Positions 1 to 64,000 of a stretch of 64,000 nucleotides of DNA are shown piece after piece (position 1 is the first letter of the stretch; the number at the start of each line of letters is the position of its first letter). The stretch is from a virus. Both the position numbers and the translations under genes were made by a program. The notes beneath the pieces were generated by a model. It was not told the DNA's origin. It saw only the letters and a program-made list of their open reading frames with translations, and made no database searches. The stretch is taken from IMG/VR virus record IMGVR_UViG_3300044617_000796, positions 1 through 64,000 of that record; one strand, 5' to 3'.

Positions 1-6
1 TCCGAT

Positions 7-3000
7 CTATCTAATTACTTCATCATCTAACTTAACATAACCGCTTTTTGGGAAATATGGCTTGTCTGTTGTTATCATTGGTATTGATGCCGCATTGGAT
101 GCAATATTTGCATTAAGTTTTCCAACAGCTAATGTTGTTCCATCTTCAGGAGACCATAAGCCCTGAAGAGCATTATTTTTTGTTGAAACTCCAGTTAATT
201 TTACAGTTACTTTATTTGCCTGTAGCTGTACATTGTATGAAGCATCAATGATATTTGTATCATCTGAGAATGTCTTTTGGACACTAGCATGTTGAGCAAT
301 TGTAGATTCAAAAAATCTATAGTAATGCTCGTATCTAGCTTTGCCGTATTCATCAATATATAATCTTCCTAAATCCGCCAAACTTATTGTATCAATCAAT
401 GATTGGATAGTTGTTTCATTACCATAAATAAATGGCATAACAAAAACTGGCTGCATTTGAGTCTCAATGTAATGCTTTTTAACTTCATCAGCAGACAATG
501 ATTTTTTAAATATTGCAAATTCATCAATATAGAAAGATCTGATTGTTGCAGGTGGATTTTCAATAGCAAACTCTGAAATAGTTTCTGGTGTAAATGAAGC
601 GCCCCTGCCCCCGATTGTTAGATCTTTCCCAGTGTAAGCTAATAATGTCCCAGATGTTGTTACTGTATTAGCCAGCGCTCCGTTGATATAGTATTTCAAA
701 CTGTTTGACTTGTAAGTAACAGCGATATGTGTAAAAGATGAACTTGATAATGCTGTATTTGATGACACAGTGGCAGTTCCAGCGCTTGTTTTGAATTTAA
801 AACCATTTGAAGATGATGTATTGAAAAACTCAAAACCAGATGTTGAAGTAGCATTTGACCAATTACTTATGTATTCCCCATTGCTTGAGAATGAGCCATT
901 ATGGAACTTTGCATAAACCTCAAAACTAAACTCGTTAGTATAAGCGCTACTTGATGAGTTGAAAACATCGTAAGATATATGATATGGTACTCTAATATAA
1001 GAGTTACTTGCTAGTAATACGCTTTTATTGCTAGGGTCTGACACCACACCACTTGTTTGACCAGTGAGCACCGAACCGATATATCTGCCATCATTCCTAT
1101 TAGCTACTCTTTCAACAAAATTACCTGCCGTATTTACAGACCAAGAACCGCTGGAAAAATTCAAATATGTAACATCACTCTTGCTACCAACATAATCAAA
1201 ACTAGGCATTGTTACACATTCATGCCCCCATACCCAGTCAATCGTACCGCCAATATCCTTCTTTAAAGCAATGCCGAAATTATTAGTTTTATGAAAGAAC
1301 TCTATTCTTATTTCGTATAATTTTCCAGCTGTTAAATCCATTTCCTCTGTCAAAAATGTTGTAGCAGTGTTATTACCTGGGTCAATCTCATACCACTCAT
1401 TAATTTCAGTTAAGTTCTTATTAAAGAACATCCTAACGCCGCAATTTTTGACATCAAGACACAATCTTTGGACACCGCTGCTTGAGGGGATATAATAACC
1501 ATCAAATACACCATTGTAATAATCAGTTATTGTTGACCCATTAGATGCAGTAAAAGAATCATTTTGATAATTCAAACTCACTGGCTCTGCTTCACCACCA
1601 GGTTGAGTTGAAATAGCATTGGATGTAGAAACAAAAGATGGAGCTACATATGTAATAATATCCAGAGATACTTCCTCAGCAGAAAGAGTTCTGTCGTTAG
1701 CATCAAGTTTAATATCTTTAATTGTATTCTGCTGTTTCTCTGGTAAGGCTACAAACCTAGCCCTGAGGGATGCAGTCGGCACTCTCTGCGTGGTCGCTCT
1801 ATCAACAGTATCCTCATCAAACCCGAAATGTAAAACAGCGTCATCTTTTTTATATGTCTTTGAAGGCTTTGAGAAATAATCAATATCATTTTTTGGAAAA
1901 TTAGTTCTTAAAAGAAGATTGTTAACAGCTTCCGCAATTGTACTCTCCTGCATAAAGTAGCCATTAGTGATCATTTTTTCATTCGTAAACTTATTCCAAT
2001 TGCTCAGAGTAGCATTCACTGTCATGTCGTTAGATGAAGATTGCCATTCATCAACATAAAAAATTCCACACGGGACATATTCGTATGGATCAAATACCAC
2101 AGTTTCGCCAATAGTGTGAGCAAAGGCTTCCGTATCCCCATACCCCCTTTCAACAACAGCGAGAGTATTGTATGAATCTTTATAACACAGAACACGCTCT
2201 TGAGTTGTTGCGCCAGGGTTTATAGTTACAATATAATTATTATTACCACCACCCGATGGCATACCGTCTGTTGAGCCTACTGTGATTGCTGATGAAGATG
2301 ATATGATGTTGGCACTCAGAACTGTATTAATCAGTACCTCTTTTGTTTTCTCTATCTGCCAACCTGTGTAAACATATGCCCGCAAATCTTTTTTCATATA
2401 TTTACCGTATGTTGAGGCGGAACTGAACAAGTTAAAATCTTTACCATTATTGTCAAGTTTTAATGAGCAAGTTGAAGAACCACCGCCTGCAATTGGGAGA
2501 CTTGTTTCGTGTACATCTCTTACTTTAGAAACATTAAAATCAATTACATAATCTGTAACATCTGTCTGGTAAACTGGCGCTACTTCATTCACCCTCGCAC
2601 GATCAAGTGGGTTCTTAGTAGTATAGATAGTTAATACCACTTTGTTAATATTAGCGCTATTTAAATAGTGCGTATTATAATAAGAAGCGTCTGGTATTTC
2701 TGAATCAGTATTAAATACCATTGTGGTTGTATCCTCATAGGCTTGAATGTTATAAGATTTGATTTGACCATTAAATTCTGATGTAATAACTTTAAGTATA
2801 TTTATTGGTCTGCCTGTAAAGTTGTATTGAATAATTACTGGGCTGGTAAACTCATACCCGCTTCTTGTCGCATGGAGTGAGCTTGTGCTTTTGACACCAG
2901 ACACAAAACCATATTCATAATTGTCATCTTTTGACGATGGAAGCGCATGCCATTGACCATTGGCTGTAATTGTTTTGCCAAACTTATCTTTTGCATCACA

Positions 3001-3357
3001 AACAGCCCATGTAAATGACTGGCGTTCTATCCCATTCATTGACTCATTTGGAGTAAAATAATAATCAGACCTATTTCTTTTATTAAATTCCACCTCGCTC
3101 GTAGACAAAGATCGGTATGTCGGCGTTATTCGGTTAGTCCTCAACAACATCCCAGACACTTCTAGATTAATATCGTTAGTTGTTGGCGTTGTAAATGATG
3201 ATGTAGATGTAGCAATTTCTGTATTATTATATTTAGTCACATGCCTGCTGTCTAACCAGTCAATCAGGATTAGAGGCTTAATTGTCTGAGATATGGCAGT
3301 CGTGCTCTGCACAAAAGTGTCAGATATTTGTTTTCCATGTAGACCGTACTGAAGCAT
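7..3357 (-). CDS. Large distal tail or baseplate protein with PA14-like and LamG-like domains
   Basis: This 1,116-residue protein is encoded last in the minor-tail series after the tape measure, so it probably sits at the tail tip and contacts host glycans. Residues about 340-435 form a small beta module (LSANI ... VERGYG ... FAHT) that recurs in the 113-residue protein at 40351-40692. Residues about 594-702 look like a PA14 carbohydrate-binding domain (FDGYYIPSSSG, GKLYEIRIEF). Residues about 781-962 look like a LamG or concanavalin-type domain (FTHIAVTYKSNSLKYYING). The protein stops abruptly at KLDDEVIR, inside what looks like the start of another copy of the small beta module, only six bases from the window edge, so the stop may be a frameshift. 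Tail placement is strong, domain names are from motif memory. Confidence 0.75.
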   Translation of the reverse strand: MLQYGLHGKQISDTFVQSTTAISQTIKPLILIDWLDSRHVTKYNNTEIATSTSSFTTPTTNDINLEVSGMLLRTNRITPTYRSLSTSEVEFNKRNRSDYYFTPNESMNGIERQSFTWAVCDAKDKFGKTITANGQWHALPSSKDDNYEYGFVSGVKSTSSLHATRSGYEFTSPVIIQYNFTGRPINILKVITSEFNGQIKSYNIQAYEDTTTMVFNTDSEIPDASYYNTHYLNSANINKVVLTIYTTKNPLDRARVNEVAPVYQTDVTDYVIDFNVSKVRDVHETSLPIAGGGSSTCSLKLDNNGKDFNLFSSASTYGKYMKKDLRAYVYTGWQIEKTKEVLINTVLSANIISSSSAITVGSTDGMPSGGGNNNYIVTINPGATTQERVLCYKDSYNTLAVVERGYGDTEAFAHTIGETVVFDPYEYVPCGIFYVDEWQSSSNDMTVNATLSNWNKFTNEKMITNGYFMQESTIAEAVNNLLLRTNFPKNDIDYFSKPSKTYKKDDAVLHFGFDEDTVDRATTQRVPTASLRARFVALPEKQQNTIKDIKLDANDRTLSAEEVSLDIITYVAPSFVSTSNAISTQPGGEAEPVSLNYQNDSFTASNGSTITDYYNGVFDGYYIPSSSGVQRLCLDVKNCGVRMFFNKNLTEINEWYEIDPGNNTATTFLTEEMDLTAGKLYEIRIEFFHKTNNFGIALKKDIGGTIDWVWGHECVTMPSFDYVGSKSDVTYLNFSSGSWSVNTAGNFVERVANRNDGRYIGSVLTGQTSGVVSDPSNKSVLLASNSYIRVPYHISYDVFNSSSSAYTNEFSFEVYAKFHNGSFSSNGEYISNWSNATSTSGFEFFNTSSSNGFKFKTSAGTATVSSNTALSSSSFTHIAVTYKSNSLKYYINGALANTVTTSGTLLAYTGKDLTIGGRGASFTPETISEFAIENPPATIRSFYIDEFAIFKKSLSADEVKKHYIETQMQPVFVMPFIYGNETTIQSLIDTISLADLGRLYIDEYGKARYEHYYRFFESTIAQHASVQKTFSDDTNIIDASYNVQLQANKVTVKLTGVSTKNNALQGLWSPEDGTTLAVGKLNANIASNAASIPMITTDKPYFPKSGYVKLDDEVIR

Positions 3358-4416
3358 TTAAACCTCTTCCAAGGTTATAGAGCAGTCCCAGAAATATACA
3401 TCATTAGACAAGTCTCTTCTAATCAATGATTCATTATAATCTTTCACTAATACATTATAACTTGTTTCTGTTGGTGGTGTAACCCCAGACTCATCTAAAT
3501 TAACTATTTTTAATATATGATGGCTTGGGTCGGAAGCTATGGTTTTAATATAATCACGAGCCTCTTTTTGATCCGCTGTGTACTCTAGTGAATTAGGTAG
3601 CCATGACCATGAAAGACTGAATGTTCTTCTACCCGATCTACTTGTAGACTTATAGTACCTTGTCTTTCTATTATTCCAATTTTTATTTTGAGTAAAAATT
3701 GGCTCAAGACCAGAATCAAACTTCCTGTTGTGATTTGTAATTGCTCTACCATCAAGAAGCATAAATGTTCTAATTACGGATGAATCAACAGTTCCATTAA
3801 CAGCAAACTTAATTGCCTCAGCAGTCATGTTCCCTATTTCAACAAGATTAATTCTAATTGTTGCAAGAGATATTTTGCCAGCAACAGTTAATTGCAATGA
3901 TGATGACAATGCAGAAATTGCTTGTGAAATCTTAGTCCCAACGCTAGTTAGTGATGCAGAAGCTGAAACCACTGCGGCTGAGTTTGCAAACTTCATAAAA
4001 GCAGCGGTAATGTCTGCAGATGACGACAATACTGCAGCGGACTCTGCAATTCTCGTAACTGTTTGAGCAACATCTACAGAGGCACTTTGAGAAGATTCCG
4101 AATACGAAAACTTCATCATTGTTACAGCAACAGTTGTGTTGGCAGAAACGGTGACTAGTGCATCTTGTCTTTCTGTAGCTACGGTAGCAGTTACTGATAA
4201 ACCAGAGAGCGCAACATCTGCAAAAATAATTTTATGCGCACTAACGCTAGAATCAGCCTGGGCTGAAAGTACAATATCGCCATGAATTATTCTATAAGAA
4301 TCAACTGTTAAACTTGCAGATGAGCTTAAAGCGACTATTACATCATTGTCGTCTGCTAAGTAGAAATCAATACCACTATTGAGGGGCTCGGAGAAGCTAA
4401 ACCAACTGGCAGACAT
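3358..4416 (-). CDS. Minor tail protein with Ser/Ala-rich repeats and a distal-tail C-terminal domain
   Basis: The 352-residue product begins with about 180 residues of low-complexity Ser/Ala/Val repeats (SSSADITA, SASASLTS). About 140 residues follow that parallel the whole of the next-upstream protein at 4417-4812: a RRxYYS-type segment, then FSLSWSWLPNS, a TAD motif, and the ending LIRRDLSNDVYFWDCSITLEEV-like close. The pair therefore looks like a duplication in which one copy gained a repeat stalk. It abuts its neighbours (stop at 4417, next start at 3357) and is probably translated with them. A role at the distal tail, between tape measure and baseplate, is inferred from position. Confidence 0.65.
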   Translation of the reverse strand: MSASWFSFSEPLNSGIDFYLADDNDVIVALSSSASLTVDSYRIIHGDIVLSAQADSSVSAHKIIFADVALSGLSVTATVATERQDALVTVSANTTVAVTMMKFSYSESSQSASVDVAQTVTRIAESAAVLSSSADITAAFMKFANSAAVVSASASLTSVGTKISQAISALSSSLQLTVAGKISLATIRINLVEIGNMTAEAIKFAVNGTVDSSVIRTFMLLDGRAITNHNRKFDSGLEPIFTQNKNWNNRKTRYYKSTSRSGRRTFSLSWSWLPNSLEYTADQKEARDYIKTIASDPSHHILKIVNLDESGVTPPTETSYNVLVKDYNESLIRRDLSNDVYFWDCSITLEEV

Positions 4417-4812
4417 TTAAACCTCCACCAAAGACAACTCAACATCATAATACGAACACTTTGTTGGCATATGTCTTCTTATCAGTGTTTCTGAATACGA
4501 ATCAATAAAGCATTCATATTCTGTATAACCCTCACCTGGGGCTAGTTCTATCCCGACTGTTACGCTTGCTCTTGTGTTGACTAAATTACTTAGATAGCTT
4601 TGTCCAACCCGACCATCTGCAGTTATATTCTGCACACTTGGGAGATACTTCCAGCTTATTGAAAACTTTTGCTTATTCTTAGAATAGTATCTTCTTCTGT
4701 GACCGCTGGCTAGGTCAATATCGTTAGCAGCAATCTCCTCATCAATCTTCAAGGTTCTTCCGTGTTCTGTAATCTCAATACCGTCAATTGTTAGCAACTT
4801 GTATAGATCCAT
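4417..4812 (-). CDS. Minor tail protein, short distal-tail type
   Basis: A 131-residue protein whose ATG overlaps the tape-measure stop by one base, so it is translationally coupled to it. It carries the same core as the C-terminal part of the 352-residue protein downstream (FSISWKYLPS, TADGRVG, SETLIRR). Its position immediately after the tape measure fits a distal tail or tail-tip adaptor. No catalytic motif is visible and the exact family is not assigned. Confidence 0.65.
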   Translation of the reverse strand: MDLYKLLTIDGIEITEHGRTLKIDEEIAANDIDLASGHRRRYYSKNKQKFSISWKYLPSVQNITADGRVGQSYLSNLVNTRASVTVGIELAPGEGYTEYECFIDSYSETLIRRHMPTKCSYYDVELSLVEV

Positions 4813-7800
4813 TATTGACCCCTATTCAAACCATTGTATGTTGAAATTACACGATTTTCAAGACCAGCGGCTTTTTGGTTCTTTGGCAAAATCTTGGTGT
4901 TGTAATCTTTCATCATTGAGTTGAACCATTCTGGCTCTCCGATAAAGTTGTCAACATAGATGTTTACATTCTGTGTTGATGTTGTCATTCCGCCAGCCGC
5001 ACTGCCACTGTATGATGCCTGTGGTACTGAGAACCCTGCGCTTGGGACATTAAACTTCATTTGATTCATTGCTTCAAGATGTGCTAAGCCGTATTTCTTT
5101 ACAGCCGCAGAGTTAAGAACATACTCTCCACCATGAAGAATAGAAGGAACTTCCCCGCCTTCTTTAAACTTGAGGTAGCCACCTTTCTTAAACTTAGGCA
5201 TGTATCCGCCGTTATATGCTCTTCTGTTGTAAGGCAAACCGCCTGGAAAGGACATCTCATTCATCTTAAATGTGTCATACACCTTTTGGATTTTTTCCAT
5301 CAATTGCGGATTGTCATACGGCATATCAAAATTCTGCGCAAAAGGATTTCTTGACATTACCCTTGACCAAGCATTCTCTCCCGCCATTGGGTAATAATAT
5401 GAGTTTAGATACTCTGATGGGTTTATGTTTGCCCCTTGCTTCATAGAACCAAACATCGTTGATGAATTAAATTGATCAAAATGACGACCAGTTTTTACTC
5501 CAAGAAGCTTAGCGAACAAGAACGAAATGGCATTATCGGCATAATCTTCTGATCCATGATCACCTCCAGAAATCTTATATTTCTGAATTATCTGTTCAGG
5601 AGATATAGTGCCAAATGTAGACCCCACATCTGCTTGTTCTGTAATCTTAAGAACTTCTATCATATATTTTTCTAATTCATCTGTTGGGTTTATCCCGCTT
5701 CCTTTCTTGATAGGGACAACTTTAAATGTTCCTGCTGGGAAATTCAGCCCTTTGCCTGGTGGGGGTGTAAAAAATGTATCAACTGTATATAAGTTATCCA
5801 ATGCTCCTGGGTTATTTTTCAACATTGGCAGTAATTGTGAAATTATAAAATTACCTTCTTGAACATTTTCACGGAACCCATGACCAGTTACTCGGTGATT
5901 AAGAGCAAAATGCAGGGTGTCTCTGAAATACTCTGCCTTATCTCCTAAATTATATGGACCACCAGGGTATGGACCTTTGAAAGATACCATTGAAGTTGTA
6001 TCAAATGCAGACATTGGTTTTAGAGTAAGGTTTCCAAGTTCATCAATATCAACTGGATAAGGTGTTTCATGTGTTACGAAAAGATCCTTGAGCTTAAAGT
6101 AATCTTTTTTACCTTTTACAATCGTATCAATTATCTCTCCAGTGTTCCCAGACATTTTTACTTTTTGCTCATTTACAGCAATAGAACCAAGTGATTCATA
6201 TTCTTTAAATTTCAACATTGCAAAAAGATCTTTGTTTCTCTTCCAGTTATACAACAAGGCTGAGATAAATGTGTCATCCTTGCTATTTCCCATAACATCT
6301 GTAAAGCCAATTATTGCACGAGCCCACTCATTAGCTATTGCATCACCTTCAACAGTTCCAGGTTTCAAATTGGAAATTTCATAAGGATTTAGCCCTACTG
6401 ATTTTATATTCAAAGATGGGTTTCTTTTAGCAAGACCTTTCAATGGGCTCTTCATTCCGCCAAAGACAACATTTTCTTTTCCAATTTTATGCACATACAG
6501 ACCTAGTTGTTTTAGGTCTAAGCCGCCAGTATCGTAATTATATTTAGGCATTTCACCGAGCACGCCAGTGCCAGCTTTATATGTTTTTATCGGAGTAATT
6601 TTTTTAATAATTTCAAGAGCACCACCTGACCCACCAGTAGTCAACTCTTTAGGAGCAAGCGCCATTCTTTCCCTTAGGGACATAAAAATATCACTTGTTT
6701 CTTTGTAAATATCTTTCCCGCCAGGACCAAATTTATTAATAAAACTAATTGGCTGGTTTGCTTTTGGCAGCAAAAGATCAGATTGTTCTTGCAACCACCA
6801 CTCCATACCTGGTTTTATATTGCGAGCTTTTGCTATATTTTCAAGAACATCTGGAGGCAGTACCCCATCACTATCTTTTAGGAGTCTGCTCGTTGCCCAC
6901 GCAATATCTTTTTGCAAATTATTAAAATCTATTACTTCCCTTGAGGCTGGTATAATTCTTGGGTCAAAAGACTTTGGCATTGGAATATCGCCAGTCTGTT
7001 GGAATATATCATTTGCCAATTGAGCTGGGTCTATCTTACCCATGTTCTCAGCCCACTCTGCCAGTATCTCATCCGTTGGGGCTACATTAGATCTAACACC
7101 AAGCAGATTGTCTATAATAGAATTGTAGTAACCAACTTCGTCTAGGCTTTCCATTGATCTAGGGATTAGACCCTGGGCTTGCAATCTTGCTTTCAATACA
7201 TCTCTTTGGAGCTGAGTTGTTAATTTATTTGTTTGACCGCTTGCAATATTATCTAATTCGTCAAATAGATCAAGAACTTGCTTATCAATTGCACCGTCAG
7301 AACCAGCAAAAGCGGCACTTGCTCTAGGAGCAAAGCCATCTTTAAAGACATCTTCAACAGATACCGCAGGGTTTTTCACTGGGGCTGGTGGAATAGCAGG
7401 TCTTGGTCCCTGCATCTGTATATCAAATACATTTTCAGGTTTTAATATAGATGGGTTAAAAGGTTTTATTCCAGGCTTTTTAAACAAATCAAGTATTGGT
7501 CTGGCAATCTTACCTTCTAGGTAAGTACCAACTCCAGGAAACTTCGCTTTCATTATTGGCGCTACAACTTTCGTCATAACTTTTCCGCCAGCATAATCAA
7601 GCGTTCCTTGCATTAAGGCATTCTTTGCAATATTAAAAGGCTGAAGCCCTTTTATATCATCAAAAATTTGCTCAGTGAATTCTCCAATTGCACCACCAAT
7701 ACCTGCTCCGATAGCACTTCCACCAACAGAGCCGATGCCCAAGGCAGGTAGACCAAGAATTCCACCAATTATTCCTCCAGCAATTGCAAAAGAGTTTCTT

Positions 7801-10800
7801 GGTCTTGCAATTTCTTTTACAATAGGGAGGGCTTTTTGCCACCAACTCTTTTCTTTTGGCTTAATAACAGGTGCTATTGGTCCAACAAAGTTTTTGGCAA
7901 TTCCCGCATTCTTCAAGTCAACATTCCTTTGAGCTTGCGCCTTAGCGACCTGCCCTATTCTATTCGCTTCAGAAAGATGAATAACTTCAGCAGCTTTACT
8001 TGCTGCAGCAGTATTAGCATAAATACCTAAATGGTTTTTGTAACCACCACTAGCATATGCGTTAAAAGCATTAGTGTTAGATAAAATCTTTCCTTGAACA
8101 ACTGTTGGCAATAATACTTCACCCTTGCCAATCCCAAAAGATGCAGAGCGAACAGTAGATATACCACCTTCACCTGCAAGATTGTTCTTAACAAGCGGAA
8201 GTGATCTTAAGTTAATTGTTGGAGAAGCAACAACAGGGATTGATGTTGCATACGGTCCTTGTAGAGTCTGTAATGCTTTCTTGGCAAGGATATCTTTTTG
8301 ATCTTCAACTCCGTACTTCCTTACACTACCGCCTTTTGCAAAACCAGGGGTAGTCATATATCCGCCATTTGCAAAACCAGGGGTTGTCATGTAACCACCA
8401 GATGCAAATCCCTTCAAATCACCACCGTGTCTTAATGCATTGATTTTTTCAAGATTTCCTTTTCCAAACTTTTCTACCGCCTTATGGTTGATAATGTATT
8501 CACCACCATGCAGAAGCGCTGGAATACCTTGTGAAGATGGTGCATCCAGGAATCCACCACGAACAAATTGACGGATATGACCGCCGTTGTAACTTCTAAT
8601 AACCGAACCTGGGAGTGGTCTCATTAATGTTGGAACACCAGGGCTGACAGTTTGATTATTCAAATAGCCTTGTAAGAGCACTCTTTCAAGCCCATTCAAT
8701 CCATAGCTACCGATGTTTGACATCATATATTCAGAGCCTTTATCGTAATCACGCATGATGATCCCAACAACTTTCTGTAGCGATGGAGAGTTAAGTGAAA
8801 AATCACCCCTTCTTCCTGCATCGCTCGGTGCAAACTTCAAAAGGTATTGCTCTAGATTTTTTCTATCTTCTTGTGTGAATGCAGCGCCAGGAACTATATT
8901 GTCACCAATTCCACCCAATGCGCCAGACGCTTCCCCAGCAAGGTCAACTATTTGCTTGACTAATGGCTTAAGATCTTCAAACAGTTTCTTAAAGCTTTCC
9001 AAAATCTTCGGGAATGCAATATCTCTATTCAGCTCTCCTCTTAGTTTTTCAAATGCATCAGTGCCAGCTTTTTGCCAAATTTCAGCAATGTTATTCTTAT
9101 TGCCTTTCTCTGAAAGCGATGAAGTAATCTTTGCAATAGCATCAATTGCTGGTTGCACATATGCGGCGGCAAAGGCAGGGTTAAATGCTGCTTTAAATCC
9201 TTCTTCACTTCCGATAGCCATCATTCTTACAGCACCAAGAAGAGTTGCAGGGTTAGCTACATTAGCATCCAGACCAAATTTCTTAGAAGCTTCCTTAATC
9301 AACTCATCCATGTTTGTGTTAAACATATTGATAGACGGATCACGAACTCCAGCGATAATTCTTGGTAGTTCACCAATATTTGCAGCGAATACTTTGGCTA
9401 GTTCAGCAGAAGAAAGATTTGCTCGCTCTCCAACTCCTGCTAGAGCAGCAGCAAATTCTTCTTGCGTTGCAAAACTCTTGTTCTTTACATCTTCAATAAA
9501 CCGATCAAATGTGTCAAGCACTTCTTGGAACTGCTTCTCCGCAAGATCTTTTTGATTAGCAATTGCTTGCTTAGCCAAATCTCGTTGCTCAGACTGAAGC
9601 TGAGACAATCTGCCAGAGTCAAGTTCTTTAATTTCTTGAGCAGAATTTCTTTGAGCCAGCGCCTCTTCTCTATCAAGTTTTCTAACATCAAAAGCACGAC
9701 CCTCGTAAACCGCTAGTCTTCTCTCTACTAAGTAATTTGCACGATCAGTTTCTCTCTGATCAAGCATTTCTCTACGCTTTGTCTCATATTCTTTTTTAGC
9801 TGTTAATCTCTCTTCTGCTTCAGCGAGAGCGTCAATACCAGCAATCTGATCATCGTATGCTTTTAGTTGTTCATCTTTTTGCTTGGTCAATGCATCAATA
9901 TATTGCTGAATAATATTTTCAAACTTAGCGTCAACATTTGAATAAAAGTAACCCTTAATGGTATCTTTTATTTCTTTCATCTTGTCTTTTATGCCTTTGT
10001 TGACATTTCCACCAAGACTTTCACCTGCCGCTGTAGCTGCGTCAGCAGATTGTTTTGCATTATACTTAAGAGCATCCTGGTAAGCTTTAGGGTTTTTCAA
10101 TCTTTGAGCAAGAGGTATATTAATTCCTTGTCCCATGAGTTCAGCGTATTTCTTAGCAACTTCACTCATTCCCTTTGTAAGGGCGCTATCTAGCCCGCCT
10201 TTTATTGGGTCAATTAATTTACTTAATTTTCCACTAAGACCTGTTGAAAAACCGTCTGAGAATTGTTCGGATGACTGTTCGCCCTTAATCTTAAAGCCAT
10301 TACCTGTTACAAGACTAGCAAATGGATCACCAATGTATTTGAGGTATTCCTTGCCAAACCCAGCAGTCATCAAATCTGCAGCAAGATTCCGAGCCATCCC
10401 TGCGCCAGCTTCCGCTGCCATACTCACTAATGCTATGAACATTTCTCTAAATACAACCACGCCAACTTTCGCAATAGTTACAAGAACTGGAATTAGTCCT
10501 TTAAGAACCATTGCTATAACATCAGTTATTCCTTTTGTAAAATTCAGAAGTTCATATATCAATGAATACAAGAATGCTTTAAGCTTCTTCCCTGCAGCCT
10601 CTTTATCTCCAGAGAATGCGGACTTGATCGCACCTCCAAGAAGAATGAATCTGTTGATCAATCTAGCGAGGAATGGGGCGACTTGGTTAGTCATAAATGC
10701 CTTGCCCGTTGTTTCAGCCCACTTCTTCATAAATCCAGTAGCTTTCTTAATAGCAGTGGCGATACCGTAGAACATTGCGGCATTCTTTTCGCCTTGTGTC

Positions 10801-13800
10801 ATGAATGTTGAGCCAATACTGCTTGCCCCAAGGAAACCGTTTACCATGTCACGGATCGGGGCGAACAGCGCAACAACGGCATCTTTTAGATTTGTAAGAG
10901 ATTGCTTTAGTGCCTCAGTAGTTGCAGTCAACCTTCCTTGAGCACTCTTCCACGCTTGGAAAATTCCAAACATCAAAACAATTATCGGCAGCGCAACTGC
11001 TGCTACTGTGCCAATCATTACGATAGCTCTAACAATTTTGAACATTACATCTGCGGCTTTACTGCCTATGGCGGCTAGGCTGTTGATACCACCAGTAGCC
11101 CCAGACAGACCAGCCATTGCTTTTCTTACAACTCCAGTTTTCTTGCCATCTCTTGATTCAACTAAGGTGTCAATAGCTGCTCGTGCTTTTCCACGCATAC
11201 TGGCTTCCCCAGTTGCTGTTATTGCTTTAAGTAAAGATTGAGCTGGCTTCACTGCCGCTGTGAGACCACCTGTTAGAGCAAAAGCCCATCCCTTAACAAT
11301 CCCAGAAGAGAAAAGTTTCTTGAACCTTGTAAAGTTTGGCAGTAATCTTCCAGCAAGGATTGAGTTGGCACGATCAAAAGATATCGCCATCTCCCCGCCA
11401 AGTTTTTTAATTCTTGACATTCCGATTAATGCACCAGCATCGTCAAACTTTAATCTAAGTTTCTTATCTGCTAATGCCTCTACCAAGCCTGCTGTGCCCG
11501 CTATTTTTGCCGCATCTAGACCTGCTGTTACACTAGGTACACCGATTCCTTTCATACCAAACAATCGGGTTCTTGTTCTTGAAAGACGGGATGCCTCACC
11601 AACTTCACCTGGACCGACTAAGTTACCAGTGAGCTTGTGTGCTTCAGATGCGGCTAGCACACGGCTTAATGATGTTGCGACTTCATCGCCAGCATCCGCC
11701 ATTGTTTCTGCAGCTTCCCCTACTGGAGATAGTAATTCATCAAAATTAGGAATTAAATCTGAGAGGCTTGAGTCAAAAATGTTTGGACCTTGAAACAGGT
11801 TTGGTCCTTTAAATATATGTCCAATTTTCTTAATATCTATAACTTTTCCAGCACCGCCAGTTGCTGATGGCGTTACAGGAGTTGGTATTACTGGTGTTGT
11901 AGGAGTTGGAACTCTCGGAGGTGGTGCTGTTGGTGCTGTAGCACCTGTTGCTCCAGTTGGTGCAATTGTAGATGGCGCTGTTGGAACTGCTTCAGCTGCA
12001 GCAGTTGCAAGTGCAAACTCAGCAACAACATACTTATCTCTTGCAAAAGCCAGTTCTTTTAATTGCTTGTTAAGTTTAGCCAGATTTCTTTCTGGACCTT
12101 TTCTCATCGCTGGTGATGTAAATGTATCAAGGAGTTTCTGTTCCCCAGCAATCATCCCTTGAAGTCTTTCAATTTCTTTTTCAAAGTTTGCAACCGACAA
12201 TTTTTTAATTTTTGCGGAAGCACCAGAAGCTTTAGCATCAATACCTAACTGCCTTGCCAATTCTCGCTGAGCAGATTCCATCATCTTTTCTGCTTGTCTC
12301 TTTGTTGCTGGCAATTCTATTTCAGTGTTTTTTAGACCTTTTAGAGTTTGAGGTGTTGGGGTTACAGTAGACGATGTAGCTGCATTAACAGCCTGAGTAA
12401 CAGCTGGGGTAATAGATGGAGCACGACCTGGGAACAATTCGCCAGGCTTATACACTTTGACAATTGGCTTCATTACTTTATCCGTAGCCGCTCTAATCAT
12501 GGAACTTGACTTTGCACCAGCCATATCTACTTTGCTTGCAATGTCAGCCATCACAGCAGCAGGTGCGGTCAGGAAACCTTCAATATCATTTGCAATACTC
12601 TTAACTGCGTCAGCTGTCTTTTTACCCGCATCTTTCAAAGCTTTCTTTGCCGCTCTTTGTCTACCCAAGCCAGGTCTATTGCTTTCTACAGTTAATCTTC
12701 TTGCAACCTCTGTTACGCCTGCATCATCCGCACCACCAAGACCTTCAAACCCACCCTTCATAGAAGCAACAAATGCGCTCTCTAGCGCAGTGCTAATACC
12801 CTTAGCAGATGTGGTATTAATAGCACCCTTTTTAATTTTCCCAGAAAAGAAGAATTCTCTAATTCCCTTTACTATAGGATTGCCGCTAGCATCAGTGTCA
12901 AGACCTTGACTACCCCTACGCATTCTTTCCAGCAATGCTTTCCAGCTTTGCAGCGACCCAGATTTCATACCCTTACCACCAACACCAGCGCCAGTCTGCG
13001 TAGTGATAGCTCTCTTGATTTCAGTCAAAGTATTACCCATTGCCATTTCAATTTGGTCTTGTGGGAGATTAACAATACTTGTCATAAATGTAGCAAGGTC
13101 TTTACTTACAGATGTTGGTTTCAAATTTTGCAATACTCTCGTAATATGCTTGATATCTGCTTGAGCGGTATTTGCCAAAACACTTCCGAGCTGTGTTTCC
13201 AACTGTTCCGCAAATTGGAAAATAATTTGTTCACCTTGCGTGATAGCAGCGGCGCTTAGGCTTTTAGGTACCTTAAAGGATCCCTTAACACGATCCATTC
13301 CAAAGAATGATTTGATTGAGGTAGGAAGGCTCAAACCCCTTCGTGCGTCAAACATTCTTGCATTTGGCTGTTGGAACCTTGTGTCATTAAAGAAGCGAGA
13401 ACCACTATACCTAAAAGCATCTAATGGAGAGCCATCTGACCCCATAGGTATTTGTTGCTTAACAGCATTCCACATTGGGTTCATAGGGACAGCAGCTTTT
13501 ATTTCTTTTTTGACATCAGCGAAAGCTCTCTTCATACGAGCAACTCTTCTCTCAGAGCGCATAGATAGATCGCTTACTCCATCATTAACCGCTTTATCAA
13601 TATCTTGAATTCCAGCTTTTATATCATCTGGCAATGACAGCATGATGTCATCAATTTGAGTTTGTATACCAGCTGGTGATGCATCCAATACAAGGTTTCT
13701 TCTAGCAAGAAGTCTCTTCTCATGCTTCTGCATAAGATCAAATTCAAAATCAAAGTCATCTTGGATTTCTTTTAATCTTTCAGCACCAGCTTTTTGAACA

Positions 13801-16800
13801 CGGGCTTTACCTCTAGATGAAGGCTGCAGGTCCATTTCTTCAAGAATTACTTTATTTCCTTCATCCAATAAAGTTTGCAATTTCTTCTTTGCTTCTAACA
13901 TTTCTTGTTTTTGTTCTGCGATTAACTCATCAAGACCTAAAACCGAACCTAGCAATTCATTTTTTGTAACAGGAAGAGGTGGATTTGTACTTGCAACTCT
14001 AGCAAGTGATGAAATTTTAGCTTCTCTTAATTTTTGAATTTTAAGCCTGGCTTCGTCAATTCTCTTATTAAGAACATAGTCAGGTTTTATTTTTGCTTCA
14101 GCAGCAGCTCTTTTAGCAGCAGCCGCATCTGCATCTAACGAATCAGAGCCAGACCCAAACGCTTTTCTTGCTGCTTCATCTGCGGCTCTTAGCTGTACTT
14201 GCGCATCATTGCCTGGAACAAGTACTTCGTTTTTAACAAGAGTAACCATCCTTTCGCCAGAAGCGTTAACGCTTTCTACAAAACTATGAGTCTTTGCACG
14301 AACATTTCTGAATGCTCTTCTTAAATCATCACCATAAGAAGATAGAGGTCCAGCCTCATTAGCAATAATATCTACCTCATCAACAATGTTTGGAAGAAGC
14401 TTATCTATATCTTTAAGTGAATTAACAACTGTTGTTGATGATTGTTTTACTACTCCATTAGTAATTGATTCTGCCGCAATAAAGTGGTCTTCTATCGCTC
14501 GCTTAACATCATTAACGAGCACTGGCTTTCCAGCAGTCAAATCAGTGATAGTCCTCCCTGTTGCTCCCATAGGAGTATCCAGCATGTTGTCTAATCTCAA
14601 TTCATTAATAGTAGCCAGCGTCTGATTGAGACCAACATTAACTTGCTCAGCAATACTGTCTGACACAGATGCAATAACTGGTGCGAGATCCGCTCGGACT
14701 GCCTTACCCATACCCCTCAAGCCACGGATTGAAGCCAAATTCTTTAGTCTCTTATCAAGACCTTCTTCTCCAGTAGCTAATGTAAAAATACCTTGTTTAG
14801 TTTTATCAAATATTTTTGTTTTAACCGCATCCAAAGTGCCTTTACTTACAGTAAAAACACCACCTTTAGAAAAAGCATATTCCAGTTGATCTGAAATAGG
14901 CTTGCCAGCCTGCACATACCATTCCCTGATCTGATCAAAAGAAAGTTTTACATTATCCCCAGCTCTTGATAAGAATCTCTGGATAGCAACTGGACCAAGT
15001 GGGTCTCTCCCAAGAGCAATTCTGTTTTGACTTATATTAGACAGCAACTGCGCTGGGTTGAACGGGGCTTGAGGTCTTGCAACCGCAGAAGCTGCTTGCA
15101 TTGCACCAGCGGCTGCATTCGCAGGGGAGAACAAGAGGGAGCCAGATCTCTTCTTAATACTATTAAGAGTTTTTTCTAAATCGTTAAATGATTTAGCAGT
15201 AGATGTTGGGAACAATGTTCCTTTTGGATAAGTCGTAACTGTTGGTGGTCTTAACCTAGCCTTTCTTGCCTCATTTGCGGCAACAGCCGCTACGGTTTCT
15301 TCTGGAGTTAGGTCATCAGCGATTGCACCGCCAGATCCTCTTGGCGCTCTTGGTGTTCTTGTACTTCCAGGACCACCAGATGTTCCTCCAAAAGGAATAT
15401 TGTTCTGAAAATAGTTTGGACCAGCGAAAAGGTTTGGTCCTTGAAATCTATGCATCGCATTTGCAAATTGAGCTACGATATCATCAGATAGATTTGCTGC
15501 ACCTTTAGTGACACCACTTTCAGCACCAGCTGCTACTTGAGCAGCACTTTGAGCCGCACCTTGAGCATTAATGGTTTTTAGATCGTTCATGAACTGATCT
15601 GTTTGAGGAACAAACGGTTGCATCCGTTTCATATTTACAGCCTTATCTGAGCCGTAAATGCCTCCAGCTTGAATAGCTTCTTTAGCAGGAAGCGAAATAC
15701 CGCTAAAATCATAAGCTTCTTTTAGTTCTCTCGCCCCCCTCTTTGATTTGATCAAGAAACCATCAAGGTACTGAACAACTCTTTGTTGACCACGCAACAA
15801 ATTTGGATTCATAATTAAGTCTTGAAGGCTTGCAAACTGGAGTGTGGTCCCAGAAACAATTCTTGATAACTTAACAAATATGCCGACTGCACCGCCGAAT
15901 GCATTCTGTATTGTTGTGAAAATCATTCTTACAGGACCAGACAATGCGACAATGCCTAGTAAGGCGCTTGCTAATTTTGCAACAAATGGATTATTTTGTA
16001 AAAAAGATGCAAGCTTCTCTAGGACTGGAAGAAGACCTTTGAGGAAAACATCAACAACTGGAACGACTGCTCTACCCAGAGCCATCAACGATTCTTTTGC
16101 TCTGCGATATCTTACTTCAGGTGTATCTTGAGACAACTTAAGTTCTGCCTCAAATTGTTTTCCAGCAAGTGATTGAACATCAAAAGCTTGCGCCATTAAT
16201 GCTTTACCAACTTCAGTAGACATACCAGATATAAAGTCAGAGTTTTTGCTGTTAGCGCTCTCAAGAAGTTTTTGTGCTGTTTTTTGACCTCTTTGGATAG
16301 CTTGCGCTTGGGCAGTTAAGACATCACTACTATCTTTTTCAATAGCCGCTCTATGTATATTGCTAAGATCCAAGAATTGATTGATTGCAATTTTTTTAGA
16401 CCCGATAGCGGCTAACTCAACATTGATTGAGTTCTGCAGGATATCTGCCGTTGTTCTTTCAACAGAGCCGTAAGTTTCTAAGCTTGTTTGGAAAGCTGCT
16501 AGCTGAGCGAATGCGGTCTCCATTCTTGGACCTTGACGAACACCGAAAAGTCTTGAGAAGAATTCCAGAGCGCCTTGTTTGCCCTTACCGCCTTCACTTA
16601 CAGACTTTGATAAAGTCCTGTACGCATCAGTCAGCATTTGAATGTTTTCCATTCCAACGCCAGCTGAATATTTAAACCCTGTTCCCATTTCAGCATTTAA
16701 CTGATTAATAATTTGCGTATTCTGTTTGGTCATTGCAACCATTCTTTGCAAAGAAACCTTAACCGAGTTAGCGGATGCACCCACCTGGAATCCAGCGCCA

Positions 16801-17939
16801 ATCATTGGAATAACAAGCGACATGGCTTCAGTCATTGACAAACCAAAGCTTGTTGCGGCAGCTGTAACTTCTGGGAATGCGTCAGCTATGTTTCTTAGGG
16901 ACATAACTGTTTTGTTTTCAATCGTGTTAAACACAGCCAACTGACCTCTTAGCTGGCTAATTATCTCATTCGCAACCTGATCACTGTTGATATCAACCGA
17001 TTTACCAGTCTCTCTTCTGATACGAAGAATTGTTTGGTACATCGTCTGAATAAACTCAGAAGACTGGGATATATCTAGGTTTCCTAGTTTCTCAGTCTCT
17101 GCTGTCATTCTTGTAAGGTCTCCAAGAACAATTCTGCTTGATATGCCCAATTCAGCAAAGTCTCCAGCGAGTGATTGTATAAGCACTCTACTGGTGCCCC
17201 AATCTCTGGTGATCTTATCTAAATCTTTTCCAAGCTCTGCGGTAAATGTTCTTGCCGCCTTCACTTGTCCTTCAAAATCACCACCTGCACCTATCTGATT
17301 AAAGTTGTCAAGAATAAGTTTTGTAGTTCTATTACTTTCGGTAGCAAGTTTAGAATAACTAAAAAATGCTTCTCTTAAGCCAGCGATTAACGGTAATGAA
17401 AAGTTCCTAAAAAAGTTATAAGCAGACTGCTGATTCTTCATCGCATTCTCGCTTGTTCTTCTGGAGTAATCAAGAAGAGCGACTTGCTTCATTGCTTTTT
17501 GCAAATCATTGCTTGACAATTTCATTGCATTCATGTGCTTTACGCTTTGCGACATTGCAGCGTTTGATCTGGTTAGTGCCATTGGGTCAGCAGAGCTTTG
17601 ATTCAACATTCTCTGGGCTGCAGAGTACGCTTCTGCAGATCTAGTTGCTTGGTCCAATACACGCTTCTGTATTTCTACAGCTCTCGTCATTCTCCCCAAT
17701 GGATTCAATGACTGAGTTATTTCTCTTGAATATTGAGAAACTCCACTGGCGCTCAACCCCATTGATTGGTTAAAAGCTTTTGTTACATTAGCATTCTGAA
17801 CAGCTCTTTGTGACAAAGTAGCAAGATGTTGCGAAAGATTAACTATCTGGGCAGATAGTTCAGCCGCCTGTTGTGCAGCATTACCTTCCATATTAACATT
17901 TAAATTGACATCGTTGTTAGAGTTAGAGGTATCAGACAT
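4812..17939 (-). CDS. Tape measure protein, exceptionally long
   Basis: This 4,375-residue protein occupies a fifth of the window. Tape measures span the tail lumen and set tail length; they lie after the chaperone pair and before the distal tail genes, as here. Visible features are helical N-terminal repeats, hydrophobic segments near residues 660-700, 2300-2340 and 3390-3430, and coiled-coil stretches. Two copies of a tape-measure motif (ALLHGGEYIIN, SILHGGEYVLN) lie near residues 3146 and 4270. A GPNLFxGPNxF motif occurs near residues 835 and 2050. Around residue 4010 a segment with HFALNHRV and GHGF resembles a globular module seen in other actinophage tape measures, function unknown to me. 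No strong Shine-Dalgarno sequence precedes the ATG; a promoter-like pair lies just upstream. Confidence 0.93.
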   Translation of the reverse strand: MSDTSNSNNDVNLNVNMEGNAAQQAAELSAQIVNLSQHLATLSQRAVQNANVTKAFNQSMGLSASGVSQYSREITQSLNPLGRMTRAVEIQKRVLDQATRSAEAYSAAQRMLNQSSADPMALTRSNAAMSQSVKHMNAMKLSSNDLQKAMKQVALLDYSRRTSENAMKNQQSAYNFFRNFSLPLIAGLREAFFSYSKLATESNRTTKLILDNFNQIGAGGDFEGQVKAARTFTAELGKDLDKITRDWGTSRVLIQSLAGDFAELGISSRIVLGDLTRMTAETEKLGNLDISQSSEFIQTMYQTILRIRRETGKSVDINSDQVANEIISQLRGQLAVFNTIENKTVMSLRNIADAFPEVTAAATSFGLSMTEAMSLVIPMIGAGFQVGASANSVKVSLQRMVAMTKQNTQIINQLNAEMGTGFKYSAGVGMENIQMLTDAYRTLSKSVSEGGKGKQGALEFFSRLFGVRQGPRMETAFAQLAAFQTSLETYGSVERTTADILQNSINVELAAIGSKKIAINQFLDLSNIHRAAIEKDSSDVLTAQAQAIQRGQKTAQKLLESANSKNSDFISGMSTEVGKALMAQAFDVQSLAGKQFEAELKLSQDTPEVRYRRAKESLMALGRAVVPVVDVFLKGLLPVLEKLASFLQNNPFVAKLASALLGIVALSGPVRMIFTTIQNAFGGAVGIFVKLSRIVSGTTLQFASLQDLIMNPNLLRGQQRVVQYLDGFLIKSKRGARELKEAYDFSGISLPAKEAIQAGGIYGSDKAVNMKRMQPFVPQTDQFMNDLKTINAQGAAQSAAQVAAGAESGVTKGAANLSDDIVAQFANAMHRFQGPNLFAGPNYFQNNIPFGGTSGGPGSTRTPRAPRGSGGAIADDLTPEETVAAVAANEARKARLRPPTVTTYPKGTLFPTSTAKSFNDLEKTLNSIKKRSGSLLFSPANAAAGAMQAASAVARPQAPFNPAQLLSNISQNRIALGRDPLGPVAIQRFLSRAGDNVKLSFDQIREWYVQAGKPISDQLEYAFSKGGVFTVSKGTLDAVKTKIFDKTKQGIFTLATGEEGLDKRLKNLASIRGLRGMGKAVRADLAPVIASVSDSIAEQVNVGLNQTLATINELRLDNMLDTPMGATGRTITDLTAGKPVLVNDVKRAIEDHFIAAESITNGVVKQSSTTVVNSLKDIDKLLPNIVDEVDIIANEAGPLSSYGDDLRRAFRNVRAKTHSFVESVNASGERMVTLVKNEVLVPGNDAQVQLRAADEAARKAFGSGSDSLDADAAAAKRAAAEAKIKPDYVLNKRIDEARLKIQKLREAKISSLARVASTNPPLPVTKNELLGSVLGLDELIAEQKQEMLEAKKKLQTLLDEGNKVILEEMDLQPSSRGKARVQKAGAERLKEIQDDFDFEFDLMQKHEKRLLARRNLVLDASPAGIQTQIDDIMLSLPDDIKAGIQDIDKAVNDGVSDLSMRSERRVARMKRAFADVKKEIKAAVPMNPMWNAVKQQIPMGSDGSPLDAFRYSGSRFFNDTRFQQPNARMFDARRGLSLPTSIKSFFGMDRVKGSFKVPKSLSAAAITQGEQIIFQFAEQLETQLGSVLANTAQADIKHITRVLQNLKPTSVSKDLATFMTSIVNLPQDQIEMAMGNTLTEIKRAITTQTGAGVGGKGMKSGSLQSWKALLERMRRGSQGLDTDASGNPIVKGIREFFFSGKIKKGAINTTSAKGISTALESAFVASMKGGFEGLGGADDAGVTEVARRLTVESNRPGLGRQRAAKKALKDAGKKTADAVKSIANDIEGFLTAPAAVMADIASKVDMAGAKSSSMIRAATDKVMKPIVKVYKPGELFPGRAPSITPAVTQAVNAATSSTVTPTPQTLKGLKNTEIELPATKRQAEKMMESAQRELARQLGIDAKASGASAKIKKLSVANFEKEIERLQGMIAGEQKLLDTFTSPAMRKGPERNLAKLNKQLKELAFARDKYVVAEFALATAAAEAVPTAPSTIAPTGATGATAPTAPPPRVPTPTTPVIPTPVTPSATGGAGKVIDIKKIGHIFKGPNLFQGPNIFDSSLSDLIPNFDELLSPVGEAAETMADAGDEVATSLSRVLAASEAHKLTGNLVGPGEVGEASRLSRTRTRLFGMKGIGVPSVTAGLDAAKIAGTAGLVEALADKKLRLKFDDAGALIGMSRIKKLGGEMAISFDRANSILAGRLLPNFTRFKKLFSSGIVKGWAFALTGGLTAAVKPAQSLLKAITATGEASMRGKARAAIDTLVESRDGKKTGVVRKAMAGLSGATGGINSLAAIGSKAADVMFKIVRAIVMIGTVAAVALPIIVLMFGIFQAWKSAQGRLTATTEALKQSLTNLKDAVVALFAPIRDMVNGFLGASSIGSTFMTQGEKNAAMFYGIATAIKKATGFMKKWAETTGKAFMTNQVAPFLARLINRFILLGGAIKSAFSGDKEAAGKKLKAFLYSLIYELLNFTKGITDVIAMVLKGLIPVLVTIAKVGVVVFREMFIALVSMAAEAGAGMARNLAADLMTAGFGKEYLKYIGDPFASLVTGNGFKIKGEQSSEQFSDGFSTGLSGKLSKLIDPIKGGLDSALTKGMSEVAKKYAELMGQGINIPLAQRLKNPKAYQDALKYNAKQSADAATAAGESLGGNVNKGIKDKMKEIKDTIKGYFYSNVDAKFENIIQQYIDALTKQKDEQLKAYDDQIAGIDALAEAEERLTAKKEYETKRREMLDQRETDRANYLVERRLAVYEGRAFDVRKLDREEALAQRNSAQEIKELDSGRLSQLQSEQRDLAKQAIANQKDLAEKQFQEVLDTFDRFIEDVKNKSFATQEEFAAALAGVGERANLSSAELAKVFAANIGELPRIIAGVRDPSINMFNTNMDELIKEASKKFGLDANVANPATLLGAVRMMAIGSEEGFKAAFNPAFAAAYVQPAIDAIAKITSSLSEKGNKNNIAEIWQKAGTDAFEKLRGELNRDIAFPKILESFKKLFEDLKPLVKQIVDLAGEASGALGGIGDNIVPGAAFTQEDRKNLEQYLLKFAPSDAGRRGDFSLNSPSLQKVVGIIMRDYDKGSEYMMSNIGSYGLNGLERVLLQGYLNNQTVSPGVPTLMRPLPGSVIRSYNGGHIRQFVRGGFLDAPSSQGIPALLHGGEYIINHKAVEKFGKGNLEKINALRHGGDLKGFASGGYMTTPGFANGGYMTTPGFAKGGSVRKYGVEDQKDILAKKALQTLQGPYATSIPVVASPTINLRSLPLVKNNLAGEGGISTVRSASFGIGKGEVLLPTVVQGKILSNTNAFNAYASGGYKNHLGIYANTAAASKAAEVIHLSEANRIGQVAKAQAQRNVDLKNAGIAKNFVGPIAPVIKPKEKSWWQKALPIVKEIARPRNSFAIAGGIIGGILGLPALGIGSVGGSAIGAGIGGAIGEFTEQIFDDIKGLQPFNIAKNALMQGTLDYAGGKVMTKVVAPIMKAKFPGVGTYLEGKIARPILDLFKKPGIKPFNPSILKPENVFDIQMQGPRPAIPPAPVKNPAVSVEDVFKDGFAPRASAAFAGSDGAIDKQVLDLFDELDNIASGQTNKLTTQLQRDVLKARLQAQGLIPRSMESLDEVGYYNSIIDNLLGVRSNVAPTDEILAEWAENMGKIDPAQLANDIFQQTGDIPMPKSFDPRIIPASREVIDFNNLQKDIAWATSRLLKDSDGVLPPDVLENIAKARNIKPGMEWWLQEQSDLLLPKANQPISFINKFGPGGKDIYKETSDIFMSLRERMALAPKELTTGGSGGALEIIKKITPIKTYKAGTGVLGEMPKYNYDTGGLDLKQLGLYVHKIGKENVVFGGMKSPLKGLAKRNPSLNIKSVGLNPYEISNLKPGTVEGDAIANEWARAIIGFTDVMGNSKDDTFISALLYNWKRNKDLFAMLKFKEYESLGSIAVNEQKVKMSGNTGEIIDTIVKGKKDYFKLKDLFVTHETPYPVDIDELGNLTLKPMSAFDTTSMVSFKGPYPGGPYNLGDKAEYFRDTLHFALNHRVTGHGFRENVQEGNFIISQLLPMLKNNPGALDNLYTVDTFFTPPPGKGLNFPAGTFKVVPIKKGSGINPTDELEKYMIEVLKITEQADVGSTFGTISPEQIIQKYKISGGDHGSEDYADNAISFLFAKLLGVKTGRHFDQFNSSTMFGSMKQGANINPSEYLNSYYYPMAGENAWSRVMSRNPFAQNFDMPYDNPQLMEKIQKVYDTFKMNEMSFPGGLPYNRRAYNGGYMPKFKKGGYLKFKEGGEVPSILHGGEYVLNSAAVKKYGLAHLEAMNQMKFNVPSAGFSVPQASYSGSAAGGMTTSTQNVNIYVDNFIGEPEWFNSMMKDYNTKILPKNQKAAGLENRVISTYNGLNRGQ

Positions 17940-17955
17940 AATTCAGCCAACAGTA

Positions 17956-17984
17956 ATTATCGCATATTGGGGTAATTAAAGCAA
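17956..17984 (-). promoter_or_regulatory. Candidate promoter for the tape measure gene
   Basis: On the minus strand TTGCTT and GATAAT are separated by exactly 17 bases, with TGC before the -10 (extended form). The predicted start lies about 10 bases upstream of the tape-measure ATG, giving a very short leader. This is pattern recognition only. Confidence 0.5.
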
Positions 17985-17986
17985 GA

Positions 17987-18636
17987 CTAATCTTGTTTCT
18001 TAACAGTTTCATAACCCATACCAAACTTCATGTCCATAATGTCATGAACCTGCGCTGCTCTTGGTGGAGTTGGATCATACCAATCATCTTCAAAATCAAC
18101 CTCAGCACCTTGCGAGGCGGCAGCAATTTTCATCTGCATGCTTGTTTCATTGTTGCATGCTCTATAAAGCAAAAATAATTCATTTAGGGTTAAATGTTCT
18201 TCTAGCGATCCCAGGCTAACCCATGCTCCTGTTTTTACAAATATTTCAGATTCATATTTGAGCAGGGGAATATCCTCCCACTTCAGATCAGAACCCTCCT
18301 GACCTGAAGTGAGCTGATCCCCCTCTTCGCCTAGAAGGAAGGGTCTGAACCCATTGCGGCTGACATGAGTTCGCCAAACGAACGCAGGTCAAGCACATCT
18401 TCAAGTTTTTCCTTGTTGTTACCAAGCTCAGGATCAACAGTTGCCAATGCAATACCAGCAGCTTCAACCATGATGTCAATATCAGCATCAGAAAGAGTAT
18501 CTTCTGTCTTCAAATCCTTAACTACCGCCATGAACTTACGCAAGTTACGAATAGTTAGAGGCTTAATTGTTCTTGTCTTACCATCAGCAAAAGTAATTTC
18601 CTTACCTGCCAAAATGTCTTTGTTTTTATCACTCAA
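17987..18636 (-). CDS. Tail assembly chaperone, long -1 frameshift product
   Basis: The short chaperone at 18331-18636 ends at a TAG, but the -1 frame stays open for about 115 further codons to 17987. It reads on as FLGEEGDQLTSG ... LLYRACNNE ... KKQD, and no start codon with a ribosome site opens that frame. This is the arrangement of lambda G/GT-type chaperones, in which ribosomal slippage makes a minor longer protein that loads the tape measure. A stem-loop with arms at 18279-18286 and 18304-18311 (plus an inner TCAG/CTGA helix) follows the stop and may stimulate slippage. No canonical XXXYYYZ heptamer is present; GGGTTC and CCCTTCC are the nearest candidates. Confidence 0.7.
18331..18636 (-). 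CDS. Tail assembly chaperone, short product
   Basis: About 101 residues, acidic and helical (TLSDADIDIMVEAAG), between the major tail protein and the tape measure, which is the usual place of the first chaperone. I choose a TTG start at 18636 because AAGGATGG lies about 10 bases upstream and the product then begins MSDKNKD. A GTG at 18699 would add 21 residues but has no ribosome site and its codons overlap an intercistronic hairpin. It ends GSDPSF at a TAG that the -1 frame bypasses. Confidence 0.75.
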   Translation of the reverse strand: MSDKNKDILAGKEITFADGKTRTIKPLTIRNLRKFMAVVKDLKTEDTLSDADIDIMVEAAGIALATVDPELGNNKEKLEDVLDLRSFGELMSAAMGSDPSF

Positions 18637-18664
18637 AATGTTTCCATCCTTATGTCTCGTATAT

Positions 18665-18716
18665 AAAGGGCTTCGCCCCTCGGTTATTAAGTTTATCACA
18701 AAATACCAAGGGGCGA
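18665..18716 (-). promoter_or_regulatory. Intercistronic hairpins between major tail protein and chaperone
   Basis: A long stem pairs TCGCCCCT-GGT with ACC-AGGGGCGA (plus-strand arms 673-684 and 705-716 within kilobase 18). Its right-hand arm can instead form a compact GGGC-GAA-GCCC hairpin followed by TTTATAT on the minus strand. The two folds exclude each other. This could lower chaperone expression relative to the abundant tail-tube protein by partial termination. Confidence 0.45.
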
Positions 18717-18745
18717 CTGCCTTTAGCTGAATTATTTAATTACAA

Positions 18746-19327
18746 TTATGCGGTTTCGTCAATGATTTTGCCGTACTCGTAACCAACATCTGCTACTGTT
18801 GGCAAAATTCTAAAGCCAACTGTGAACATTGTTGCTTCTGCACGCTTCATTGCAATTGTGGATGATTCCATTGAAATTGCACGCTTTGTGTAGAATGAAC
18901 GGGTAAGCAAGTCACCTGCTGTTGAACCAGGTGCTGTACCTGTAACAACGAGTGCCTTCTCGTAAGGGATTACTCCCTGTGCGCCAAACAAGAATGTCTT
19001 TGTATTTGCGCCATCATTGTTTGCCTTAACCGAATCTCCGCCAGTTTCACTGTCGTAGTTCCATGCTGTTGCAAGGTTATTAAGAGTTCCTTCTGCAAGG
19101 GTTGTCTTAACCATTACCTTTACCTTTGACTGAATTACCTTAGCGGCATCGCCAAATTGGTCAATTTCAATATCAACCATGTCTGGTTCCCACGAGATTT
19201 CCAAACCGTTTTGTGTTGCTCCAATGTCAGCAAAGTTATTCATTGCTGCAATGTTTGTTGCGTTAGCATTTGTACCAAGTTTAATGGTTGCCTCGCCAAC
19301 GATAATGTTAGAAACATTAACTGCCAT
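18746..19327 (-). CDS. Major tail (tube) protein
   Basis: A 193-residue protein beginning MAVNVSNIIVGEATIKLG, with the typical GISWEPDMVDIEID-like stretch of siphovirus tube proteins (segment GLEISWEPDMVDIEI). It sits directly before the chaperone pair, the canonical place of the tube protein. A clear AGGAGG ribosome site precedes the ATG, fitting high expression. The assignment rests on position, length and composition, with no enzymatic motif expected. Confidence 0.85.
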   Translation of the reverse strand: MAVNVSNIIVGEATIKLGTNANATNIAAMNNFADIGATQNGLEISWEPDMVDIEIDQFGDAAKVIQSKVKVMVKTTLAEGTLNNLATAWNYDSETGGDSVKANNDGANTKTFLFGAQGVIPYEKALVVTGTAPGSTAGDLLTRSFYTKRAISMESSTIAMKRAEATMFTVGFRILPTVADVGYEYGKIIDETA

Positions 19328-19338
19328 TTTACTTCCTC

Positions 19339-19536
19339 CTATTTATCCAGGCGAAATATCTTTCTGCCTTTCTTATCACGCCATTTAGCGATCTTTTCTA
19401 TATCTTTGGCATTGACTTCGCCAAGGCGATTGCCAATACCGAGACCTTTATTCCATTCAAATTCGTAAACTGAGTTACGAAGCTTAACGACATAGCTCGG
19501 TGTTTTACCAATATATGTAATAGTACTATACTCCAT
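19339..19536 (-). CDS. Small unknown protein in the tail module
   Basis: A 65-residue basic protein (KIAKWRDKKGRKIFRLDK at its end) between the tail terminator and the major tail protein genes. I do not recognise the family. The start is preceded by TGGTAAAAT eight bases upstream and no Shine-Dalgarno sequence, so it is probably read from a leaderless message. Confidence 0.55.
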   Translation of the reverse strand: MEYSTITYIGKTPSYVVKLRNSVYEFEWNKGLGIGNRLGEVNAKDIEKIAKWRDKKGRKIFRLDK

Positions 19537-19544
19537 ATGTTATT

Positions 19545-19553
19545 ATTTTACCA
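19545..19553 (-). promoter_or_regulatory. Leaderless-type extended -10 box (TGGTAAAAT)
   Basis: On the minus strand TGGTAAAAT ends eight bases before the ATG at 19536. The same nine bases precede the genes starting at 30734 (minus) and 51410 (plus) at 6 and 8 bases. Confidence 0.5.
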
Positions 19554-19560
19554 TACCCTT

Positions 19561-19974
19561 CTATACATTGCAGATCTTAAAGTCTAAATTCATTCTGTAC
19601 CAGCCATTTAGCTCTAAAGGAGCCGCTAAACTAGAGCCAGTCTGATAGCTGGAAAGAATACGACTATTGCTACCCGTCACTCCACCCGCCTGAGCTATTG
19701 TACCAGTTTTTCCGAGCAATTCCAGGATTCTCTCCGAAATTTTGAATAATCTATCTACATCCGTATCAAATATTGAATACCTGATATTATCTTTTCTCAT
19801 CCAGTAAGCATCTGGGTTGGGGACTGATGGGCTGTAGAAGTAGACTACAAACGGGGCTGACTCACCATTTGTAGCGGCAATTGGGGCAAAGCTCATTACT
19901 TTACCCGCAATTGACTGTATTTCTGCATCATTTTTTAAATGAGTATTTACATCATAAACACTTAATTTAGCCAA
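19561..19974 (-). CDS. Tail terminator-like protein
   Basis: About 137 residues. The open frame extends to an ATG at 20016, but a TTG at 19974 has GAGGTG six bases upstream and gives the natural beginning MAKLSVYDVNTHLK, so I place the start there, overlapping the previous gene by eight bases. The order connector, gp10-like protein, terminator, tube protein is standard for HK97-like siphoviruses, and the body fits a tail-end protein that caps the tube. Function is inferred mainly from order. Confidence 0.6.
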   Translation of the reverse strand: MAKLSVYDVNTHLKNDAEIQSIAGKVMSFAPIAATNGESAPFVVYFYSPSVPNPDAYWMRKDNIRYSIFDTDVDRLFKISERILELLGKTGTIAQAGGVTGSNSRILSSYQTGSSLAAPLELNGWYRMNLDFKICNV

Positions 19975-20317
19975 TTGATTCACCTCGTAAAGAATTGCCA
20001 ATGCTCTCTTTAACAATATCAGAAATTAATGTGTTAACCACTCCGTACATTTCATCTAAATTAAATTTGTATCCATTAACAAATTTCCAATAATTTTTTC
20101 CAGCAAAAGTAATAGTTATTCGCATAGAAGACTCACCTGGAACAAAGTCAATCTCAGACCCTTCAAATAGATTCTCATAACGGTCATTCAATTCCGTTCT
20201 TATAAAATCACCTTTAGACATTGCTACTTCACTGAAAGCAGTTTGAATTTCAATATTAATTTTATCTAATCTGTTAACAAGTTTATCCAAATTATTGGTT
20301 ATTTTTACATTAATCAT
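19967..20317 (-). CDS. Neck protein, HK97 gp10-like
   Basis: A 116-residue protein (MINVKITNNLDKLVNRLDKI) of the size and style of HK97 gp10-like neck proteins, with an N-terminal helix and a basic C-terminus. It overlaps both neighbours by a few bases, so the connector genes are coupled. Placed between the head-closure and tail-terminator genes. Confidence 0.6.
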   Translation of the reverse strand: MINVKITNNLDKLVNRLDKINIEIQTAFSEVAMSKGDFIRTELNDRYENLFEGSEIDFVPGESSMRITITFAGKNYWKFVNGYKFNLDEMYGVVNTLISDIVKESIGNSLRGESIG

Positions 20318-20706
20318 TCCGACTCCACAACTCTTCTAAGCGTAACAATCGTATGGTGTTTTTTGCCATGAATCCCAAATTTTGGCTGTATTCCAACTAT
20401 TTCATAAATAGAATTATCAACCACAACATTATCCCTATCCTTTATGTTTTGAAATCTATTACCATAAGCAATACTTGCATCTGATTTCCTAGGGACAATT
20501 GCTTCAAATTTTGGCACATTGTCCTGATACGGAGTCAGTCTTCTTTCATCCCCAGAAGAAGAGCTGGTGCTGGGGGCTTGAAATTGAAAAGATATTGTAT
20601 CTACCTTTGTGTACGATGCGTATTTCTGACCAGCATCATTTGTGCTTGTGGTCTTTCCGTATATATCCCCTTTGTGAGTGAATTTGAAATAATTCTGCAC
20701 AGCCAT
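20314..20706 (-). CDS. Head closure (head-tail joining) protein
   Basis: A 130-residue beta-rich protein. The segment DRDNVVVDNSIYEIVGIQPK followed by a THHTIVTLRRV-like end (HHTIVTLRRVVESE) is typical of head-tail joining proteins of the Phage_H_T_join type, where a final strand closes the barrel. It follows the head-tail adaptor gene directly and overlaps the next gene by four bases. Confidence 0.65.
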   Translation of the reverse strand: MAVQNYFKFTHKGDIYGKTTSTNDAGQKYASYTKVDTISFQFQAPSTSSSSGDERRLTPYQDNVPKFEAIVPRKSDASIAYGNRFQNIKDRDNVVVDNSIYEIVGIQPKFGIHGKKHHTIVTLRRVVESE

Positions 20707-21633
20707 TTAAACCACATAGTCCATGATAAACAATGTGTAATCCATAAGCAATATGTCTGCATCAATGTTCCCTGTTGACTCATAGAAGTTTTGACCTGTC
20801 TGAATTCTAAGCACATCCATGTCTGCAGTGTAAATACCATGCCTACGATAGATTGAGTCATCGTTCATCATATCTTCCAAGAGAAGGTCAGCGGCTTGTT
20901 CTATATTGTTAGGAACAAATCTCCAACCAAAATCCCCTTCAATTCTGTACACGCTCTCTGGGTTGAATTTATTAACAATTAAAAGGACATTTACGCTATC
21001 AAGAATTGATTTTCTAAACTGCACATAGTAAGAGCCGCCGAATGCGTGTTGCTCTTTAATCTTTTCAATATGGTTCATTGTTGCATCTTCATAGTCATGG
21101 AGAACAATTTCATCATTAGTTCCTGGATCTGCAGTGACCTTTCTCAATGTCGCTATTGGGTTTGGAAGATGAATTGATTTTTTTCCAGAACCCATGACTT
21201 CAAGATATTTATTTGGATAATAATCAAAAGACTGACCACAGAAAGTATTAATAATATTTCTTACTTTTTTTTCTAATTTATCAAACTTGTCATACCATTC
21301 ATCTTCAAGAGTCGGGTGATCCTCAAAAAATGTATCAATGTCTATATACGGGGTGTAGACATTAAAGTACTGAGATTGAGTGTACGAAACAGCACTCACT
21401 GTGTAAGTAAAGTCAGCTCGGTATTTCCCCGCAGCATTTAGAATATAGATACCAGACGCTTGTTGACCATAGGTGATGGTATAAACTCCAGTGCTTGATC
21501 TTGTTGCGTTTGTTGGACCAGAAACAAGTGATCCAAACTCATGATACAAACTAACTGACACAACATTAGATGTTGGATCACTCGGAAGCGTTAAAGTTAG
21601 CGTTTTACTTGTTTCAATCTTTACATCATCCAT
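20707..21633 (-). CDS. Head-tail adaptor with an N-terminal Ig-like extension
   Basis: A 308-residue protein. Residues about 1-95 form a beta-sandwich like an Ig or BppU domain (TLTLTLPSDPTSNVVSVSLY). The helical remainder (YIDIDTFFEDHPTLED ... KVRNIINTFCGQSF ... AADLLLEDMMNDD) resembles gp6-type connectors that extend the portal. Adaptors are usually 100-200 residues, so the extension is extra. The ATG lies six bases after TATAAT with no Shine-Dalgarno sequence. A small hairpin AGGGT-gtaaa-ACCCT upstream may end the preceding transcript. Confidence 0.65.
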   Translation of the reverse strand: MDDVKIETSKTLTLTLPSDPTSNVVSVSLYHEFGSLVSGPTNATRSSTGVYTITYGQQASGIYILNAAGKYRADFTYTVSAVSYTQSQYFNVYTPYIDIDTFFEDHPTLEDEWYDKFDKLEKKVRNIINTFCGQSFDYYPNKYLEVMGSGKKSIHLPNPIATLRKVTADPGTNDEIVLHDYEDATMNHIEKIKEQHAFGGSYYVQFRKSILDSVNVLLIVNKFNPESVYRIEGDFGWRFVPNNIEQAADLLLEDMMNDDSIYRRHGIYTADMDVLRIQTGQNFYESTGNIDADILLMDYTLFIMDYVV

Positions 21634-21639
21634 AGTTCA

Positions 21640-21648
21640 ATTATAACA
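21640..21648 (-). promoter_or_regulatory. Leaderless-type promoter TGTTATAAT before the connector operon
   Basis: A perfect TATAAT with an extended TGT ends six bases before the ATG at 21633. It marks the probable start of the connector, tube and chaperone transcript. Confidence 0.55.
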
Positions 21649-21666
21649 GAATAAGGGTTTTACACC

Positions 21667-21873
21667 CTAGAATATTGACATTGCTACATCAACAGCTAAA
21701 TCAGAAACATCTACTTTAAGTACACCTTTTATATCAAATGATATAATCGCATTACTTGAGTCTTTAAAAAATAAAATACCATCAGCATAATTAATAGCCA
21801 ATTCGCCATATTCCAAAGATGTCGGAGCGGCACTAGCTGTGCCAGAATTTTTAATTTTTATTACATTAGCCAT
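21667..21873 (-). CDS. Short fibre protein, anchor domain only
   Basis: This 68-residue protein is close in plan to the first 45 residues of the fibre at 21887-22951: both begin MAN(T/V)-(L/I)-(R/K)-I-K and contain a SLE-(N/Y)-(A/G)-ELA-(F/I)-N motif. That motif is the N-terminal virion-anchor segment of many tail fibres. It lacks the long shaft, so it is either a separate capping subunit or a truncated fibre. Confidence 0.5.
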   Translation of the reverse strand: MANVIKIKNSGTASAAPTSLEYGELAINYADGILFFKDSSNAIISFDIKGVLKVDVSDLAVDVAMSIF

Positions 21874-21886
21874 TAGCCCCTCTTAA

Positions 21887-22951
21887 TTAGAATGTACCAC
21901 CATCAATTGTAGCAGTGTTAGCGGCAAGCGCTGCGAGCTGAGCGCTGTAGGCTTGAACATTTGAACCGATTGCAAGACCTAATGCAGTTCTTGCATCAGA
22001 AGCATTTGCAGAGCCAGTACCACCGTAAGCGATACCTACAGCAGTACCTTGCCACACACCTGTACCAATAGTTCCTACGGTTGTAAGACTTGAGGTAACA
22101 ACACTTGAAGCCAAAGTTGTATTTGAAAGTACTGCTGAGCCCCCAATGTAGAATGACTTACCAGTAAGAATATTGAAATGCTCAGAAGATGTCCAAGCAT
22201 CTGTTGCGTCAACCCAGTTAAGTGTCTTATCTGTTGCACCTTTAATCGTAAACCCAGCACCATCTGCTGTTGTGTCCGTTGGTGATTCAACATTGGCAAG
22301 AACAATATTCTTATCTTCAACAACAAGTGTTGCTGTGTTAAGAGTTGTTGTATTACCATTAACAATCAAATCTCCAGAGACTGTAAGATTATTTGAAATA
22401 GTGACATTAGATGGAAGGCTCAGAGTTACTGCACCGACACCAGAGTTTGACACTGCAATTTCATTAGCAGTCCCTGTCAGACCCGTTACAAGGTTTGTTG
22501 CTCTATCACTAACTTGTGAAGCAGTGATTGAAATAGTTGCGTTTGCAGCAGCAGTTAACCTACCGTCAGCCTGTACAGTAAATGTAGCAACAGTTCCTGC
22601 ACCACCATAAGAGGCGGCAGTCACTGCTGTATTTGTAAGTGTAACACCAGAAATTGCAGTGTCAACATAAAGTTTAGTAGCTGCGTGACCGTTTGCAGTT
22701 GGAGTTGCGACAATCGTTGTGCCATTAAATGTCTTGTTGCCAGTAATTGTTTGATCAGTTGTTAAAGCAAGAAAAGCACCAAGACCGCCAATTACTTCAA
22801 CAGTGGTTGCAGATCCACCTGCACCACCAGTTCCTTTACCGTAGTAAAGAATATTATCTACTTCGTTAAATGCTAATTCTGCATTCTCCAAACTTGTAGG
22901 TGCGCCAGCACTGCCAGTCGCCCTTCTTTTAATTCTCAGCGTATTCGCCAT
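21887..22951 (-). CDS. Tail fibre protein
   Basis: A 354-residue fibre. It has an N-terminal SLENAELAFNEVDNILYYG anchor, then shaft repeats rich in Thr/Val/Asn (TVSGDLIVNGNTTTLNT, a segment also present in the 38910-40025 fibre), a VEDKNIVLAN turn, and a C-terminal helical-beta end (YGGTGSANASDARTALGL). It overlaps the next gene by one base. The role in adsorption follows from the repeat type. Confidence 0.7.
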   Translation of the reverse strand: MANTLRIKRRATGSAGAPTSLENAELAFNEVDNILYYGKGTGGAGGSATTVEVIGGLGAFLALTTDQTITGNKTFNGTTIVATPTANGHAATKLYVDTAISGVTLTNTAVTAASYGGAGTVATFTVQADGRLTAAANATISITASQVSDRATNLVTGLTGTANEIAVSNSGVGAVTLSLPSNVTISNNLTVSGDLIVNGNTTTLNTATLVVEDKNIVLANVESPTDTTADGAGFTIKGATDKTLNWVDATDAWTSSEHFNILTGKSFYIGGSAVLSNTTLASSVVTSSLTTVGTIGTGVWQGTAVGIAYGGTGSANASDARTALGLAIGSNVQAYSAQLAALAANTATIDGGTF

Positions 22952-23250
22952 TAGTAATTTCCTCCATCCATTAATAGATTTGCTGCACTATGAACATGAT
23001 CCGCCCTAGCCGCTAAAGCACTTACACCAACACTCCCAGACCGAGCAACCGCCTCTGGTTCCGCTGTCGCTAGAGATAACGAAGCGAGATTGATTGTCCC
23101 AGAAGATTGCGTCAGCACAGTAGTGTCATTTGTTTGTACAATTACCCCTGTAATATCAGAAGCTACCGTAATATTTGAAATATCTGTGGATACAGACAGG
23201 GATGTAACATCGCCACTAGATACTTGAACGGTTGTGATGTCCCCAGCCAT
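22951..23250 (-). CDS. Small fibre or baseplate protein
   Basis: A 99-residue protein with a beta-strand repeat of the form V-x-(S/T)-x-D-(I/V) (SGDVTSLSVSTDISNITVAS) and a fibre-tip ending ARADHVHSAANLLMDGGNY, a type seen at the ends of phage fibres. Start and stop overlap neighbouring genes by one base each. Confidence 0.55.
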   Translation of the reverse strand: MAGDITTVQVSSGDVTSLSVSTDISNITVASDITGVIVQTNDTTVLTQSSGTINLASLSLATAEPEAVARSGSVGVSALAARADHVHSAANLLMDGGNY

Positions 23251-23582
23251 TACCTGCTCACCTCGCCAGTTACCGTTACCGTTCCAGTAATCAGTGTGGT
23301 GATAACGGTGCCATTAGTTTCTTGAAAATCATAAACATATGTCCCTGCAGCAATATTAGCTGTAGCCGCAGCGGTTAAAGACATGACAACGATGCCATTA
23401 GCACCGTTTGTAATTTCAGATGTAAATGTCGCTGCAACCGTGTCAGAGTTTCTTTTCTTTCTAATCTGACCAGTGTAAGTTCTAGATGTAATAGTTACAT
23501 TAGCATTAGCACTATTTTTAATACGAAGCTCATGAGCGTAGGTATCGCCTTGATAAATAGTAATATTTCTAGTTGCAGCCAT
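23250..23582 (-). CDS. Baseplate protein of BppU N-terminal type
   Basis: A 110-residue beta-sandwich protein beginning RNITIYQGDTYAHELRIK, the signature of upper-baseplate and fibre-connector domains that plug receptor-binding proteins into the tail. The start codon lies in the right arm of a perfect 9-base inverted repeat whose loop holds the AGG of the ribosome site. Confidence 0.6.
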   Translation of the reverse strand: MAATRNITIYQGDTYAHELRIKNSANANVTITSRTYTGQIRKKRNSDTVAATFTSEITNGANGIVVMSLTAAATANIAAGTYVYDFQETNGTVITTLITGTVTVTGEVSR

Positions 23583-23604
23583 AATATCTCCTATAAGATA
23601 TTAT
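23581..23604 (-). promoter_or_regulatory. Hairpin covering a ribosome site and start codon
   Basis: ATAATATCT and AGATATTAT form a perfect 9-base stem around a 6-base loop. In the minus-strand message the ribosome site AGGAG lies at the loop edge and the ATG of the baseplate gene at 23582 lies within the 3' arm. The fold would hide the start between endolysin and baseplate genes. Confidence 0.5.
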
Positions 23605-23614
23605 CAAAGATTGG

Positions 23615-24457
23615 TTATGCCAGCAATATTGACCAAGTTGCTTGGTCTACTTCACCACTTGCAGTGATTCCATTTTTAGTTTGAAAATCCTTAACTAACT
23701 GTGCGGTCTTTGGACCAAAATCACCGTCAATTTTACACACAACACCATGCTTAACTAAAAGAGTTTGAGCTTCTTTTACAAGAGGACCAGCGCTTCCTTG
23801 CTTAACAGTTCTTTTTGTTGCAGCAGCTTGAACATTTGCGGTTGGCGCTGCAGTCTTTGCTTCAGCAGCGGCTTTCTGATCTGCAACGGAACCAAATGGT
23901 CCGCCTGGTCTTGGATTACGAGCAACATAATCCTTAACTGCTTGAGGCGCTGCATCACCACATACATAACGAATGTGCCAAGGCTCTGAAGGAACTACTT
24001 CCCAACTCCACCCAAACTTTTCAACATTAGCAATCAGCCAATTAATTCTTTTCTTGTCACTTGCATTAGCAATGTCAACTGCCAAGCCGAGGTTATGCTG
24101 TGACTTGCCAGGCGTGGCAAGCATCGCCATGCCCTTCTTCAAGTACCAAGTCTTACCTTCAAAAGTTTTTGTGCTCTGACCAGGAATCGGCTCAAGCTGG
24201 TAGCGGGTAAGGAATCCTGCCTTTTGGCTGTCATAACTGCGATATAAATCTCCGCTACTCGTGGGTTTAAGCTCAACACCATCAGCCTTTGCAGCTTCAA
24301 CCATTGCCAGCCATGCATCAGCAGCAAGATAAAACAACTTACCGCCGCCTGGGATATCTCTCAGTAAACTTGGGTGCAACTTGCCTGGCTCAATACCTTT
24401 CAGCGCTACTGGAAGTTTAACTTCAACAATATAATCCCATTCTGTTCTCTTAGCCAT
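23615..24457 (-). CDS. Endolysin: M15 peptidase with peptidoglycan-binding domain
   Basis: A 280-residue lysin that would cut peptide cross-links in the host wall. Residues about 1-170 are an M15/VanY-type zinc peptidase with the metal motif SQHNLGLAVD near residue 120 and the second ligand in EPWHIRY near residue 160. A Pro/Ala linker follows, then a PG_binding_1 domain at about 212-280 (LVKEAQTLLVKHG, DGDFGPKTAQLVKDFQ). It has no signal peptide, so export depends on a holin. It overlaps the preceding holin-like gene by one base. Confidence 0.9.
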   Translation of the reverse strand: MAKRTEWDYIVEVKLPVALKGIEPGKLHPSLLRDIPGGGKLFYLAADAWLAMVEAAKADGVELKPTSSGDLYRSYDSQKAGFLTRYQLEPIPGQSTKTFEGKTWYLKKGMAMLATPGKSQHNLGLAVDIANASDKKRINWLIANVEKFGWSWEVVPSEPWHIRYVCGDAAPQAVKDYVARNPRPGGPFGSVADQKAAAEAKTAAPTANVQAAATKRTVKQGSAGPLVKEAQTLLVKHGVVCKIDGDFGPKTAQLVKDFQTKNGITASGEVDQATWSILLA

Positions 24458-24714
24458 TATTTGGTCTCTCCTTCTGCGGTTTTCTTTCTATCAACTTTAG
24501 AAAATACCGCATTAATTTCATCTAAACTAAGTTTACCATCATCTAGGAATGCTCGTGAGAGTCCTTCCACAACTACGGCAACGCCAGCGATGCCTGCCAT
24601 GAAGCAGGCTTTCCACAAAGGGACATTAGCTATAGCGCCAGCACCGATTACACTTAAACCCGATGCAGCAAATGTAGCCAATATCCTCAAAAGGATATTC
24701 TTAACTTGTGCCAT
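24457..24714 (-). CDS. Holin-like small membrane protein
   Basis: An 85-residue protein with two hydrophobic helices (LRILATFAASGLSVIGAGAI and KACFMAGIAGVAVVVEGLS) and a charged C-terminal tail containing DDGKLSLDEINAVF. This is the form of actinophage holins next to endolysins. The stop overlaps the endolysin start by one base. Confidence 0.7.
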   Translation of the reverse strand: MAQVKNILLRILATFAASGLSVIGAGAIANVPLWKACFMAGIAGVAVVVEGLSRAFLDDGKLSLDEINAVFSKVDRKKTAEGETK

Positions 24715-24738
24715 TTTAACCTCTAAATTAATTTGGTA

Positions 24739-24957
24739 TTACTTAGTACGACCAAATGCAGTATCGTTTGGATTCAACCAACGCATAATCACAGGTGCAA
24801 GAGCAGCAACACCTGCTGTAGCAATTGCTTTAGGATCATGATTACCTGTCATATAGACAGCCAATGAAGCTCCGATAAAGGATCTTACCCAAGATGCAAG
24901 CATCTTCTTATTATTCTCATTCAACAAAGTAGACAAAAGACCACCTCCTTGCCCCAA
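24739..24957 (-). CDS. Second small membrane protein of the lysis region
   Basis: A 72-residue protein with one or two hydrophobic segments (WVRSFIGASLAVYMTG, AIATAGVAALAPVIMRW), preceded by a good GGAGG ribosome site. It is a second holin, antiholin or membrane partner by position. Confidence 0.55.
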   Translation of the reverse strand: MGQGGGLLSTLLNENNKKMLASWVRSFIGASLAVYMTGNHDPKAIATAGVAALAPVIMRWLNPNDTAFGRTK

Positions 24958-24990
24958 CGGGCGTTGATATATATTATATCTCAGAGTTTT

Positions 24991-25182
24991 TTATTCGTCA
25001 TTTTTTAGAATTTCATGCACATAATGCACGAGGATAGCAGTTAGTGTTGCAATTCCAGCAATTCTCTGAGTTACCCCAGAAAGCGTAATGTAGACAACAA
25101 GGCTTCCTGCGAGGGTAAATGCCAATCCAGCAGTAATATCCCACATCTTTTTGCTAAAACCAAACCAATTAAACTTTTTCAT
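24991..25182 (-). CDS. Nested in-frame holin-like protein
   Basis: Inside the 3' end of the 886-residue frame an ATG at 25182 is preceded, seven bases upstream, by AAGGGAGGG, one of the best ribosome sites in the window. It would give a 63-residue protein with two membrane helices (MWDITAGLAFTLAGSLVVYI, IAGIATLTAILVHYVHEIL). The 14 codons before it (NSIYKYYIREGKE) look like spacer DNA that happens to be open. I infer either a lost stop codon that fused two genes or a dual start. Confidence 0.55.
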   Translation of the reverse strand: MKKFNWFGFSKKMWDITAGLAFTLAGSLVVYITLSGVTQRIAGIATLTAILVHYVHEILKNDE

Positions 25183-27651
25183 TTCTTTACCCTCCCTTAT
25201 ATAATACTTGTATATACTATTTTTTGTAAAATCTTCACCATCGTCTTCCCCTGGACCTGCAATCTCTCCAGAGAACCCGCCTTCTGATTCTTCTTCTTTT
25301 CTAGAACGACCTTCTGTTCCCCCAGAACTTCCAGAACCACCAGACCCGCCCGAACCACCAGATCCACCAGATGAACCACCAGTGCTTCCTCCAGTAGATG
25401 CAGAGCCAACAGCTATTGCGGCTACTGCGGCTGTTGCAGCCAAGATTGATTTACGGGTTCCAACATCAATAGAAGAACCTGTAGGGGTGTAGTCATCAAA
25501 CCCATCTCCATAGATGTCAACTTCTTCCTCAAACGATTCCTTAATTTCAGCAGGAGCGTCAGTAAGTGCTGTTGCTAATTCTGTTTTCTGCTCTTCGGTA
25601 AATTGATCTGGCTCAATTGCAGCGAACACTTCCGCAATTTGTTCAATAGGAAGTTCTTCAAAGTTTCCATTTTCAATAACTGCAATCGCAGTATCTGGAT
25701 CAATTGTCTCTTCACTGATTGCGTCAATGACATTTTCTAGTGCGTCAACTGATTCAATGTTTTCAATAACATCCAGAACCTCTTCTGCCGAAAGGCTGTC
25801 TAGGATTTCTGTCAACTGCTCCACAGATACTTCTTCAAAAACCTGATCTAGTTGCTCAACAGAAAGTGTGTCAATTAAATATATGACATCTTCTACAGAA
25901 GCGTTCATAATCTCATCAATGACTTGACCAACCTGCTCTTCCGTTAATACCTCTTCAGTTATAACAACTTCAAACTCTGGAATAAAAGTGTCCACAATTT
26001 CAGGTTCTGAAATTTCGGTATCTATGATTTCAAAGTCTGGCAAGCTGGTGTCCACTTCAACTTCTTCTAAAATTGAGTCTATGGGTTCAAACTCAGGTAC
26101 CGTAATTGCTGGTTCCTCAATTACCGTTTCAATCTCAGGTAGGGGCTCAGAGGGCTCTGGGAGCTCCACTGTTGTATTTATAGGTGGATATACAATGACA
26201 GGGGGCTCTGGTATATTTATAAAAATTGTAGAGGTGGTGGTTGTAGCCGCAATAGGCTCAGATGTTGTTATGTCAATAACTTCTTGAGGACCATACAAAC
26301 AATTCCCAACCCCCTCCCCCACACATGGAGATGTACCTGCTTGAATTTTAAATCGCACAGAGCCATAGCCAGTCTGTGAGGATGTGTTGATTGTGTAAGT
26401 AGTGTTTGCGCCATATGTCCAGACACCCCAGCCGCCAGACTCTACCCCGTTATTCAAATCATAAAAAAGAATGTTGTACATGTATGGCTGTGTATTGCTT
26501 GCATTCGGTGCATCCCAATTTAGAGTTACACTCCCATTTTCATTCGCTGTAGCTGTTAAATTTTGAATTGAATTAAAGTAGGGTACAACACTGGTGGTCG
26601 TGGTGGTAGTTGTAGTAGTGGTTGTATTTGGAACTGTTGTGGTGGTCGTTGTAGTGGTCGTTGTAGTAGTGGTCGTTGTAGTAGTTGCCTCTGTGGTAGT
26701 AGTCGGAGGAAGTGTTGGAGCAGTTTCGTTATTTGGCTCAACCCCGCCAAATGTTTCGCAAGATCCACCCTGAACACATTTCTGCGTTGAGCCTATTTCA
26801 TCATCAACCATCAAAACTGGTGGCAAACCTTGGTCATCTAGGTTAAATGATGTAAAGCCAAGTTTGTATGTTCCTGACACAGAAACTTCATAAGTTGACA
26901 CTTGCCAGCCAGTAGCACCGTAGGAGTTTGTTGAATAGTCTCCTGTGCCTGGATTTGTAAAACCAAGAAGTGCATATGATTGTTCAAAATTATTTACAGT
27001 TATAACTGGAGTTGATGCAACGGTGACAGGGACAAGTGAGGTAATTGAGCCATCATTAAATGGAACATAATCAGTTGCCATGTAGTTCCAAGACATCGTG
27101 TAAACTACCCCCGCAGTTAATTGAACTTCACGAGTAATCCATGCTGCATCGGTTGGATTACCACCGCCAAATCCAGCAGCAGCAGCCTGCTGTGCAAGCA
27201 TGGTTCTAATTGCGGAGTTATTTGCTCCAGAAAGACCAACGGCATTAGTTGCTTGGTCAAATGTTTGCTGACCTCTTGGTTGTAGGGCAACAGCATAAGT
27301 CCCACCCTTTGGAGAAAAAGTCCAGCTACCCGCAGCAACTGCAGAAGCATAATATGGGTTTGGGCTACCATTTGAAAGTGTTGGACTTCCCATCGCCCCA
27401 TTTGCGCCATGAGTAAAAGTTCTTGAACCATTAAAGATTGTTACGCCAGTACCGTTCCCATTAATTGATGCTCCAAGAGTTCCTGTTTGTGATCCTCTTG
27501 ACCAGCCAGTAAAGGTGTTATCTTCAAACCCCGCATCGGGGATAGAGACAGGGTTTGCGCTTGCATATGGGGAAGACACAAATATAGATACAAAAGATAC
27601 AATTAACGCAGGGAGTATCGCCCAAGAGCCTTTACGAAAGTTAATGTTCAC
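24991..27651 (-). CDS. Large secreted surface-type protein with Thr-rich linkers
   Basis: An 886-residue protein, starting with GTG six bases after a perfect TATAAT. It has a signal peptide (basic start, hydrophobic core, cut near SSPYASA), a beta-rich region to about residue 290 and long threonine runs near 310-355. An fn3-like domain follows (VTLNWDAPNASN), then a Pro/Glu-rich acidic region with helical repeats (SVEQLDQVFEE), a hydrophobic patch, a Gly/Ser linker and two C-terminal membrane helices. The EEVDIYGDGFDDYTPTGSS part resembles surface proteins of freshwater Actinobacteria (from memory), suggesting capture from a host. The last 63 codons carry their own ribosome site and may be a separate gene. 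Confidence 0.7.
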   Translation of the reverse strand: MNINFRKGSWAILPALIVSFVSIFVSSPYASANPVSIPDAGFEDNTFTGWSRGSQTGTLGASINGNGTGVTIFNGSRTFTHGANGAMGSPTLSNGSPNPYYASAVAAGSWTFSPKGGTYAVALQPRGQQTFDQATNAVGLSGANNSAIRTMLAQQAAAAGFGGGNPTDAAWITREVQLTAGVVYTMSWNYMATDYVPFNDGSITSLVPVTVASTPVITVNNFEQSYALLGFTNPGTGDYSTNSYGATGWQVSTYEVSVSGTYKLGFTSFNLDDQGLPPVLMVDDEIGSTQKCVQGGSCETFGGVEPNNETAPTLPPTTTTEATTTTTTTTTTTTTTTTTVPNTTTTTTTTTTTSVVPYFNSIQNLTATANENGSVTLNWDAPNASNTQPYMYNILFYDLNNGVESGGWGVWTYGANTTYTINTSSQTGYGSVRFKIQAGTSPCVGEGVGNCLYGPQEVIDITTSEPIAATTTTSTIFINIPEPPVIVYPPINTTVELPEPSEPLPEIETVIEEPAITVPEFEPIDSILEEVEVDTSLPDFEIIDTEISEPEIVDTFIPEFEVVITEEVLTEEQVGQVIDEIMNASVEDVIYLIDTLSVEQLDQVFEEVSVEQLTEILDSLSAEEVLDVIENIESVDALENVIDAISEETIDPDTAIAVIENGNFEELPIEQIAEVFAAIEPDQFTEEQKTELATALTDAPAEIKESFEEEVDIYGDGFDDYTPTGSSIDVGTRKSILAATAAVAAIAVGSASTGGSTGGSSGGSGGSGGSGGSGSSGGTEGRSRKEEESEGGFSGEIAGPGEDDGEDFTKNSIYKYYIREGKEMKKFNWFGFSKKMWDITAGLAFTLAGSLVVYITLSGVTQRIAGIATLTAILVHYVHEILKNDE

Positions 27652-27657
27652 ATAAAG

Positions 27658-27663
27658 ATTATA
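27658..27663 (-). promoter_or_regulatory. Leaderless-type -10 box of the surface protein gene
   Basis: TATAAT on the minus strand is followed by six bases and then the GTG start at 27651. Just upstream lies an imperfect inverted repeat, AAGTTA-CTTAAT against ATTAAG-TAACTT, which may end the sulfotransferase transcript or act as an operator. Confidence 0.5.
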
Positions 27664-27688
27664 AGTTAATCTTAATTATTAAGATAAC

Positions 27689-28213
27689 TTATATTGCTAT
27701 ACACAATGTTTTTGCATATAAATCTTGAACTTTATCAAAAAGATTTGAGCTCTTTATTTTTTCGTAATAAATATCTTTATCAGTTGGTCTTGGGAAATTA
27801 CCTGGATGGTTTGTTTTCATATCCAGATTTATATCATTAATATCTAATTGAGATATCTTATCTAAACCAAATTTATTTGATATATTATCCATGCATATCT
27901 GTGGACTATTTACTAATGAATCAAAACTTAAACAAACAGATGTCTCGGTATTTTCAATAGAAGCCTGTAAGAATCTACAATACCAATCTATTAACCCCTC
28001 TGTGGTAGAAGGTATTTCTGCAGACATTTTCATCCATGACGAAATACATTCCAGTGGATCTCTAATGATAGTTACTACAGAATCTCCATCTCTAAGCGGT
28101 TGTATTCTATGCTGAGTATAATCAACATTATTTATACCGAAAGAATCTCTACAACAGACATAAAGATATGTTGTTCCGCATCTGGGGAAGCCAACAATTT
28201 TTAATCTTGCCAT
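27689..28213 (-). CDS. Sulfotransferase-like enzyme
   Basis: About 174 residues from the ATG at 28213. The N-terminal GFPRCGTTYLY matches the 5'-phosphosulfate loop of sulfotransferases, and IRDPLECISSW about 40 residues later matches the 3'-phosphate-binding motif. It would move sulfate from PAPS to a glycan or protein. At this length it is smaller than most family members. It lies next to adhesin genes and overlaps the preceding gene, so it may modify virion or cell-surface glycans; the substrate is unknown. Confidence 0.7.
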   Translation of the reverse strand: MARLKIVGFPRCGTTYLYVCCRDSFGINNVDYTQHRIQPLRDGDSVVTIIRDPLECISSWMKMSAEIPSTTEGLIDWYCRFLQASIENTETSVCLSFDSLVNSPQICMDNISNKFGLDKISQLDINDINLDMKTNHPGNFPRPTDKDIYYEKIKSSNLFDKVQDLYAKTLCIAI

Positions 28214-28548
28214 TCTCCAACTTCTTCGTTCCAAACCCAATACCCTTCAGACCCAGGTTTTGCTACAGGTGGTTGCCAATCGTAATTAGAATCTAAAGAC
28301 CACGAATCATATGGTTTTGGCATAATAAAAACATCGGCTTCATGATCGTATGCATAGCCCACTCCTGCATATTGCTTTCTAAAATTATTATTATATGAAG
28401 TTTGTATCCATGTTCCACCTAGAAGGTTATGACAGAACTCAGCACCTTTTGCTTCATTTTCAACACCGTCAATTAATAGTTCACTGTTGTTAACAACAAC
28501 TCCTTGAACAACAATATTGTTTTCATCAATTCTTACAAAATGTGCCAT
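28201..28548 (-). CDS. Fibre-cluster accessory protein, SYNNNFR family (copy 1)
   Basis: A 115-residue protein with the pattern MAHF...DENNIV near the start, then TSYNNNFRKQYAGVGYAYD, PKPYDSWSLDSNYDWQPP and a Trp-rich end. Two relatives lie at 30393-30734 and 37425-37706. Such proteins are common in marine and freshwater phage fibre regions (from memory) with unknown function. Their alternation with adhesins suggests a chaperone or cap. Confidence 0.6.
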   Translation of the reverse strand: MAHFVRIDENNIVVQGVVVNNSELLIDGVENEAKGAEFCHNLLGGTWIQTSYNNNFRKQYAGVGYAYDHEADVFIMPKPYDSWSLDSNYDWQPPVAKPGSEGYWVWNEEVGEWQD

Positions 28549-29405
28549 TAGAAAGTTATACTCCCTGTTCCTGTGAATGTGTAGACATGAAATCCACTTC
28601 TTGATACTGCGCTATAAGTTGGGGAACCAGTTGTTGCTAATGCAACTGGGAATGTACTTGGGTAAGCGATAATCACAACTCCAGAACCACCATTACCGCC
28701 AGTTCCGTTATAGAAGCTATACGAGCCTCCACCTCCTCCACCACCAGTATTTGGAGTACCACTACCGCCACCAAAAGGACCGCCAATACTGGCATTTCCA
28801 GCACCTCCGCCTCCTCCACCGCCAGCACCGCCAGCGCCGTAAGAACCAGTTCCAGAACCTCCACCGCCTCCTCCACGCTGAACAGATGTTCCTGTTATGG
28901 AAGAAGCACGACCTGCACCACCATTTCCGCTAGAACCAGCAGCATTAGTTCCACCTCCTCCACCACCACGACCACCAGTGTTTGGATCTCCACCAGCGGA
29001 TCCTCCGTAACCCTCAACTGGGGTATAGCCACCAGAGTTTCCTGCACCACCAGCGGTGTTTACACCACCACCTCCACCGCAACCACCAGAGCCATTAACT
29101 ATTGCACCACCGCTTGCGGCAAATGTGTTAAACGATGATGCTTGACCTACTGTTCCACCACCGTTTGTTGTACCAGCACCACCATTACCAACAGTTACAG
29201 TATATTGAACACCAGCTGTTACTGCTAATGCAGCATTTTCACGCTGCCCACCTGCACCACCTGAGCCAGCAAGAAATGGTGATCCATGACCAGCACCACC
29301 ACCTGCTTGAACAAGCACTTGAATAGTAGGTGTTACAGATCTTGACAGAACACGCTGACCGAAATTTTTAACACTTCCACCACCAAATTTAGAATAAAAT
29401 GGCAT
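28548..29405 (-). CDS. Glycine-rich adhesin
   Basis: A 285-residue protein of which most is short glycine-rich blocks (GGGGGTNAAGSSGNGGAGR) followed by a small beta end with the close YTFTGTGSITF. This composition matches polyglycine-helix receptor-binding domains such as those of T-even gp38-type adhesins. Its N-terminus (MPFYSKFGGGSVKNFG) differs from the other glycine-rich copies here. It probably contributes to host recognition. Confidence 0.65.
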   Translation of the reverse strand: MPFYSKFGGGSVKNFGQRVLSRSVTPTIQVLVQAGGGAGHGSPFLAGSGGAGGQRENAALAVTAGVQYTVTVGNGGAGTTNGGGTVGQASSFNTFAASGGAIVNGSGGCGGGGGVNTAGGAGNSGGYTPVEGYGGSAGGDPNTGGRGGGGGGTNAAGSSGNGGAGRASSITGTSVQRGGGGGGSGTGSYGAGGAGGGGGGGAGNASIGGPFGGGSGTPNTGGGGGGGSYSFYNGTGGNGGSGVVIIAYPSTFPVALATTGSPTYSAVSRSGFHVYTFTGTGSITF

Positions 29406-29413
29406 ATTAACTC

Positions 29414-30364
29414 CTAAGCGAATTTAGTTTGACTAGCAAGTACGGTGTATGTATTCGCTGCTGTTTTAAGAATACTTAATGCATAGCTATCAATTGAAGA
29501 TGCATTTCCACCTGTCGGTGCTGTTCCGCCCTGCCATTTTGGAGTAATAGTTGCTCCATCAACTTGAACCACATTAGCATAATACGCAGTAGTACCTTGT
29601 TGAGCCATAAACACAACTGTTGCAACATCACCGACAGCAATGCTGTTATTCATTGTTACCGTTGAATTACCACGCACATTTAATGTCCAGTTTGCAGATG
29701 CGTTTGTTGTATAAAAAACAGAAGGGTTTGATAAATAATTAATTGCAACCGTTCCAGTCGCAGCTGTTGCAGAAACAAGCATTGGTTCACTAACACTAGT
29801 TACAGAAAGTTTTGTTGAAACATTTGCATTTGCAGATGTAATACTTGCAAGACCATCAATTGTAGTATTACTTGAACCCAACGCAATTGCCGTTGAACCA
29901 ATAGTAACTGATGCGTTAGCAAGTTTGCTATTTGTAATAGTAGTGTTTGCAATATCTGCATCAACGATTACTCCAGAGCTAATTGCTGTTACTCCGCTAT
30001 CAGAGATAACAACATCACCCGTTTCTGCAACTGAAGTTGGTACGCCTGATGAGTTGTACACAATAATATTTCCAGCCGTACTAGTTGCTAATTTTGATAG
30101 CGCAATAGCAGCAGATGAACTGATATCTGAGTTTACAACAGAGTTGCTTAATGAAAGCTTTCCATATGTAATCGCTGCTGAAGCATTCACATCGGCATTA
30201 ACAATTGTTCCATCAACAATTGATGCACTCGTAACAGAGTTAGATGGAATAACATTTTGTGTTAATGTAATCAAATTCCAACTTGTACCGTTATACAACC
30301 AGGTTTTTCCACCTGATGTAAAGGTGTCATTATTTGCGGGGGAATCTGGAAAGTCAATTGCCAT
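29414..30364 (-). CDS. Tail fibre with FPDSPA anchor
   Basis: A 316-residue fibre. Residues 1-35 (MAIDFPDSPANNDTFTSGG, then a WLYNGTSWN turn) are an anchor shared with the fibre at 34775-35299. The shaft is made of repeats such as VTSASIVDGTIVNADV and ANTTITNSKLANASV. The C-terminal 100 residues (NWTLNVRGNSTVTMNN ... PKWQGGTAPTGG) form a distinct tip. A TATAAT box ends seven bases before the ATG. Confidence 0.65.
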   Translation of the reverse strand: MAIDFPDSPANNDTFTSGGKTWLYNGTSWNLITLTQNVIPSNSVTSASIVDGTIVNADVNASAAITYGKLSLSNSVVNSDISSSAAIALSKLATSTAGNIIVYNSSGVPTSVAETGDVVISDSGVTAISSGVIVDADIANTTITNSKLANASVTIGSTAIALGSSNTTIDGLASITSANANVSTKLSVTSVSEPMLVSATAATGTVAINYLSNPSVFYTTNASANWTLNVRGNSTVTMNNSIAVGDVATVVFMAQQGTTAYYANVVQVDGATITPKWQGGTAPTGGNASSIDSYALSILKTAANTYTVLASQTKFA

Positions 30365-30371
30365 ATTTTCT

Positions 30372-30377
30372 ATTATA
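30372..30377 (-). promoter_or_regulatory. Leaderless-type -10 box before a fibre gene
   Basis: TATAAT on the minus strand, then seven bases, then the ATG at 30364. No Shine-Dalgarno sequence is present. Confidence 0.45.
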
Positions 30378-30392
30378 TCCTAAATAGATATA

Positions 30393-30734
30393 TTAAACAA
30401 TTGGTTGCCAGGACAATGATTCTTCATCCCAGAAATAATACCCATCTTCTGGCATTGGAGTTGGTGGTTGCCAATCAAAATTGCTATCTAATGCCCATGA
30501 AGTATATGGTTGCGGAGCAATAAATACATCAGCTTCTTCATTATATGTAAAACCAATTCCAGCGTATTGTTTGCGGATATTATTATTATAAGAAGTTCTT
30601 ACACACTTCTGTCCACGGAAATCACCGTAGTATTTTTCCCAATCAGAAATTCCTTCAACAACTTCGTCTTCATTACGACCTGTAATGACTTCGGTTACAA
30701 TATTATTTTCATCTAAAAATGCGTAGTGTGCCAT
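30393..30734 (-). CDS. Fibre-cluster accessory protein, SYNNNFR family (copy 2)
   Basis: A 113-residue relative of the protein at 28201-28548, sharing FLDENNIV, TSYNNNIRKQYAGIGFTY, PQPYTSWALDSNFDWQPP and a Trp-containing end. The ATG lies six bases after TGGTAAAAT with no Shine-Dalgarno sequence. Function unknown. Confidence 0.6.
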   Translation of the reverse strand: MAHYAFLDENNIVTEVITGRNEDEVVEGISDWEKYYGDFRGQKCVRTSYNNNIRKQYAGIGFTYNEEADVFIAPQPYTSWALDSNFDWQPPTPMPEDGYYFWDEESLSWQPIV

Positions 30735-30740
30735 GTTATA

Positions 30741-30749
30741 ATTTTACCA
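30741..30749 (-). promoter_or_regulatory. Leaderless-type extended -10 box (TGGTAAAAT)
   Basis: TGGTAAAAT on the minus strand ends six bases before the ATG at 30734. The same sequence precedes the genes starting at 19536 and 51410. Confidence 0.5.
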
Positions 30750-30757
30750 TATTTCAC

Positions 30758-31624
30758 TTAAAAAGTAATTGTTCCTGTTCCTGCTGTAAAAGAATAGACT
30801 CTATATCCCGAACGGCTAACAGTGCTAACAGAATAAGTGAGTCCTGCACCAATTGTAGTAATTGCAGGGTATGAATCGGGATAAGCAATAATTACAATTC
30901 CTGAACCACCTGCGCTTGCCCTCACTTGTGCAATATCTCCATACACTGCACCACCACCACCACCTCCAGTGTTGGCTGCACCTGCACTTGCTTGTGCGCC
31001 ACTTGCTGCCTGACCATTTGCACCACCACCTGAGCCACCAGCACCCCCATTTGCAACACCATAAAAGCCACCGCCACCTCCGCCACCGCCACGGGTAACT
31101 GAAGAACCTGTAATTGATGACGCTAAACCATTACCTCCTGCACCATATGCCCCACTAGTACCAGCGACACCAGCACCTCCACCGCCAGCACCGCCTGTTG
31201 ACCCACCAGTTCCTCCAGCATTTCCTTGACCTGAAGTTGCTGCACCTGCACCACCGCCGTTTGCTGAACCTCCACCGCCTGAACCACCAGTAGCGCCTGC
31301 TCCACCATTCCATGTTCCACCCTTACCACCAGCAGTTGAGGTTATAGAAGAGAAAACAGAATTATTTCCGTTTGTGTTCACTGCTCCACCAGCGCCAATA
31401 GTCACTGTATATGCAGTTCCACCTAATACAGAGAAAGAACTTGATGTTAGATAACCTCCTGCACCACCACCACCGCCAGCATCGTAACCACCACCACCTC
31501 CACCAGCAATTACAAGGTATTCAACAGATGCCGCAAATACCCAATTAGAACCCATAACGGATTCTCTATGGTCTCTTAGATTCCAAATATCGGAAGCGGA
31601 TGTTGTTGAAGGAAATTGTGCCAT
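30758..31624 (-). CDS. Glycine-rich adhesin with MAQFPS anchor (copy 1)
   Basis: A 288-residue protein. The first 30 residues (MAQFPSTTSASDIWNLRDHR) form an anchor shared with 31624-32544 and 33798-34415. A VEYLVIAGGGGGG segment begins a long glycine-rich body, and it ends with a small domain closing YSFTAGTGTITF. Start and stop overlap neighbours. It is probably a receptor-binding adhesin. Confidence 0.65.
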   Translation of the reverse strand: MAQFPSTTSASDIWNLRDHRESVMGSNWVFAASVEYLVIAGGGGGGYDAGGGGGAGGYLTSSSFSVLGGTAYTVTIGAGGAVNTNGNNSVFSSITSTAGGKGGTWNGGAGATGGSGGGGSANGGGAGAATSGQGNAGGTGGSTGGAGGGGAGVAGTSGAYGAGGNGLASSITGSSVTRGGGGGGGGFYGVANGGAGGSGGGANGQAASGAQASAGAANTGGGGGGAVYGDIAQVRASAGGSGIVIIAYPDSYPAITTIGAGLTYSVSTVSRSGYRVYSFTAGTGTITF

Positions 31625-32544
31625 TAGAAAGTTACCAACCCTGTTCCAGCAGTAAAAGTGTAGACTCTGTAGCCAGCACGACTAACAGTGCTTACAGAGT
31701 ATGTGAGACCTGCTCCAATAGTAGTAATTGCTGCATATGTGCTTGGATAAGCGATAATAACAACTCCTGAACCGCCAGCAGCAGCAGCACCAAGACCAAT
31801 AGTTCCACCACCACCGCCTCCAGTATTCACTGTGCCTACTGTACCAGTAGCACCACCACCGCCTGAACCTCCTGAAGCGCTACTAGAACCACCATCACCA
31901 CCACCACCGCCTCCACCACCACGAGTGACTGATGTGCCAGTTATTGAGTTTGCTAAACCGTCACCACCAAGACCACCACGAGCAGAAATACCGTCACCAC
32001 CAAGACCACTAGCACCACCACCACCTCCAGCACCATAAGCAAAAGTCGTAAAGTTTCTACCACCATCCCTGCCTTGAAGTGCTGTACCTGCACCACCAAA
32101 TCTCGCAGTGCCAGTGCCACCAGCACCACCACCACCCGAACCACCGTTTGCACCATTTTGAGAAGGATACGAACCTCCACCTCCACCGCCCGTTGAAGTT
32201 ATTGTGGATAACACAGAGTTAACACCGCTACCGCCGATAGTTGGTGCGTTCGTACCACCATTACCACCTGCACCAATGGTTACTGTAAAACTCACTCCAG
32301 CAAATACAGACAACAAAGACTCTGCTGAGTTATTCGCTCCAGATGTAGCACCGACAACAGAAGTTCTATACCCCCCTGCACCACCACCGCCTCCATTTGA
32401 ACCACCACCACCACCACCTGCAATTACGAGATATTCAATTACTGATGGAGCTGCTAATACCCAATTAGAACCCATCGCAGCAATTCTCTGCTTATATAAA
32501 CTCCATACTCCTGAAGCTGATGATGTTGATGGGAACTGTGCCAT
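31624..32544 (-). CDS. Glycine-rich adhesin with MAQFPS anchor (copy 2)
   Basis: A 306-residue paralogue of the next gene (30758-31624): the same anchor (MAQFPSTSSASGVWSLYKQR), the same IEYLVIAGGGGGG entry and an almost identical C-terminal segment (TTIGAGLTYSVSTVSRAGYR). The central glycine blocks differ. The pair is a tandem duplication with a diverged middle. Confidence 0.65.
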   Translation of the reverse strand: MAQFPSTSSASGVWSLYKQRIAAMGSNWVLAAPSVIEYLVIAGGGGGGSNGGGGGAGGYRTSVVGATSGANNSAESLLSVFAGVSFTVTIGAGGNGGTNAPTIGGSGVNSVLSTITSTGGGGGGSYPSQNGANGGSGGGGAGGTGTARFGGAGTALQGRDGGRNFTTFAYGAGGGGGASGLGGDGISARGGLGGDGLANSITGTSVTRGGGGGGGGDGGSSSASGGSGGGGATGTVGTVNTGGGGGGTIGLGAAAAGGSGVVIIAYPSTYAAITTIGAGLTYSVSTVSRAGYRVYTFTAGTGLVTF

Positions 32545-32549
32545 AAATA

Positions 32550-32774
32550 TTATCCAAGCATTGCTGCTATTTCTTCCTCTGTTAAACCCAGAGCCGCAAG
32601 TTTTGCAGATCCAGATGCTTTAGCATTTGCTTTTGCGGTTTCAGCAGCATCATTTTCCGCCTGCATTTGAGCCCAGACAGCAGCATCAGCTTCACGCTGT
32701 GCAATTTCTTCTGGTGTAAGATCTACTTCCGTTACCACACCAGTTTCACAATTAACAATTATTTTTTTTGACAT
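32550..32774 (-). CDS. Small helical accessory protein (LTEEE family, copy 1)
   Basis: A 74-residue acidic, helical protein ending LAALGLTEEEIAAMLG. The 67-residue protein at 37708-37911 has the same plan, ending LGITEEEAQLLLGE. Such small proteins accompany fibre genes in many phages and may help fold or cap them; this is inference from position. Confidence 0.5.
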   Translation of the reverse strand: MSKKIIVNCETGVVTEVDLTPEEIAQREADAAVWAQMQAENDAAETAKANAKASGSAKLAALGLTEEEIAAMLG

Positions 32775-32782
32775 GTTTTCTC

Positions 32783-33289
32783 CTATGTATTAAGAATACC
32801 ATACAGCGATGCTGATGAAAATTCTGCAAAATTTGTTCCGTATGGATCTAGTACAATAGATGTTATTGCAGTATTAGATAGCCATACCCCGACATGCAAT
32901 GCCGTATATGCTGTTGTTCCATTATTTTCAGTGACAGAATCAGTGATTATAGTTTTATAAACAGAGCCAGTGTAGCGAGGTATGTACATCTTACCATTGC
33001 TGAATTGAGATGCTGATGCACTAGATGGGGTAATGCGCATAAGCCAGGGTTGAGATGCAGCAGCACCTGATGCAGCAGAACCATTCCCCTCTGCCAATTT
33101 AAATGAGTAATTTGCAGAGGTTTGATCATTGTTTATAAAAACCTGAAGGGTTGGGTTATCTGTAGTAGCACGACCAGACACTACAAACTCTAAATCGGTA
33201 TATGTTTGTGGTATAGAAGAAAAAGTAATTGTAGACGCTCCTCCAGAACCGACTGTTATTGTTTGGATAAGATTATAAGTAATAGTCAT
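32783..33289 (-). CDS. Beta-rich adhesin body, short form (copy 1)
   Basis: A 168-residue beta-rich protein with the segments ITFSSIPQTYTDLEFVVSG and an ending ASLYGILNT. The same fold pattern (FSSIPQ-type start, a NNTAITSI helix turn, a (L/A)YG close) recurs in the next two genes and in the second half of 33798-34415. No N-terminal anchor is present, so it may assemble onto anchored paralogues. Confidence 0.55.
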   Translation of the reverse strand: MTITYNLIQTITVGSGGASTITFSSIPQTYTDLEFVVSGRATTDNPTLQVFINNDQTSANYSFKLAEGNGSAASGAAASQPWLMRITPSSASASQFSNGKMYIPRYTGSVYKTIITDSVTENNGTTAYTALHVGVWLSNTAITSIVLDPYGTNFAEFSSASLYGILNT

Positions 33290-33291
33290 AA

Positions 33292-33795
33292 TTATGCAGC
33301 CTTAATACCATATAATGTAAACATTGAACCACTATAAAAATAATTAGCCTGTGTAAAAAGTCTAATAGATGTTATTGCAGATGTATTACGCCAAAGATTA
33401 ATCATAGCATTAGTTTCTTGTGTCCAAACACCATGACGACTTAAAACAGTTTTATATCTTGTTGCATTTGAATATCCTATTACATCAATAACTGTTACTC
33501 CAGTAAGGTCTTGATTTGGTAAATATCCAACGCCAGTAAAGCGCATAAAAGACACAGTGTCTGCTCGTGAACTAGATGCAGAAACGGAACCATCATTGGT
33601 TATGCGAGTGCGAGAATAAAGATTAGTGGTGTCACTATTAAATTGACCCTGGAATTCTGTTGTTGCTGCTGATGCACCACCTTTAAACACAATGCGTAAA
33701 TCTGTATATCCACTACCAAAACTGTTAAAAATAACCTCCTGTGTTGTATTATTAGTTAGCGTTACTGTTTCAATTGAATCATATGTTGCAGCCAT
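33292..33795 (-). CDS. Beta-rich adhesin body, short form (copy 2)
   Basis: A 167-residue relative of 32783-33289 with the same landmarks (VIFNSFGSGYTDLRIVFKG, NTSAITSIRLF, FTLYGIKAA). It is separated from its neighbours by only a few bases. It is probably a virion adhesin or fibre tip. Confidence 0.55.
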   Translation of the reverse strand: MAATYDSIETVTLTNNTTQEVIFNSFGSGYTDLRIVFKGGASAATTEFQGQFNSDTTNLYSRTRITNDGSVSASSSRADTVSFMRFTGVGYLPNQDLTGVTVIDVIGYSNATRYKTVLSRHGVWTQETNAMINLWRNTSAITSIRLFTQANYFYSGSMFTLYGIKAA

Positions 33796-33797
33796 AA

Positions 33798-34415
33798 TTA
33801 TCCTCTAACCCCATAAAGAGCAATTGAAGAATATTCTAGAAATTCTGTAGCATTTACTGATTTGAATGTAATACTTGTTATTGCAGTATTATTAATCCAT
33901 GCGCTTGAAACAAAATCAATGGTACCTCCGCCATTATAATCACATCCACCAATCGCCCTAGTTACTTTATATTTATTTGTATCTGTATAATCCAAAACAT
34001 CCATAATGAAGATGCCAAACATTTGAGATGTCGGTGAGTTACCAAAAAATAAAGGTAGTTGATTACCTACTGCAGGTGCAGTTCCATATCCAAAAGATGA
34101 AGCTGTTGAACCATCTCCTCTTAAACCATGAAGTGTATAATTTGATAATGTTTGATCACTATTAAAATACACATATGCTGAGTCGTATGTTGAAGCCCTA
34201 TCTGACCTCAAGATTCCACGAATATGTAAATGCTTGTATATCTGAGGGATTGAACTAAATGTTATTACACCATTTGAACCACCAGATGGTGCTGTATAGG
34301 AAGCGATAGATTCAAAGCTATTCAGAGTAGTCCAGTTATCGCCTCTCACAGCCCGTCTTTGTTCACGAAGCTGCCAGCGACCAGATGCGCCAGATGGACT
34401 TGGAAATTGCGCCAT
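33798..34415 (-). CDS. Beta-rich adhesin with MAQFPS anchor
   Basis: A 205-residue chimera: the MAQFPS anchor (MAQFPSPSGASGRWQLREQR) used by the glycine-rich adhesins is joined to the beta-rich body of the two short genes downstream (FSSIPQIYKHLHIRG, NNTAITSITF, IALYGVRG). It is direct evidence that anchors and bodies are exchangeable in this cluster. Confidence 0.6.
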   Translation of the reverse strand: MAQFPSPSGASGRWQLREQRRAVRGDNWTTLNSFESIASYTAPSGGSNGVITFSSIPQIYKHLHIRGILRSDRASTYDSAYVYFNSDQTLSNYTLHGLRGDGSTASSFGYGTAPAVGNQLPLFFGNSPTSQMFGIFIMDVLDYTDTNKYKVTRAIGGCDYNGGGTIDFVSSAWINNTAITSITFKSVNATEFLEYSSIALYGVRG

Positions 34416-34417
34416 AG

Positions 34418-34771
34418 TTACGAGATTTCCTCGTAACTACACACTGCCTCCAGCTTCAGCGTTGTGCTACCGAAAGCACGAAGGGAGTCACCTTCTTCAA
34501 GATAAATAGCTTTTGTTAATACATCCATTGTTGCACCTGCTGGAACAACGAGTTGGTAAGCAATACGATATGCGGTTGATGAACGATACAAGTCAAGAGT
34601 AAGAGAATAGTTAGATGTTCCATCAACATTGGAGACATAAAGTGAGTTAACTTTAAACACCTTCCCGCTACCGCCGCTATTTGTTACAATTGCTGCTGCG
34701 CTTGCGGTAAGAACAGCAACTGCTGTCTTTCCTGTAATTGTTGTTACACCTACAATATTTGGTGCTGCCAT
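34418..34771 (-). CDS. Beta-sandwich virion protein (family of three)
   Basis: A 117-residue protein with Ala/Thr/Val-rich strands (TGKTAVAVLTASAAA, VFKVNSLYVSNVDG). Proteins at 38568-38906 and 40018-40350 have the same length and strand pattern (an IKQIII(T)N- or IIKNINLCN-type strand followed by LPIGAND- or NVLANN-type turns). They may decorate capsid or tail. No function can be assigned. Confidence 0.5.
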   Translation of the reverse strand: MAAPNIVGVTTITGKTAVAVLTASAAAIVTNSGGSGKVFKVNSLYVSNVDGTSNYSLTLDLYRSSTAYRIAYQLVVPAGATMDVLTKAIYLEEGDSLRAFGSTTLKLEAVCSYEEIS

Positions 34772-34774
34772 AAT

Positions 34775-35299
34775 CTATCCTCCAAAAACAATTGACATTG
34801 CAATTGCTTTACCTGTTGATGCAGGTGTAAAACCTAAGTTTGTTGCAGCAACATTGGCTGCTAATTGTGTATTCGTAATTGTTGCATTTGCAATCTGTGT
34901 ATTTGTAATTGTTGCATTTGCAACTTGTGTTGCCGTAATCGTAGCATTTGCTATTTGTGTAGCGGTGATTGTCGCATTTGCAATGTGCGCACTTGTGATA
35001 GCTGTATTTGCAATATGCGCACTTGTAATAGTTGCGTTTGCAATTTTTGCGGATGTAACCGCAGCATTTGCGATCTGTGTATCTGTAATGGTAGTGTTTG
35101 CAATTTGTGTAGCGGTAATCGTAGCATTTGCAATTTTTGCGGCTGTAATTGTTGTATTTGCAATCAAATCATTGGTGATTGAACCATTTGACATCGCTTG
35201 CACAAAAGCTTGCCAGGTATCACCTGTCCATGTCCAGCTTCTTCCGCCAGATGTAAAGACATCATTTGTTGCTGGGGAATCTGGGAAGTTAATTGCCAT
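34775..35299 (-). CDS. Tail fibre made of decapeptide repeats
   Basis: A 174-residue fibre with the FPDSPA anchor of 29414-30364, then about ten near-identical ten-residue repeats (IANATITATQ and variants with NT, SAH, NTQ), suited to a beta-helical shaft. The repeats are visible in DNA as 30-base units. It ends with a short cap (NLGFTPASTGKAIAMS). A good AGGAG ribosome site precedes the ATG. Confidence 0.65.
   Translation of the reverse strand: MAINFPDSPATNDVFTSGGRSWTWTGDTWQAFVQAMSNGSITNDLIANTTITAAKIANATITATQIANTTITDTQIANAAVTSAKIANATITSAHIANTAITSAHIANATITATQIANATITATQVANATITNTQIANATITNTQLAANVAATNLGFTPASTGKAIAMSIVFGG
34850..35170. repeat. 30-base tandem repeats inside a fibre gene
   Basis: On the plus strand units of the form GTA-ATTGTTGCATTTGCAAT-CTGT repeat about ten times with small changes, each encoding one ten-residue fibre repeat on the minus strand. 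Such arrays change copy number by slippage or recombination. Confidence 0.7.
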
Positions 35300-35354
35300 T
35301 ATGTCTCCTATTCTACCACTTATGCGGTTTTAAATCTAATATGGGTAATAGCCA

Positions 35355-36293
35355 TTATGGGACCACCAAGCTCCCCGAACCAGTAAATGTGTGAATGATG
35401 TAACCACCAAACGAAGTGACAGTACCGCCAGTAGCAATTTGATAGTTACTTAAATACCTGACAATAACAATACCTGAACCACCACCTCCACTCGCACCAC
35501 CACCAGAACCAGTATTTATTGCACCAGCAGAACCAGATGCACCACCAATACCACTTGCACTACTAGTGTTGCTGTTGCCAGAACCGCCTGCGGCTCTGAA
35601 TGTAGGAGTTCCAGTAATAGAAGATTGAAGTCCACCACCACCAGTTGCAGTAGCATTACCTGATGCGTTTGTTGCAGTTCCACCTACGGCACCTGCACCA
35701 CCACCTCCGCCACCTCCGTCAATTAATGCCGCACTGATACCTGTACCACCTGCGTAACCTTGAGTCGGAGAAACTGCTGCACCACCAGTGCCACCGCTAC
35801 CACCACCAGCTTTACCTGAACCACCACCACCAGAACCGCCAGCGGTTCCGTTGACTGGGTTTCCAGAACCACCAGCACCGCCGCCAGTTGAGGTGATAGA
35901 GCCGAAAACGGAATTTTGACCGCTGGCATTTGCAGCACCACCACCACCTACTGTTACGGTATATGTTCCTGGGCTAAGAACTAAAGATGATTCAGCTGAA
36001 CCTCCACCTCCAGTTGTTTCTCCAGTTACCGAATTACGATAACCACCTGCACCACCACCACCACCAAATGTGGTTCCACCACCACCACCGCCTGCAACAA
36101 CTAGATATTGAACTGTTAGATTTGTTGAATGCAATACTCCAGCAGACCATGCAGAACCCAGCCAAACTCTCATAACATTAGTATCTGTTTCAAAAATAAC
36201 CTGACCCGTATAAGGACTAGCAGGGCGTGTTGTGCTGGTGCAAACAGCGGGTTGAATAATTGATTGTGCTCCAGTAATATTGTTAATAGCCAT
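35355..36293 (-). CDS. Glycine-rich adhesin with TSTTRP anchor (copy 1)
   Basis: A 312-residue protein. The anchor CTSTTRPASPYTGQ followed by ETDTNVMRVWLGSAW is shared with three other genes between 36293 and 38568. A VQYLVVAGGGGGG entry opens a glycine-rich body, and it closes with IIHTFTGSGSLVVP. It is the same adhesin design as the MAQFPS copies but with a different anchor. Confidence 0.65.
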   Translation of the reverse strand: MAINNITGAQSIIQPAVCTSTTRPASPYTGQVIFETDTNVMRVWLGSAWSAGVLHSTNLTVQYLVVAGGGGGGTTFGGGGGAGGYRNSVTGETTGGGGSAESSLVLSPGTYTVTVGGGGAANASGQNSVFGSITSTGGGAGGSGNPVNGTAGGSGGGGSGKAGGGSGGTGGAAVSPTQGYAGGTGISAALIDGGGGGGGAGAVGGTATNASGNATATGGGGLQSSITGTPTFRAAGGSGNSNTSSASGIGGASGSAGAINTGSGGGASGGGGSGIVIVRYLSNYQIATGGTVTSFGGYIIHTFTGSGSLVVP

Positions 36294-37267
36294 TATGAGA
36301 TCACCAAGCTCCCCGATGCGGTAAATGTATGAACTGTGTATAGACCTGAAGTTGTTTTAGTTCCACCAGTAATAGTAAGTCCAGTAACAAGAGCTGTTAA
36401 ATAACGAATGATAACAATTCCTGAACCACCTGCACCACCAGAAGGTGTTGCACCACCAAAACCGCCAGCACCACCACCGCCACCACCAGTATTCGCTGTG
36501 CCAGCAGTACCAGCAGCAGCCCCATTTGAACCAGCACCACCACCACCCGAACCACCAGCACCCCCAGTAGAACTGCCTGTGCCACCACCACCGCCTGCTC
36601 TTGTTACTGCAGAACCAGTGATTGATGAGGAAAGACCAGCACCACCTGCACCGCCAATATTATTGGCGCTTGTTGTCCCACCTACTGCACTCGCACCACC
36701 GCCGCCAGCATAACTACCGCTTATACTGTTACCACCAGCAAAACCTTGTGATGTAGTTCTCGCACCGCCAGTTGTACTAATATTGTTTGCACCGCCGCCA
36801 GAGCCACCAGTGCCAGATGCATTTAAACCTGCTCCCCGACCACCACCTTTAGAAACAATACCAAAAATTTCGCTATCCAAACCCACAGTATCTGATGCAC
36901 CACCAGCACCAACCGTAACGGCGTATGTGCCAACATCAAAACTAAGTGCAAAAGGAGATTCTAGCGTTCCACCACCACCAGTTGCTTCTCCAGCAACAGA
37001 TGAGCGATAACCACCCGCTCCACCACCACCGCCGCTGTAAGTAGAACCATCTGTTCTTCCACCGCCTCCACCACCTGCGATTATAAGGTATTCAACATTA
37101 AATGTTGTTCCATGTGTATACCCAGTTGACCATTCAGAACCCAACCAAACTTTCATTCGGTTAGTATCTGTTTCAAAAATAACTTGACCTAAATAAGGAT
37201 TAGAAGGTCGTGCGGTTGATAAACAAACGCCAGCCTGAATACCTTGAGTAGTCGTTGTAATAGCCAT
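36293..37267 (-). CDS. Glycine-rich adhesin with TSTTRP-type anchor (copy 2)
   Basis: A 324-residue paralogue of the downstream gene. The frame is open to 37306, but the ATG at 37267 gives MAITTTTQGIQAG and overlaps the stop of the preceding mini-gene (TAATG), so I use it. The anchor reads CLSTARPSNPYLGQ then ETDTNRMKVWLGSEW. A glycine-rich body follows, and the close is YTVHTFTASGSLVIS. Confidence 0.65.
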   Translation of the reverse strand: MAITTTTQGIQAGVCLSTARPSNPYLGQVIFETDTNRMKVWLGSEWSTGYTHGTTFNVEYLIIAGGGGGGRTDGSTYSGGGGGAGGYRSSVAGEATGGGGTLESPFALSFDVGTYAVTVGAGGASDTVGLDSEIFGIVSKGGGRGAGLNASGTGGSGGGANNISTTGGARTTSQGFAGGNSISGSYAGGGGASAVGGTTSANNIGGAGGAGLSSSITGSAVTRAGGGGGTGSSTGGAGGSGGGGAGSNGAAAGTAGTANTGGGGGGAGGFGGATPSGGAGGSGIVIIRYLTALVTGLTITGGTKTTSGLYTVHTFTASGSLVIS

Positions 37268-37425
37268 TAGAGTGTTTGTCCTACTGACCAAGCACTGCCC
37301 AGCCAAACTTTCAATAGATTTGTATCAGTCTCGTAAATCATTTGCCCAACATAAGGTGCTTCAGGGCGTGTAGTGCTAGTGCAAACACCATTTTTTGTTT
37401 GTCCTCGTGCTACCTTGATACCCAT
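37267..37425 (-). CDS. Anchor-only mini-protein with TSTTRP motif
   Basis: A 52-residue reading frame, MGIKVARGQTKNG then CTSTTRPEAPYVGQ and ETDTNLLKVWLGSAW, ending SVGQTL. It is the complete anchor module of its neighbours with no body attached. Both ends overlap adjacent genes by one base (TAATG), as in a real operon. It could cap unused attachment sites or be a relic from which a body was lost. Confidence 0.6.
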   Translation of the reverse strand: MGIKVARGQTKNGVCTSTTRPEAPYVGQMIYETDTNLLKVWLGSAWSVGQTL

Positions 37426-37706
37426 TACGGTTCAACAACCTCATCTTCTGATGTATCTTCTGTTGAGTAAGATGGTGCAATAAATTTATCAAGCTGTGAA
37501 TCATAACGATAACCAACACCCGCATAATATCCACGGAAATTATTATTGTATGATGTTTGTCTCCATTCACCATCTAGACCAATTGAAGCAATAAATGCTT
37601 GACCAACTGGTTCTGATTCTGGGAACTCCAGGTTCCCGCAATCTTCGTTGGAGACAACAATAACTTGTACTACTGTGTCTCCTGTTATTTTTGCAAAATG
37701 TGCCAT
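37425..37706 (-). CDS. Fibre-cluster accessory protein, SYNNNFR family (copy 3)
   Basis: A 93-residue member of the family seen at 28201 and 30393, with VVQVIVVSNEDCGN, TSYNNNFRGYYAGVGYRYD and FIAPSY, but with a shortened acidic tail and no PxPYxSW block. Function unknown. Confidence 0.55.
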   Translation of the reverse strand: MAHFAKITGDTVVQVIVVSNEDCGNLEFPESEPVGQAFIASIGLDGEWRQTSYNNNFRGYYAGVGYRYDSQLDKFIAPSYSTEDTSEDEVVEP

Positions 37707-37707
37707 A

Positions 37708-37911
37708 TTATTCTCCTAACAATAGTTGTGCTTCTTCTTCTGTAATACCCAATTTTTCTAACAAAGCCTGTCTTGCGGTTGCTTTAACGGCTTGCGCTTG
37801 GGTGCGTTGCACGACTTTGGCTTGTTGTGCTTGTAGTTCGCTGTCAGTCATTTCTCTTTCAGTTGTTTGACCTGTTGCGTGGTTATAGGTGCTAACGATT
37901 GGATTTGTCAT
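37708..37911 (-). CDS. Small helical accessory protein (LTEEE family, copy 2)
   Basis: A 67-residue helical protein (TDSELQAQQAKVVQRTQ) ending LGITEEEAQLLLGE, the counterpart of 32550-32774. Again it lies directly beside a SYNNNFR protein and adhesin genes. Confidence 0.5.
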   Translation of the reverse strand: MTNPIVSTYNHATGQTTEREMTDSELQAQQAKVVQRTQAQAVKATARQALLEKLGITEEEAQLLLGE

Positions 37912-37917
37912 AGTTCC

Positions 37918-38568
37918 TCAACTGTTGCTGTAGCCGTAAAGCTTGTAAGTTCCGTCATCAAAGTTTCCTGCGCCGCTTACAAAAATAGAAAAACCATCAA
38001 ACGAAGTTGTTGCGTTAAAATATCCCATGTAAACACCTGCGTTTTCGCTGTAATTGTATGCGCTATGGAAAGTTGTTAGCGCAGTAAGTTGCGGCGAACC
38101 TATCTGTATAACGAAACTGGCGGCGCTGTTTGCGCCAGAAATACCACCAACACCAAAAGCATCATCCGCTGTATTGGCTGCGGGTGATACAGAACTCGTG
38201 TAACCGTTTAAAATTGATGCCCATTTATAGTTTGTAGTTGTGTTTGTTGTGCCGCCAGTACGCATACCCAACTCAAACAAATACGCACCAGCGGTTGTCA
38301 CTGATGCGTTATTTATCATCAGCAAATAATTGCTATAGGTAGAGGTAAAAACGCTGTCCACATTTCTTGTAGCCGTACCCGACAATGTGCCACCAGTAAT
38401 GTACTGCAAACCGTTTTGTGTAACCCAAGCCGAACCGTTATATGCCGCCAAACGAGTCGTATCAGTCTCATAAATAAGTTGACCAGTAAATGGTGAGGAG
38501 GGCTTGGTTGTGCTCGTGCACACACCAGGTCTTTGTGAACCTATACCGATGCCGCTTGAGTAACCCAT
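37918..38568 (-). CDS. Beta-rich adhesin with TSTTRP anchor
   Basis: A 216-residue protein joining the TSTTRP anchor (CTSTTKPSSPFTGQ, ETDTTRLAAYNGSAW) to a beta-rich body ending YKLYGYSNS, similar in outline to the bodies at 32783-34415. It overlaps the gene upstream by one base. Confidence 0.6.
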   Translation of the reverse strand: MGYSSGIGIGSQRPGVCTSTTKPSSPFTGQLIYETDTTRLAAYNGSAWVTQNGLQYITGGTLSGTATRNVDSVFTSTYSNYLLMINNASVTTAGAYLFELGMRTGGTTNTTTNYKWASILNGYTSSVSPAANTADDAFGVGGISGANSAASFVIQIGSPQLTALTTFHSAYNYSENAGVYMGYFNATTSFDGFSIFVSGAGNFDDGTYKLYGYSNS

Positions 38569-38906
38569 TACGCTGTCTGCTTTTCCCAGCCGACAACAGT
38601 AACTGTTACCTTGGCTGCTGTGTCCGATAGTCCTTGTAGTGTCTCACCTGCGTTCAGTACCAAAGCGGTATCCCAAATCATTACATCATTGGCACCAATA
38701 GGTAGTGCTGAAAGCAAGCGGTTTGCAGCAGTAGCTGCAGAACCAATCGCCAGTGTTACTGTGCGATCAATTGTGTCTGTGTTGGTAATAATTATCTGCT
38801 TGATAACTTCTGCATAGCCAGTCGCTGCTGTACAAATAGTTGTTGTTGTATTGCCTAGTTGAGTTGGTCCACCCAGTCTAGATTCAACTCTGTCTCCTAC
38901 TGCCAT
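38568..38906 (-). CDS. Beta-sandwich virion protein (family of three, second)
   Basis: A 112-residue protein of the same outline as 34418-34771 and 40018-40350 (VIKQIIITNTDTIDRTVTL, LPIGANDVMIWD, LNAGETLQGLS). A capsid or tail decoration role is possible but unproven. Confidence 0.5.
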   Translation of the reverse strand: MAVGDRVESRLGGPTQLGNTTTTICTAATGYAEVIKQIIITNTDTIDRTVTLAIGSAATAANRLLSALPIGANDVMIWDTALVLNAGETLQGLSDTAAKVTVTVVGWEKQTA

Positions 38907-38909
38907 ACT

Positions 38910-40025
38910 TTACGCTCCTATATCCATAATAATCAAAGCCGCATTTCTTGTGTCAGTCATAACATCTGAACTGACTGTTGCATTAATCCATGCGCTACCA
39001 TTCCATTGTAGCACTTGACCAGAACTTGCGCTAGTGATTGTTACATCACCAACATCATCAAGGGCATTAATTGTTGGAATTGATGCCCATTCAAGACCTG
39101 TTGTGGTTGATGAATTTGCTTTTAAAAAATAACCATTAGTTCCGACTGCTAGTCTGTCTAAAGTATTGTCAGCGGTGCCTACGAGTAAATCACCTTTTGC
39201 ATTAATAATTGACAAAAGGCTATTTATTGCTAATGCACCAACTTCAACCCAAACTGAGTCGTAGTAAACATAGGTACCGCCATCTGATGAGTCATACCAG
39301 AACTGACCAGGAATTGGGTTAGAAGGAGCAGTATCTCCTACATAGGCAGCTGTACCGCTTGCTCCAATTTCAATCCAATGAGAATCATAATAAACATAAG
39401 TAGCGGCAGTATCTGACTCAAACCAGACTTGACCAGCAACTGGGCTTGTTGGAGCAGTGTCAGATATTGTTGCACCGCCAGCTCCCAGGTCTGTGTAGTT
39501 TGTTCCATCATTTGTGAACTGCCATTTATCTGTGGATTCATCCCAGCGAATAAAGACATTCGTAGAAGTGCCTCGTTCAATCTCAATACCCGAATTTAAT
39601 GTCGGAGAACTAGTCTCGCCAGAATTAAGAAGGATAAAACTATCTTCAACATTAAGATTGGCGGTATTAAGAGTAGTAGTGTTTCCGCTAACAATCAAAT
39701 CACCAGACACTGTTAGATTGGCAAATGTCACATCCGAGTTTGCCAAGGTGAGTGTACCGCTCGCATCTGGGAGGCTGACGGTCCTATCGGCTGTTGGGTC
39801 AACAACGGTTAGGATTGTTTCAAAACCATCAGCCGTACTACCTTCAAAATAAATCACATGGGGTTCTGGAAGATAGATGCCATGAATAACTGGGGTTTGA
39901 CCAGTTGCTGTAATCGTTGGTCCATTAATAATCGGAGTAGTAAGTGTTTTGTTAGAAAGCGTTTGGGTGCTATCTAAATCAACAGAGAGTGTATCGTTAA
40001 TTAAATCTTTATTAAGATTAGGCAT
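38910..40025 (-). CDS. Long tail fibre protein
   Basis: A 371-residue fibre with the common motifs SNKTLTTPIINGPTI, DRTVSLPDASGTLTL and LTVSGDLIVSGNTTTLNT, the last nearly identical to a segment of the fibre at 21887-22951. Two repeats of DTAP(T/S)xPxxGQxW followed by YVYYDSxW form the second half. It ends with NALDDVGDVTITSASSGQVL. The gene overlaps its upstream neighbour by eight bases. Confidence 0.7.
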   Translation of the reverse strand: MPNLNKDLINDTLSVDLDSTQTLSNKTLTTPIINGPTITATGQTPVIHGIYLPEPHVIYFEGSTADGFETILTVVDPTADRTVSLPDASGTLTLANSDVTFANLTVSGDLIVSGNTTTLNTANLNVEDSFILLNSGETSSPTLNSGIEIERGTSTNVFIRWDESTDKWQFTNDGTNYTDLGAGGATISDTAPTSPVAGQVWFESDTAATYVYYDSHWIEIGASGTAAYVGDTAPSNPIPGQFWYDSSDGGTYVYYDSVWVEVGALAINSLLSIINAKGDLLVGTADNTLDRLAVGTNGYFLKANSSTTTGLEWASIPTINALDDVGDVTITSASSGQVLQWNGSAWINATVSSDVMTDTRNAALIIMDIGA

Positions 40026-40350
40026 ATTCTACACCGCTAATTGTAAATGTCACAGCGTTAGCTGTAACTTGATCAACATAGATTTTACTATTAGCAGGTA
40101 TGACTATAGATGTATTATAGTAAACAACATTATTTGCCAACACATTCACATTGCTTATGACCTTGTTATTTGCTGCAGCAGTTGCTGCTCCAACAAGAAT
40201 GTGAATGCTACATACAGCATTAGATGCAGTTGCATTGCAAAGATTAATATTTTTGATAATTGAATAATTACCAACAACATTAGCTGTTGTGTAGGCGTTA
40301 GTAGCCTGCTCGTTTCCAATATAAAAACTTTTTGGTGTTAAGTTAGCCAT
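40018..40350 (-). CDS. Beta-sandwich virion protein (family of three, third)
   Basis: A 110-residue protein (MANLTPKSFYIGNEQAT ... IIKNINLCNATASNAV ... VLANNVVYYNTSIVIP). It shares the strand pattern of 34418 and 38568. Function not known. Confidence 0.5.
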   Translation of the reverse strand: MANLTPKSFYIGNEQATNAYTTANVVGNYSIIKNINLCNATASNAVCSIHILVGAATAAANNKVISNVNVLANNVVYYNTSIVIPANSKIYVDQVTANAVTFTISGVEYA

Positions 40351-40692
40351 TTATGCCCCCATCCATACTAAAACTTCATTATCATATGTTGTAGTATTCA
40401 TATCCTGGATAACCGCTGCGTCAAGAACATGGTCAACATAAACTCCAGATGTGTGAGCTATCGCTGTTGTGCCATCATAACCCCTCTGCTCAACAGCAAG
40501 GGTGTTTGATGATCTTGAAGAGATTAAAACTTTTTCTTCGCCAGCAGAACCACGGTTAATAACAATAACAAATGGATTGTTCCCACTAGGGTATGTTGAA
40601 CCATCCAACACAGCAATGCTTGCAGCTGTATTTGAAATGTTGGCAGATAATGTTGTTCTCAATACAGAACCACTAAATTCTCTTCTCAACAT
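40351..40692 (-). CDS. Stand-alone copy of the small beta module of the tail-tip protein
   Basis: A 113-residue protein whose core (TTLSANISNTAASIAV ... NNPFVIVINRGSAGEEKVLI ... NTLAVEQRGYDGTTAIAHTSG) corresponds to residues about 340-435 of the tail-tip protein at 7-3357. This type of module is common in phage tail and fibre proteins. A good ribosome site precedes it. Confidence 0.6.
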   Translation of the reverse strand: MLRREFSGSVLRTTLSANISNTAASIAVLDGSTYPSGNNPFVIVINRGSAGEEKVLISSRSSNTLAVEQRGYDGTTAIAHTSGVYVDHVLDAAVIQDMNTTTYDNEVLVWMGA

Positions 40693-40700
40693 AATCCTCC

Positions 40701-41084
40701 TTAATCAATACTTACAGAAAGACTGCCTGTTGCAATTCTTAATGTGTCACCCGCATCTGTGGTTTTGTTAGTTGTTAGACCACCGTACAGCAACATGTTG
40801 CCAGATGTAATTGCGTCAAAAATTCCAATTGCTACTGTCGTAGCAGCTGGCATGCCAGCAAAGTCAATGTTACTATCATTTGTTGTAGCACCAGAAGATG
40901 CAGCGCCAAAAGTAGCCGCTTGACGAGCATACGAACCGCCAGTTACTTCTGTTCCACCACCAGCTTCGCCTGGGGTAACAGTAAAGAGACCTACATAAAC
41001 AGCCGATGGCTTTGTATATGTTGTTGTACCAAGAAAGTGATCAATCAATTTGCTTTCAAGATAGTTTGTTAGATTGCCTGCCAC
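40701..41084 (-). CDS. Virion structural protein of tail-fibre-like type
   Basis: A 127-residue protein (NLTNYLESKLIDHFLGTTTYT, then YVGLFTVTPGEAGGGTEV, then YARQAATFG) that I recognise as a recurrent phage structural family often annotated as tail-fibre-like. It lies at the capsid end of the adhesin block. Role unproven. Confidence 0.55.
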   Translation of the reverse strand: MAGNLTNYLESKLIDHFLGTTTYTKPSAVYVGLFTVTPGEAGGGTEVTGGSYARQAATFGAASSGATTNDSNIDFAGMPAATTVAIGIFDAITSGNMLLYGGLTTNKTTDAGDTLRIATGSLSVSID

Positions 41085-41086
41085 TA

Positions 41087-41467
41087 TTAATCCTCCAGAT
41101 TATTATAATACATTTCCTTTTCTTCGTCATTAGGCAATCTAAAGTTTTCAAGAGATAGAAGCTGTTTGGCTTCCTCTAATGGGACTTCTGCCATTTTTCT
41201 TCTTTGAGAAAAGCGAAATCCAGAACTAGTTGAATAACCAGCTCCGCTTTCAAATAAAACCAGTACAGTTCCATTGCTAGTGATAGTTTCTTGAACTGGT
41301 CTTTCGTGAACAGTTCCTTCTTGCACTACACCATCACCGTCACCGTCAACTGCATCTTCTTTAAATTCAACTGGTTCTGTAACTTTCTTTGCTACAGCTT
41401 TTTTAGCTACAGCTTTCTTCGGTTTATTAATTTTTTCGGATGTTACACTTGTTTCGTTGTTAGTCAT
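41087..41467 (-). CDS. Unknown protein after the capsid gene
   Basis: 126 residues from the ATG at 41467. It has a Lys/Ala-rich N-terminal part (KKAVAKKAVAKK), a DGDGDG acidic loop that could bind calcium, a beta middle and the helical end EEKEMYYNNLED. The start is seven bases after TAGGAT, the -10 of a TTGATT-17-TAGGAT promoter, so the message is leaderless. It is the first gene of the adhesin transcript. Confidence 0.55.
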   Translation of the reverse strand: MTNNETSVTSEKINKPKKAVAKKAVAKKVTEPVEFKEDAVDGDGDGVVQEGTVHERPVQETITSNGTVLVLFESGAGYSTSSGFRFSQRRKMAEVPLEEAKQLLSLENFRLPNDEEKEMYYNNLED

Positions 41468-41474
41468 AATATCA

Positions 41475-41503
41475 ATCCTACCACTCATAACCATATAAAT
41501 CAA
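41475..41503 (-). promoter_or_regulatory. Promoter of the adhesin operon
   Basis: TTGATT and TAGGAT lie 17 bases apart on the minus strand with TGG before the -10. The ATG at 41467 follows the -10 by seven bases. It lies downstream of the capsid terminator, so it probably restarts transcription into the adhesin block. Confidence 0.6.
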
Positions 41504-41537
41504 TTGACTTCCTATGGATAATTTTACTTCAGTATAG

Positions 41538-41567
41538 ATAAAAGGCGGGGCTTGAATTAGCCCCGCC
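41538..41567 (-). terminator. Terminator after the major capsid gene
   Basis: A perfect 9-base stem, GGCGGGGCT against AGCCCCGCC with a 6-base loop, is followed on the minus strand by TTTTAT. It closes the portal-protease-capsid transcript. Confidence 0.85.
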
Positions 41568-41591
41568 CAATATCTACTTTAATTGTTTAAA

Positions 41592-42638
41592 TTAGAGTGA
41601 ACGCAACTTAACATTCTTACCGATTACATATGAATCAGCATTTTCAATGTTGTTTGCAACTCTCATGTACTGTGTGTACTCAATTGTGTCAGTCTTTGGC
41701 TTGAACTGGCGATACACTGTAATGTCACGGTGGATACCAATTACACGGTTGTTAGGGAATGTGAGTTCCACAAAACCATGCGAGCCTGCTGTGCCTGAGT
41801 AGTCACCAGCTGCAGTTTCTGGCATCAAAGGTACTTCAACAAGAGGAATACCGAATGGTGAAAGACCAGTTGCACCTGGACCACCATTTGCTCTCATTGA
41901 ACCTTGCAAGAACGCCATTTCACCAGCTGTTGACATTGGAGCAGGTGCGCCTGCTGTTGCCTCAGTTGCCGAGTTTGGATTACCCAAGCTATAAATTGAA
42001 TCCTGAACAAGTCCTGGACCTGTGAAGAATCGCAATTCATTGCGGCGCTGCAAGTACTTGCTTGGCAAGGTACGAAGAACTTTGTCAAAGACCGAACGGG
42101 AAATGTTATTTCCTCCGAAGTCTACAACATCTCCGCTTGTTCTTGCAAGCTTATTGAAGCCATCCAAAGCCTTAAGAAGACCGTTGTTTGACGATGTGTT
42201 ACCGTTGATAAACAAGTCATCAAGGTCGTTTGCTGTCTGGCGAGCCATGATCTGTGCGATATGGTCTTCCAGTGAAGCGCCCTCAATGTTGTCTTCCAAC
42301 GATTCTGTTGAAATATTCCAGTCAAGACGAAGCTTTACAGTTGAAAGCGATACCTTGCTGAATGTGACAGCTGCGTTTGTGCCATCATCTGTTGCTTCGG
42401 TTGCCTTTGCAAGCAAACGAGTGCCGACAGACACCTTGTCAATGTCCATCTGTGGAGTACGCATACGAATTACTCGTGCGTTCTTCATCAATACTGATTG
42501 ATCAACAACAAAGTCAAGGAAGCGATTTGCTTGCTCTGGGTAGAGAAGTCCACCACCACCACTGACTGGGCTGCTGTTTGAAACTACCGCAGTAGTTACC
42601 TCATTGGCTTTTGCCAAAATTTCTTCTTGTGTTGCCAT
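41592..42638 (-). CDS. Major capsid protein, HK97 fold
   Basis: A 348-residue protein directly after the protease. It has a helical N-terminus, the segment LLYPEQANRFLDFVVDQSVL, the E-loop and spine region TRLLAKATEATDDGTNAAVTF, and late segments VRTLPSKYLQR- and NNRVIGIHRDITVYRQ-like typical of actinophage HK97-type capsids. A strong AAGGAGG site precedes the ATG and a terminator follows the gene. It forms the icosahedral shell. Confidence 0.88.
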   Translation of the reverse strand: MATQEEILAKANEVTTAVVSNSSPVSGGGGLLYPEQANRFLDFVVDQSVLMKNARVIRMRTPQMDIDKVSVGTRLLAKATEATDDGTNAAVTFSKVSLSTVKLRLDWNISTESLEDNIEGASLEDHIAQIMARQTANDLDDLFINGNTSSNNGLLKALDGFNKLARTSGDVVDFGGNNISRSVFDKVLRTLPSKYLQRRNELRFFTGPGLVQDSIYSLGNPNSATEATAGAPAPMSTAGEMAFLQGSMRANGGPGATGLSPFGIPLVEVPLMPETAAGDYSGTAGSHGFVELTFPNNRVIGIHRDITVYRQFKPKTDTIEYTQYMRVANNIENADSYVIGKNVKLRSL

Positions 42639-42658
42639 AGTAGTTTTTCCTCCTTACC

Positions 42659-43024
42659 TTATGACCTATAACCTAGGGAGTTAATTAACTCCTGTGGCAA
42701 ATATGTATTTCTCCAGAATGAAGTAGGTGCAGACTTGGCAAGTGCCTCTTCTGCTACTTCTTCATCATCTTCTGGATCTACGCTCTTTTTTACAGCGCCA
42801 GCTGCGGCAAATGCCTCAACCTTTTCTGTTTGCTCAGCGAGAGCCAACTCTGCTGTTTCCAGCTTTTGTTGAAGCTCAGTACTCTGAACCTCAAAACCCT
42901 TAGCAACTGCTTCAATTTTTTCCTGAACAGAGGCTTCAACTTCTTCCTTGATTGAAGTAGCAAAACTAGCCAGTTTTTCATCAACAACAGCACTCAGAGC
43001 ATCTTTAAGAACATTAATGTCCAT
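42659..43024 (-). CDS. Possible nested scaffold protein from an internal start
   Basis: An in-frame ATG at 43024 has AGGAGG five bases upstream and would release the C-terminal 121 residues (MDINVLKDALSAVVDEKLAS ...), a charged coiled coil, as an independent scaffold. Lambda does this with C and Nu3. The ribosome-site bases also encode Glu codons, so chance is possible. Confidence 0.45.
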   Translation of the reverse strand: MDINVLKDALSAVVDEKLASFATSIKEEVEASVQEKIEAVAKGFEVQSTELQQKLETAELALAEQTEKVEAFAAAGAVKKSVDPEDDEEVAEEALAKSAPTSFWRNTYLPQELINSLGYRS

Positions 43025-44482
43025 TTCTTCCTCCTGTGTGTCTCCACTTACTTCAACGGAAGTTGAAGTTGTTTCTTCTGCGACATCTGGAACAAGCCAT
43101 CCAATAAACTTTTTCAATAGACTAAGCTTATTAATTTCTTGTTCATTCATGTCAGAGATCTTATCATAAGTATCATTTAATTGCAATTCAGAGTCTTGCT
43201 GAATAATAGAATCCATTTTCTCAATCATCTCCTTAATTGTATCAAAAAGCTCACCGTCTTGTAAGGACATTTCGCTTTTTGTTGTCTTTTGAGCAGGGTT
43301 ATTTGGAACACAATTTGGAACCATGTTTCCATCCGCACCCTTCTTTTCACCTTCTTGGTGATAACCTTCCCCGCAGGGACTGTCTTCTTTCTTAATTTTC
43401 TTTTTTGGCTTAAACTTTGGGGAGCCAGATGGAAAAGGAGGAACAGTCGGTGATGCGATACCGTTTCTTGCTGGATACTTAGATTCTGCATTTTCTGTTG
43501 TTACAGACGCATCTTTCTCAACATCTTCACAAGAATTGCAACCACAGTCACAGCCTTGATCCTTCATTAATTCCAAAACGACATCCAACAAATCTTCGTC
43601 AAAATCATTTTCTAAGAAACCTTTTTTCTTTGAGTTCGCATAGCGCTCAAGCAATCTACGACCTTTCGCAGCCAGCTTTGCTGCATCCGATCTGTCCTGA
43701 GGAACAGGCTCACCCCACGCCGCTGCTGAAAGCGCAAGCCGTGTAGGTTCACCATTTGGCTTCTTCATTGGTCCAGATGGGTTTGTAAAAAATCTTGTAA
43801 GGAACGATCCCTTGCGGCGCATTTTTTCTGGAGTATCAGCAGCACCACGGACACCTGGCTTTAAGTTTGCACCTTCTGTTTCTTTGAAGTGCCTTCTTCC
43901 AGCAGCAGTAAGACCACCTTTTGGATCTTTAATAGGTTGCTTTGCTTTCGCCAATTGGCAATCAAGGTCGCAATCAAGAGCGTATTTAAGCAAGCCTTCA
44001 TCATTTACTTTAATAATATCAATAATGGCTAAAGCGTTGGCTGGGTTATCTACAAGACTAAGCTCGCCAAGAACATACTTTTTAATAATATTGACTGGCT
44101 TACCACGAAACATCTTGTCAGCCGATTCTGACTTTTCAATTACTTTGCCGCCAATTGAGAAAGAACGGAGAGTTCCGTCAAGAACTTTCTGCCAGGTATC
44201 TTCAGCCCCCTTGGAGATGTAAGCTTCTACTTTAACAGCATTATAGGATGTTCCATCAGCGCCAGTAATAACAACTGGCTCATATTTGACAGCCTTGCCT
44301 ACTGCAACAGGGGCGTGCATTTCTCTAATGTTGCCGCCCCAGTTTGCAAAAGCTTCCTTGGATGCCTCAAAGTCAACAATATCACCAGCCTTGTCAATAT
44401 TGTCTGCAGTGGCAATGCCGACTACAATCCGTTGTTCCCGCTTAATCATATCAATTGGGAATGAAATATTAAAATCCGACAT
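42659..44482 (-). CDS. Prohead protease fused to an extra domain and scaffold
   Basis: A 607-residue protein. Residues 1-160 are an XkdF/U35-like maturation protease (IVVGIATADNIDKAGD, catalytic His in REMHAPVAVG, Ser in LRSFSIGGKV, LGELSLVDNPAN). Residues about 195-295 hold a domain (GLTAAGRRHFKETEG, then AAWGEPVPQDRSDAAKLAAK) like DUF6321. A Cys-rich patch (CDCGCNSC) lies near residue 312. The C-terminal 120 residues are a coiled coil like a scaffold. It would cleave scaffold and shell during maturation. Most proteases of this type are about 200-300 residues. Confidence 0.8.
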   Translation of the reverse strand: MSDFNISFPIDMIKREQRIVVGIATADNIDKAGDIVDFEASKEAFANWGGNIREMHAPVAVGKAVKYEPVVITGADGTSYNAVKVEAYISKGAEDTWQKVLDGTLRSFSIGGKVIEKSESADKMFRGKPVNIIKKYVLGELSLVDNPANALAIIDIIKVNDEGLLKYALDCDLDCQLAKAKQPIKDPKGGLTAAGRRHFKETEGANLKPGVRGAADTPEKMRRKGSFLTRFFTNPSGPMKKPNGEPTRLALSAAAWGEPVPQDRSDAAKLAAKGRRLLERYANSKKKGFLENDFDEDLLDVVLELMKDQGCDCGCNSCEDVEKDASVTTENAESKYPARNGIASPTVPPFPSGSPKFKPKKKIKKEDSPCGEGYHQEGEKKGADGNMVPNCVPNNPAQKTTKSEMSLQDGELFDTIKEMIEKMDSIIQQDSELQLNDTYDKISDMNEQEINKLSLLKKFIGWLVPDVAEETTSTSVEVSGDTQEEEMDINVLKDALSAVVDEKLASFATSIKEEVEASVQEKIEAVAKGFEVQSTELQQKLETAELALAEQTEKVEAFAAAGAVKKSVDPEDDEEVAEEALAKSAPTSFWRNTYLPQELINSLGYRS

Positions 44483-44493
44483 TTAACCCTCGT

Positions 44494-44521
44494 AATTTAC
44501 AAGCATATATCATATTGACAA
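44494..44521 (-). promoter_or_regulatory. Candidate promoter before the prohead protease
   Basis: TTGTCA and TAAATT are 16 bases apart on the minus strand, 12 bases before the ATG at 44482, with GAGGG as ribosome site between them. Confidence 0.4.
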
Positions 44522-44549
44522 TTATTGCAAATTATCCTAATCCTTCTGA

Positions 44550-44801
44550 TCAGCCTAACGCAAAAACTGCTACAGCAGAAGAGGCGGTGACTACCTGAAT
44601 GGTTGTATAATCGCCATCAATTTCTATATATTCCGTAGACTCTGCTGGAAGGAGGATTGTATATTGATCATTAAGCTTAATATCAACATCAGTAGCTCCC
44701 TTGTTGTAAACATACAGCTCACTTGTATGTTGTCCAATATTTACAACTCCATCTGCTGTCACTAAATTCTTGTTTGAATATACCAAACTACTTTCACTCA
44801 T
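44550..44801 (-). CDS. Small unknown protein between portal and protease
   Basis: 83 residues from the ATG at 44801, chosen because AAGGAG lies seven bases upstream; it overlaps the portal stop by eight bases. The protein is a short beta-sandwich (SELYVYNKGATDVDIKLND, STEYIEIDGDYTTIQVV). It may be a head decoration protein, but nothing proves this. Confidence 0.5.
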   Translation of the reverse strand: MSESSLVYSNKNLVTADGVVNIGQHTSELYVYNKGATDVDIKLNDQYTILLPAESTEYIEIDGDYTTIQVVTASSAVAVFALG

Positions 44802-46455
44802 TGTATTCTCCTTGATTAAACTTACTGGTTGAATCATTGTTCACTCCAGAATCTTGATTTTGACCACGCTCTGCTTGGGCTCCATCTGCTCTTGGGTCGC
44901 TTGTTGCCCCATCACCTGTTGGTGACTTAGGCGGTTCTGATGCAGAGTTGTTATCATTTCCAAAAGGAGCACCAGGACCATTTTTGCCTGAATCGTTTTG
45001 TTCTTTCTTAACATTCGTTGGGAATGGAAGAACTTCATCGCCATCATATCTTTCTGGAAGACCGATCTGGCTTCTGACTTCGTTTGGCGTAATAACTTCT
45101 GTCCTAAGATATCTATCGTTAATTCTTGACTGGATGTCTTCGTCAACCAAGTCAATCTTCTTAAGATGAATCTGCATTAGATCAGTAAACTCACCAACAA
45201 TCCTATTTAGTTTTTTTTCAATAATTGCCTGATCTGGTCCAATCACTTGCATCTTAAAACTCTTATCCGCATCTCTTGACACAGCCAGGTTTGCATTGTC
45301 ATAAACTCCAACTTTCGGGGCAGGGACTCTGTTTGCTACAAGAATTTCATCTCTGTTTGATTTACGATATTTATCAAATGATGAATCCTGAATTCCAGCT
45401 TCAAGTTTTTCAAACTTAATGTCAGTATTTGTTCCAAGGCTGGCAGGAAGTGGAATTACCAATGTCCCATGATTACGACCTTTAACTTCATTTCTAAAGT
45501 AGTTAATCAATTCCTGTTTTGACTTATTACTAAGCTTTGCACCCTTAAGAATAATTGCATAACGGGGAATTGCTTTGTTTTCAAAATAATCAATGTTATA
45601 TTCTTTTGCAAATTTATCACCAATGATCGCTGTTGCGGCTGACACTGCGGAAGGAATTCCATAGTATGTATTGTTTGGTGAATAAATTTTAAAGTGGATT
45701 AATTCGTTAGGTTTTGGATCGTTATTAATTGGGTCTGGAGTTTCTTTATCTTGAAACTGTCTAAAAAACACCGCTTGGATTTTATTTGTTTTTGCAATCT
45801 GCACATAACCGTCACGCTTTCTGCGAACACGAACTAGCGTTGCAGGGACATGTCCGATGTAACCAATCTTGCCAGCATTGTTTCTACCAATTTCAAGATA
45901 TCCGTTCCCTACAGTTAAAACATCTTGCCAAACACGAACCATTGTCTCAATCAATGTTTCTTCAATATTTAAACTTTCAAATGTTTCATCAAGATCTTCT
46001 TTTAAATCCTGATACTGCTGGCGAAGTCTTGTAAGTTTTTCTTCACCAGCTTGCGCTTTTTCAATTCTTCTTTTAGCCTTTAGTGTCTCTTGAAACTCGT
46101 AACCAAGACCAACTGTGTTCATAACTCTTGCATTAATAGCTGCATAATGAATTGCGCTTTGATCATACAAGCCAGCCAGCGTGTCTAGATCGTAAGGAGG
46201 GTTTACAATGTCGTAAAGTGAATATCCACTTACAACTTCTGGATCAACATATTTTGACTTGGTACCGTCTTCTCCTTCATGTTTCTTTTGAAGACGCACA
46301 GCTTTGCGCTTCATTTTTGGAGAAAGGCTGTCAATTTTTACTAAATCAAACGGATCAAATGTTTCAACTTTACTTGTGAACCCCATGTATGAAATATCAT
46401 CAATTTCTTGATCAAGAATAATTGTTTCTTCAACCAACTCTGTTTTACTTTCCAT
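44794..46455 (-). CDS. Portal protein
   Basis: About 553 residues from the ATG at 46455, which has AGGAG just upstream; the open frame continues further without a better site. Typical portal motifs are visible: DTLAGLYDQSAIHYAAINAR, DVLTVGNGYLEIGRN, HFKIYSPNNTYYGIPSAVSA, and the late VAPPKVG-like segment (VANRVPAPKVGVY). A disordered Pro/Asn/Gly tail ends the protein. It forms the dodecameric ring at the DNA-packaging vertex. The large terminase expected upstream is not in the window. Confidence 0.9.
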   Translation of the reverse strand: MESKTELVEETIILDQEIDDISYMGFTSKVETFDPFDLVKIDSLSPKMKRKAVRLQKKHEGEDGTKSKYVDPEVVSGYSLYDIVNPPYDLDTLAGLYDQSAIHYAAINARVMNTVGLGYEFQETLKAKRRIEKAQAGEEKLTRLRQQYQDLKEDLDETFESLNIEETLIETMVRVWQDVLTVGNGYLEIGRNNAGKIGYIGHVPATLVRVRRKRDGYVQIAKTNKIQAVFFRQFQDKETPDPINNDPKPNELIHFKIYSPNNTYYGIPSAVSAATAIIGDKFAKEYNIDYFENKAIPRYAIILKGAKLSNKSKQELINYFRNEVKGRNHGTLVIPLPASLGTNTDIKFEKLEAGIQDSSFDKYRKSNRDEILVANRVPAPKVGVYDNANLAVSRDADKSFKMQVIGPDQAIIEKKLNRIVGEFTDLMQIHLKKIDLVDEDIQSRINDRYLRTEVITPNEVRSQIGLPERYDGDEVLPFPTNVKKEQNDSGKNGPGAPFGNDNNSASEPPKSPTGDGATSDPRADGAQAERGQNQDSGVNNDSTSKFNQGEYNE

Positions 46456-46792
46456 TAGCGCTCCTGTTTGAGAAATGATCGTCATACATATCTTCAAATG
46501 GATCAGCTATCAAACCATCATTCAACCTTTCAACCTGATCATCCTTTTCTGATGCTGAGATTTTTCTTGCACCAGCAACCCACTTAACTAAACCATCAGC
46601 ATCACCGCTCCAGTAGCGACCAGCTTCCAAAACCCTTCTTTCAACATCTAGGTCATACATAAGACCTTCGGCGCACAGCACGCCTCCATCTCCATCTGAA
46701 AGGGCTTCATCTTTTGAAGTAAAGTAAACACACACACCGTGAGGTCTTTCTGGAACCCAGATGTTTTTGCTTTTAATCATATTTGACGACAT
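46445..46792 (-). CDS. Unknown protein at the head of the capsid operon
   Basis: A 115-residue protein (ERPHGVCVYFTSKDEALSDG, GRYWSGDADGLVKW) that I do not recognise. It overlaps the portal start by 11 bases, so it is probably coupled to it. The ATG lies seven bases after a perfect TATAAT with no Shine-Dalgarno sequence. Confidence 0.55.
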   Translation of the reverse strand: MSSNMIKSKNIWVPERPHGVCVYFTSKDEALSDGDGGVLCAEGLMYDLDVERRVLEAGRYWSGDADGLVKWVAGARKISASEKDDQVERLNDGLIADPFEDMYDDHFSNRSANGK

Positions 46793-46799
46793 ACGGTAA

Positions 46800-46805
46800 A
46801 TTATA
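46800..46805 (-). promoter_or_regulatory. Leaderless-type -10 box of the capsid operon
   Basis: A perfect TATAAT on the minus strand ends seven bases before the ATG at 46792. A weak ACAC-TT-GTGT hairpin with a T run, just upstream, may end the reductase transcript. Confidence 0.55.
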
Positions 46806-46845
46806 CACCACTTTTATTAAAAAATGATACACAAGTGTTCAGATA

Positions 46846-48774
46846 TCAACGAATTGGGCATGCGCCTGTAGCACAGTCATCTAATTCAATTGATAAATCG
46901 CTTGACATCTGTTGCAATGGTACAGAAAGGTTGAGTTTTGACAATGTTTTGTCATACTCTTCCTTTGTAATCTCCTCGTAAGGGGGCAAAGGGAAGTTAT
47001 GGTCTACATGCAAAAGGAACGATACAGACTTGACACTCTTATCATAATTCTTTGCCAGCCATTCTTGAATAGCTGGGAGTTCCTCTTTGCGGTAATAAAC
47101 TGTCACTGAAACCGCATTATCTGCCCACTCAGCCTGCATCTTCTTAACCCATTCAAGTTGCTCAATAGCAGTCATGTTTGCTGCCAACACTGCACCCTCT
47201 GGTGATTTGCATGGGAACTCAACAACATATCGGCTGTGATCTTCTCTACCATCAAGCCCCATATCCCAAGTAACTTTATAACCACGCTTCCTGCATGCGT
47301 CAACAAGCGGGTCAACCGAACTAAACCGAACCCTGCGAATGTAGTACTGAGCAAAGGCTGGGTGAATTCCAGGAGTAACACCTGGAAGTAAGGACAGCGT
47401 TCCAGATGGCTGGACAGTAGTCAAGCGAACAGACTCAGGGAAGCCTTGTTCACGAGAGTAGTCTTTATCCAGCGCCCGCAAGTATTCATAAGCCGTTTTC
47501 AGCCATCCAATTTGAACCTCTGTGCACTGCAAAATTCCAGTTACAGACTGTCCAAGTCTTGCGTTCTTATGAACAACAGTGTTTGTTTTTTCATATGGGT
47601 ACGAAAGCCTTGTGATCTGCTTTTGCACCATGTACAAAAGTCTTGAGATTTCCATGAGTTGTGCTAGCGATTCAATGTTTGGCAAAAAGATTGTTGCAAG
47701 GTTGCATGACTCACCATCTGCAAGTGCAATCTCTGCGCATGGGTTGAAACCCTCAATAGTTGGGTCTGGCATCTTCTCGCCCAATCTTCCGTGTGTTCTT
47801 GCAAGCTTTCTATTCAACAAACCGTATGGCTCGCCAGTTCCGTCATAACCTTTCCAGAACTCTGCAACAATTTCATCATACGAGTCGGCATAGATAGAGT
47901 TGTTTGAGTTTGCTCTCCATGCAGGAACATTGCCGCTACCCCAATTCTTTGCTCTAATAAACAACATGTCATCAGGGTCTCCAATTGCAATCTGCGCCGA
48001 TCTGCGTGATGAACCAGAGACAACAATTCTTCCAATGATGTTGCAAATATCAAGAACATCAATTGAACGAAGCTTCTTTCCAACTCTCTGATCTAAAACT
48101 TTTGAAATATCTACAATGCCATCTACAAGCGCACCAGAGCCAGAGGCTGTTCCACCAAATGTCTTGAGTGGTGTTCCAAACTCACGAATCAACAAAGTTG
48201 AGTATGTAAAAGATTTACCAGTTACAAAGTAGGACTCAAGAACTTTATGGAGCAATTCCCTCCAGCCCTGTCTTGAGTCTGGAACAATAAAATCTGCGTC
48301 ATTTGTTTTTTCGGCTGTAATGTAATCTACTTTTTTAACCTTTGGCAAATCATGAATCTTTGAACGCTCAACAGAAAAACCAACCCCACCGCCAAGCATC
48401 AAGTAATCAAACAGAAGTTCAAAATCTTCAATCTTCTCAATGTTTGTAAAAAAACAATTATTAAGAGAAGTTCCTGAGAACTTCTTTACAAGAGGCGTAC
48501 CAAGTTGCCAGAGGGCTCTGCCAGAAACTGAGCACCTAAGGTTGAACATGTGATCAAACAAAGCTTCCGCTTCAGATTGCGTAAATGGAACTCCAATTTC
48601 AATAGCGCCATCAATAATTCTCTTGATTGTTTCAACCCAGGTCTCACTTCTGTCGGTTCCTTCAACTTTACGACTATATGTTCTTAAATAAACTACTTCT
48701 CCAAGACCACCAAAACCCCAAGGTGCGGTTCTTGAATTATAGCTATTAATAAAATCTGTTGTAAAAATTGACAT
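46846..48774 (-). CDS. nrdJ: B12-dependent ribonucleoside-triphosphate reductase, monomeric class II
   Basis: A 642-residue enzyme that reduces ribonucleotides to deoxyribonucleotides for phage DNA synthesis with adenosylcobalamin. The start TAPWGFGGLGEVVYLRTYSR and the motifs RCSVSGRALWQLGT, NPCAEIALADGESCNLAT and TVQPSGTLSLLPGVTPGIHP are those of the Lactobacillus-type monomeric enzyme. The thiol relay ends in C634 and C639 (CATGACPIR). It is about 100 residues shorter than the Lactobacillus protein. Transcribed from its own TTGCAC-17-TAAGAT promoter, with a GGAGG ribosome site. Confidence 0.93.
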   Translation of the reverse strand: MSIFTTDFINSYNSRTAPWGFGGLGEVVYLRTYSRKVEGTDRSETWVETIKRIIDGAIEIGVPFTQSEAEALFDHMFNLRCSVSGRALWQLGTPLVKKFSGTSLNNCFFTNIEKIEDFELLFDYLMLGGGVGFSVERSKIHDLPKVKKVDYITAEKTNDADFIVPDSRQGWRELLHKVLESYFVTGKSFTYSTLLIREFGTPLKTFGGTASGSGALVDGIVDISKVLDQRVGKKLRSIDVLDICNIIGRIVVSGSSRRSAQIAIGDPDDMLFIRAKNWGSGNVPAWRANSNNSIYADSYDEIVAEFWKGYDGTGEPYGLLNRKLARTHGRLGEKMPDPTIEGFNPCAEIALADGESCNLATIFLPNIESLAQLMEISRLLYMVQKQITRLSYPYEKTNTVVHKNARLGQSVTGILQCTEVQIGWLKTAYEYLRALDKDYSREQGFPESVRLTTVQPSGTLSLLPGVTPGIHPAFAQYYIRRVRFSSVDPLVDACRKRGYKVTWDMGLDGREDHSRYVVEFPCKSPEGAVLAANMTAIEQLEWVKKMQAEWADNAVSVTVYYRKEELPAIQEWLAKNYDKSVKSVSFLLHVDHNFPLPPYEEITKEEYDKTLSKLNLSVPLQQMSSDLSIELDDCATGACPIR

Positions 48775-48801
48775 GACATACCTCCAAAAGTAAGAACAAC
48801 C

Positions 48802-48830
48802 ATCTTACCCTGCGGGCAGACTCGGTGCAA
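48802..48830 (-). promoter_or_regulatory. Promoter of the ribonucleotide reductase gene
   Basis: TTGCAC and TAAGAT on the minus strand are separated by exactly 17 bases, about 30 bases upstream of the ATG at 48774. Confidence 0.6.
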
Positions 48831-48846
48831 CCAAAAATACTTAGGT

Positions 48847-49860
48847 CTAAGAGAAATTATTTTCGTAGAAAACTATTCTTTCAAGAATTTTATCTGCAAC
48901 GCTTGACCAAGAGTGCTCGTTGTGCAGTGTGCGTGCAGATTGAATTGTATATTTTTTAAACTCATCATATTCAGAAACAACATGAGTCATAAGATCCATC
49001 AATTGTTCCATATCAGGATAAGCCCATAACCCTGTGTCTTCACCGTACTGATGGCTATTCCAATCCGCATTACCCATCTTGCATGAAAGAGGTATTGAAT
49101 ATTTTGCAAAATCACTACATCCAGTTGCATCTGTCACAATTGTTGGCATACCAGTACAAATTGCTTCAAAAGGTATCATACCAAAACCTTCACCACTAGT
49201 TGGGTAAACAAGGCAATGACATTTGTGATAGAGCTTAACTAAATCCTCCGTGCTTAAGTTATCTGGAATACCGTATATTTGAGGATGCTGAATAGCTGGA
49301 ACAAGATTGTTGTCAATATAAACTTCTGCCTGGCAAAAACCATTGTATTTAAGTACAAGCTTAAAGTCATCATTACCTTCATAAAGATCAAGAAATGCAT
49401 CAACAACCATTTGCGCATTTTTTCTTTTTGAATCACCGCCAACATGCAAGAAATTAAATGTCCCTGTGACTTCTCTATCAATTATTTTGAATTCATCAGA
49501 GATGCCGTGCGGAATAACATGAATGTTATGATGCACATTGTTTTGAATATATACATCTTTTACAAAATTAGATGTAGCCCATATCTCATCCATTTGTTGC
49601 ATGTTGTATTTCCAACCAACTGGGATTTTGGTTGACTCCCAAGGAGTATATCCTACCTTGTATAAACTCTGCATTTGATAGTAATGAGGCTGACAGAAGT
49701 TAACATGGAAAGGTATTTCATTCCTATTGTAGAACACAGCTACATCTTTCTCTCTAAGAGCAGCAATAGTGCTAATAGCCGCATTGCTATAGCCTTGACT
49801 ATACCAATGGACACCACTAACATCAATACTACCAGGACTAAACCAGCTGATTTTTTTCAT
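48847..49860 (-). CDS. GT-B glycosyltransferase, family 4-like
   Basis: A 337-residue enzyme that would move a sugar from a nucleotide donor. It has an N-terminal half with SPGSIDVSGVHWYSQGYSNA, the inter-domain DEIWATSNFVKDVY and HVIPHGIS, and the donor-binding motif SGEGFGMIPFEAICTGMP with the conserved E-x7-E. The target may be the host surface, virion proteins or DNA; context does not decide. It follows a small unknown gene by six bases. Confidence 0.85.
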   Translation of the reverse strand: MKKISWFSPGSIDVSGVHWYSQGYSNAAISTIAALREKDVAVFYNRNEIPFHVNFCQPHYYQMQSLYKVGYTPWESTKIPVGWKYNMQQMDEIWATSNFVKDVYIQNNVHHNIHVIPHGISDEFKIIDREVTGTFNFLHVGGDSKRKNAQMVVDAFLDLYEGNDDFKLVLKYNGFCQAEVYIDNNLVPAIQHPQIYGIPDNLSTEDLVKLYHKCHCLVYPTSGEGFGMIPFEAICTGMPTIVTDATGCSDFAKYSIPLSCKMGNADWNSHQYGEDTGLWAYPDMEQLMDLMTHVVSEYDEFKKYTIQSARTLHNEHSWSSVADKILERIVFYENNFS

Positions 49861-49866
49861 AAAATA

Positions 49867-50112
49867 CTATGTGCGCTTTCGCTTTTTTTTTGGTTCCTCA
49901 ATTGTTCCATTAAAGTCTAAACAGTTTACACCATTTTTAAAAAAAATTTCTGCGTCTTTTTCAGAAATCTCGCAGGTGACTGGGATGTGTGTGAACATAC
50001 ATCTTGAAGCTGCTACATAGTAATCATTCATTTTTATGATTGAGATGAAATCGGAGTCCATTATGGCAGCACCGCTGCATTCATCAGACTCAACAATCCC
50101 GACAATTCTCAT
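49867..50112 (-). CDS. Small unknown protein
   Basis: An 81-residue protein (MRIVGIVESDECSGAAIMDS) with a beta-rich body and a strongly basic end (EEPKKKRKRT). No family recognised. Its ATG follows TGGTATACT by six bases, so it is probably translated from a leaderless message, and it leads the glycosyltransferase gene. Confidence 0.5.
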   Translation of the reverse strand: MRIVGIVESDECSGAAIMDSDFISIIKMNDYYVAASRCMFTHIPVTCEISEKDAEIFFKNGVNCLDFNGTIEEPKKKRKRT

Positions 50113-50312
50113 AACTGAAGTATACCACCGTATTCTTTATACTAAGAGTACCAAGTGTACTAGTATACTTAATTGTTTATAAGTATATAAGTATATAGAG
50201 TACCTCGCTCGCTTTGCATGCGAAGCATACCAGTATTTTGCGACTTTTGCATCACTTTTGCAATTTTTTTTTATTCAATCAAATCTGGGAAAAGATGGTG
50301 TATCATATACCT
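50113..50312. promoter_or_regulatory. Divergent control region with inverted and direct repeats
   Basis: This 200-base gap separates minus-strand and plus-strand blocks. It holds the minus -10 TATACT (AGTATA at 50119-50124), TATACTTA and TAAGTATA as an inverted pair (about 50163-50187), AGAGTACC twice (50145-50152 and 50197-50204), the palindrome GCTTTGCATGCGAAGC (50211-50226), and the plus -10 TATCAT (50301-50306), six bases before the ATG at 50313. It looks like an operator-promoter region. Confidence 0.5.
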
Positions 50313-50489
50313 ATGAACTTCTTTTACTTTGTAATTTACGCCGCTTATTTGGTACTTAATGCATTAATGTTTAAACTCGCAATTAGCTGGGGTTTTGAAC
50401 ACCAAATTGGTTGGAAGTCTGCTTTGATGTTTTCTTTCTTAGCAAGCAGTTTTGCTCTATTCCATAAAAATCGTGCTAAACCCGAATGA
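50313..50489 (+). CDS. Small membrane protein
   Basis: 58 residues from the ATG at 50313 with two hydrophobic helices (MNFFYFVIYAAYLVLNALMF, WKSALMFSFLASSFALF) and a basic tail. The start follows TATCAT by six bases. An in-frame ATG at 50295 would lie upstream of the predicted transcript start. Function unknown. Confidence 0.5.
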   Translation: MNFFYFVIYAAYLVLNALMFKLAISWGFEHQIGWKSALMFSFLASSFALFHKNRAKPE

Positions 50490-50874
50490 CATTGATTTCT
50501 CATATCTAGAAGGTAAGAGAGTACTTGTTCTCTCAGATACAAGCTATAGACATGAGTATATAGTTAACTTTATTGAGAAGCTTAACAAATCTAAAGTTTA
50601 TATTTATATATCTCCAGCTACAACTTCTAGGTTTATTAAACTGTGGACAAAGACTGCAATTGATAAGAATGCTGAAATTATTTACGATAAACATTATGAA
50701 TATTTTTATACAAATAAAATTGATGATTATGAAATATGCATTATACTTGGTAAAAAGAAATCAAAAGAAACTCCCATATTAACTAGATTAGTTCGTGACA
50801 TGCTTTTGACTTATAAGAATATAACAATTGTTACAGAAAAAGGAATTGATTGCGATGAGAATTATACCGTATGA
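50473..50874 (+). CDS. Unknown protein with a Rossmann-like outline
   Basis: 133 residues from a GTG at 50473 (a TTG at 50452 is the alternative; neither has a good ribosome site). Alternating strands and helices (GKRVLVLSDTSYRHEYIVNF, KVYIYISPAT, YEICIILGKK, NITIVTEKG) suggest an alpha/beta fold. It overlaps the genes on both sides. No family recognised. Confidence 0.5.
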   Translation: MLNPNDIDFSYLEGKRVLVLSDTSYRHEYIVNFIEKLNKSKVYIYISPATTSRFIKLWTKTAIDKNAEIIYDKHYEYFYTNKIDDYEICIILGKKKSKETPILTRLVRDMLLTYKNITIVTEKGIDCDENYTV

Positions 50875-51103
50875 TGGCGAAGAAAATTTAGAAGATATTG
50901 AGAGCCTTTCTATTGTGATTAAAGCTGTTCCATTTGAAGGAAGTTTTGTTCCAGCCTTCTTTATACAAAGTCCAGAAGATAATTATCCAATGACGCTGGA
51001 TGAAGTTAATTCTTTAATGGATGGAGTTGAAATTGCAAGAAACTCTTTAGATCACATTATTGCTTATTTAATAAGACAAGACTTTGATGGAGGAAGTTTG
51101 TAA
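50855..51103 (+). CDS. Small unknown protein
   Basis: 82 residues from the ATG at 50855 (AAGGA upstream): MRIIPYDGEENLED ... SIVIKAVPFEGSFVPAFFIQ ... NSLMDGVEIARNSLDHIIAY. It is acidic and overlaps its upstream neighbour. The stop overlaps the next ATG by one base. No family recognised. Confidence 0.5.
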   Translation: MRIIPYDGEENLEDIESLSIVIKAVPFEGSFVPAFFIQSPEDNYPMTLDEVNSLMDGVEIARNSLDHIIAYLIRQDFDGGSL

Positions 51104-51390
51104 TGTTGTTGGGTGGTTTAAAAAAAGACTTTCCTTATCCAGATAAATTGTGCCCGTATTGCAATTGGTTGCTTGTGCCAGTTAATGCAATACATTGGCA
51201 AGAGGATATATATCAATACAAAGCTTTATATTTAGACAAGAATCCCGACTGTCCTGCTTATAATGAAGGTGCAAGACGGGCTTATGCTCGGATATACTAT
51301 ACATCAGAGGATGCCTTCTTTTACTTCAAAGATGTTCAAATGCCAGTACAGCGCTGGACTCAAGAGGAGCTATATTCGTATTACCAATAA
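51103..51390 (+). CDS. Small unknown protein with a CxxC pair
   Basis: A 95-residue protein with CPYCNWLLVPVNAIHW near the start, which could hold a metal, and an aromatic C-terminal half (ARIYYTSEDAFFYFKDV). Coupled to the preceding gene by a one-base overlap. Function unknown. Confidence 0.5.
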   Translation: MLLGGLKKDFPYPDKLCPYCNWLLVPVNAIHWQEDIYQYKALYLDKNPDCPAYNEGARRAYARIYYTSEDAFFYFKDVQMPVQRWTQEELYSYYQ

Positions 51391-51392
51391 TA

Positions 51393-51401
51393 TGGTAAAA
51401 T
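51393..51401 (+). promoter_or_regulatory. Leaderless-type extended -10 box (TGGTAAAAT)
   Basis: TGGTAAAAT ends eight bases before the ATG at 51410; there is no Shine-Dalgarno sequence. The same nine bases occur at 19545 and 30741 on the other strand. Confidence 0.5.
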
Positions 51402-51409
51402 ATTAGATT

Positions 51410-52240
51410 ATGTCATCAAATAACAACCCCGAAAATAATCTGTCAGAAGAAGAAATTGAGTATGCAATCAAATCTTTGAAGGAATGGTTCAAGGAAAAAT
51501 GGGTTGATATTTCAAGACCAAAGCCTGGTGGTGGGTTTGAACCATGTGGTCGTGCAGATGCAGCATCTGGTAAATATCCAAAATGTGTACCCGCTTCAAG
51601 AGCAGCAAGAATGACACCAGAGCAAATTGCCTCGGCTGTCAGAAGAAAAAGAACCGCAGAGTCTACTCAGCAAAGACAAGATAAGAAGCCAATAAATGTT
51701 TCAACAGAAAAAGCTGAAACAAGAAACATTCCAACAGACCCAGCCTTATACGCTAGAGTTAAAGCAGCAGCTAAAGCTAAATTTGATGTTTACCCATCGG
51801 CATACGCAAACGCATGGCTTGTCCGTGAATATAAAAAAAGAGGCGGAGGCTATAGAACAGTAAGTAAAGGCTTTGATGTTTATAAAGTTGCAGAAGATCT
51901 AGCGGAAGAAGAGGCAGCTCTTGCTGATGCTCTTGTAACTATTGCCAGAAATTATGGAAAGTTTAACGAAGATGAAACTGGCATCTGGGCTGGCTATGAG
52001 AGCGCTGCAGAAAATGAAGTCAAAAATATTGGTGTTAAGTGCTCTAATTGTGTTCTTTACGAAGGCGATGGGGTTTGTGAAATTATTGCTCAAAAAGTTG
52101 AGGATGAGGGAATGTGTAGATTTGCCATCATTCCAGATGGCGTTGTTAAGCCAGAGGAAGAAGATGACGATATGGAAGATGAAATGGGTAAAAGTGTTGA
52201 ATCTAGCCTCGCTGATGAGGTTATAGAAAATTTACTATGA
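51410..52240 (+). CDS. Phage protein with DUF5872-like domain and Cys-rich C-terminal domain
   Basis: A 276-residue protein. Residues about 30-150 have KWVDISRPKPGGGFEPCGR, KYPKCVPASRAARMTPEQ and VYPSAYANAWLVREYKKRGG, a domain I know from many phages as DUF5872. The C-terminal part (CSNCVLYEGDGVCEIIAQ, then EGMCRFAIIP) resembles a segment found beside portal and protease domains of actinophages. Its acidic end (EEDDDMEDEMG) resembles that of scaffold-like proteins. Role unknown; possibly a head-associated protein encoded away from the head operon. Confidence 0.6.
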   Translation: MSSNNNPENNLSEEEIEYAIKSLKEWFKEKWVDISRPKPGGGFEPCGRADAASGKYPKCVPASRAARMTPEQIASAVRRKRTAESTQQRQDKKPINVSTEKAETRNIPTDPALYARVKAAAKAKFDVYPSAYANAWLVREYKKRGGGYRTVSKGFDVYKVAEDLAEEEAALADALVTIARNYGKFNEDETGIWAGYESAAENEVKNIGVKCSNCVLYEGDGVCEIIAQKVEDEGMCRFAIIPDGVVKPEEEDDDMEDEMGKSVESSLADEVIENLL

Positions 52241-52258
52241 TATGCTATTAAGCATATC
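52239..52258 (+). promoter_or_regulatory. Perfect 8-base inverted repeat between genes
   Basis: GATATGCT and AGCATATC flank ATTA immediately after the stop at 52240 and before the AAGGAG of the next gene. It is an operator or a weak terminator. Confidence 0.4.
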
Positions 52259-52277
52259 TTAAATACAAGGAGAATAT

Positions 52278-52661
52278 ATGAAAGACAATATGAAGAAAAT
52301 GGTCTCTGACCATACCGCAATGAAATCTTGGCATGAATCAGCAGCAAAGACTGCTGCTGAGCAGATGCAAGACCATGTTAAAGCTGCTGCATGGCACAGC
52401 TCGCAGGTTGATATTATCAAGGGAATGATTCAAGAAGTTCCTCTTGACCCAGAGAAAAAGAGCTCTAGTATCCCAGCCGCTGGCTCAGCATCCACCCCAA
52501 CTTCTGGTGCTGGAAAGACATCACCAACAAAGGAAGTTCCTCTTGACCCAAAAACTGTTAAGAAGGGCGATCTTGTAGAAATGCTTTCGCAACACGAAGA
52601 ACAGTTTGGGAAGTTTGACATGCCAGTAGAAGACATCGCAAGCTTCTTGCTCGCAGAGTAA
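52278..52661 (+). CDS. Unknown helical protein with PLDP repeats
   Basis: A 127-residue protein: helical N-terminus (MKDNMKKMVSDHTAMKSWHE), two EVPLDP motifs flanking a Ser/Pro linker, and a small C-terminal domain (KKGDLVEMLSQHEEQFGKFD). A clear AAGGAG lies seven bases before the ATG. No family recognised. Confidence 0.55.
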   Translation: MKDNMKKMVSDHTAMKSWHESAAKTAAEQMQDHVKAAAWHSSQVDIIKGMIQEVPLDPEKKSSSIPAAGSASTPTSGAGKTSPTKEVPLDPKTVKKGDLVEMLSQHEEQFGKFDMPVEDIASFLLAE

Positions 52662-52670
52662 TGGCTAGAG

Positions 52671-52862
52671 TTGGAAACGATCACTGTTGCGCTAATTGCT
52701 GCTGTAGGAGGAATCCTGGCGGCTCTGGTGCAAAAGAGCAGAGTGGAAAACAAAAACGATCATGGTATAGTCGCTTCTTTACTTCAAGATCTTCATGAAG
52801 ATGTTGCCAAAGTAGAAGATAAACTAGACAATCACATTGATTGGCATTTAAAGAGAAAATAA
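52671..52862 (+). CDS. Small membrane protein with coiled-coil tail
   Basis: A 63-residue protein from a TTG start, giving METITVALIAAVGGILAALV as one membrane helix and then ENKNDHGIVASLLQDLHEDV as a coiled tail. Small proteins of this design are common in actinophages, sometimes called holin-like; function unproven. Confidence 0.5.
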   Translation: METITVALIAAVGGILAALVQKSRVENKNDHGIVASLLQDLHEDVAKVEDKLDNHIDWHLKRK

Positions 52863-52868
52863 ATTTTA

Positions 52869-52940
52869 ACGGGCGTTTCTTGACTGTAGTATTCCGAAAG
52901 GTTGCTGTAGGTACAGGGAGCGCCCGTTATTTATTTTTAT
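52869..52940 (+). terminator. Structured terminator-like element
   Basis: AACGGGCG (52869-52876) pairs perfectly with CGCCCGTT (52922-52929), enclosing an inner CTGTA/TACAG helix and a CC-GAAA-GG turn, followed by ATTTATTTTTAT. The branched interior is larger than a simple terminator and could be a small RNA. Confidence 0.6.
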
Positions 52941-52949
52941 AAAAACTGC

Positions 52950-52978
52950 TTGATTTCCATTTTTATAAATGGTAAGAT
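52950..52978 (+). promoter_or_regulatory. Promoter with palindromic spacer
   Basis: TTGATT and TAAGAT are 17 bases apart with TGG before the -10. The spacer contains the inverted repeat CCATTT-ttat-AAATGG, a possible repressor site. It drives the gene at 53006. Confidence 0.6.
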
Positions 52979-53005
52979 TTCATTCTTCAATAGAAAGGAT
53001 GCAAA

Positions 53006-53461
53006 ATGTCAGAAGAAATTGTCAACGAGGAAGAAACCAGCTTTACTAGTACAGCCGAGTTCTCTAGGGTATATGATCAATTGATTTCCAAGATTCCAGT
53101 AAATGACCACAGAGTAGCCTCATGTGTTATCTACGGTCACTACAGACAATGGAATGTACAAAAGACATGCAAGTATTACGGAATTTCCATTGAAGAATAT
53201 AATCATTATTCAGAAATATTTAACTTCAAACAAAGGATGGTAAAAGAAATGACTGGTAGAAAATCAAAGCAAGACAACATCGTTAATTTTTTAAAAGTAA
53301 ATGTTGGCAAAGTTGTTACCCCAGTACAAGTAGCTACTGACACACAAATTTCACTTCCAACATTTTACAATTTTTACAACGCAAATCGTTCTTACTTTAA
53401 GAAGGTAAAGCGTGGTCATTTTGAAATTGTAAATCCAGAAATGGAAAGAGCTAACGCTTAA
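53006..53461 (+). CDS. Possible DNA-binding protein
   Basis: A 151-residue basic protein. The C-terminal part (KQDNIVNFLKVNVGKVVTPV, then DTQISLPTFYNFYNANRSYF and VKRGHFEIVNP) has the layout of a winged-helix domain with a recognition helix. A good AAAGGATG site precedes the start and a strong promoter lies upstream. It could be a regulator; this is inferred from shape only. Confidence 0.5.
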   Translation: MSEEIVNEEETSFTSTAEFSRVYDQLISKIPVNDHRVASCVIYGHYRQWNVQKTCKYYGISIEEYNHYSEIFNFKQRMVKEMTGRKSKQDNIVNFLKVNVGKVVTPVQVATDTQISLPTFYNFYNANRSYFKKVKRGHFEIVNPEMERANA

Positions 53462-53470
53462 TCGGGATAT

Positions 53471-53695
53471 ATGAGCAACCAACAATGGTCATGGTTATTA
53501 GCATCAATGGGCATTGTTGGGATGTTCTTTATCGGTAAGAAAAAATGGGAAGCTTTTTTGTGGATGATCTGCGTAGAATGTTTTTGGACATACTACGCAG
53601 TAATCACAAAGCAATATGGTTTCATATTAGGATCATTTGCATACGGAATTGTTTATTTAAGAAACGCTTTTATATGGAGAAGAAATGACAGATAA
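53471..53695 (+). CDS. Small membrane protein
   Basis: A 74-residue protein with three hydrophobic stretches (WLLASMGIVGMFFIG, AFLWMICVECFWTYYAV, GFILGSFAYGIVYL) and a basic end (WRRNDR). Its end overlaps the next gene by 11 bases. Function unknown. Confidence 0.5.
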   Translation: MSNQQWSWLLASMGIVGMFFIGKKKWEAFLWMICVECFWTYYAVITKQYGFILGSFAYGIVYLRNAFIWRRNDR

Positions 53696-53939
53696 TTTTT
53701 ATGACCCAGAGAAAAACTACAACCCCTGGGCGGTTGAAAGAAGTTTTGAAGATTGGCTTCTTCTTGGAATAAACAACGGTTGGATTTCTAGACCAGTTTG
53801 TTCAACACATGATGGATTACCAAGCACTCGTGACGAAGATGTTGAGTGGGATGAGGGCGGAGACCCATGTGTTTATGCAGTACGCCTTTTTGCTGATGAG
53901 AGTGAAAAGAAAGCTGTGGAAGATAACTGTGGTATATAA
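53685..53939 (+). CDS. Small acidic protein of actinophage type
   Basis: An 84-residue protein with WISRPVCSTHDGLPST and a GGDPCVYAVRLF segment, a pattern I recall from many actinophage hypothetical proteins (CSTHDG ... DPC). The conserved Cys and His suggest metal binding. An AGGAG-like site lies before the ATG. Confidence 0.55.
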   Translation: MTDNFYDPEKNYNPWAVERSFEDWLLLGINNGWISRPVCSTHDGLPSTRDEDVEWDEGGDPCVYAVRLFADESEKKAVEDNCGI

Positions 53940-53940
53940 A

Positions 53941-54432
53941 ATGGCAAGACAGCCAGCAAAGGTTGAAGAGATGGATGCTTGGGTTATCCGCTATGTAAAT
54001 AAACTTAAGAACATGATGGGTTTATCCAATTGGACAATTTTAATGCAAGCAAAGCCATCTAGTGCTGATGCTTTAGGAGAGACAGAGGTTATTCACGGTC
54101 AACACCTAGCAAAGATGTATCTACACAAAGACTTCAGAAAAGACTCCCCAGAAGATATTCGTGCAACAATTGTTCATGAGTTACTTCATTGCCACTTGGC
54201 TGTTCTTGAAGAGGCGGTGCATGAAGTTCTTAAGCCAGACTCGGATGATGCAAAAGCAAAAGCTGTGCACAAGATGGTTATCTCCCTTATTGAATATGAG
54301 AACGAAAGAATTATTGACAGTCTTGCAGAATCAATGGGTAAATGGATGCCTGTTCCTGATATGCCCAAGGCAAGGGAGAAAAAGAAAGCAGTAAAGAAAG
54401 TGGTGAAGAAACAGGTAAGAGGCAAAAAGTAA
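53941..54432 (+). CDS. HExxH zinc metalloprotease-like protein
   Basis: 163 residues from the ATG at 53941, one base after the previous stop; an upstream in-frame ATG would overlap that gene widely. The sequence TIVHELLHCHLAVLEE near residue 79 is a zinc-protease active site (HExxH). A long helix and a Lys-rich tail (KKKAVKKVVKKQVRGKK) follow. It resembles the small SprT-like or minimal metalloproteases of phages. Substrate unknown. Confidence 0.65.
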   Translation: MARQPAKVEEMDAWVIRYVNKLKNMMGLSNWTILMQAKPSSADALGETEVIHGQHLAKMYLHKDFRKDSPEDIRATIVHELLHCHLAVLEEAVHEVLKPDSDDAKAKAVHKMVISLIEYENERIIDSLAESMGKWMPVPDMPKAREKKKAVKKVVKKQVRGKK

Positions 54433-55031
54433 TGCAAATTCCAGACAATATGGTTAAGCATATTCAAAAAATATTTGATGGTGAATATGATGTCCCGTAT
54501 GAAAATCCAAATCCAGTAATTTTAGATATCGGTGGTAATGTTGGTGGTTTTTGTTTATGGGCTAATAAAAGATGGAAGAATTCAAAAATTTATTCATACG
54601 AACCAATTAAAAAAAATTTTGAGTATTTAAAAACAAATACAAAAGATCTTGAAAATATTATGGTTATGAATCTTGCAATAGGTTCAAAAACAGAACAAAG
54701 AAGAATGTATTATGGAGCTCACAATGTTGGTGAGTGCAGTTTTCAACATGGCGCTGAACAGATTGAAGAAGGCGAAGATGTTTCTGTTGTAGCAGCAAAC
54801 CTACTCCCAAAAGCAAACATTGTGAAAATTGATACCGAAGGTGCTGAGATTGAGATATTAGAAAATATGGTTATCAAACCAGATGTTTATTTGATTGAAT
54901 ACCACTCAGCATATAACAGAAGAAGAATTGATAATATATTACATGACTACACTTTGGTATCTGCAGATATTGCCCATCCAGATTACGGCATTGTAAAGTA
55001 TTTCTTATCAAGTAAAATAAAATATGAATAA
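54432..55031 (+). CDS. FkbM-family methyltransferase
   Basis: A 199-residue SAM-dependent enzyme. The glycine-rich loop ILDIGGNVGGFCLWA with the acidic YSYEP strand end, and the late motif VKIDTEGAEIEILE, are those of the FkbM family, which methylates hydroxyl groups of glycans and small molecules. With the glycosyltransferase and sulfotransferase it suggests glycan modification. It overlaps the protease stop by one base and is followed directly by tRNA-Thr. Confidence 0.8.
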   Translation: MQIPDNMVKHIQKIFDGEYDVPYENPNPVILDIGGNVGGFCLWANKRWKNSKIYSYEPIKKNFEYLKTNTKDLENIMVMNLAIGSKTEQRRMYYGAHNVGECSFQHGAEQIEEGEDVSVVAANLLPKANIVKIDTEGAEIEILENMVIKPDVYLIEYHSAYNRRRIDNILHDYTLVSADIAHPDYGIVKYFLSSKIKYE

Positions 55032-55032
55032 C

Positions 55033-55104
55033 GCCCCTTTAGCTCAGCGGTAGAGCACTTCACTTGTAATGAAGCGGTCCTCGGTTCAATTCCGAGAGGG
55101 GGCT
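55033..55104 (+). tRNA. tRNA-Thr (TGT)
   Basis: A 72-base cloverleaf with acceptor stem GCCCCTT against AGGGGGC, a D-arm TAGCTCAGCGGTAGAGC, anticodon loop CTTGTAA reading TGT, and T-arm TCGGTTCAATTCCGA. The CCA end is not encoded. Confidence 0.95.
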
Positions 55105-55126
55105 CTGATATAAGGAGTAATATAAT

Positions 55127-55762
55127 ATGCCAGAACTAAATGCAAATATTCCACCAATTGAATGCTATGTGCGTGGTAACTTTTTACGCAATCAAGTTGA
55201 TAGCCATGATGTTAAATTTCCATGTGTAATTTTTGGAGTAGCATCAATACCAGATAGAGCGCCAGTGTTTCATTTCTTAATGGAAGATGGTGGTGTTTGG
55301 TGGAGAGCTCCAATAAATGCCTTTTGCTCATCCCTAGATAGCCCTGAAGTTGATCTACATGATTTGGTTATGTGGAACAGTTTTTCTTCCCACATCACAG
55401 TTACAACTTTTGAACACATGCGTGGTATGTCTATGACCTATCTTGACAGGCGTAAAAACAAAGTTGATGGCAAATACATGTTCACACTAGATTGGCACAC
55501 CCCCGATTCAAATATCGTAAACACTGGTTATTCAATTAACCCAGGTCAGCATAAGTGTGGTCATGTAATAAACAGAAAAGATGGCAACTTTGCTATTCAG
55601 CCAAATAACAGGGTTAGACTATGGGATCCTTCTTATACAACAAAGAAAGACGAAAGGTTGATTGAGAGATTGATCAATACAAAAGTCTGGGATGTGGAAG
55701 ATGGCGATAAATGGGTGACATCAGATGATGACCGATACGATTATGACATCATCTCTGAATAA
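55127..55762 (+). CDS. Conserved phage protein of unknown function
   Basis: A 211-residue protein (ECYVRGNFLRNQVDSHD, FGVASIPDRAPVFHFLMED, YMFTLDWHTPDSN, QPNNRVRLWDPSYTTK). From memory it is close to a hypothetical protein widespread in marine T4-like cyanophages, so its presence in a siphovirus points to gene exchange. An AAGGAG site precedes the ATG. Function unknown. Confidence 0.6.
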   Translation: MPELNANIPPIECYVRGNFLRNQVDSHDVKFPCVIFGVASIPDRAPVFHFLMEDGGVWWRAPINAFCSSLDSPEVDLHDLVMWNSFSSHITVTTFEHMRGMSMTYLDRRKNKVDGKYMFTLDWHTPDSNIVNTGYSINPGQHKCGHVINRKDGNFAIQPNNRVRLWDPSYTTKKDERLIERLINTKVWDVEDGDKWVTSDDDRYDYDIISE

Positions 55763-55779
55763 TTTTGAGGGGGTGAATA

Positions 55780-55860
55780 ATGTCAAAACAAGATAAGATT
55801 ACACATGCAGTGTATTTCACACTTCACGCAATTACAATTGCTATACTGTTGATCAAGTAA
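55780..55860 (+). CDS. Tiny membrane peptide
   Basis: A 26-residue reading frame (MSKQDKITHAVYFTLHAITI then AILLIK) with one hydrophobic helix and a strong GAGGGGGTG ribosome site five bases before the ATG. It fills the gap between a gene and tRNA-Asn. Confidence 0.5.
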   Translation: MSKQDKITHAVYFTLHAITIAILLIK

Positions 55861-55865
55861 TACAA

Positions 55866-55938
55866 TGGCGAGTAGCTCAGTTGGCAGAGCAAGGGACTGT
55901 TAATCCCTGGGTCGTAGGTTCAAACCCTACCTCGCCAG
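55866..55938 (+). tRNA. tRNA-Asn (GTT)
   Basis: A 73-base cloverleaf: acceptor TGGCGAG against CTCGCCA, anticodon loop CTGTTAA reading GTT, T-arm GTAGGTTCAAACCCTAC. The encoded CCA at 55939-55941 shares its final A with the ATG of the next gene. Confidence 0.95.
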
Positions 55939-55940
55939 CC

Positions 55941-56498
55941 ATGAACATTATAGATAATTTTATCCCAGAGATGGAGCAAAATGATTTTGAGCAATATGTT
56001 GCTACATCTCATTTTCCATACAGGCTGTACAATACCCACATTTATTCAGATTCAGAAAATATTGCCTACGAGCACGCCCCGATGCAGTTGTCTCATTTTC
56101 TTTATGAATCTGAATCCGACCAGGCATCCCCACACCTGCCAATCATTACAAAGTTTGTAAAGCAACTTGAGAAGAAATATGGGAAGATTAAATTATTGCG
56201 GGCTAAAGTTAATTTGACTTTCCCATATCCTCCGTATATGAGATATGAACATCAAACCCCCCATATTGACTTGCAATATGATGATGGCAGCCCAGTTGAT
56301 CATAAGGTGCTCCTTTACTACATCAACGACACAGATGGACCGACTTATTTTTTTAATGATAAAAAAGAAATGAGTGACACGGTTTATCCCAAAAAAGGTC
56401 GTGCTGTGATTTTTGATGGCAGCGAAATTCACGCTGCGTCTAATCCTGTTAAGAATCCATTCAGGTTTATACTTAATGTAGACTTCAAGGTTCTATAG
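55941..56498 (+). CDS. 2OG-Fe(II) oxygenase
   Basis: 185 residues. The start is placed at 55941, where MNIIDNFIPEMEQ fits the usual beginning of this family; the frame also continues upstream into the tRNA. Iron ligands are HID near residue 107 (TPHIDLQYDD) and the distal His in GSEIHAASNP near 161; Arg in NPFRF binds 2-oxoglutarate. It would hydroxylate a protein or small molecule. The ATG uses the last A of the tRNA-Asn CCA and has no leader of its own, so tRNA 3' processing would create a nearly leaderless message. Confidence 0.8.
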   Translation: MNIIDNFIPEMEQNDFEQYVATSHFPYRLYNTHIYSDSENIAYEHAPMQLSHFLYESESDQASPHLPIITKFVKQLEKKYGKIKLLRAKVNLTFPYPPYMRYEHQTPHIDLQYDDGSPVDHKVLLYYINDTDGPTYFFNDKKEMSDTVYPKKGRAVIFDGSEIHAASNPVKNPFRFILNVDFKVL

Positions 56499-56683
56499 TG
56501 GATAAAAACAAAATGCTTAAAATGGATAAAGAAACTTTTAACGAACTCAAGCAGCTGGAGGCGGAACGGGATAGATGGCGGGATATTGCCAACAACCTCC
56601 TCCAGGAATGGTGCGCCAACTATGGAATCAGTCGGGAACGAGCTATTGAGAAATACTTCCCCGAATTTAAGGAATTGGGATGA
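56498..56683 (+). CDS. Small helical unknown protein
   Basis: A 61-residue protein from a GTG that overlaps the previous TAG by one base. It is coiled-coil in character (LKQLEAERDRWRDIANNLLQ) and ends in an ERAIEKYFPEFKELG helix. Small proteins of this kind are common in actinophages; function unknown. Confidence 0.5.
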   Translation: MDKNKMLKMDKETFNELKQLEAERDRWRDIANNLLQEWCANYGISRERAIEKYFPEFKELG

Positions 56684-56823
56684 TTTGGATTTGGTGGATG
56701 ACTCAGTTGACTTTCATATTCTTATCAGAGATGTTAATCCACATACTTACAGCAATTGTTCTAATTGAGGTGTATCGTAATCGGCGGCTTATCTTACAGT
56801 GGCGCAAAACGGATAAATACTAA
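56680..56823 (+). CDS. Tiny membrane protein
   Basis: A 47-residue protein whose ATGA overlaps the preceding stop. It consists of one or two hydrophobic helices (WIWWMTQLTFIFLSEMLIHI) and a basic end (VYRNRRLILQWRKTDKY). A GGAATTGGG lies upstream as ribosome site. Confidence 0.5.
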   Translation: MIWIWWMTQLTFIFLSEMLIHILTAIVLIEVYRNRRLILQWRKTDKY

Positions 56824-56856
56824 CTAAAGGATTGTTTACTTGTGGCTATTGCGAGT

Positions 56857-57102
56857 TTATAATTCTATAAAAATGCATTCACCAGGGCACTCTTCGGCGG
56901 CTTCAATAACATCTTCCAACCGATCATCGGGAAAAGATGCTAAACCAGCTGCGCCTTCGGGGTTTCCTCGGAGCTTGGAATAAACCTTCCCGCTCTCTTG
57001 GACATAGGCTAACCCATCCTCCAGCATGGTGAAAACATCGGGTGCTATCTCGGCGCACAGTCCATCTCCAGTACATAGGTCTTGGTCAATCCAAACTCTC
57101 AT
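56857..57102 (-). CDS. Ferredoxin, [3Fe-4S] or Asp-ligated [4Fe-4S] type
   Basis: An 81-residue electron carrier. The cluster motif is CTGDGLC (C10, D13, C16), with C72 and C76 in EECPGECIF, as in actinobacterial ferredoxins that serve P450s or oxygenases; D13 stands where a fourth Cys would be. About 15 residues longer than the usual 65. It overlaps the nuclease gene by four bases (ATGA), so the two form one transcript. Possible partner: the reductase or the oxygenase in this window. Confidence 0.85.
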   Translation of the reverse strand: MRVWIDQDLCTGDGLCAEIAPDVFTMLEDGLAYVQESGKVYSKLRGNPEGAAGLASFPDDRLEDVIEAAEECPGECIFIEL

Positions 57103-57500
57103 TTGCTCTTGCGCTTTGCAAGTAGGGCATCAAAGTCTTTCACCTTGGTCTCCCCCATGTATCCCCAAGCGTAGCCCTCGTCAATGAGCTGCTCGTTCAA
57201 GGACTTGGCTGCGCCATCAAGGTATACCCAACCTAAAATGCGCCCGTACTTTTCGGTGCTATCGGGAAGCTCTGTTTTTATAATAACTGTTTTGGCTGAA
57301 TCTATCGCACTCTTCACTTTATTTTTAACCTCAAGCCCCAGAGCCTTCTCTCGCAGGTCTTTGGTGCGTGACTCAGGGGTGTCTATTCCAGCCAGTCGGA
57401 CTCGTTGTGCGAAAGAGATATTAAAACCCAGATCAATGTCCACATCAATCGTGTCACCGTCTACTACCTTTGTTACTTTTTTGATATTATATTCGTACAT
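57099..57500 (-). CDS. Thermonuclease-like (staphylococcal nuclease) protein
   Basis: A 133-residue nuclease with the family landmarks VVDGDTIDV, RVRLAGIDTPES (Arg and Glu of the active site) and EKYGRILGWV (second Arg). No signal peptide is visible, so it acts in the cytoplasm or virion. It could degrade host DNA or RNA. The ATG follows TATACT by six bases, a leaderless arrangement, and it leads the ferredoxin gene. Confidence 0.88.
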   Translation of the reverse strand: MYEYNIKKVTKVVDGDTIDVDIDLGFNISFAQRVRLAGIDTPESRTKDLREKALGLEVKNKVKSAIDSAKTVIIKTELPDSTEKYGRILGWVYLDGAAKSLNEQLIDEGYAWGYMGETKVKDFDALLAKRKSK

Positions 57501-57506
57501 TTATCA

Positions 57507-57523
57507 AGTATAGCAGGTATACT
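57507..57523. promoter_or_regulatory. Back-to-back leaderless promoters in a 17-base palindrome
   Basis: AGTATA-GCAGG-TATACT is a perfect inverted repeat. Each arm is the -10 hexamer of one direction: six bases later comes the minus-strand ATG at 57500 and eight bases later the plus-strand ATG at 57532. One protein or polymerase on this site would exclude the other direction. Confidence 0.6.
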
Positions 57524-57531
57524 ATAAGACT

Positions 57532-57705
57532 ATGGCTATCTATCATTACCGCTGCCACAACCAGCACACCTACGAAGAGTCTAGAAAGATGTCTGAAGAA
57601 CCTAGAGTAGTTACATGTCCTGAGTGCGACCTACCTCTGAAACAAATATTCTCCCCGCCAGGAATCAACTTCAAAGGTCATGGCTTCTACCGTAACTCTC
57701 GGTAA
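57532..57705 (+). CDS. FmdB-type zinc-ribbon protein
   Basis: A 57-residue protein with YRCHNQH near the start, CPECDLPLKQIFSPPG in the middle and a GHGFYRNSR end, the pattern of FmdB putative regulatory zinc ribbons that are very frequent in actinobacteria and their phages. Two Cys pairs (one Cys replaced by His) would hold zinc. No Shine-Dalgarno sequence; leaderless start. Confidence 0.75.
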   Translation: MAIYHYRCHNQHTYEESRKMSEEPRVVTCPECDLPLKQIFSPPGINFKGHGFYRNSR

Positions 57706-57747
57706 TACACCCAATCATTATTACTACCCCGCAAATTAGTATCTGTG

Positions 57748-57753
57748 TATACT
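57748..57753 (+). promoter_or_regulatory. -10 box of a small RNA
   Basis: TATACT with a transcript start expected near 57760, at the beginning of a structured element. No clear -35 is seen. Confidence 0.4.
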
Positions 57754-57759
57754 GATAAA

Positions 57760-57849
57760 GGCAGCGAAAGCTAACCTTAGGACCGTTATAGGTGCAGATG
57801 CCTCTGGGCTCAACCCCCAGGGGCATGTGCATGTGTAGCGGTCTTTTTT
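57760..57849 (+). ncRNA. Structured small RNA at the head of the cassette array
   Basis: About 90 bases. First helix: AAGG-AGC closed by a GAAA tetraloop and GCT-CCTT (about 57758-57777). Second, long helix: GACCGTTATA (57781-57790) pairs with TGTAGCGGTC (57833-57842, with wobbles), containing GGTGCA/TGCATG and the strong apex GCCTCTGGG/CCCAGGGGC. TTTTTT follows. No reading frame with a ribosome site lies inside. The GNRA loop plus a terminator makes an independent RNA likely. Confidence 0.65.
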
Positions 57850-57975
57850 ATTCTCCCCCAAACTTTTATACTCCTATACCCGCCCTGAACCTTCCTATCC
57901 CAAATTTGAGTATACATTTTATGAATGTTACTTTTACTTTTAGACGCACTGGAAAATCCTGTGTTCACTAGGGTC

Positions 57976-58025
57976 AATCGCTGGAGTGCGATTCTGCTTA
58001 AGCAAAGAATTGTACACCAGCGATT
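57976..58025 (+). ncRNA. Cassette hairpin H1
   Basis: AATCGCTGG pairs with CCAGCGATT, then one A-A mismatch, then GTGCGATTC pairs with GAATTGTAC with two wobbles, capped by TGC-TTAA-GCA. It lies between an AT-rich box (TTGAGTATACATTTT at about 57907) and promoter B1. Confidence 0.6.
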
Positions 58026-58047
58026 GGGAAAGCGGATACAAAGGAAA

Positions 58048-58109
58048 TTGAATACACATTTTCTCTCAAATGCTATTGTAATTTGTGTCAAGGCAATCCC
58101 GCCGAGACA
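58048..58109 (+). promoter_or_regulatory. Cassette 1 promoter box B1 and leader hairpin
   Basis: TTGAATACACATTTT is followed by TGCTATTGT, a weak form of the extended -10. The leader hairpin TGTC..GGC / GCC..GACA (58086-58109) precedes the ribosome site AGAGG and the ATG at 58121. Confidence 0.6.
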
Positions 58110-58120
58110 GAGAGGACAGT

Positions 58121-58354
58121 ATGATTACTGAACACTGGACACGACAGAATGAGTTGCGTGAGCGTGAGCGCATGGCACTACGCTTGCTCAACCATATCCT
58201 GTCAATGACAATACCCGTTGAGGCTAATGACGATTGGTCTTGCGTCAAGTTCAACCTCAAATTAGAGGGCGGTTCCATTACCGTAATGACAGGCGCACAA
58301 TATCACCCGTCATGCAATATGTACGAGGTCATGGAATACGAGGTACAGCGATGA
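58121..58354 (+). CDS. Cassette 1 protein, unknown
   Basis: 77 residues from the ATG at 58121: a basic helix (RQNELRERERMALRLLNHIL) followed by a beta half (WSCVKFNLKLEGGSITVMTG). Two Cys. No family recognised. The stop overlaps the next ATG (ATGA). Confidence 0.55.
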   Translation: MITEHWTRQNELRERERMALRLLNHILSMTIPVEANDDWSCVKFNLKLEGGSITVMTGAQYHPSCNMYEVMEYEVQR

Positions 58355-58443
58355 AGTACCTACCACGCATTGGCTTCGGCATTGTGATTGGTTGCTTGGT
58401 TCTGATGATTGTTCAGACCATCGCCCACGCCTTTACAATGTGA
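58351..58443 (+). CDS. Cassette 1 tiny membrane peptide
   Basis: A 30-residue peptide (MKYLPRIGFGIVIGCLVLMI then VQTIAHAFTM), one membrane helix with a basic start. Translationally coupled to the preceding gene and directly followed by a terminator. Confidence 0.55.
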   Translation: MKYLPRIGFGIVIGCLVLMIVQTIAHAFTM

Positions 58444-58447
58444 GCCC

Positions 58448-58492
58448 GAACCCCGAATGCCTCCCCCCTGAGGCATTCGGGGTTCTTTTTTT
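58448..58492 (+). terminator. Cassette 1 terminator
   Basis: A perfect 16-base stem, GAACCCCGAATGCCTC against GAGGCATTCGGGGTTC, followed by a run of T. Confidence 0.9.
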
Positions 58493-58564
58493 GTCCCTGC
58501 ACCCGCCCTATCGCATGTCTGTTCCAATGAACTTTAATACACTCACAACACACATGCGATCGGG

Positions 58565-58603
58565 TGGTGGGCAAGGGCGCTTCAGCATTGCAATTGCACA
58601 CCA
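58565..58603 (+). ncRNA. Cassette hairpin H2
   Basis: TGGTGGGCAA pairs with TTGCACACCA except for one purine mismatch at the sixth position, and encloses GCTTCAGC. A truncated A box (TTTAATACAC) lies about 30 bases upstream. Confidence 0.6.
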
Positions 58604-58631
58604 ACTGTTGAGGATCAGAGCATGAACGAGA

Positions 58632-58693
58632 TTGAATACACATTTTTCCTCACATGGTATGTTTATTGTTATCGGAACACACCTAACCCCGAT
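58632..58693 (+). promoter_or_regulatory. Cassette 2 promoter box B2 and leader hairpin
   Basis: TTGAATACACATTTTT, spacer, TGGTATGTTTAT; then ATCGG / CCGAT leader hairpin (58671-58693) and AAAGGA before the ATG at 58709. Confidence 0.65.
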
Positions 58694-58708
58694 GAAAGGA
58701 CAAAGACC

Positions 58709-59017
58709 ATGAGTGAAAGAATATGTTCATATCATAGTTGGAACTACTTGTATGAAGTGCACCCAAGCGGTAAGTACTTCATTGCATACCAGTTCAGTTA
58801 CGACAATAAAGAGAGACAAGTTATTGCCGTAGTTGACCGCTATGTAACAGATGACAAGTGGGCTGCTATGCGTTGGTGCAGGGCACAGTATGACCTTGAG
58901 GTTGAACCTTGGGACAGAAGTGCTGAAGCCAACGAGATTAGGGAGAGTGCAAGGGTTGCCTTGCATGAACTCCACGAGTTGGAGAAAGAACAGGACAGGT
59001 ATCGTATCTACGGGTGA
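58709..59017 (+). CDS. Cassette 2 protein, unknown
   Basis: 102 residues (the frame is open further upstream but AAAGGA and the leader hairpin fix the start): a beta half (SGKYFIAYQFSYDNKERQVI) and a charged helical end (RVALHELHELEKEQDRYRIY). No family recognised. Followed by a GC-rich stem without a T run. Confidence 0.55.
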   Translation: MSERICSYHSWNYLYEVHPSGKYFIAYQFSYDNKERQVIAVVDRYVTDDKWAAMRWCRAQYDLEVEPWDRSAEANEIRESARVALHELHELEKEQDRYRIYG

Positions 59018-59022
59018 TACCA

Positions 59023-59049
59023 TCTCCCCTCGCCTTTGGGCGGGGGGAG
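59023..59049 (+). terminator. Cassette 2 terminator-like stem, no T run
   Basis: CTCCCCTCGCC and GGCGGGGGGAG form a stable stem but AACCCCG follows instead of T, so termination may be weak and cassette 3 partly co-transcribed. Confidence 0.5.
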
Positions 59050-59114
59050 AACCCCGACCTAATTGCGAACGATCATACATGTTTTTTAATACACATTCTC
59101 ACAAGAAAAAATCA

Positions 59115-59155
59115 TTGGTGTGCGGAGCTGCTTCAGCGAAAGATTTGTGCACCAA
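59115..59155 (+). ncRNA. Cassette hairpin H3
   Basis: TTGGTGTGC pairs with GTGCACCAA (two wobbles), enclosing GCTG-CTT-CAGC. The A box TTTAATACACATTCTCA begins at 59085. Confidence 0.6.
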
Positions 59156-59182
59156 CGAATAGGGCACATGCTCTCAACAGCG

Positions 59183-59248
59183 TTTAATACACATTTTTTA
59201 CAAGATGGTATGTTTATTTATGTCAAGGACACTCCCTAACACCTTGAC
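59183..59248 (+). promoter_or_regulatory. Cassette 3 promoter box B3 and leader hairpin
   Basis: TTTAATACACATTTTTT, spacer, TGGTATGTTTAT; then GTCAAGG / CCTTGAC (59222-59248) and GGGAGATAGCA before the ATG at 59261. Confidence 0.65.
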
Positions 59249-59260
59249 AGGGAGATAGCA

Positions 59261-59452
59261 ATGAAAAAGCGGACAGAAGTTAGTCCAAACCACCCAGTCG
59301 CAAGACTGACACTGGAACAACAATTCATGGTTGTTGCAGGCGCACTCAATCGTGCTACCCAGCAGGGCAACACGAAAGGCATTCAGGGCTTGGCAATGAT
59401 GCTCAAGGGTTACGAGGAAGCAATAGCCAAGAAGAACCAAGAAGCCAAGTAA
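59261..59452 (+). CDS. Cassette 3 protein, unknown
   Basis: A 63-residue helical protein (RLTLEQQFMVVAGALNRATQ ... AMMLKGYEEAIAKKNQEAK). No family recognised. Confidence 0.55.
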   Translation: MKKRTEVSPNHPVARLTLEQQFMVVAGALNRATQQGNTKGIQGLAMMLKGYEEAIAKKNQEAK

Positions 59453-59470
59453 TACCCTAATCCCCCCAGT

Positions 59471-59505
59471 CCCCTCAAGCCGAAAGGCTTGGGGGGATTT
59501 TTTTT
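59471..59505 (+). terminator. Cassette 3 terminator
   Basis: CCCCTCAAGCC, loop GAAA, GGCTTGGGGGG, then eight T. Confidence 0.9.
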
Positions 59506-59576
59506 GCCTAAACACCAGCGTTCTCACATGACCATACCCTTTATCTTTAATACACATTCTCATCACACAAGAACGG

Positions 59577-59615
59577 TGGTGTGCAAAGCTGCTTCAGCAA
59601 AAGATTTGTACGCCA
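59577..59615 (+). ncRNA. Cassette hairpin H4
   Basis: TGGTGTGCAAA pairs with TTTGTACGCCA over 11 positions (two wobbles), enclosing GCTG-CTT-CAGC. The upstream arm AACACCAGCGTTCT (59511-59524) can pair with GAACGGTGGTGT instead. The A box begins near 59546. Confidence 0.65.
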
Positions 59616-59643
59616 ACGAATGAGGTACACACTATCAACTCTC

Positions 59644-59704
59644 TTTAATACACATTTTCCATCAGATGGTATGGTTATCTTGTTCCTAGCAATCCCGCTA
59701 GGAC
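59644..59704 (+). promoter_or_regulatory. Cassette 4 promoter box B4 and leader hairpin
   Basis: TTTAATACACATTTTCC, spacer, TGGTATGGTTAT; then GTTCCTAGC / GCTAGGAC (59682-59704) and GGAGATAGCA before the ATG at 59720. Confidence 0.65.
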
Positions 59705-59719
59705 AGATTGGAGATAGCA

Positions 59720-59941
59720 ATGAAAATTATGGTTACTATCCAAACCCCGACTTGCCCCGAATGCGGGCATTGGGGCGAGATCCAAATGACCCGTGATGAA
59801 TGGGAGTTTGGCAAGACGGCTAGTTGGCAGGGCGAACTCATTCAGAATTGTTTCCCTACCCTTACCCCAGCCCAGCGTGAGCAACTCATGAATGGCTACC
59901 ATTCAGAGTGTTGGGATAAGATGTTTGCGAGTGCAGAATGA
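59720..59941 (+). CDS. Cassette 4 protein with zinc-binding pattern
   Basis: 73 residues: TPTCPECGHWGEI at the start and GYHSECWDKMF near the end supply Cys and His ligands for one zinc. The middle LIQNCFPTLTPAQREQLMNG resembles a small protein I recall from many actinophages (AFP-x-L-xx-xEREQL ... CWD). Function unknown. Overlaps the next gene by four bases. Confidence 0.65.
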   Translation: MKIMVTIQTPTCPECGHWGEIQMTRDEWEFGKTASWQGELIQNCFPTLTPAQREQLMNGYHSECWDKMFASAE

Positions 59942-60177
59942 GCCCGCAATTACTGGAGACTATCCTCCACGCCGTAGCAGACCTACGGATACCCAAGACT
60001 GACGGGGTAATCATTGAGGCTCTCAAGATACCCCGTGAGATATTCCAGCAAGACGGTGTAGAGTGCCGTAAATACAAGCGGAGTGTTGAGCATCAGATAC
60101 GCACTCACCCCGCTATCAAGCCAGTACTTGTCTGGTGGACAGTACACGGTGACTGCTACTTGACAAGAGCAGACTGA
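59938..60177 (+). CDS. Cassette 4 second protein, unknown
   Basis: 79 residues coupled to the previous gene by ATGA: helical start (LLETILHAVADLRIP), then a possible helix-turn-helix (TDGVIIEALKIPREIFQQDG) and a beta end (PVLVWWTVHGDCYLT). No family recognised. Confidence 0.5.
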   Translation: MSPQLLETILHAVADLRIPKTDGVIIEALKIPREIFQQDGVECRKYKRSVEHQIRTHPAIKPVLVWWTVHGDCYLTRAD

Positions 60178-60182
60178 AACTT

Positions 60183-60216
60183 CCCCCTCGTGCCTTCGGG
60201 TGCGAGGGGGTTTTTT
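60183..60216 (+). terminator. Cassette 4 terminator
   Basis: CCCCCTCG and CGAGGGGG stem with a GCCTTCGGGT-like apex, then TTTTTT. Confidence 0.9.
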
Positions 60217-60289
60217 CATGTCCAACACCAGTCTTTCCGTATGCCATTGCCCATTGTCTTGAATACACATTCTCATACGAAAAAAAGAA

Positions 60290-60328
60290 TGGTGTACGGA
60301 GCTGCTTCAGCAAAAGCTTTGTGCACCA
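60290..60328 (+). ncRNA. Cassette hairpin H5
   Basis: TGGTGTACGGAGC pairs with GCTTTGTGCACCA over 13 positions, several as G-T wobbles, enclosing TGC-TTCA-GCA. The upstream arm AACACCAGTCTTTCC (60224-60238) is a rival partner of GAAAAAAAGAATGGTGT. Confidence 0.65.
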
Positions 60329-60356
60329 GCCGAAGGGGTACACACTCTCAACTACA

Positions 60357-60423
60357 TTGAATACACATTTTTCATGATATGTTATGTTTATTCATGTCAG
60401 CGATTATCCTAACCCCGCTGGCA
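60357..60423 (+). promoter_or_regulatory. Cassette 5 promoter box B5 and leader hairpin
   Basis: TTGAATACACATTTTT, spacer, TGTTATGTTTAT; then TGTCAGC / GCTGGCA (60395-60423) and AAGGAGAAAGCAA before the ATG at 60436. Confidence 0.65.
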
Positions 60424-60435
60424 AGGAGAAAGCAA

Positions 60436-60693
60436 ATGAAACGAGTACCTAAAGGCTCTGTCAAGGTAATGAAGCGTGGGCGCAGTAAGTTCCATGACCC
60501 GTACCTTGCCAAGTGCGTCAAGGCAGTAAGCAACACTTATGATATTGTTGCAACACAAAGGGCAGTACCGAACACGATAGCCAACAAAAACCGTGTTCGT
60601 TCCCGCATTATGAGCCTTGCAGGAAACAAAAAACTTGGCGTGAATTGGTACGCTGAGGGCAAACTTGTAGTGCCAGTAATCACCAAGAAATAA
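60436..60693 (+). CDS. Cassette 5 protein, basic, unknown
   Basis: An 85-residue strongly basic protein (MKRVPKGSVKVMKRGRSKFH ... NKNRVRSRIMSLAGNKKLG) that could bind nucleic acid. No family recognised. Confidence 0.55.
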   Translation: MKRVPKGSVKVMKRGRSKFHDPYLAKCVKAVSNTYDIVATQRAVPNTIANKNRVRSRIMSLAGNKKLGVNWYAEGKLVVPVITKK

Positions 60694-60710
60694 GGTCGCT
60701 TCTCCAGCGA

Positions 60711-60743
60711 ACCCCCAAGCCTACGGGCTTGGGGGTTTTTTTT
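60711..60743 (+). terminator. Cassette 5 terminator
   Basis: ACCCCCAAGCC, loop TACG, GGCTTGGGGGT, then a T run. Confidence 0.9.
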
Positions 60744-60814
60744 GTGCCTGAACGCCAGCGCCATAGCAAAGTCATAACCAGTTGGTTGAGCACATGTTCT
60801 CTCTCTTGATATGT

Positions 60815-60859
60815 CGTTGGCGTGCGGATTGGGTTTACCAAACAATTTGAACGACAACG
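60815..60859 (+). ncRNA. Cassette hairpin H6
   Basis: CGTTG/CAACG, CGT/ACG and GATTG/CAATT helices, capped by GG-TTTA-CC. The cap is GC-TTTA-GC in H7 and H8, a compensated change. The A box is degenerate here. Confidence 0.6.
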
Positions 60860-60884
60860 AAAAGGGTACAGGGTCTCAACGGCA

Positions 60885-60950
60885 TTGAATACACATTTTT
60901 GATGACATGGTATGTTTATAGATGTCAAGGACATTCCATACCCCCTTGAC
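60885..60950 (+). promoter_or_regulatory. Cassette 6 promoter box B6 and leader hairpin
   Basis: TTGAATACACATTTTT, spacer, TGGTATGTTTAT; then GTCAAGG / CCTTGAC (60924-60950) and AAGGAGATAGCA before the ATG at 60963. Confidence 0.65.
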
Positions 60951-60962
60951 AAGGAGATAGCA

Positions 60963-61229
60963 ATGACACACCTACCCGAACACCCAAGAGCACTCACGAT
61001 TGCTCATGAGGATGTTGTCAAAGTTGCCTTGCAACTGAAAGACAACCTCATCACCAGAGGCGAGATGAATGCTCAGATGCTCAGCATTGTGGTTGGCATG
61101 AAAGTTGCCCTGCGCCAAGAGTTCATTGGCGAAGTGCAGGACAAGTTGAGCGACATTGAGCAACTGTTCACAGATGTTCAAGGCTCAATTGAGGAAATGG
61201 ATTACCTCACACTCTTCCAACCAGAGTGA
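60963..61229 (+). CDS. Cassette 6 protein, unknown
   Basis: An 88-residue acidic helical protein (MTHLPEHPRALTIAHEDVVK ... DKLSDIEQLFTDVQGSIEEM). No family recognised. Confidence 0.55.
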   Translation: MTHLPEHPRALTIAHEDVVKVALQLKDNLITRGEMNAQMLSIVVGMKVALRQEFIGEVQDKLSDIEQLFTDVQGSIEEMDYLTLFQPE

Positions 61230-61244
61230 TTGTTCCTTCCCCCG

Positions 61245-61279
61245 CTCCCCTCGCCTTCGGGCGGGGGGAGTTTTTTTTT
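61245..61279 (+). terminator. Cassette 6 terminator
   Basis: CTCCCCTCGCC, loop TTCG, GGCGGGGGGAG, then nine T. The stem is almost that of cassette 2, which lacks the T run. Confidence 0.9.
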
Positions 61280-61349
61280 GCCTGAACTCCAACTTTTCCC
61301 ATATGCCATGTCTCTTTGCTTGAGTACACATTCTCACACTGGAAAAAAA

Positions 61350-61392
61350 GCTGGTGGGCGGATCTGCTTTAGCAAAAGATTTGCACTCCAGC
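61350..61392 (+). ncRNA. Cassette hairpin H7
   Basis: GCTGG/CCAGC, GC/GC and GGATCT/AGATTT helices with two mismatches, enclosing GC-TTTA-GC. The A box TTGAGTACACATTCTCA begins at 61320; the upstream arm CTCCAACTTTTC is a rival partner of GAAAAAAAGCTGG. Confidence 0.6.
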
Positions 61393-61418
61393 CAATGAGG
61401 AAGCGAAACGAAACCAGG

Positions 61419-61497
61419 TTGAATACATATTTTTAGCGTAATGCTATATTTATCTCATGCCAAAGCGATTAGGCTGAGGCAACACACTGCGGTGTGT
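61419..61497 (+). promoter_or_regulatory. Cassette 7 promoter box B7 and leader hairpin
   Basis: TTGAATACATATTTTT, spacer, TGCTATATTTAT; then an ACACAC / GTGTGT leader hairpin (61482-61497) and AAGGAGATAAGCA before the ATG at 61517. Confidence 0.65.
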
Positions 61498-61516
61498 ATA
61501 ACCAAGGAGATAAGCA

Positions 61517-61828
61517 ATGCCAAAGGTAAACCTAAGCGACCTCAAAGGTCAGTTATCATCTCGTGGGCGAGCCCCGTATGACAACCCTGAACTTGAGGCT
61601 GAAATCAAGAGCCTTGACCCAGCCATTGATGGTGATGCAACCATCTATGAGGGCAGTCAAGGAGACCCATCAAGCGAGGACTACACGAACCACAAAGCAA
61701 TGTGGCGTGGGCGTGCCGAGACAATTGCCGACAAGAACGGCATTGCCATCAGCGTGCAGTGGCTCACCACTGGTCAGATGGTTATCTCGCTTGCCAAGCC
61801 TGCAAAGGGCAAGAGCAAGCGCAAGTAA
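61517..61828 (+). CDS. Cassette 7 protein, paralogue of cassette 8
   Basis: 103 residues (MPKVNLSDLKGQLSSRGRAP ... EDYTNHKAMWRGRAETIADK ... SLAKPAKGKSKRK). About half of the positions match the cassette 8 product, so the two arose by duplication. N-terminal helix, acidic middle, basic end; the R/K-rich C-terminus may bind nucleic acid or DNA-bound partners. No family recognised. Confidence 0.65.
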   Translation: MPKVNLSDLKGQLSSRGRAPYDNPELEAEIKSLDPAIDGDATIYEGSQGDPSSEDYTNHKAMWRGRAETIADKNGIAISVQWLTTGQMVISLAKPAKGKSKRK

Positions 61829-61851
61829 CCGCATCTCCTGCGGTTAGTATA

Positions 61852-61885
61852 GAACCCCCGTACTTCGGTACGGGGGTTCTTTTTT
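61852..61885 (+). terminator. Cassette 7 terminator
   Basis: GAACCCCCGTAC, loop TTCG, GTACGGGGGTTC, then six T. A smaller ACCGCA/TGCGGT hairpin lies just before. Confidence 0.92.
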
Positions 61886-61925
61886 GCTGGCGTTCATCCC
61901 GTGCTGAAGCACAATGAACGCCAGC
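61886..61925 (+). ncRNA. Post-terminator hairpin of cassette 7-8 spacer
   Basis: GCTGGCGTTCAT pairs perfectly with ATGAACGCCAGC, with an inner GTGCT/AGCAC hairpin. The same structure recurs at 62511-62550 with compensated changes (GCG/CGC to GTG/CAC). Confidence 0.6.
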
Positions 61926-61981
61926 TTTGCGACACATGCCATTCTCTCATTTTTAGTACAGATTCTCAATCCCATTCCCTG

Positions 61982-62024
61982 GCGGGCGTGCGATTGCGCT
62001 TTAGCGATGCAATTGCACACCCGC
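61982..62024 (+). ncRNA. Cassette hairpin H8
   Basis: GCGGG/CCCGC, one C-A mismatch, GTGC/GCAC and GATTGC/GCAATT helices, capped by GC-TTTA-GC. It is the best formed of the set. Confidence 0.65.
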
Positions 62025-62050
62025 TGTTGGGGTACCAATACGAAACCGAA

Positions 62051-62129
62051 TTGAATACATATTTTCACCATAATGGTATGTTTATTTATGTCAAAGGCAA
62101 TACCGCCGAGACACACTCATACCGAGTGT
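62051..62129 (+). promoter_or_regulatory. Cassette 8 promoter box B8 and two leader hairpins
   Basis: TTGAATACATATTTT, spacer, TGGTATGTTTAT; then TGTC..GGC / GCC..GACA (62089-62113, as in cassette 1) and ACACTC / GAGTGT (62113-62129), then GGGAG before the ATG at 62149. Confidence 0.65.
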
Positions 62130-62148
62130 TGAACATGGGAGAATACCT

Positions 62149-62454
62149 ATGGCAAAGATAAACCTCAATGACTTGCAAGGCATGCTGTCCAAGCGTGGGC
62201 GTGAGGCGTTCCACGATGAGACACTACAAGCCGAGATTGTTAGCCTTGACCCAAAGGTTGAGGGTGACGCATTCATTTGGGATGACGCACAGGGTAATCC
62301 AAACGATGAGGATTACACAAACCACAAGGCTAAGTATCGTGGTCGTGTTGAAACCATTGCAGAGCGCAACAATGTCGCTGTGTCCGTTCAATGGACTACA
62401 GACGGGCGTTGCGTAGTCTCACTCGCCAAGCCTGCCAAAGGCAAGCGCAAGTAA
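62149..62454 (+). CDS. Cassette 8 protein, paralogue of cassette 7
   Basis: 101 residues (MAKINLNDLQGMLSKRGREA ... EDYTNHKAKYRGRVETIAER ... SLAKPAKGKRK). Sequence plan and spacing of conserved residues match cassette 7. The hairpins and terminators also match, so the whole cassette was copied, not just the gene. Confidence 0.65.
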   Translation: MAKINLNDLQGMLSKRGREAFHDETLQAEIVSLDPKVEGDAFIWDDAQGNPNDEDYTNHKAKYRGRVETIAERNNVAVSVQWTTDGRCVVSLAKPAKGKRK

Positions 62455-62476
62455 CCCTTACCCCGTAAGGCGTGTA

Positions 62477-62510
62477 GAAGCCCCGTACTTCGGTACGGGG
62501 CTTCTTTTTT
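62477..62510 (+). terminator. Cassette 8 terminator
   Basis: GAAGCCCCGTAC, loop TTCG, GTACGGGGCTTC, then six T. Differs from the cassette 7 terminator by paired changes in both arms. Confidence 0.92.
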
Positions 62511-62550
62511 GCTGGTGTTCATCCCGTGCTAAAGCACAATGAACACCAGT
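62511..62550 (+). ncRNA. Post-terminator hairpin after cassette 8
   Basis: GCTGGTGTTCAT pairs with ATGAACACCAGT, with inner GTGCT/AGCAC. Compensated copy of the element at 61886-61925. Confidence 0.6.
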
Positions 62551-62606
62551 TATCAGAAGGCTTATCGTTACCATTTTTAATATACATATTCCTAATCATA
62601 AAGATG

Positions 62607-62649
62607 GCGGGTGTCCCAAAAAGAAATGCATTTGTTTTTGTACACCCGC
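62607..62649 (+). ncRNA. Cassette hairpin H9 of a decayed cassette
   Basis: GCGGGTGT pairs with ACACCCGC and an inner CAAAAA/TTTTTG helix surrounds AAATGCATTT. The helices are kept although the inner sequence differs completely from H1-H8. A degenerate A box lies at about 62576, and a degenerate B box with no real gene follows. Confidence 0.55.
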
Positions 62650-63330
62650 AAAATATAATTAATTTATCGCTTAACTTTATTACATATTTCTAATCATAAC
62701 TATAAGATTACATATGGCTTTCAAAATGTATTCCAAAATCTCATAGATAAATACTTATCTAAGGGAGGAAGGTAAAAGTTTACGCACATTTTATTTTTGT
62801 TAATCAAATGGGCTGGGAAAGACTTAGCCTGTCTCTCTACCTATCGCCTCAGATTACATCAGTGTAATCAAACACTTATACTATTCCTAAATCTATGCAT
62901 CAACCCGTCATTATTCTGGGTCATCAATCGGTTATAGTATTACGCCCCTATATAGTCTAAAAGAGGGGGAATATGTTTGTATTATTCTTATAGATACCCA
63001 GTAATAGGGTATTTACATAGGGGAATCTAAATAGATCTCAATATCTGAGCTTTTTTGCCCAATTGTTGACCATTTTGGTAGTATTTCTATTAAAAATATT
63101 ATTAATTAGTGAAAAAAAGACAAAAAAAACACCCAAAAATAAGCTTATTTTAAGCCTATAAATGGGTGTTTTCCTTATGTACTATGTGATATATCAGCTA
63201 TATATTATTGATACATCTATGATATGCCTATGATATGAACTCCTGCTATATAGAATATATCTTATACATATTGGAGCGTGTCTCTCTCATACGCTAATGG
63301 TTTTTGACACTTATTTTCTATCAATTCAAA
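62650..63330. other. AT-rich non-coding region between converging gene blocks
   Basis: No reading frame with a ribosome site was found in these 680 bases. The region holds several inverted repeats: AGATAA/TTATCT near 62744-62759, GATTACA/TGTAATC near 62851-62868 and ACCC/GGGT pairs. There is also a run of related ATGATATG-type words near 63180-63260. The left part keeps the remains of a ninth cassette. It could be an origin, a genome end or a recombination site; nothing seen decides. Confidence 0.4.
63118..63170 (-). terminator. Terminator of the right-hand minus-strand operon
   Basis: AACACCCA (63128-63135) pairs with TGGGTGTT (63163-63170), with an inner AAAATAAGCTTATTTT palindrome. On the minus strand a run of eight T follows. 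It lies about 160 bases beyond the stop at 63331. Confidence 0.8.
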
Positions 63331-63702
63331 TTAGTTAGAAGTATCTTTATATCTAAATGGAATCACATTATCTGGAAGTTCTGGTTTCCAGTCTGCTGTA
63401 TCATGTCTATGAGGATAGTCTTCACTATCTTCATTCTTTAATCTATTACCATAGGCTGGATGATTGTCTAATATCTCATCAATATCATCAGCCCGCCTTT
63501 TAAAATACTCTTTCATATACCCTAGGGATATGAGAGACATTTCAATTTCAGCTAATCTATTGATATCATCAGTCTCTGGCTTTAGTCTTTCCATAAAGTC
63601 TAGGATATTCTCTACCCCAATCTTTAAAGCAAAGACTTCCATCCAAGAACCCCAATATTCATTTGGTTCATTATCGTCATGGAAATTGTTTTTGTTAGAC
63701 AT
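63331..63702 (-). CDS. Unknown acidic protein
   Basis: A 123-residue protein (WGSWMEVFALKIGVENILDF, YFKRRADDIDEILDNHPAYG) of helical, acidic character. Overlaps its upstream neighbour by eight bases. No family recognised. Confidence 0.5.
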   Translation of the reverse strand: MSNKNNFHDDNEPNEYWGSWMEVFALKIGVENILDFMERLKPETDDINRLAEIEMSLISLGYMKEYFKRRADDIDEILDNHPAYGNRLKNEDSEDYPHRHDTADWKPELPDNVIPFRYKDTSN

Positions 63703-63901
63703 TACTCTCCATCCTCTCTATTTTAATCTTGAGGTCTAGAAACCTCATTGTTTTTCTATTTATTACTTTATCAAAGAAAACGAGCATCGCTTCATTTTTC
63801 CCATAATCCTTAGATAGATCTTCCATTTTAAACTCTATTTCTTGTATTTCTAAGGCTAGGATGAGCAATTCTTTTTGCATTTCTTCTACCTGGTTAGTCA
63901 T
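63695..63901 (-). CDS. Small coiled-coil protein
   Basis: A 68-residue, almost wholly helical protein (MTNQVEEMQKELLILALEIQ ... KTMRFLDLKIKIERMESNV). Its ATG overlaps the stop of the membrane protein upstream (TAATG). Function unknown. Confidence 0.5.
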   Translation of the reverse strand: MTNQVEEMQKELLILALEIQEIEFKMEDLSKDYGKNEAMLVFFDKVINRKTMRFLDLKIKIERMESNV

Positions 63902-64000
63902 TATTTTTCGTCACCTTCCCGCTTTTTTCCATATATATAAAGAGCTATTCCAATGCCAAAGGTTAGGCTATATACAATAGTCCAACCTACTATTAATGTT
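63901..64000 (-). CDS. Partial membrane protein, C-terminal end
   Basis: The last 32 codons of a gene that enters from the right edge: a hydrophobic helix (WTIVYSLTFGIGIALYIYG) and the charged end KKREGDEK. The start lies outside the window. Confidence 0.5.
   Translation of the reverse strand, partial: TLIVGWTIVYSLTFGIGIALYIYGKKREGDEK

Follow-up and report, generated by a model that had tools for sequence, protein, structure and literature searches.

Repeated regulatory sequences between viral genes have been described in several settings. The closest known kinds to the locus reported here are the promoter-early stem-loops (PeSLs) of T4-like phages, cassettes of a promoter and a stem-loop-terminator that mediate, by recombination, gene shuffling between relatives (Arbiol 2010 and Comeau 2014, cited in PMC4503421), and the one-promoter-per-gene sets of archaeal viruses, in which early anti-defence genes each have their own conserved regulatory sequence (PMC11065993). 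In addition, cluster K mycobacteriophages carry repeats (SAS/ESAS) upstream of gene starts (PMC3203893), cluster A mycobacteriophages carry stoperators, asymmetric 13-bp sites that point in the direction of transcription and occur both at promoters and in spacers (PMC9283540), and the intergenic repeats of halovirus HF2 carry promoters and are conserved in related viruses (PMC8707807).

Our locus is a tandem array of small-gene units within a window of 64,000 nucleotides, part of a 108.8-kb virus record. The virus is a dsDNA tailed phage, and its terminase best matches those of Streptomyces phages, Stanwilliamsviridae, at 41-42% identity, whereas PeSL carriers, as described in the cited passages, are T4-like myoviruses. 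Like the PeSLs of those passages, the array consists of repeated promoter and stem-loop cassettes between small genes: its spacers combine a terminator with a promoter motif, and relatives have exchanged genes at the repeat regions. Unlike them, it is strictly tandem and delimited by a start and an end element; it has leader hairpins and, ahead of each promoter, a further hairpin that covaries, its sequences fall into genome-specific dialects, and it shows no sigma-70-like consensus. It shares with the archaeal anti-defence sets many small genes behind near-identical, virus-specific promoters; those promoters are of TATA/BRE type, the passages describing them give no plan of hairpin, leader and terminator, and some of the gene functions have been tested. 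The original prediction that no such arrangement was known was therefore too strong.

The other systems share some features with the array. Some SAS/ESAS repeats include an inverted repeat, and their consensus differs by subcluster; however, SAS is a short motif (GGGATAGGAGCCC, not seen in the array) that lies at the translation start and occurs genome-wide, whereas in the array the predicted mRNA start is preceded by both promoter and hairpin, and each unit is laid out with its own terminator. Stoperators resemble the array boxes as asymmetric 13-bp sites oriented with transcription, but they are bound by a phage repressor and occur genome-wide, whereas the array boxes stand in one array, most of them with a -10; a partial protein scan of the array phage revealed no recognisable repressor. 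The HF2 repeats are likewise intergenic sequences conserved in relatives, and have been shown to be promoters, but they belong to an archaeal virus, are 29 or 58 bp long and serve long transcripts.

Array layout, promoters and terminators

Eight units lie on the plus strand at 57.98-62.51 kb, with spacers of 243-320 nt; units 1 and 4 hold two genes and each of the others one. The layout is common to a dozen virus records. Searched with megablast against isolate phages, the right-hand part of the window gave a single short unrelated match; a distant blastn search of the array returned just 40 bases at a terminator, with Klebsiella phages as the match, and a search of genome contigs returned no relative.

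Each unit carries a full promoter motif, here called the B promoter: a 13-bp box (TTKARTACMYATT) spanning the -35 region, 20 nt, and a -10 of the form TAnnnT.

58048..58079, plus strand: unit 1 promoter (box 58048-58060, -10 TATTGT 58074-58079)
58632..58663, plus strand: unit 2 promoter (box, 20 nt, TATGTT)
59183..59214, plus strand: unit 3 promoter (box, 20 nt, TATGTT)
59644..59675, plus strand: unit 4 promoter (box, 20 nt, TATGGT)
60357..60388, plus strand: unit 5 promoter (box, 20 nt, TATGTT)
60885..60916, plus strand: unit 6 promoter (box, 20 nt, TATGTT)
61419..61450, plus strand: unit 7 promoter (box, 20 nt, TATATT)
62051..62082, plus strand: unit 8 promoter (box, 20 nt, TATGTT)

When both strands of the whole 108.8-kb record were scanned for a box with at most 2 mismatches and a -10 at exactly 20 nt, the motif occurred 8 times in the array, on one strand, and 0 times elsewhere, bearing out the claim of a B box in all units. 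The box search gave 16 forward matches against 0 for a reversed-pattern control, and the box, being asymmetric, always points in the direction of transcription. Its dialects are genome-specific, and the distance from box to -10 is fixed within each genome, at 20 in some and 21 in others. As for the factor that would read these promoters, neither a sigma-70-like consensus nor a phage sigma factor was seen: no TTGACA/TATAAT-type site at 16-18 nt spacing occurs at any B position, the -35 region is unlike that of sigma-70, and a search for a sigma-70 region 2 domain found none.

A second box, the A box, had been claimed for every unit. It is present in units 3-8 with 0-2 mismatches, but is degenerate in unit 2 and missing in unit 1; most units of two relatives (L107 and L111) also do without it.

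58533..58545, plus strand: degenerate A box of unit 2 (TTTAATACACTCA)
59085..59097, plus strand: A box of unit 3
59546..59558, plus strand: A box of unit 4
60259..60271, plus strand: A box of unit 5
60786..60798, plus strand: A box of unit 6, 2 mismatches
61320..61332, plus strand: A box of unit 7
61952..61964, plus strand: A box of unit 8, 1 mismatch

A role as a second promoter was rejected because no recognisable -10 stands behind the A box.

Across 11 genomes, 71 of 87 units have a leader hairpin, as predicted, most often beginning 5-6 nt past the -10, at the expected +1; gene starts carry AGGAGATAGCAATG-type sites. Seven units end in terminators with 12-16 bp stems and T-runs, and there are 19 terminator-like sites where shuffles give 4.7 ± 2.2. 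The prediction of a GC-rich terminator per unit fails only in unit 2, whose hairpin has no T-run, so that units 2 and 3 may share a read-through transcript.

59221..59249, plus strand: unit 3 leader hairpin, TGTCAAGG...CCTTGACA, beginning at the predicted +1 (similar leaders in most other units)
58448..58495, plus strand: unit 1 intrinsic terminator, 16-pair stem and T-run
59024..59049, plus strand: GC-rich hairpin past gene 2, a doubtful terminator
59468..59505, plus strand: unit 3 terminator
60183..60216, plus strand: unit 4 terminator
60709..60745, plus strand: unit 5 terminator
61244..61280, plus strand: unit 6 terminator
61851..61885, plus strand: unit 7 terminator
62476..62511, plus strand: unit 8 terminator
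57906..57918, plus strand: start element, box TTGAGTATACATT without a -10, 142 bp upstream of the first promoter
62576..62700, plus strand: end element, with a box, a hairpin (62606-62651) and a second box at 62676, but no -10 and no gene

Relatives also have a similar box at the array start. The stretch at 62.57-62.70 kb had been taken for a decayed ninth unit; however, it is 92% identical in L100, and elements of like kind stand at the array ends of L106/L059, L096 and L104, which points instead to a conserved terminal element. Taken as an observation, then, the original prediction of eight units on one plan was partly confirmed: units, B promoters, hairpins and open reading frames are all present, but A boxes and terminators are not found in every unit.

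A covarying hairpin upstream of each promoter

Approximately 28 nt upstream of each box-to--10 block lies a member of a 46-nt hairpin family that is confined to the array, both in the window's record and in 12 related virus records. The predicted conserved hairpin is present in all eight units, and every copy fits a single covariance model (R1) at 37-47 bits.

57979..58023, plus strand: unit 1 upstream hairpin, 44.9 bits
58562..58607, plus strand: unit 2 upstream hairpin, 47.1 bits
59113..59158, plus strand: unit 3 upstream hairpin, 44.0 bits
59574..59619, plus strand: unit 4 upstream hairpin, 47.3 bits
60287..60332, plus strand: unit 5 upstream hairpin, 39.6 bits
60815..60860, plus strand: unit 6 upstream hairpin, 37.1 bits
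61349..61394, plus strand: unit 7 upstream hairpin, 46.4 bits
61981..62026, plus strand: unit 8 upstream hairpin, 43.3 bits
61884..61926, minus strand: inverted copy after the unit 7 terminator, 24.6 bits on minus and 20.0 on plus
62509..62552, no strand assigned: second extra copy, scoring equally on both strands

The extra copies, 3' of the terminators of units 7 and 8, had not been noticed before, and the end element gives a weak R1 match of 16.1 bits. An Rfam scan found only tRNAs in the window and no match above the gathering score in the array, and the hairpin is a covarying element without earlier description. Its covariation score is 0.310, compared with 0.152 ± 0.010 for shuffled and at most 0.114 for slid alignments, and both sides have changed in 12 of its 15 pairs. 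G-U pairs outnumber A-C by 108:17, as opposed to 134:52 after random dealing of the letters within columns. The leader hairpins, with 49 GT to 45 AC, were uninformative as a control for wobble bias. The G-U excess indicates a single-stranded form of the plus strand, which a model of one transcript per unit does not explain alone. A DNA dyad operator was rejected on account of the wobble bias and recurrent G-A mismatches. For the hairpin itself no promoter is evident, and in some genomes, such as L111, the terminator abuts it. Most likely, it may work as plus-strand RNA in read-through transcripts, as a processing site or boundary, a suggestion that we make tentatively.

Proposed platform and cargo, and competing explanations

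Comparison with relatives divides each unit in two. Genes that are 98-100% identical stand behind promoter and hairpin regions that are 49-76% identical, and, conversely, one spacer, 92-98% identical, serves genes sharing only 55% identity; the predicted finding of similar spacers beside different genes in relatives and its mirror image were thus both obtained. With paralogous family 1 left out, promoter identity was 0.79 for different genes of the same genome, 0.72 for the same gene in different genomes and 0.64 for neither, whereas the corresponding values for the leader were 0.43, 0.64 and 0.35; none of 500 shuffles of the genome labels reached the within-genome value. Hairpin and promoter are closer across the genes of one genome than between genomes for one gene, and the 5' leader follows the gene, not the genome. 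These patterns suggest that promoter and hairpin form a genome-specific platform and that leader and gene are exchangeable cargo.

Our preferred reading, to which we assign a probability of roughly 0.7, is that the array comprises eight independently transcribed units with leader and gene cargo behind such a platform. RNA polymerase would start in each unit at the box, 20 nt and TAnnnT -10, giving an mRNA whose 5' end lies at or a few bases from the stem-loop, with a ribosome-binding site directly 3', followed by one or two small genes and an intrinsic terminator. Separate transcription is well supported as a prediction, with a promoter, a hairpin at the expected +1 and a terminator to argue for it; promoter activity, the +1 itself, one transcript per unit, early timing and the mode of recombination are likewise inferred, while anatomy, confinement to the array, covariation, dialects and gene and spacer exchange are visible in the sequences themselves. 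The box-to--10 block and upstream hairpin would belong to the genome, alike across units and in its own dialect, while cargo would be gained, lost or replaced unit by unit, probably when the repeated spacers and the -10/+1 junctions recombine. Neighbours would remain undisturbed, since every unit has its own start, 5' stabiliser and stop. As an interpretation, the proposed exchange platform is supported in part: gene content differs among relatives, but order is mostly kept apart from insertions and losses, a single partner swap and a single translocation, and free shuffling was rejected on that ground. The few exchange junctions seen lie between -10 and leader or at a gene stop, and none at the hairpin.

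Other explanations account for parts of this evidence. Perhaps a phage repressor or activator recognises the 13-bp box, which overlaps the promoter at B, while the A and end boxes without a -10 block read-through as stoperators do. L5-type repressor sites are also asymmetric, direction-dependent 13-mers at promoters and in intergenic spaces (PMC9283540), and the genome-specific dialects would mirror co-evolution with each phage's regulator. We regard this operator reading as possible but tentative; it concerns the box only and is compatible with independent units, yet the partial protein scan gave no convincing repressor, the full motif is clustered rather than genome-wide, A boxes are missing from most units of L107 and L111, and the hairpin is left unexplained. 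It is unlikely that the region is mainly one RNA that hairpins cleave or shield as signals for processing or antitermination: the plus-strand pairing bias, the missing T-run of unit 2 and a hairpin that, where a terminator abuts it as in L111, could be transcribed only by read-through would all fit, but against it stand the full promoter motif of every unit and the seven strong terminators, all with T-runs.

The hairpin could also be regarded, as in integrons, as a single-stranded DNA recombination site at which a site-specific recombinase inserts and excises units. One covarying hairpin per unit at a fixed place, confined to the array, the start and end elements, the inverted copies near the array end and the plus-strand wobble bias are what it would predict; we nevertheless consider it improbable, as no integrase or tyrosine recombinase (IntI) was found among the approximately 38 proteins of a partial scan outside the array, exchange boundaries so far avoid the hairpin, and gene order is mostly kept. 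Equally speculative is that hairpin and box form a dedicated exchange element, as ssDNA or RNA, marking unit borders and letting new leader-gene cargo slot behind the resident promoter dialect, kept uniform by gene conversion; actinophage-like viruses would then have a platform resembling an integron but lacking a recognised integrase. Lastly, simple tandem duplication and divergence, with spacers as recent copies and no exchange, is very improbable and largely refuted: genes 5, 7 and 8 are indeed paralogues, but the remaining genes are unrelated, hairpin and promoter track the genome while leader and gene track gene families, and identical genes stand behind divergent spacers.

Array genes and their significance

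Phages maintain large collections of small genes of unknown function, probably directed at hosts and host defences, and similar host-takeover or anti-defence roles may be proposed for the genes of this array.

58121..58354, plus strand: unit 1 gene a, 77 aa, 234/234 nt identical to L122
58351..58443, plus strand: unit 1 gene b, 30 aa, hydrophobic, 91% nt identical in L122
58709..59017, plus strand: unit 2 gene, 102 aa, 98% nt identical in L122
59261..59452, plus strand: unit 3 gene, 63 aa, homologues in four relatives
59720..59941, plus strand: unit 4 gene a, 73 aa, CPxC, weak DUF7167 and phrog_20898, 99% nt identical in L122
59938..60177, plus strand: unit 4 gene b, 79 aa; L100/L067 have an unrelated gene in its place
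60436..60693, plus strand: unit 5 gene, 85 aa, distantly paralogous to genes 7 and 8
60963..61229, plus strand: unit 6 gene, 88 aa, at another array position in L106, L110 and L122
61517..61828, plus strand: unit 7 gene, 103 aa, KINL family
62149..62454, plus strand: unit 8 gene, 101 aa, KINL family, 60% identical to gene 7

Domain searches with the ten array proteins gave only the sub-threshold DUF7167 and weak PHROG matches, mostly to families of unknown function; unit 1 gene a is one such case, without a match in Pfam or NCBIfam. A gene-7-type protein had no match among isolate phages, and AlphaFold models of gene 8 (pLDDT 80) and gene 4a (pLDDT 90) had no confident match in the PDB.

A layout of this kind would let small genes be switched singly and exchanged singly, with a visible border between the hairpin and promoter owned by the genome and the leader and gene that travel. 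The promoter dialect offers a route to candidate host-takeover or anti-defence genes, and the undescribed hairpin has a role that can be tested. Uniformity within each genome also raises the question of whether it is gene conversion or a co-evolving factor that holds eight or more promoters to one form. The array open reading frames themselves look real, as their pooled pN/pS against relatives of 0.32 indicates coding constraint.

The array and its borders

The window covers the left 64 kb of a virus record of 108,840 bases, in which most genes run leftward, whereas the array at 57.98-62.51 kb runs rightward. The genome encodes a DnaE-type polymerase, a DnaB-type helicase, and RecA-like and RuvC-like proteins, and its terminase is nearest to those of Streptomyces phages of the Stanwilliamsviridae (41-42% identity), the sole basis on which the virus may be called 'actinophage-like'. 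One reading frame extends over 4375 codons (window 4812-17939, - strand) and may encode an unusually long tape measure protein. From window 63331 to about 84 kb in whole-record numbering (G000), a long leftward series of small genes (- strand) follows; among those scanned, almost none fall in a family of known function.

In each unit, about 28 nt separate a 46-nt hairpin from a 13-bp box, and a TAnnnT hexamer follows the box after 20 nt. Next come a leader, which in most units contains a hairpin, and a ribosome site; one or two small genes and a GC-rich terminator complete the unit. Eight such units stand in a row, as first noticed. Box and -10 at the right spacing occur eight times in 108.8 kb, all eight within the array and on the + strand. 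No sigma-70-type site was found at these eight promoter positions; the promoter may be read by a phage factor or by a sigma factor of the host that uses an unusual spacing. A terminator had been proposed for every unit, and seven do have long stems and T-runs, but the T-run is missing after gene 2. Likewise, the A box, the same 13-bp box lacking a -10 and lying about 98 bp upstream of the promoter's B box, is present with 0-2 mismatches in six spacers but is poor in one and missing ahead of the first unit.

Inverted copies of the hairpin family lie 3' of the unit 7 and unit 8 terminators and in the last spacers of relatives, about 98 bp ahead of the normal hairpin. A full spacer thus reads hairpin (-), A box, hairpin (+), B box and -10, a double module; by sequence, most other units retain only a fragment, CCTGAACGCCAGC, that resembles the first hairpin's 3' arm. 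A box-only element stands at the start of the array and a box-hairpin-box element at its end. Relatives have conserved both, and the supposed decayed ninth unit is therefore better seen as a border.

Features near the array, in the rest of the record and in one relative
Window 57745-57852, +: strongly folded element just ahead of the array (-55.2 kcal/mol, z -7.8), with a T-run at its end and a TATACT hexamer upstream; related structures precede relatives' arrays; candidate strong terminator or small RNA
Window 62650-63330: AT-rich non-coding stretch separating the array from converging left-reading genes; partly conserved in relatives L106 and L101
Window 63126-63172: bidirectional terminator-like repeat within that stretch
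G000 71388-71403 (7388-7403 of record L080): lone box TTGAGTATACATTTTC resembling the start element, in a long non-coding stretch adjoining a tRNA-Arg(TCT) gene
Relative L115, 3054-8409: array with box TTTGAGTGCGTTT and -10 TATTGT

Relatives and the upstream hairpin

Pattern and protein searches of IMG/VR yielded one record with a near-identical array (L028), one with a close array (L100, whose contig also yielded L067 and L096), and more distant arrays in L101, L102, L104, L106, L107, L108, L110, L111, L122 and L115; all are metagenomic contigs without known hosts, and most of them are probably incomplete. Nuclease-like, FmdB-like and ferredoxin-like genes flank the array in most relatives, indicating that it keeps its genomic place. 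A covariance model of the hairpin (R1) found the family confined to arrays in 12 related records and absent from the Streptomyces phages Yaboi and Mildred21. R1 scores are circular on the 11 genomes that built the model, but this circularity does not touch the confinement to arrays, the absence elsewhere or the L115 finding. The L115 array, the widest divergence seen, keeps the same hairpin plan and, in nearly every unit, carries an extra GTTAGG...CCTAAC palindrome between hairpin and promoter.

Aligned across 11 genomes (ten relatives plus that of the window), 87 hairpins share 15 pairs, 12 of them with changes on both sides; their covariation score is 0.310, whereas shuffles give 0.152 ± 0.010 and slid structures no more than 0.114. 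Read on the + strand, columns 7-20 paired with 38-50 hold 108 G-T against 17 A-C cells, where random dealing of each column's letters gives 134:52, and the lean has the same direction in 10 of 11 genomes. A double-stranded operator would be blind to this difference. The bias therefore speaks with moderate strength for folding of the + strand, either as RNA or as single-stranded DNA, although it is no proof because units within one genome are not independent.

Promoter dialects and gene exchange

Box and -10 take a genome-specific version that is nearly uniform over the units of that genome. In L111, the box is TTTAGTACCCATT in 12/12 promoters and the -10 is TATAGT in 11/12; L104 has mostly TATAGT, L101 and L102 have TAAGGT in most units, and the window and L100 have TATGTT or TATGGT in most. 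With the paralogous family left out, promoter identity was 0.79 where the genome was shared but the genes differed, 0.72 where one gene was compared between genomes and 0.64 where neither was shared (hairpin: 0.68, 0.64 and 0.53), whereas for leaders the order was reversed (0.43, 0.64 and 0.35). Hairpin and promoter thus track the genome, and leader and gene move as a pair. Gene 1a of the window, for example, is identical to that of L122 over 234 nt, with a leader 97% identical, but upstream identity is 65% in the promoter region and 49% in the hairpin region; gene 2 (98%) and gene 4a (99%) show the same pattern. The reverse is seen between L122 and L106, in which hairpin, promoter and leader are 92-98% identical but the genes behind them just 55%.

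The reading of transcription is drawn from sequence throughout. The leader stem begins most often 5-6 nt past the -10, where transcription would be expected to start; a stem-loop running straight into the ribosome site would therefore stand at the head of the mRNA. Such 5' stems shield mRNA against decay. Since every unit has a start and a stop to itself, it could be replaced without harm to its neighbours, and the repeated spacers may supply homology for recombination.

Such arrangements have precedents. In T4-like phages, PeSLs are promoter-terminator cassettes that aid gene shuffling (as summarised in PMC4503421), and archaeal viruses have small genes with one promoter each and a virus-specific consensus (PMC11065993). 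The array would work in like manner, but PeSLs have a sigma-70-like sequence and a T4-like genome, neither of which applies here. The array further has an upstream hairpin that covaries, a second hairpin in the leader, genome-specific dialects, and elements marking its start and its end.

Gene families mostly keep their order across genomes, apart from insertions, losses and a single relocation of family 5. In L100, an unrelated gene has replaced the second one of unit 4, between the gene 4a stop and the terminator. Purifying selection acts on the array genes (pooled pN/pS 0.32). Genes 5, 7 and 8 (60436-60693, 61517-61828 and 62149-62454) are paralogues with an RGR motif, a family that occupies array ends and has four members in each of L106 and L102.
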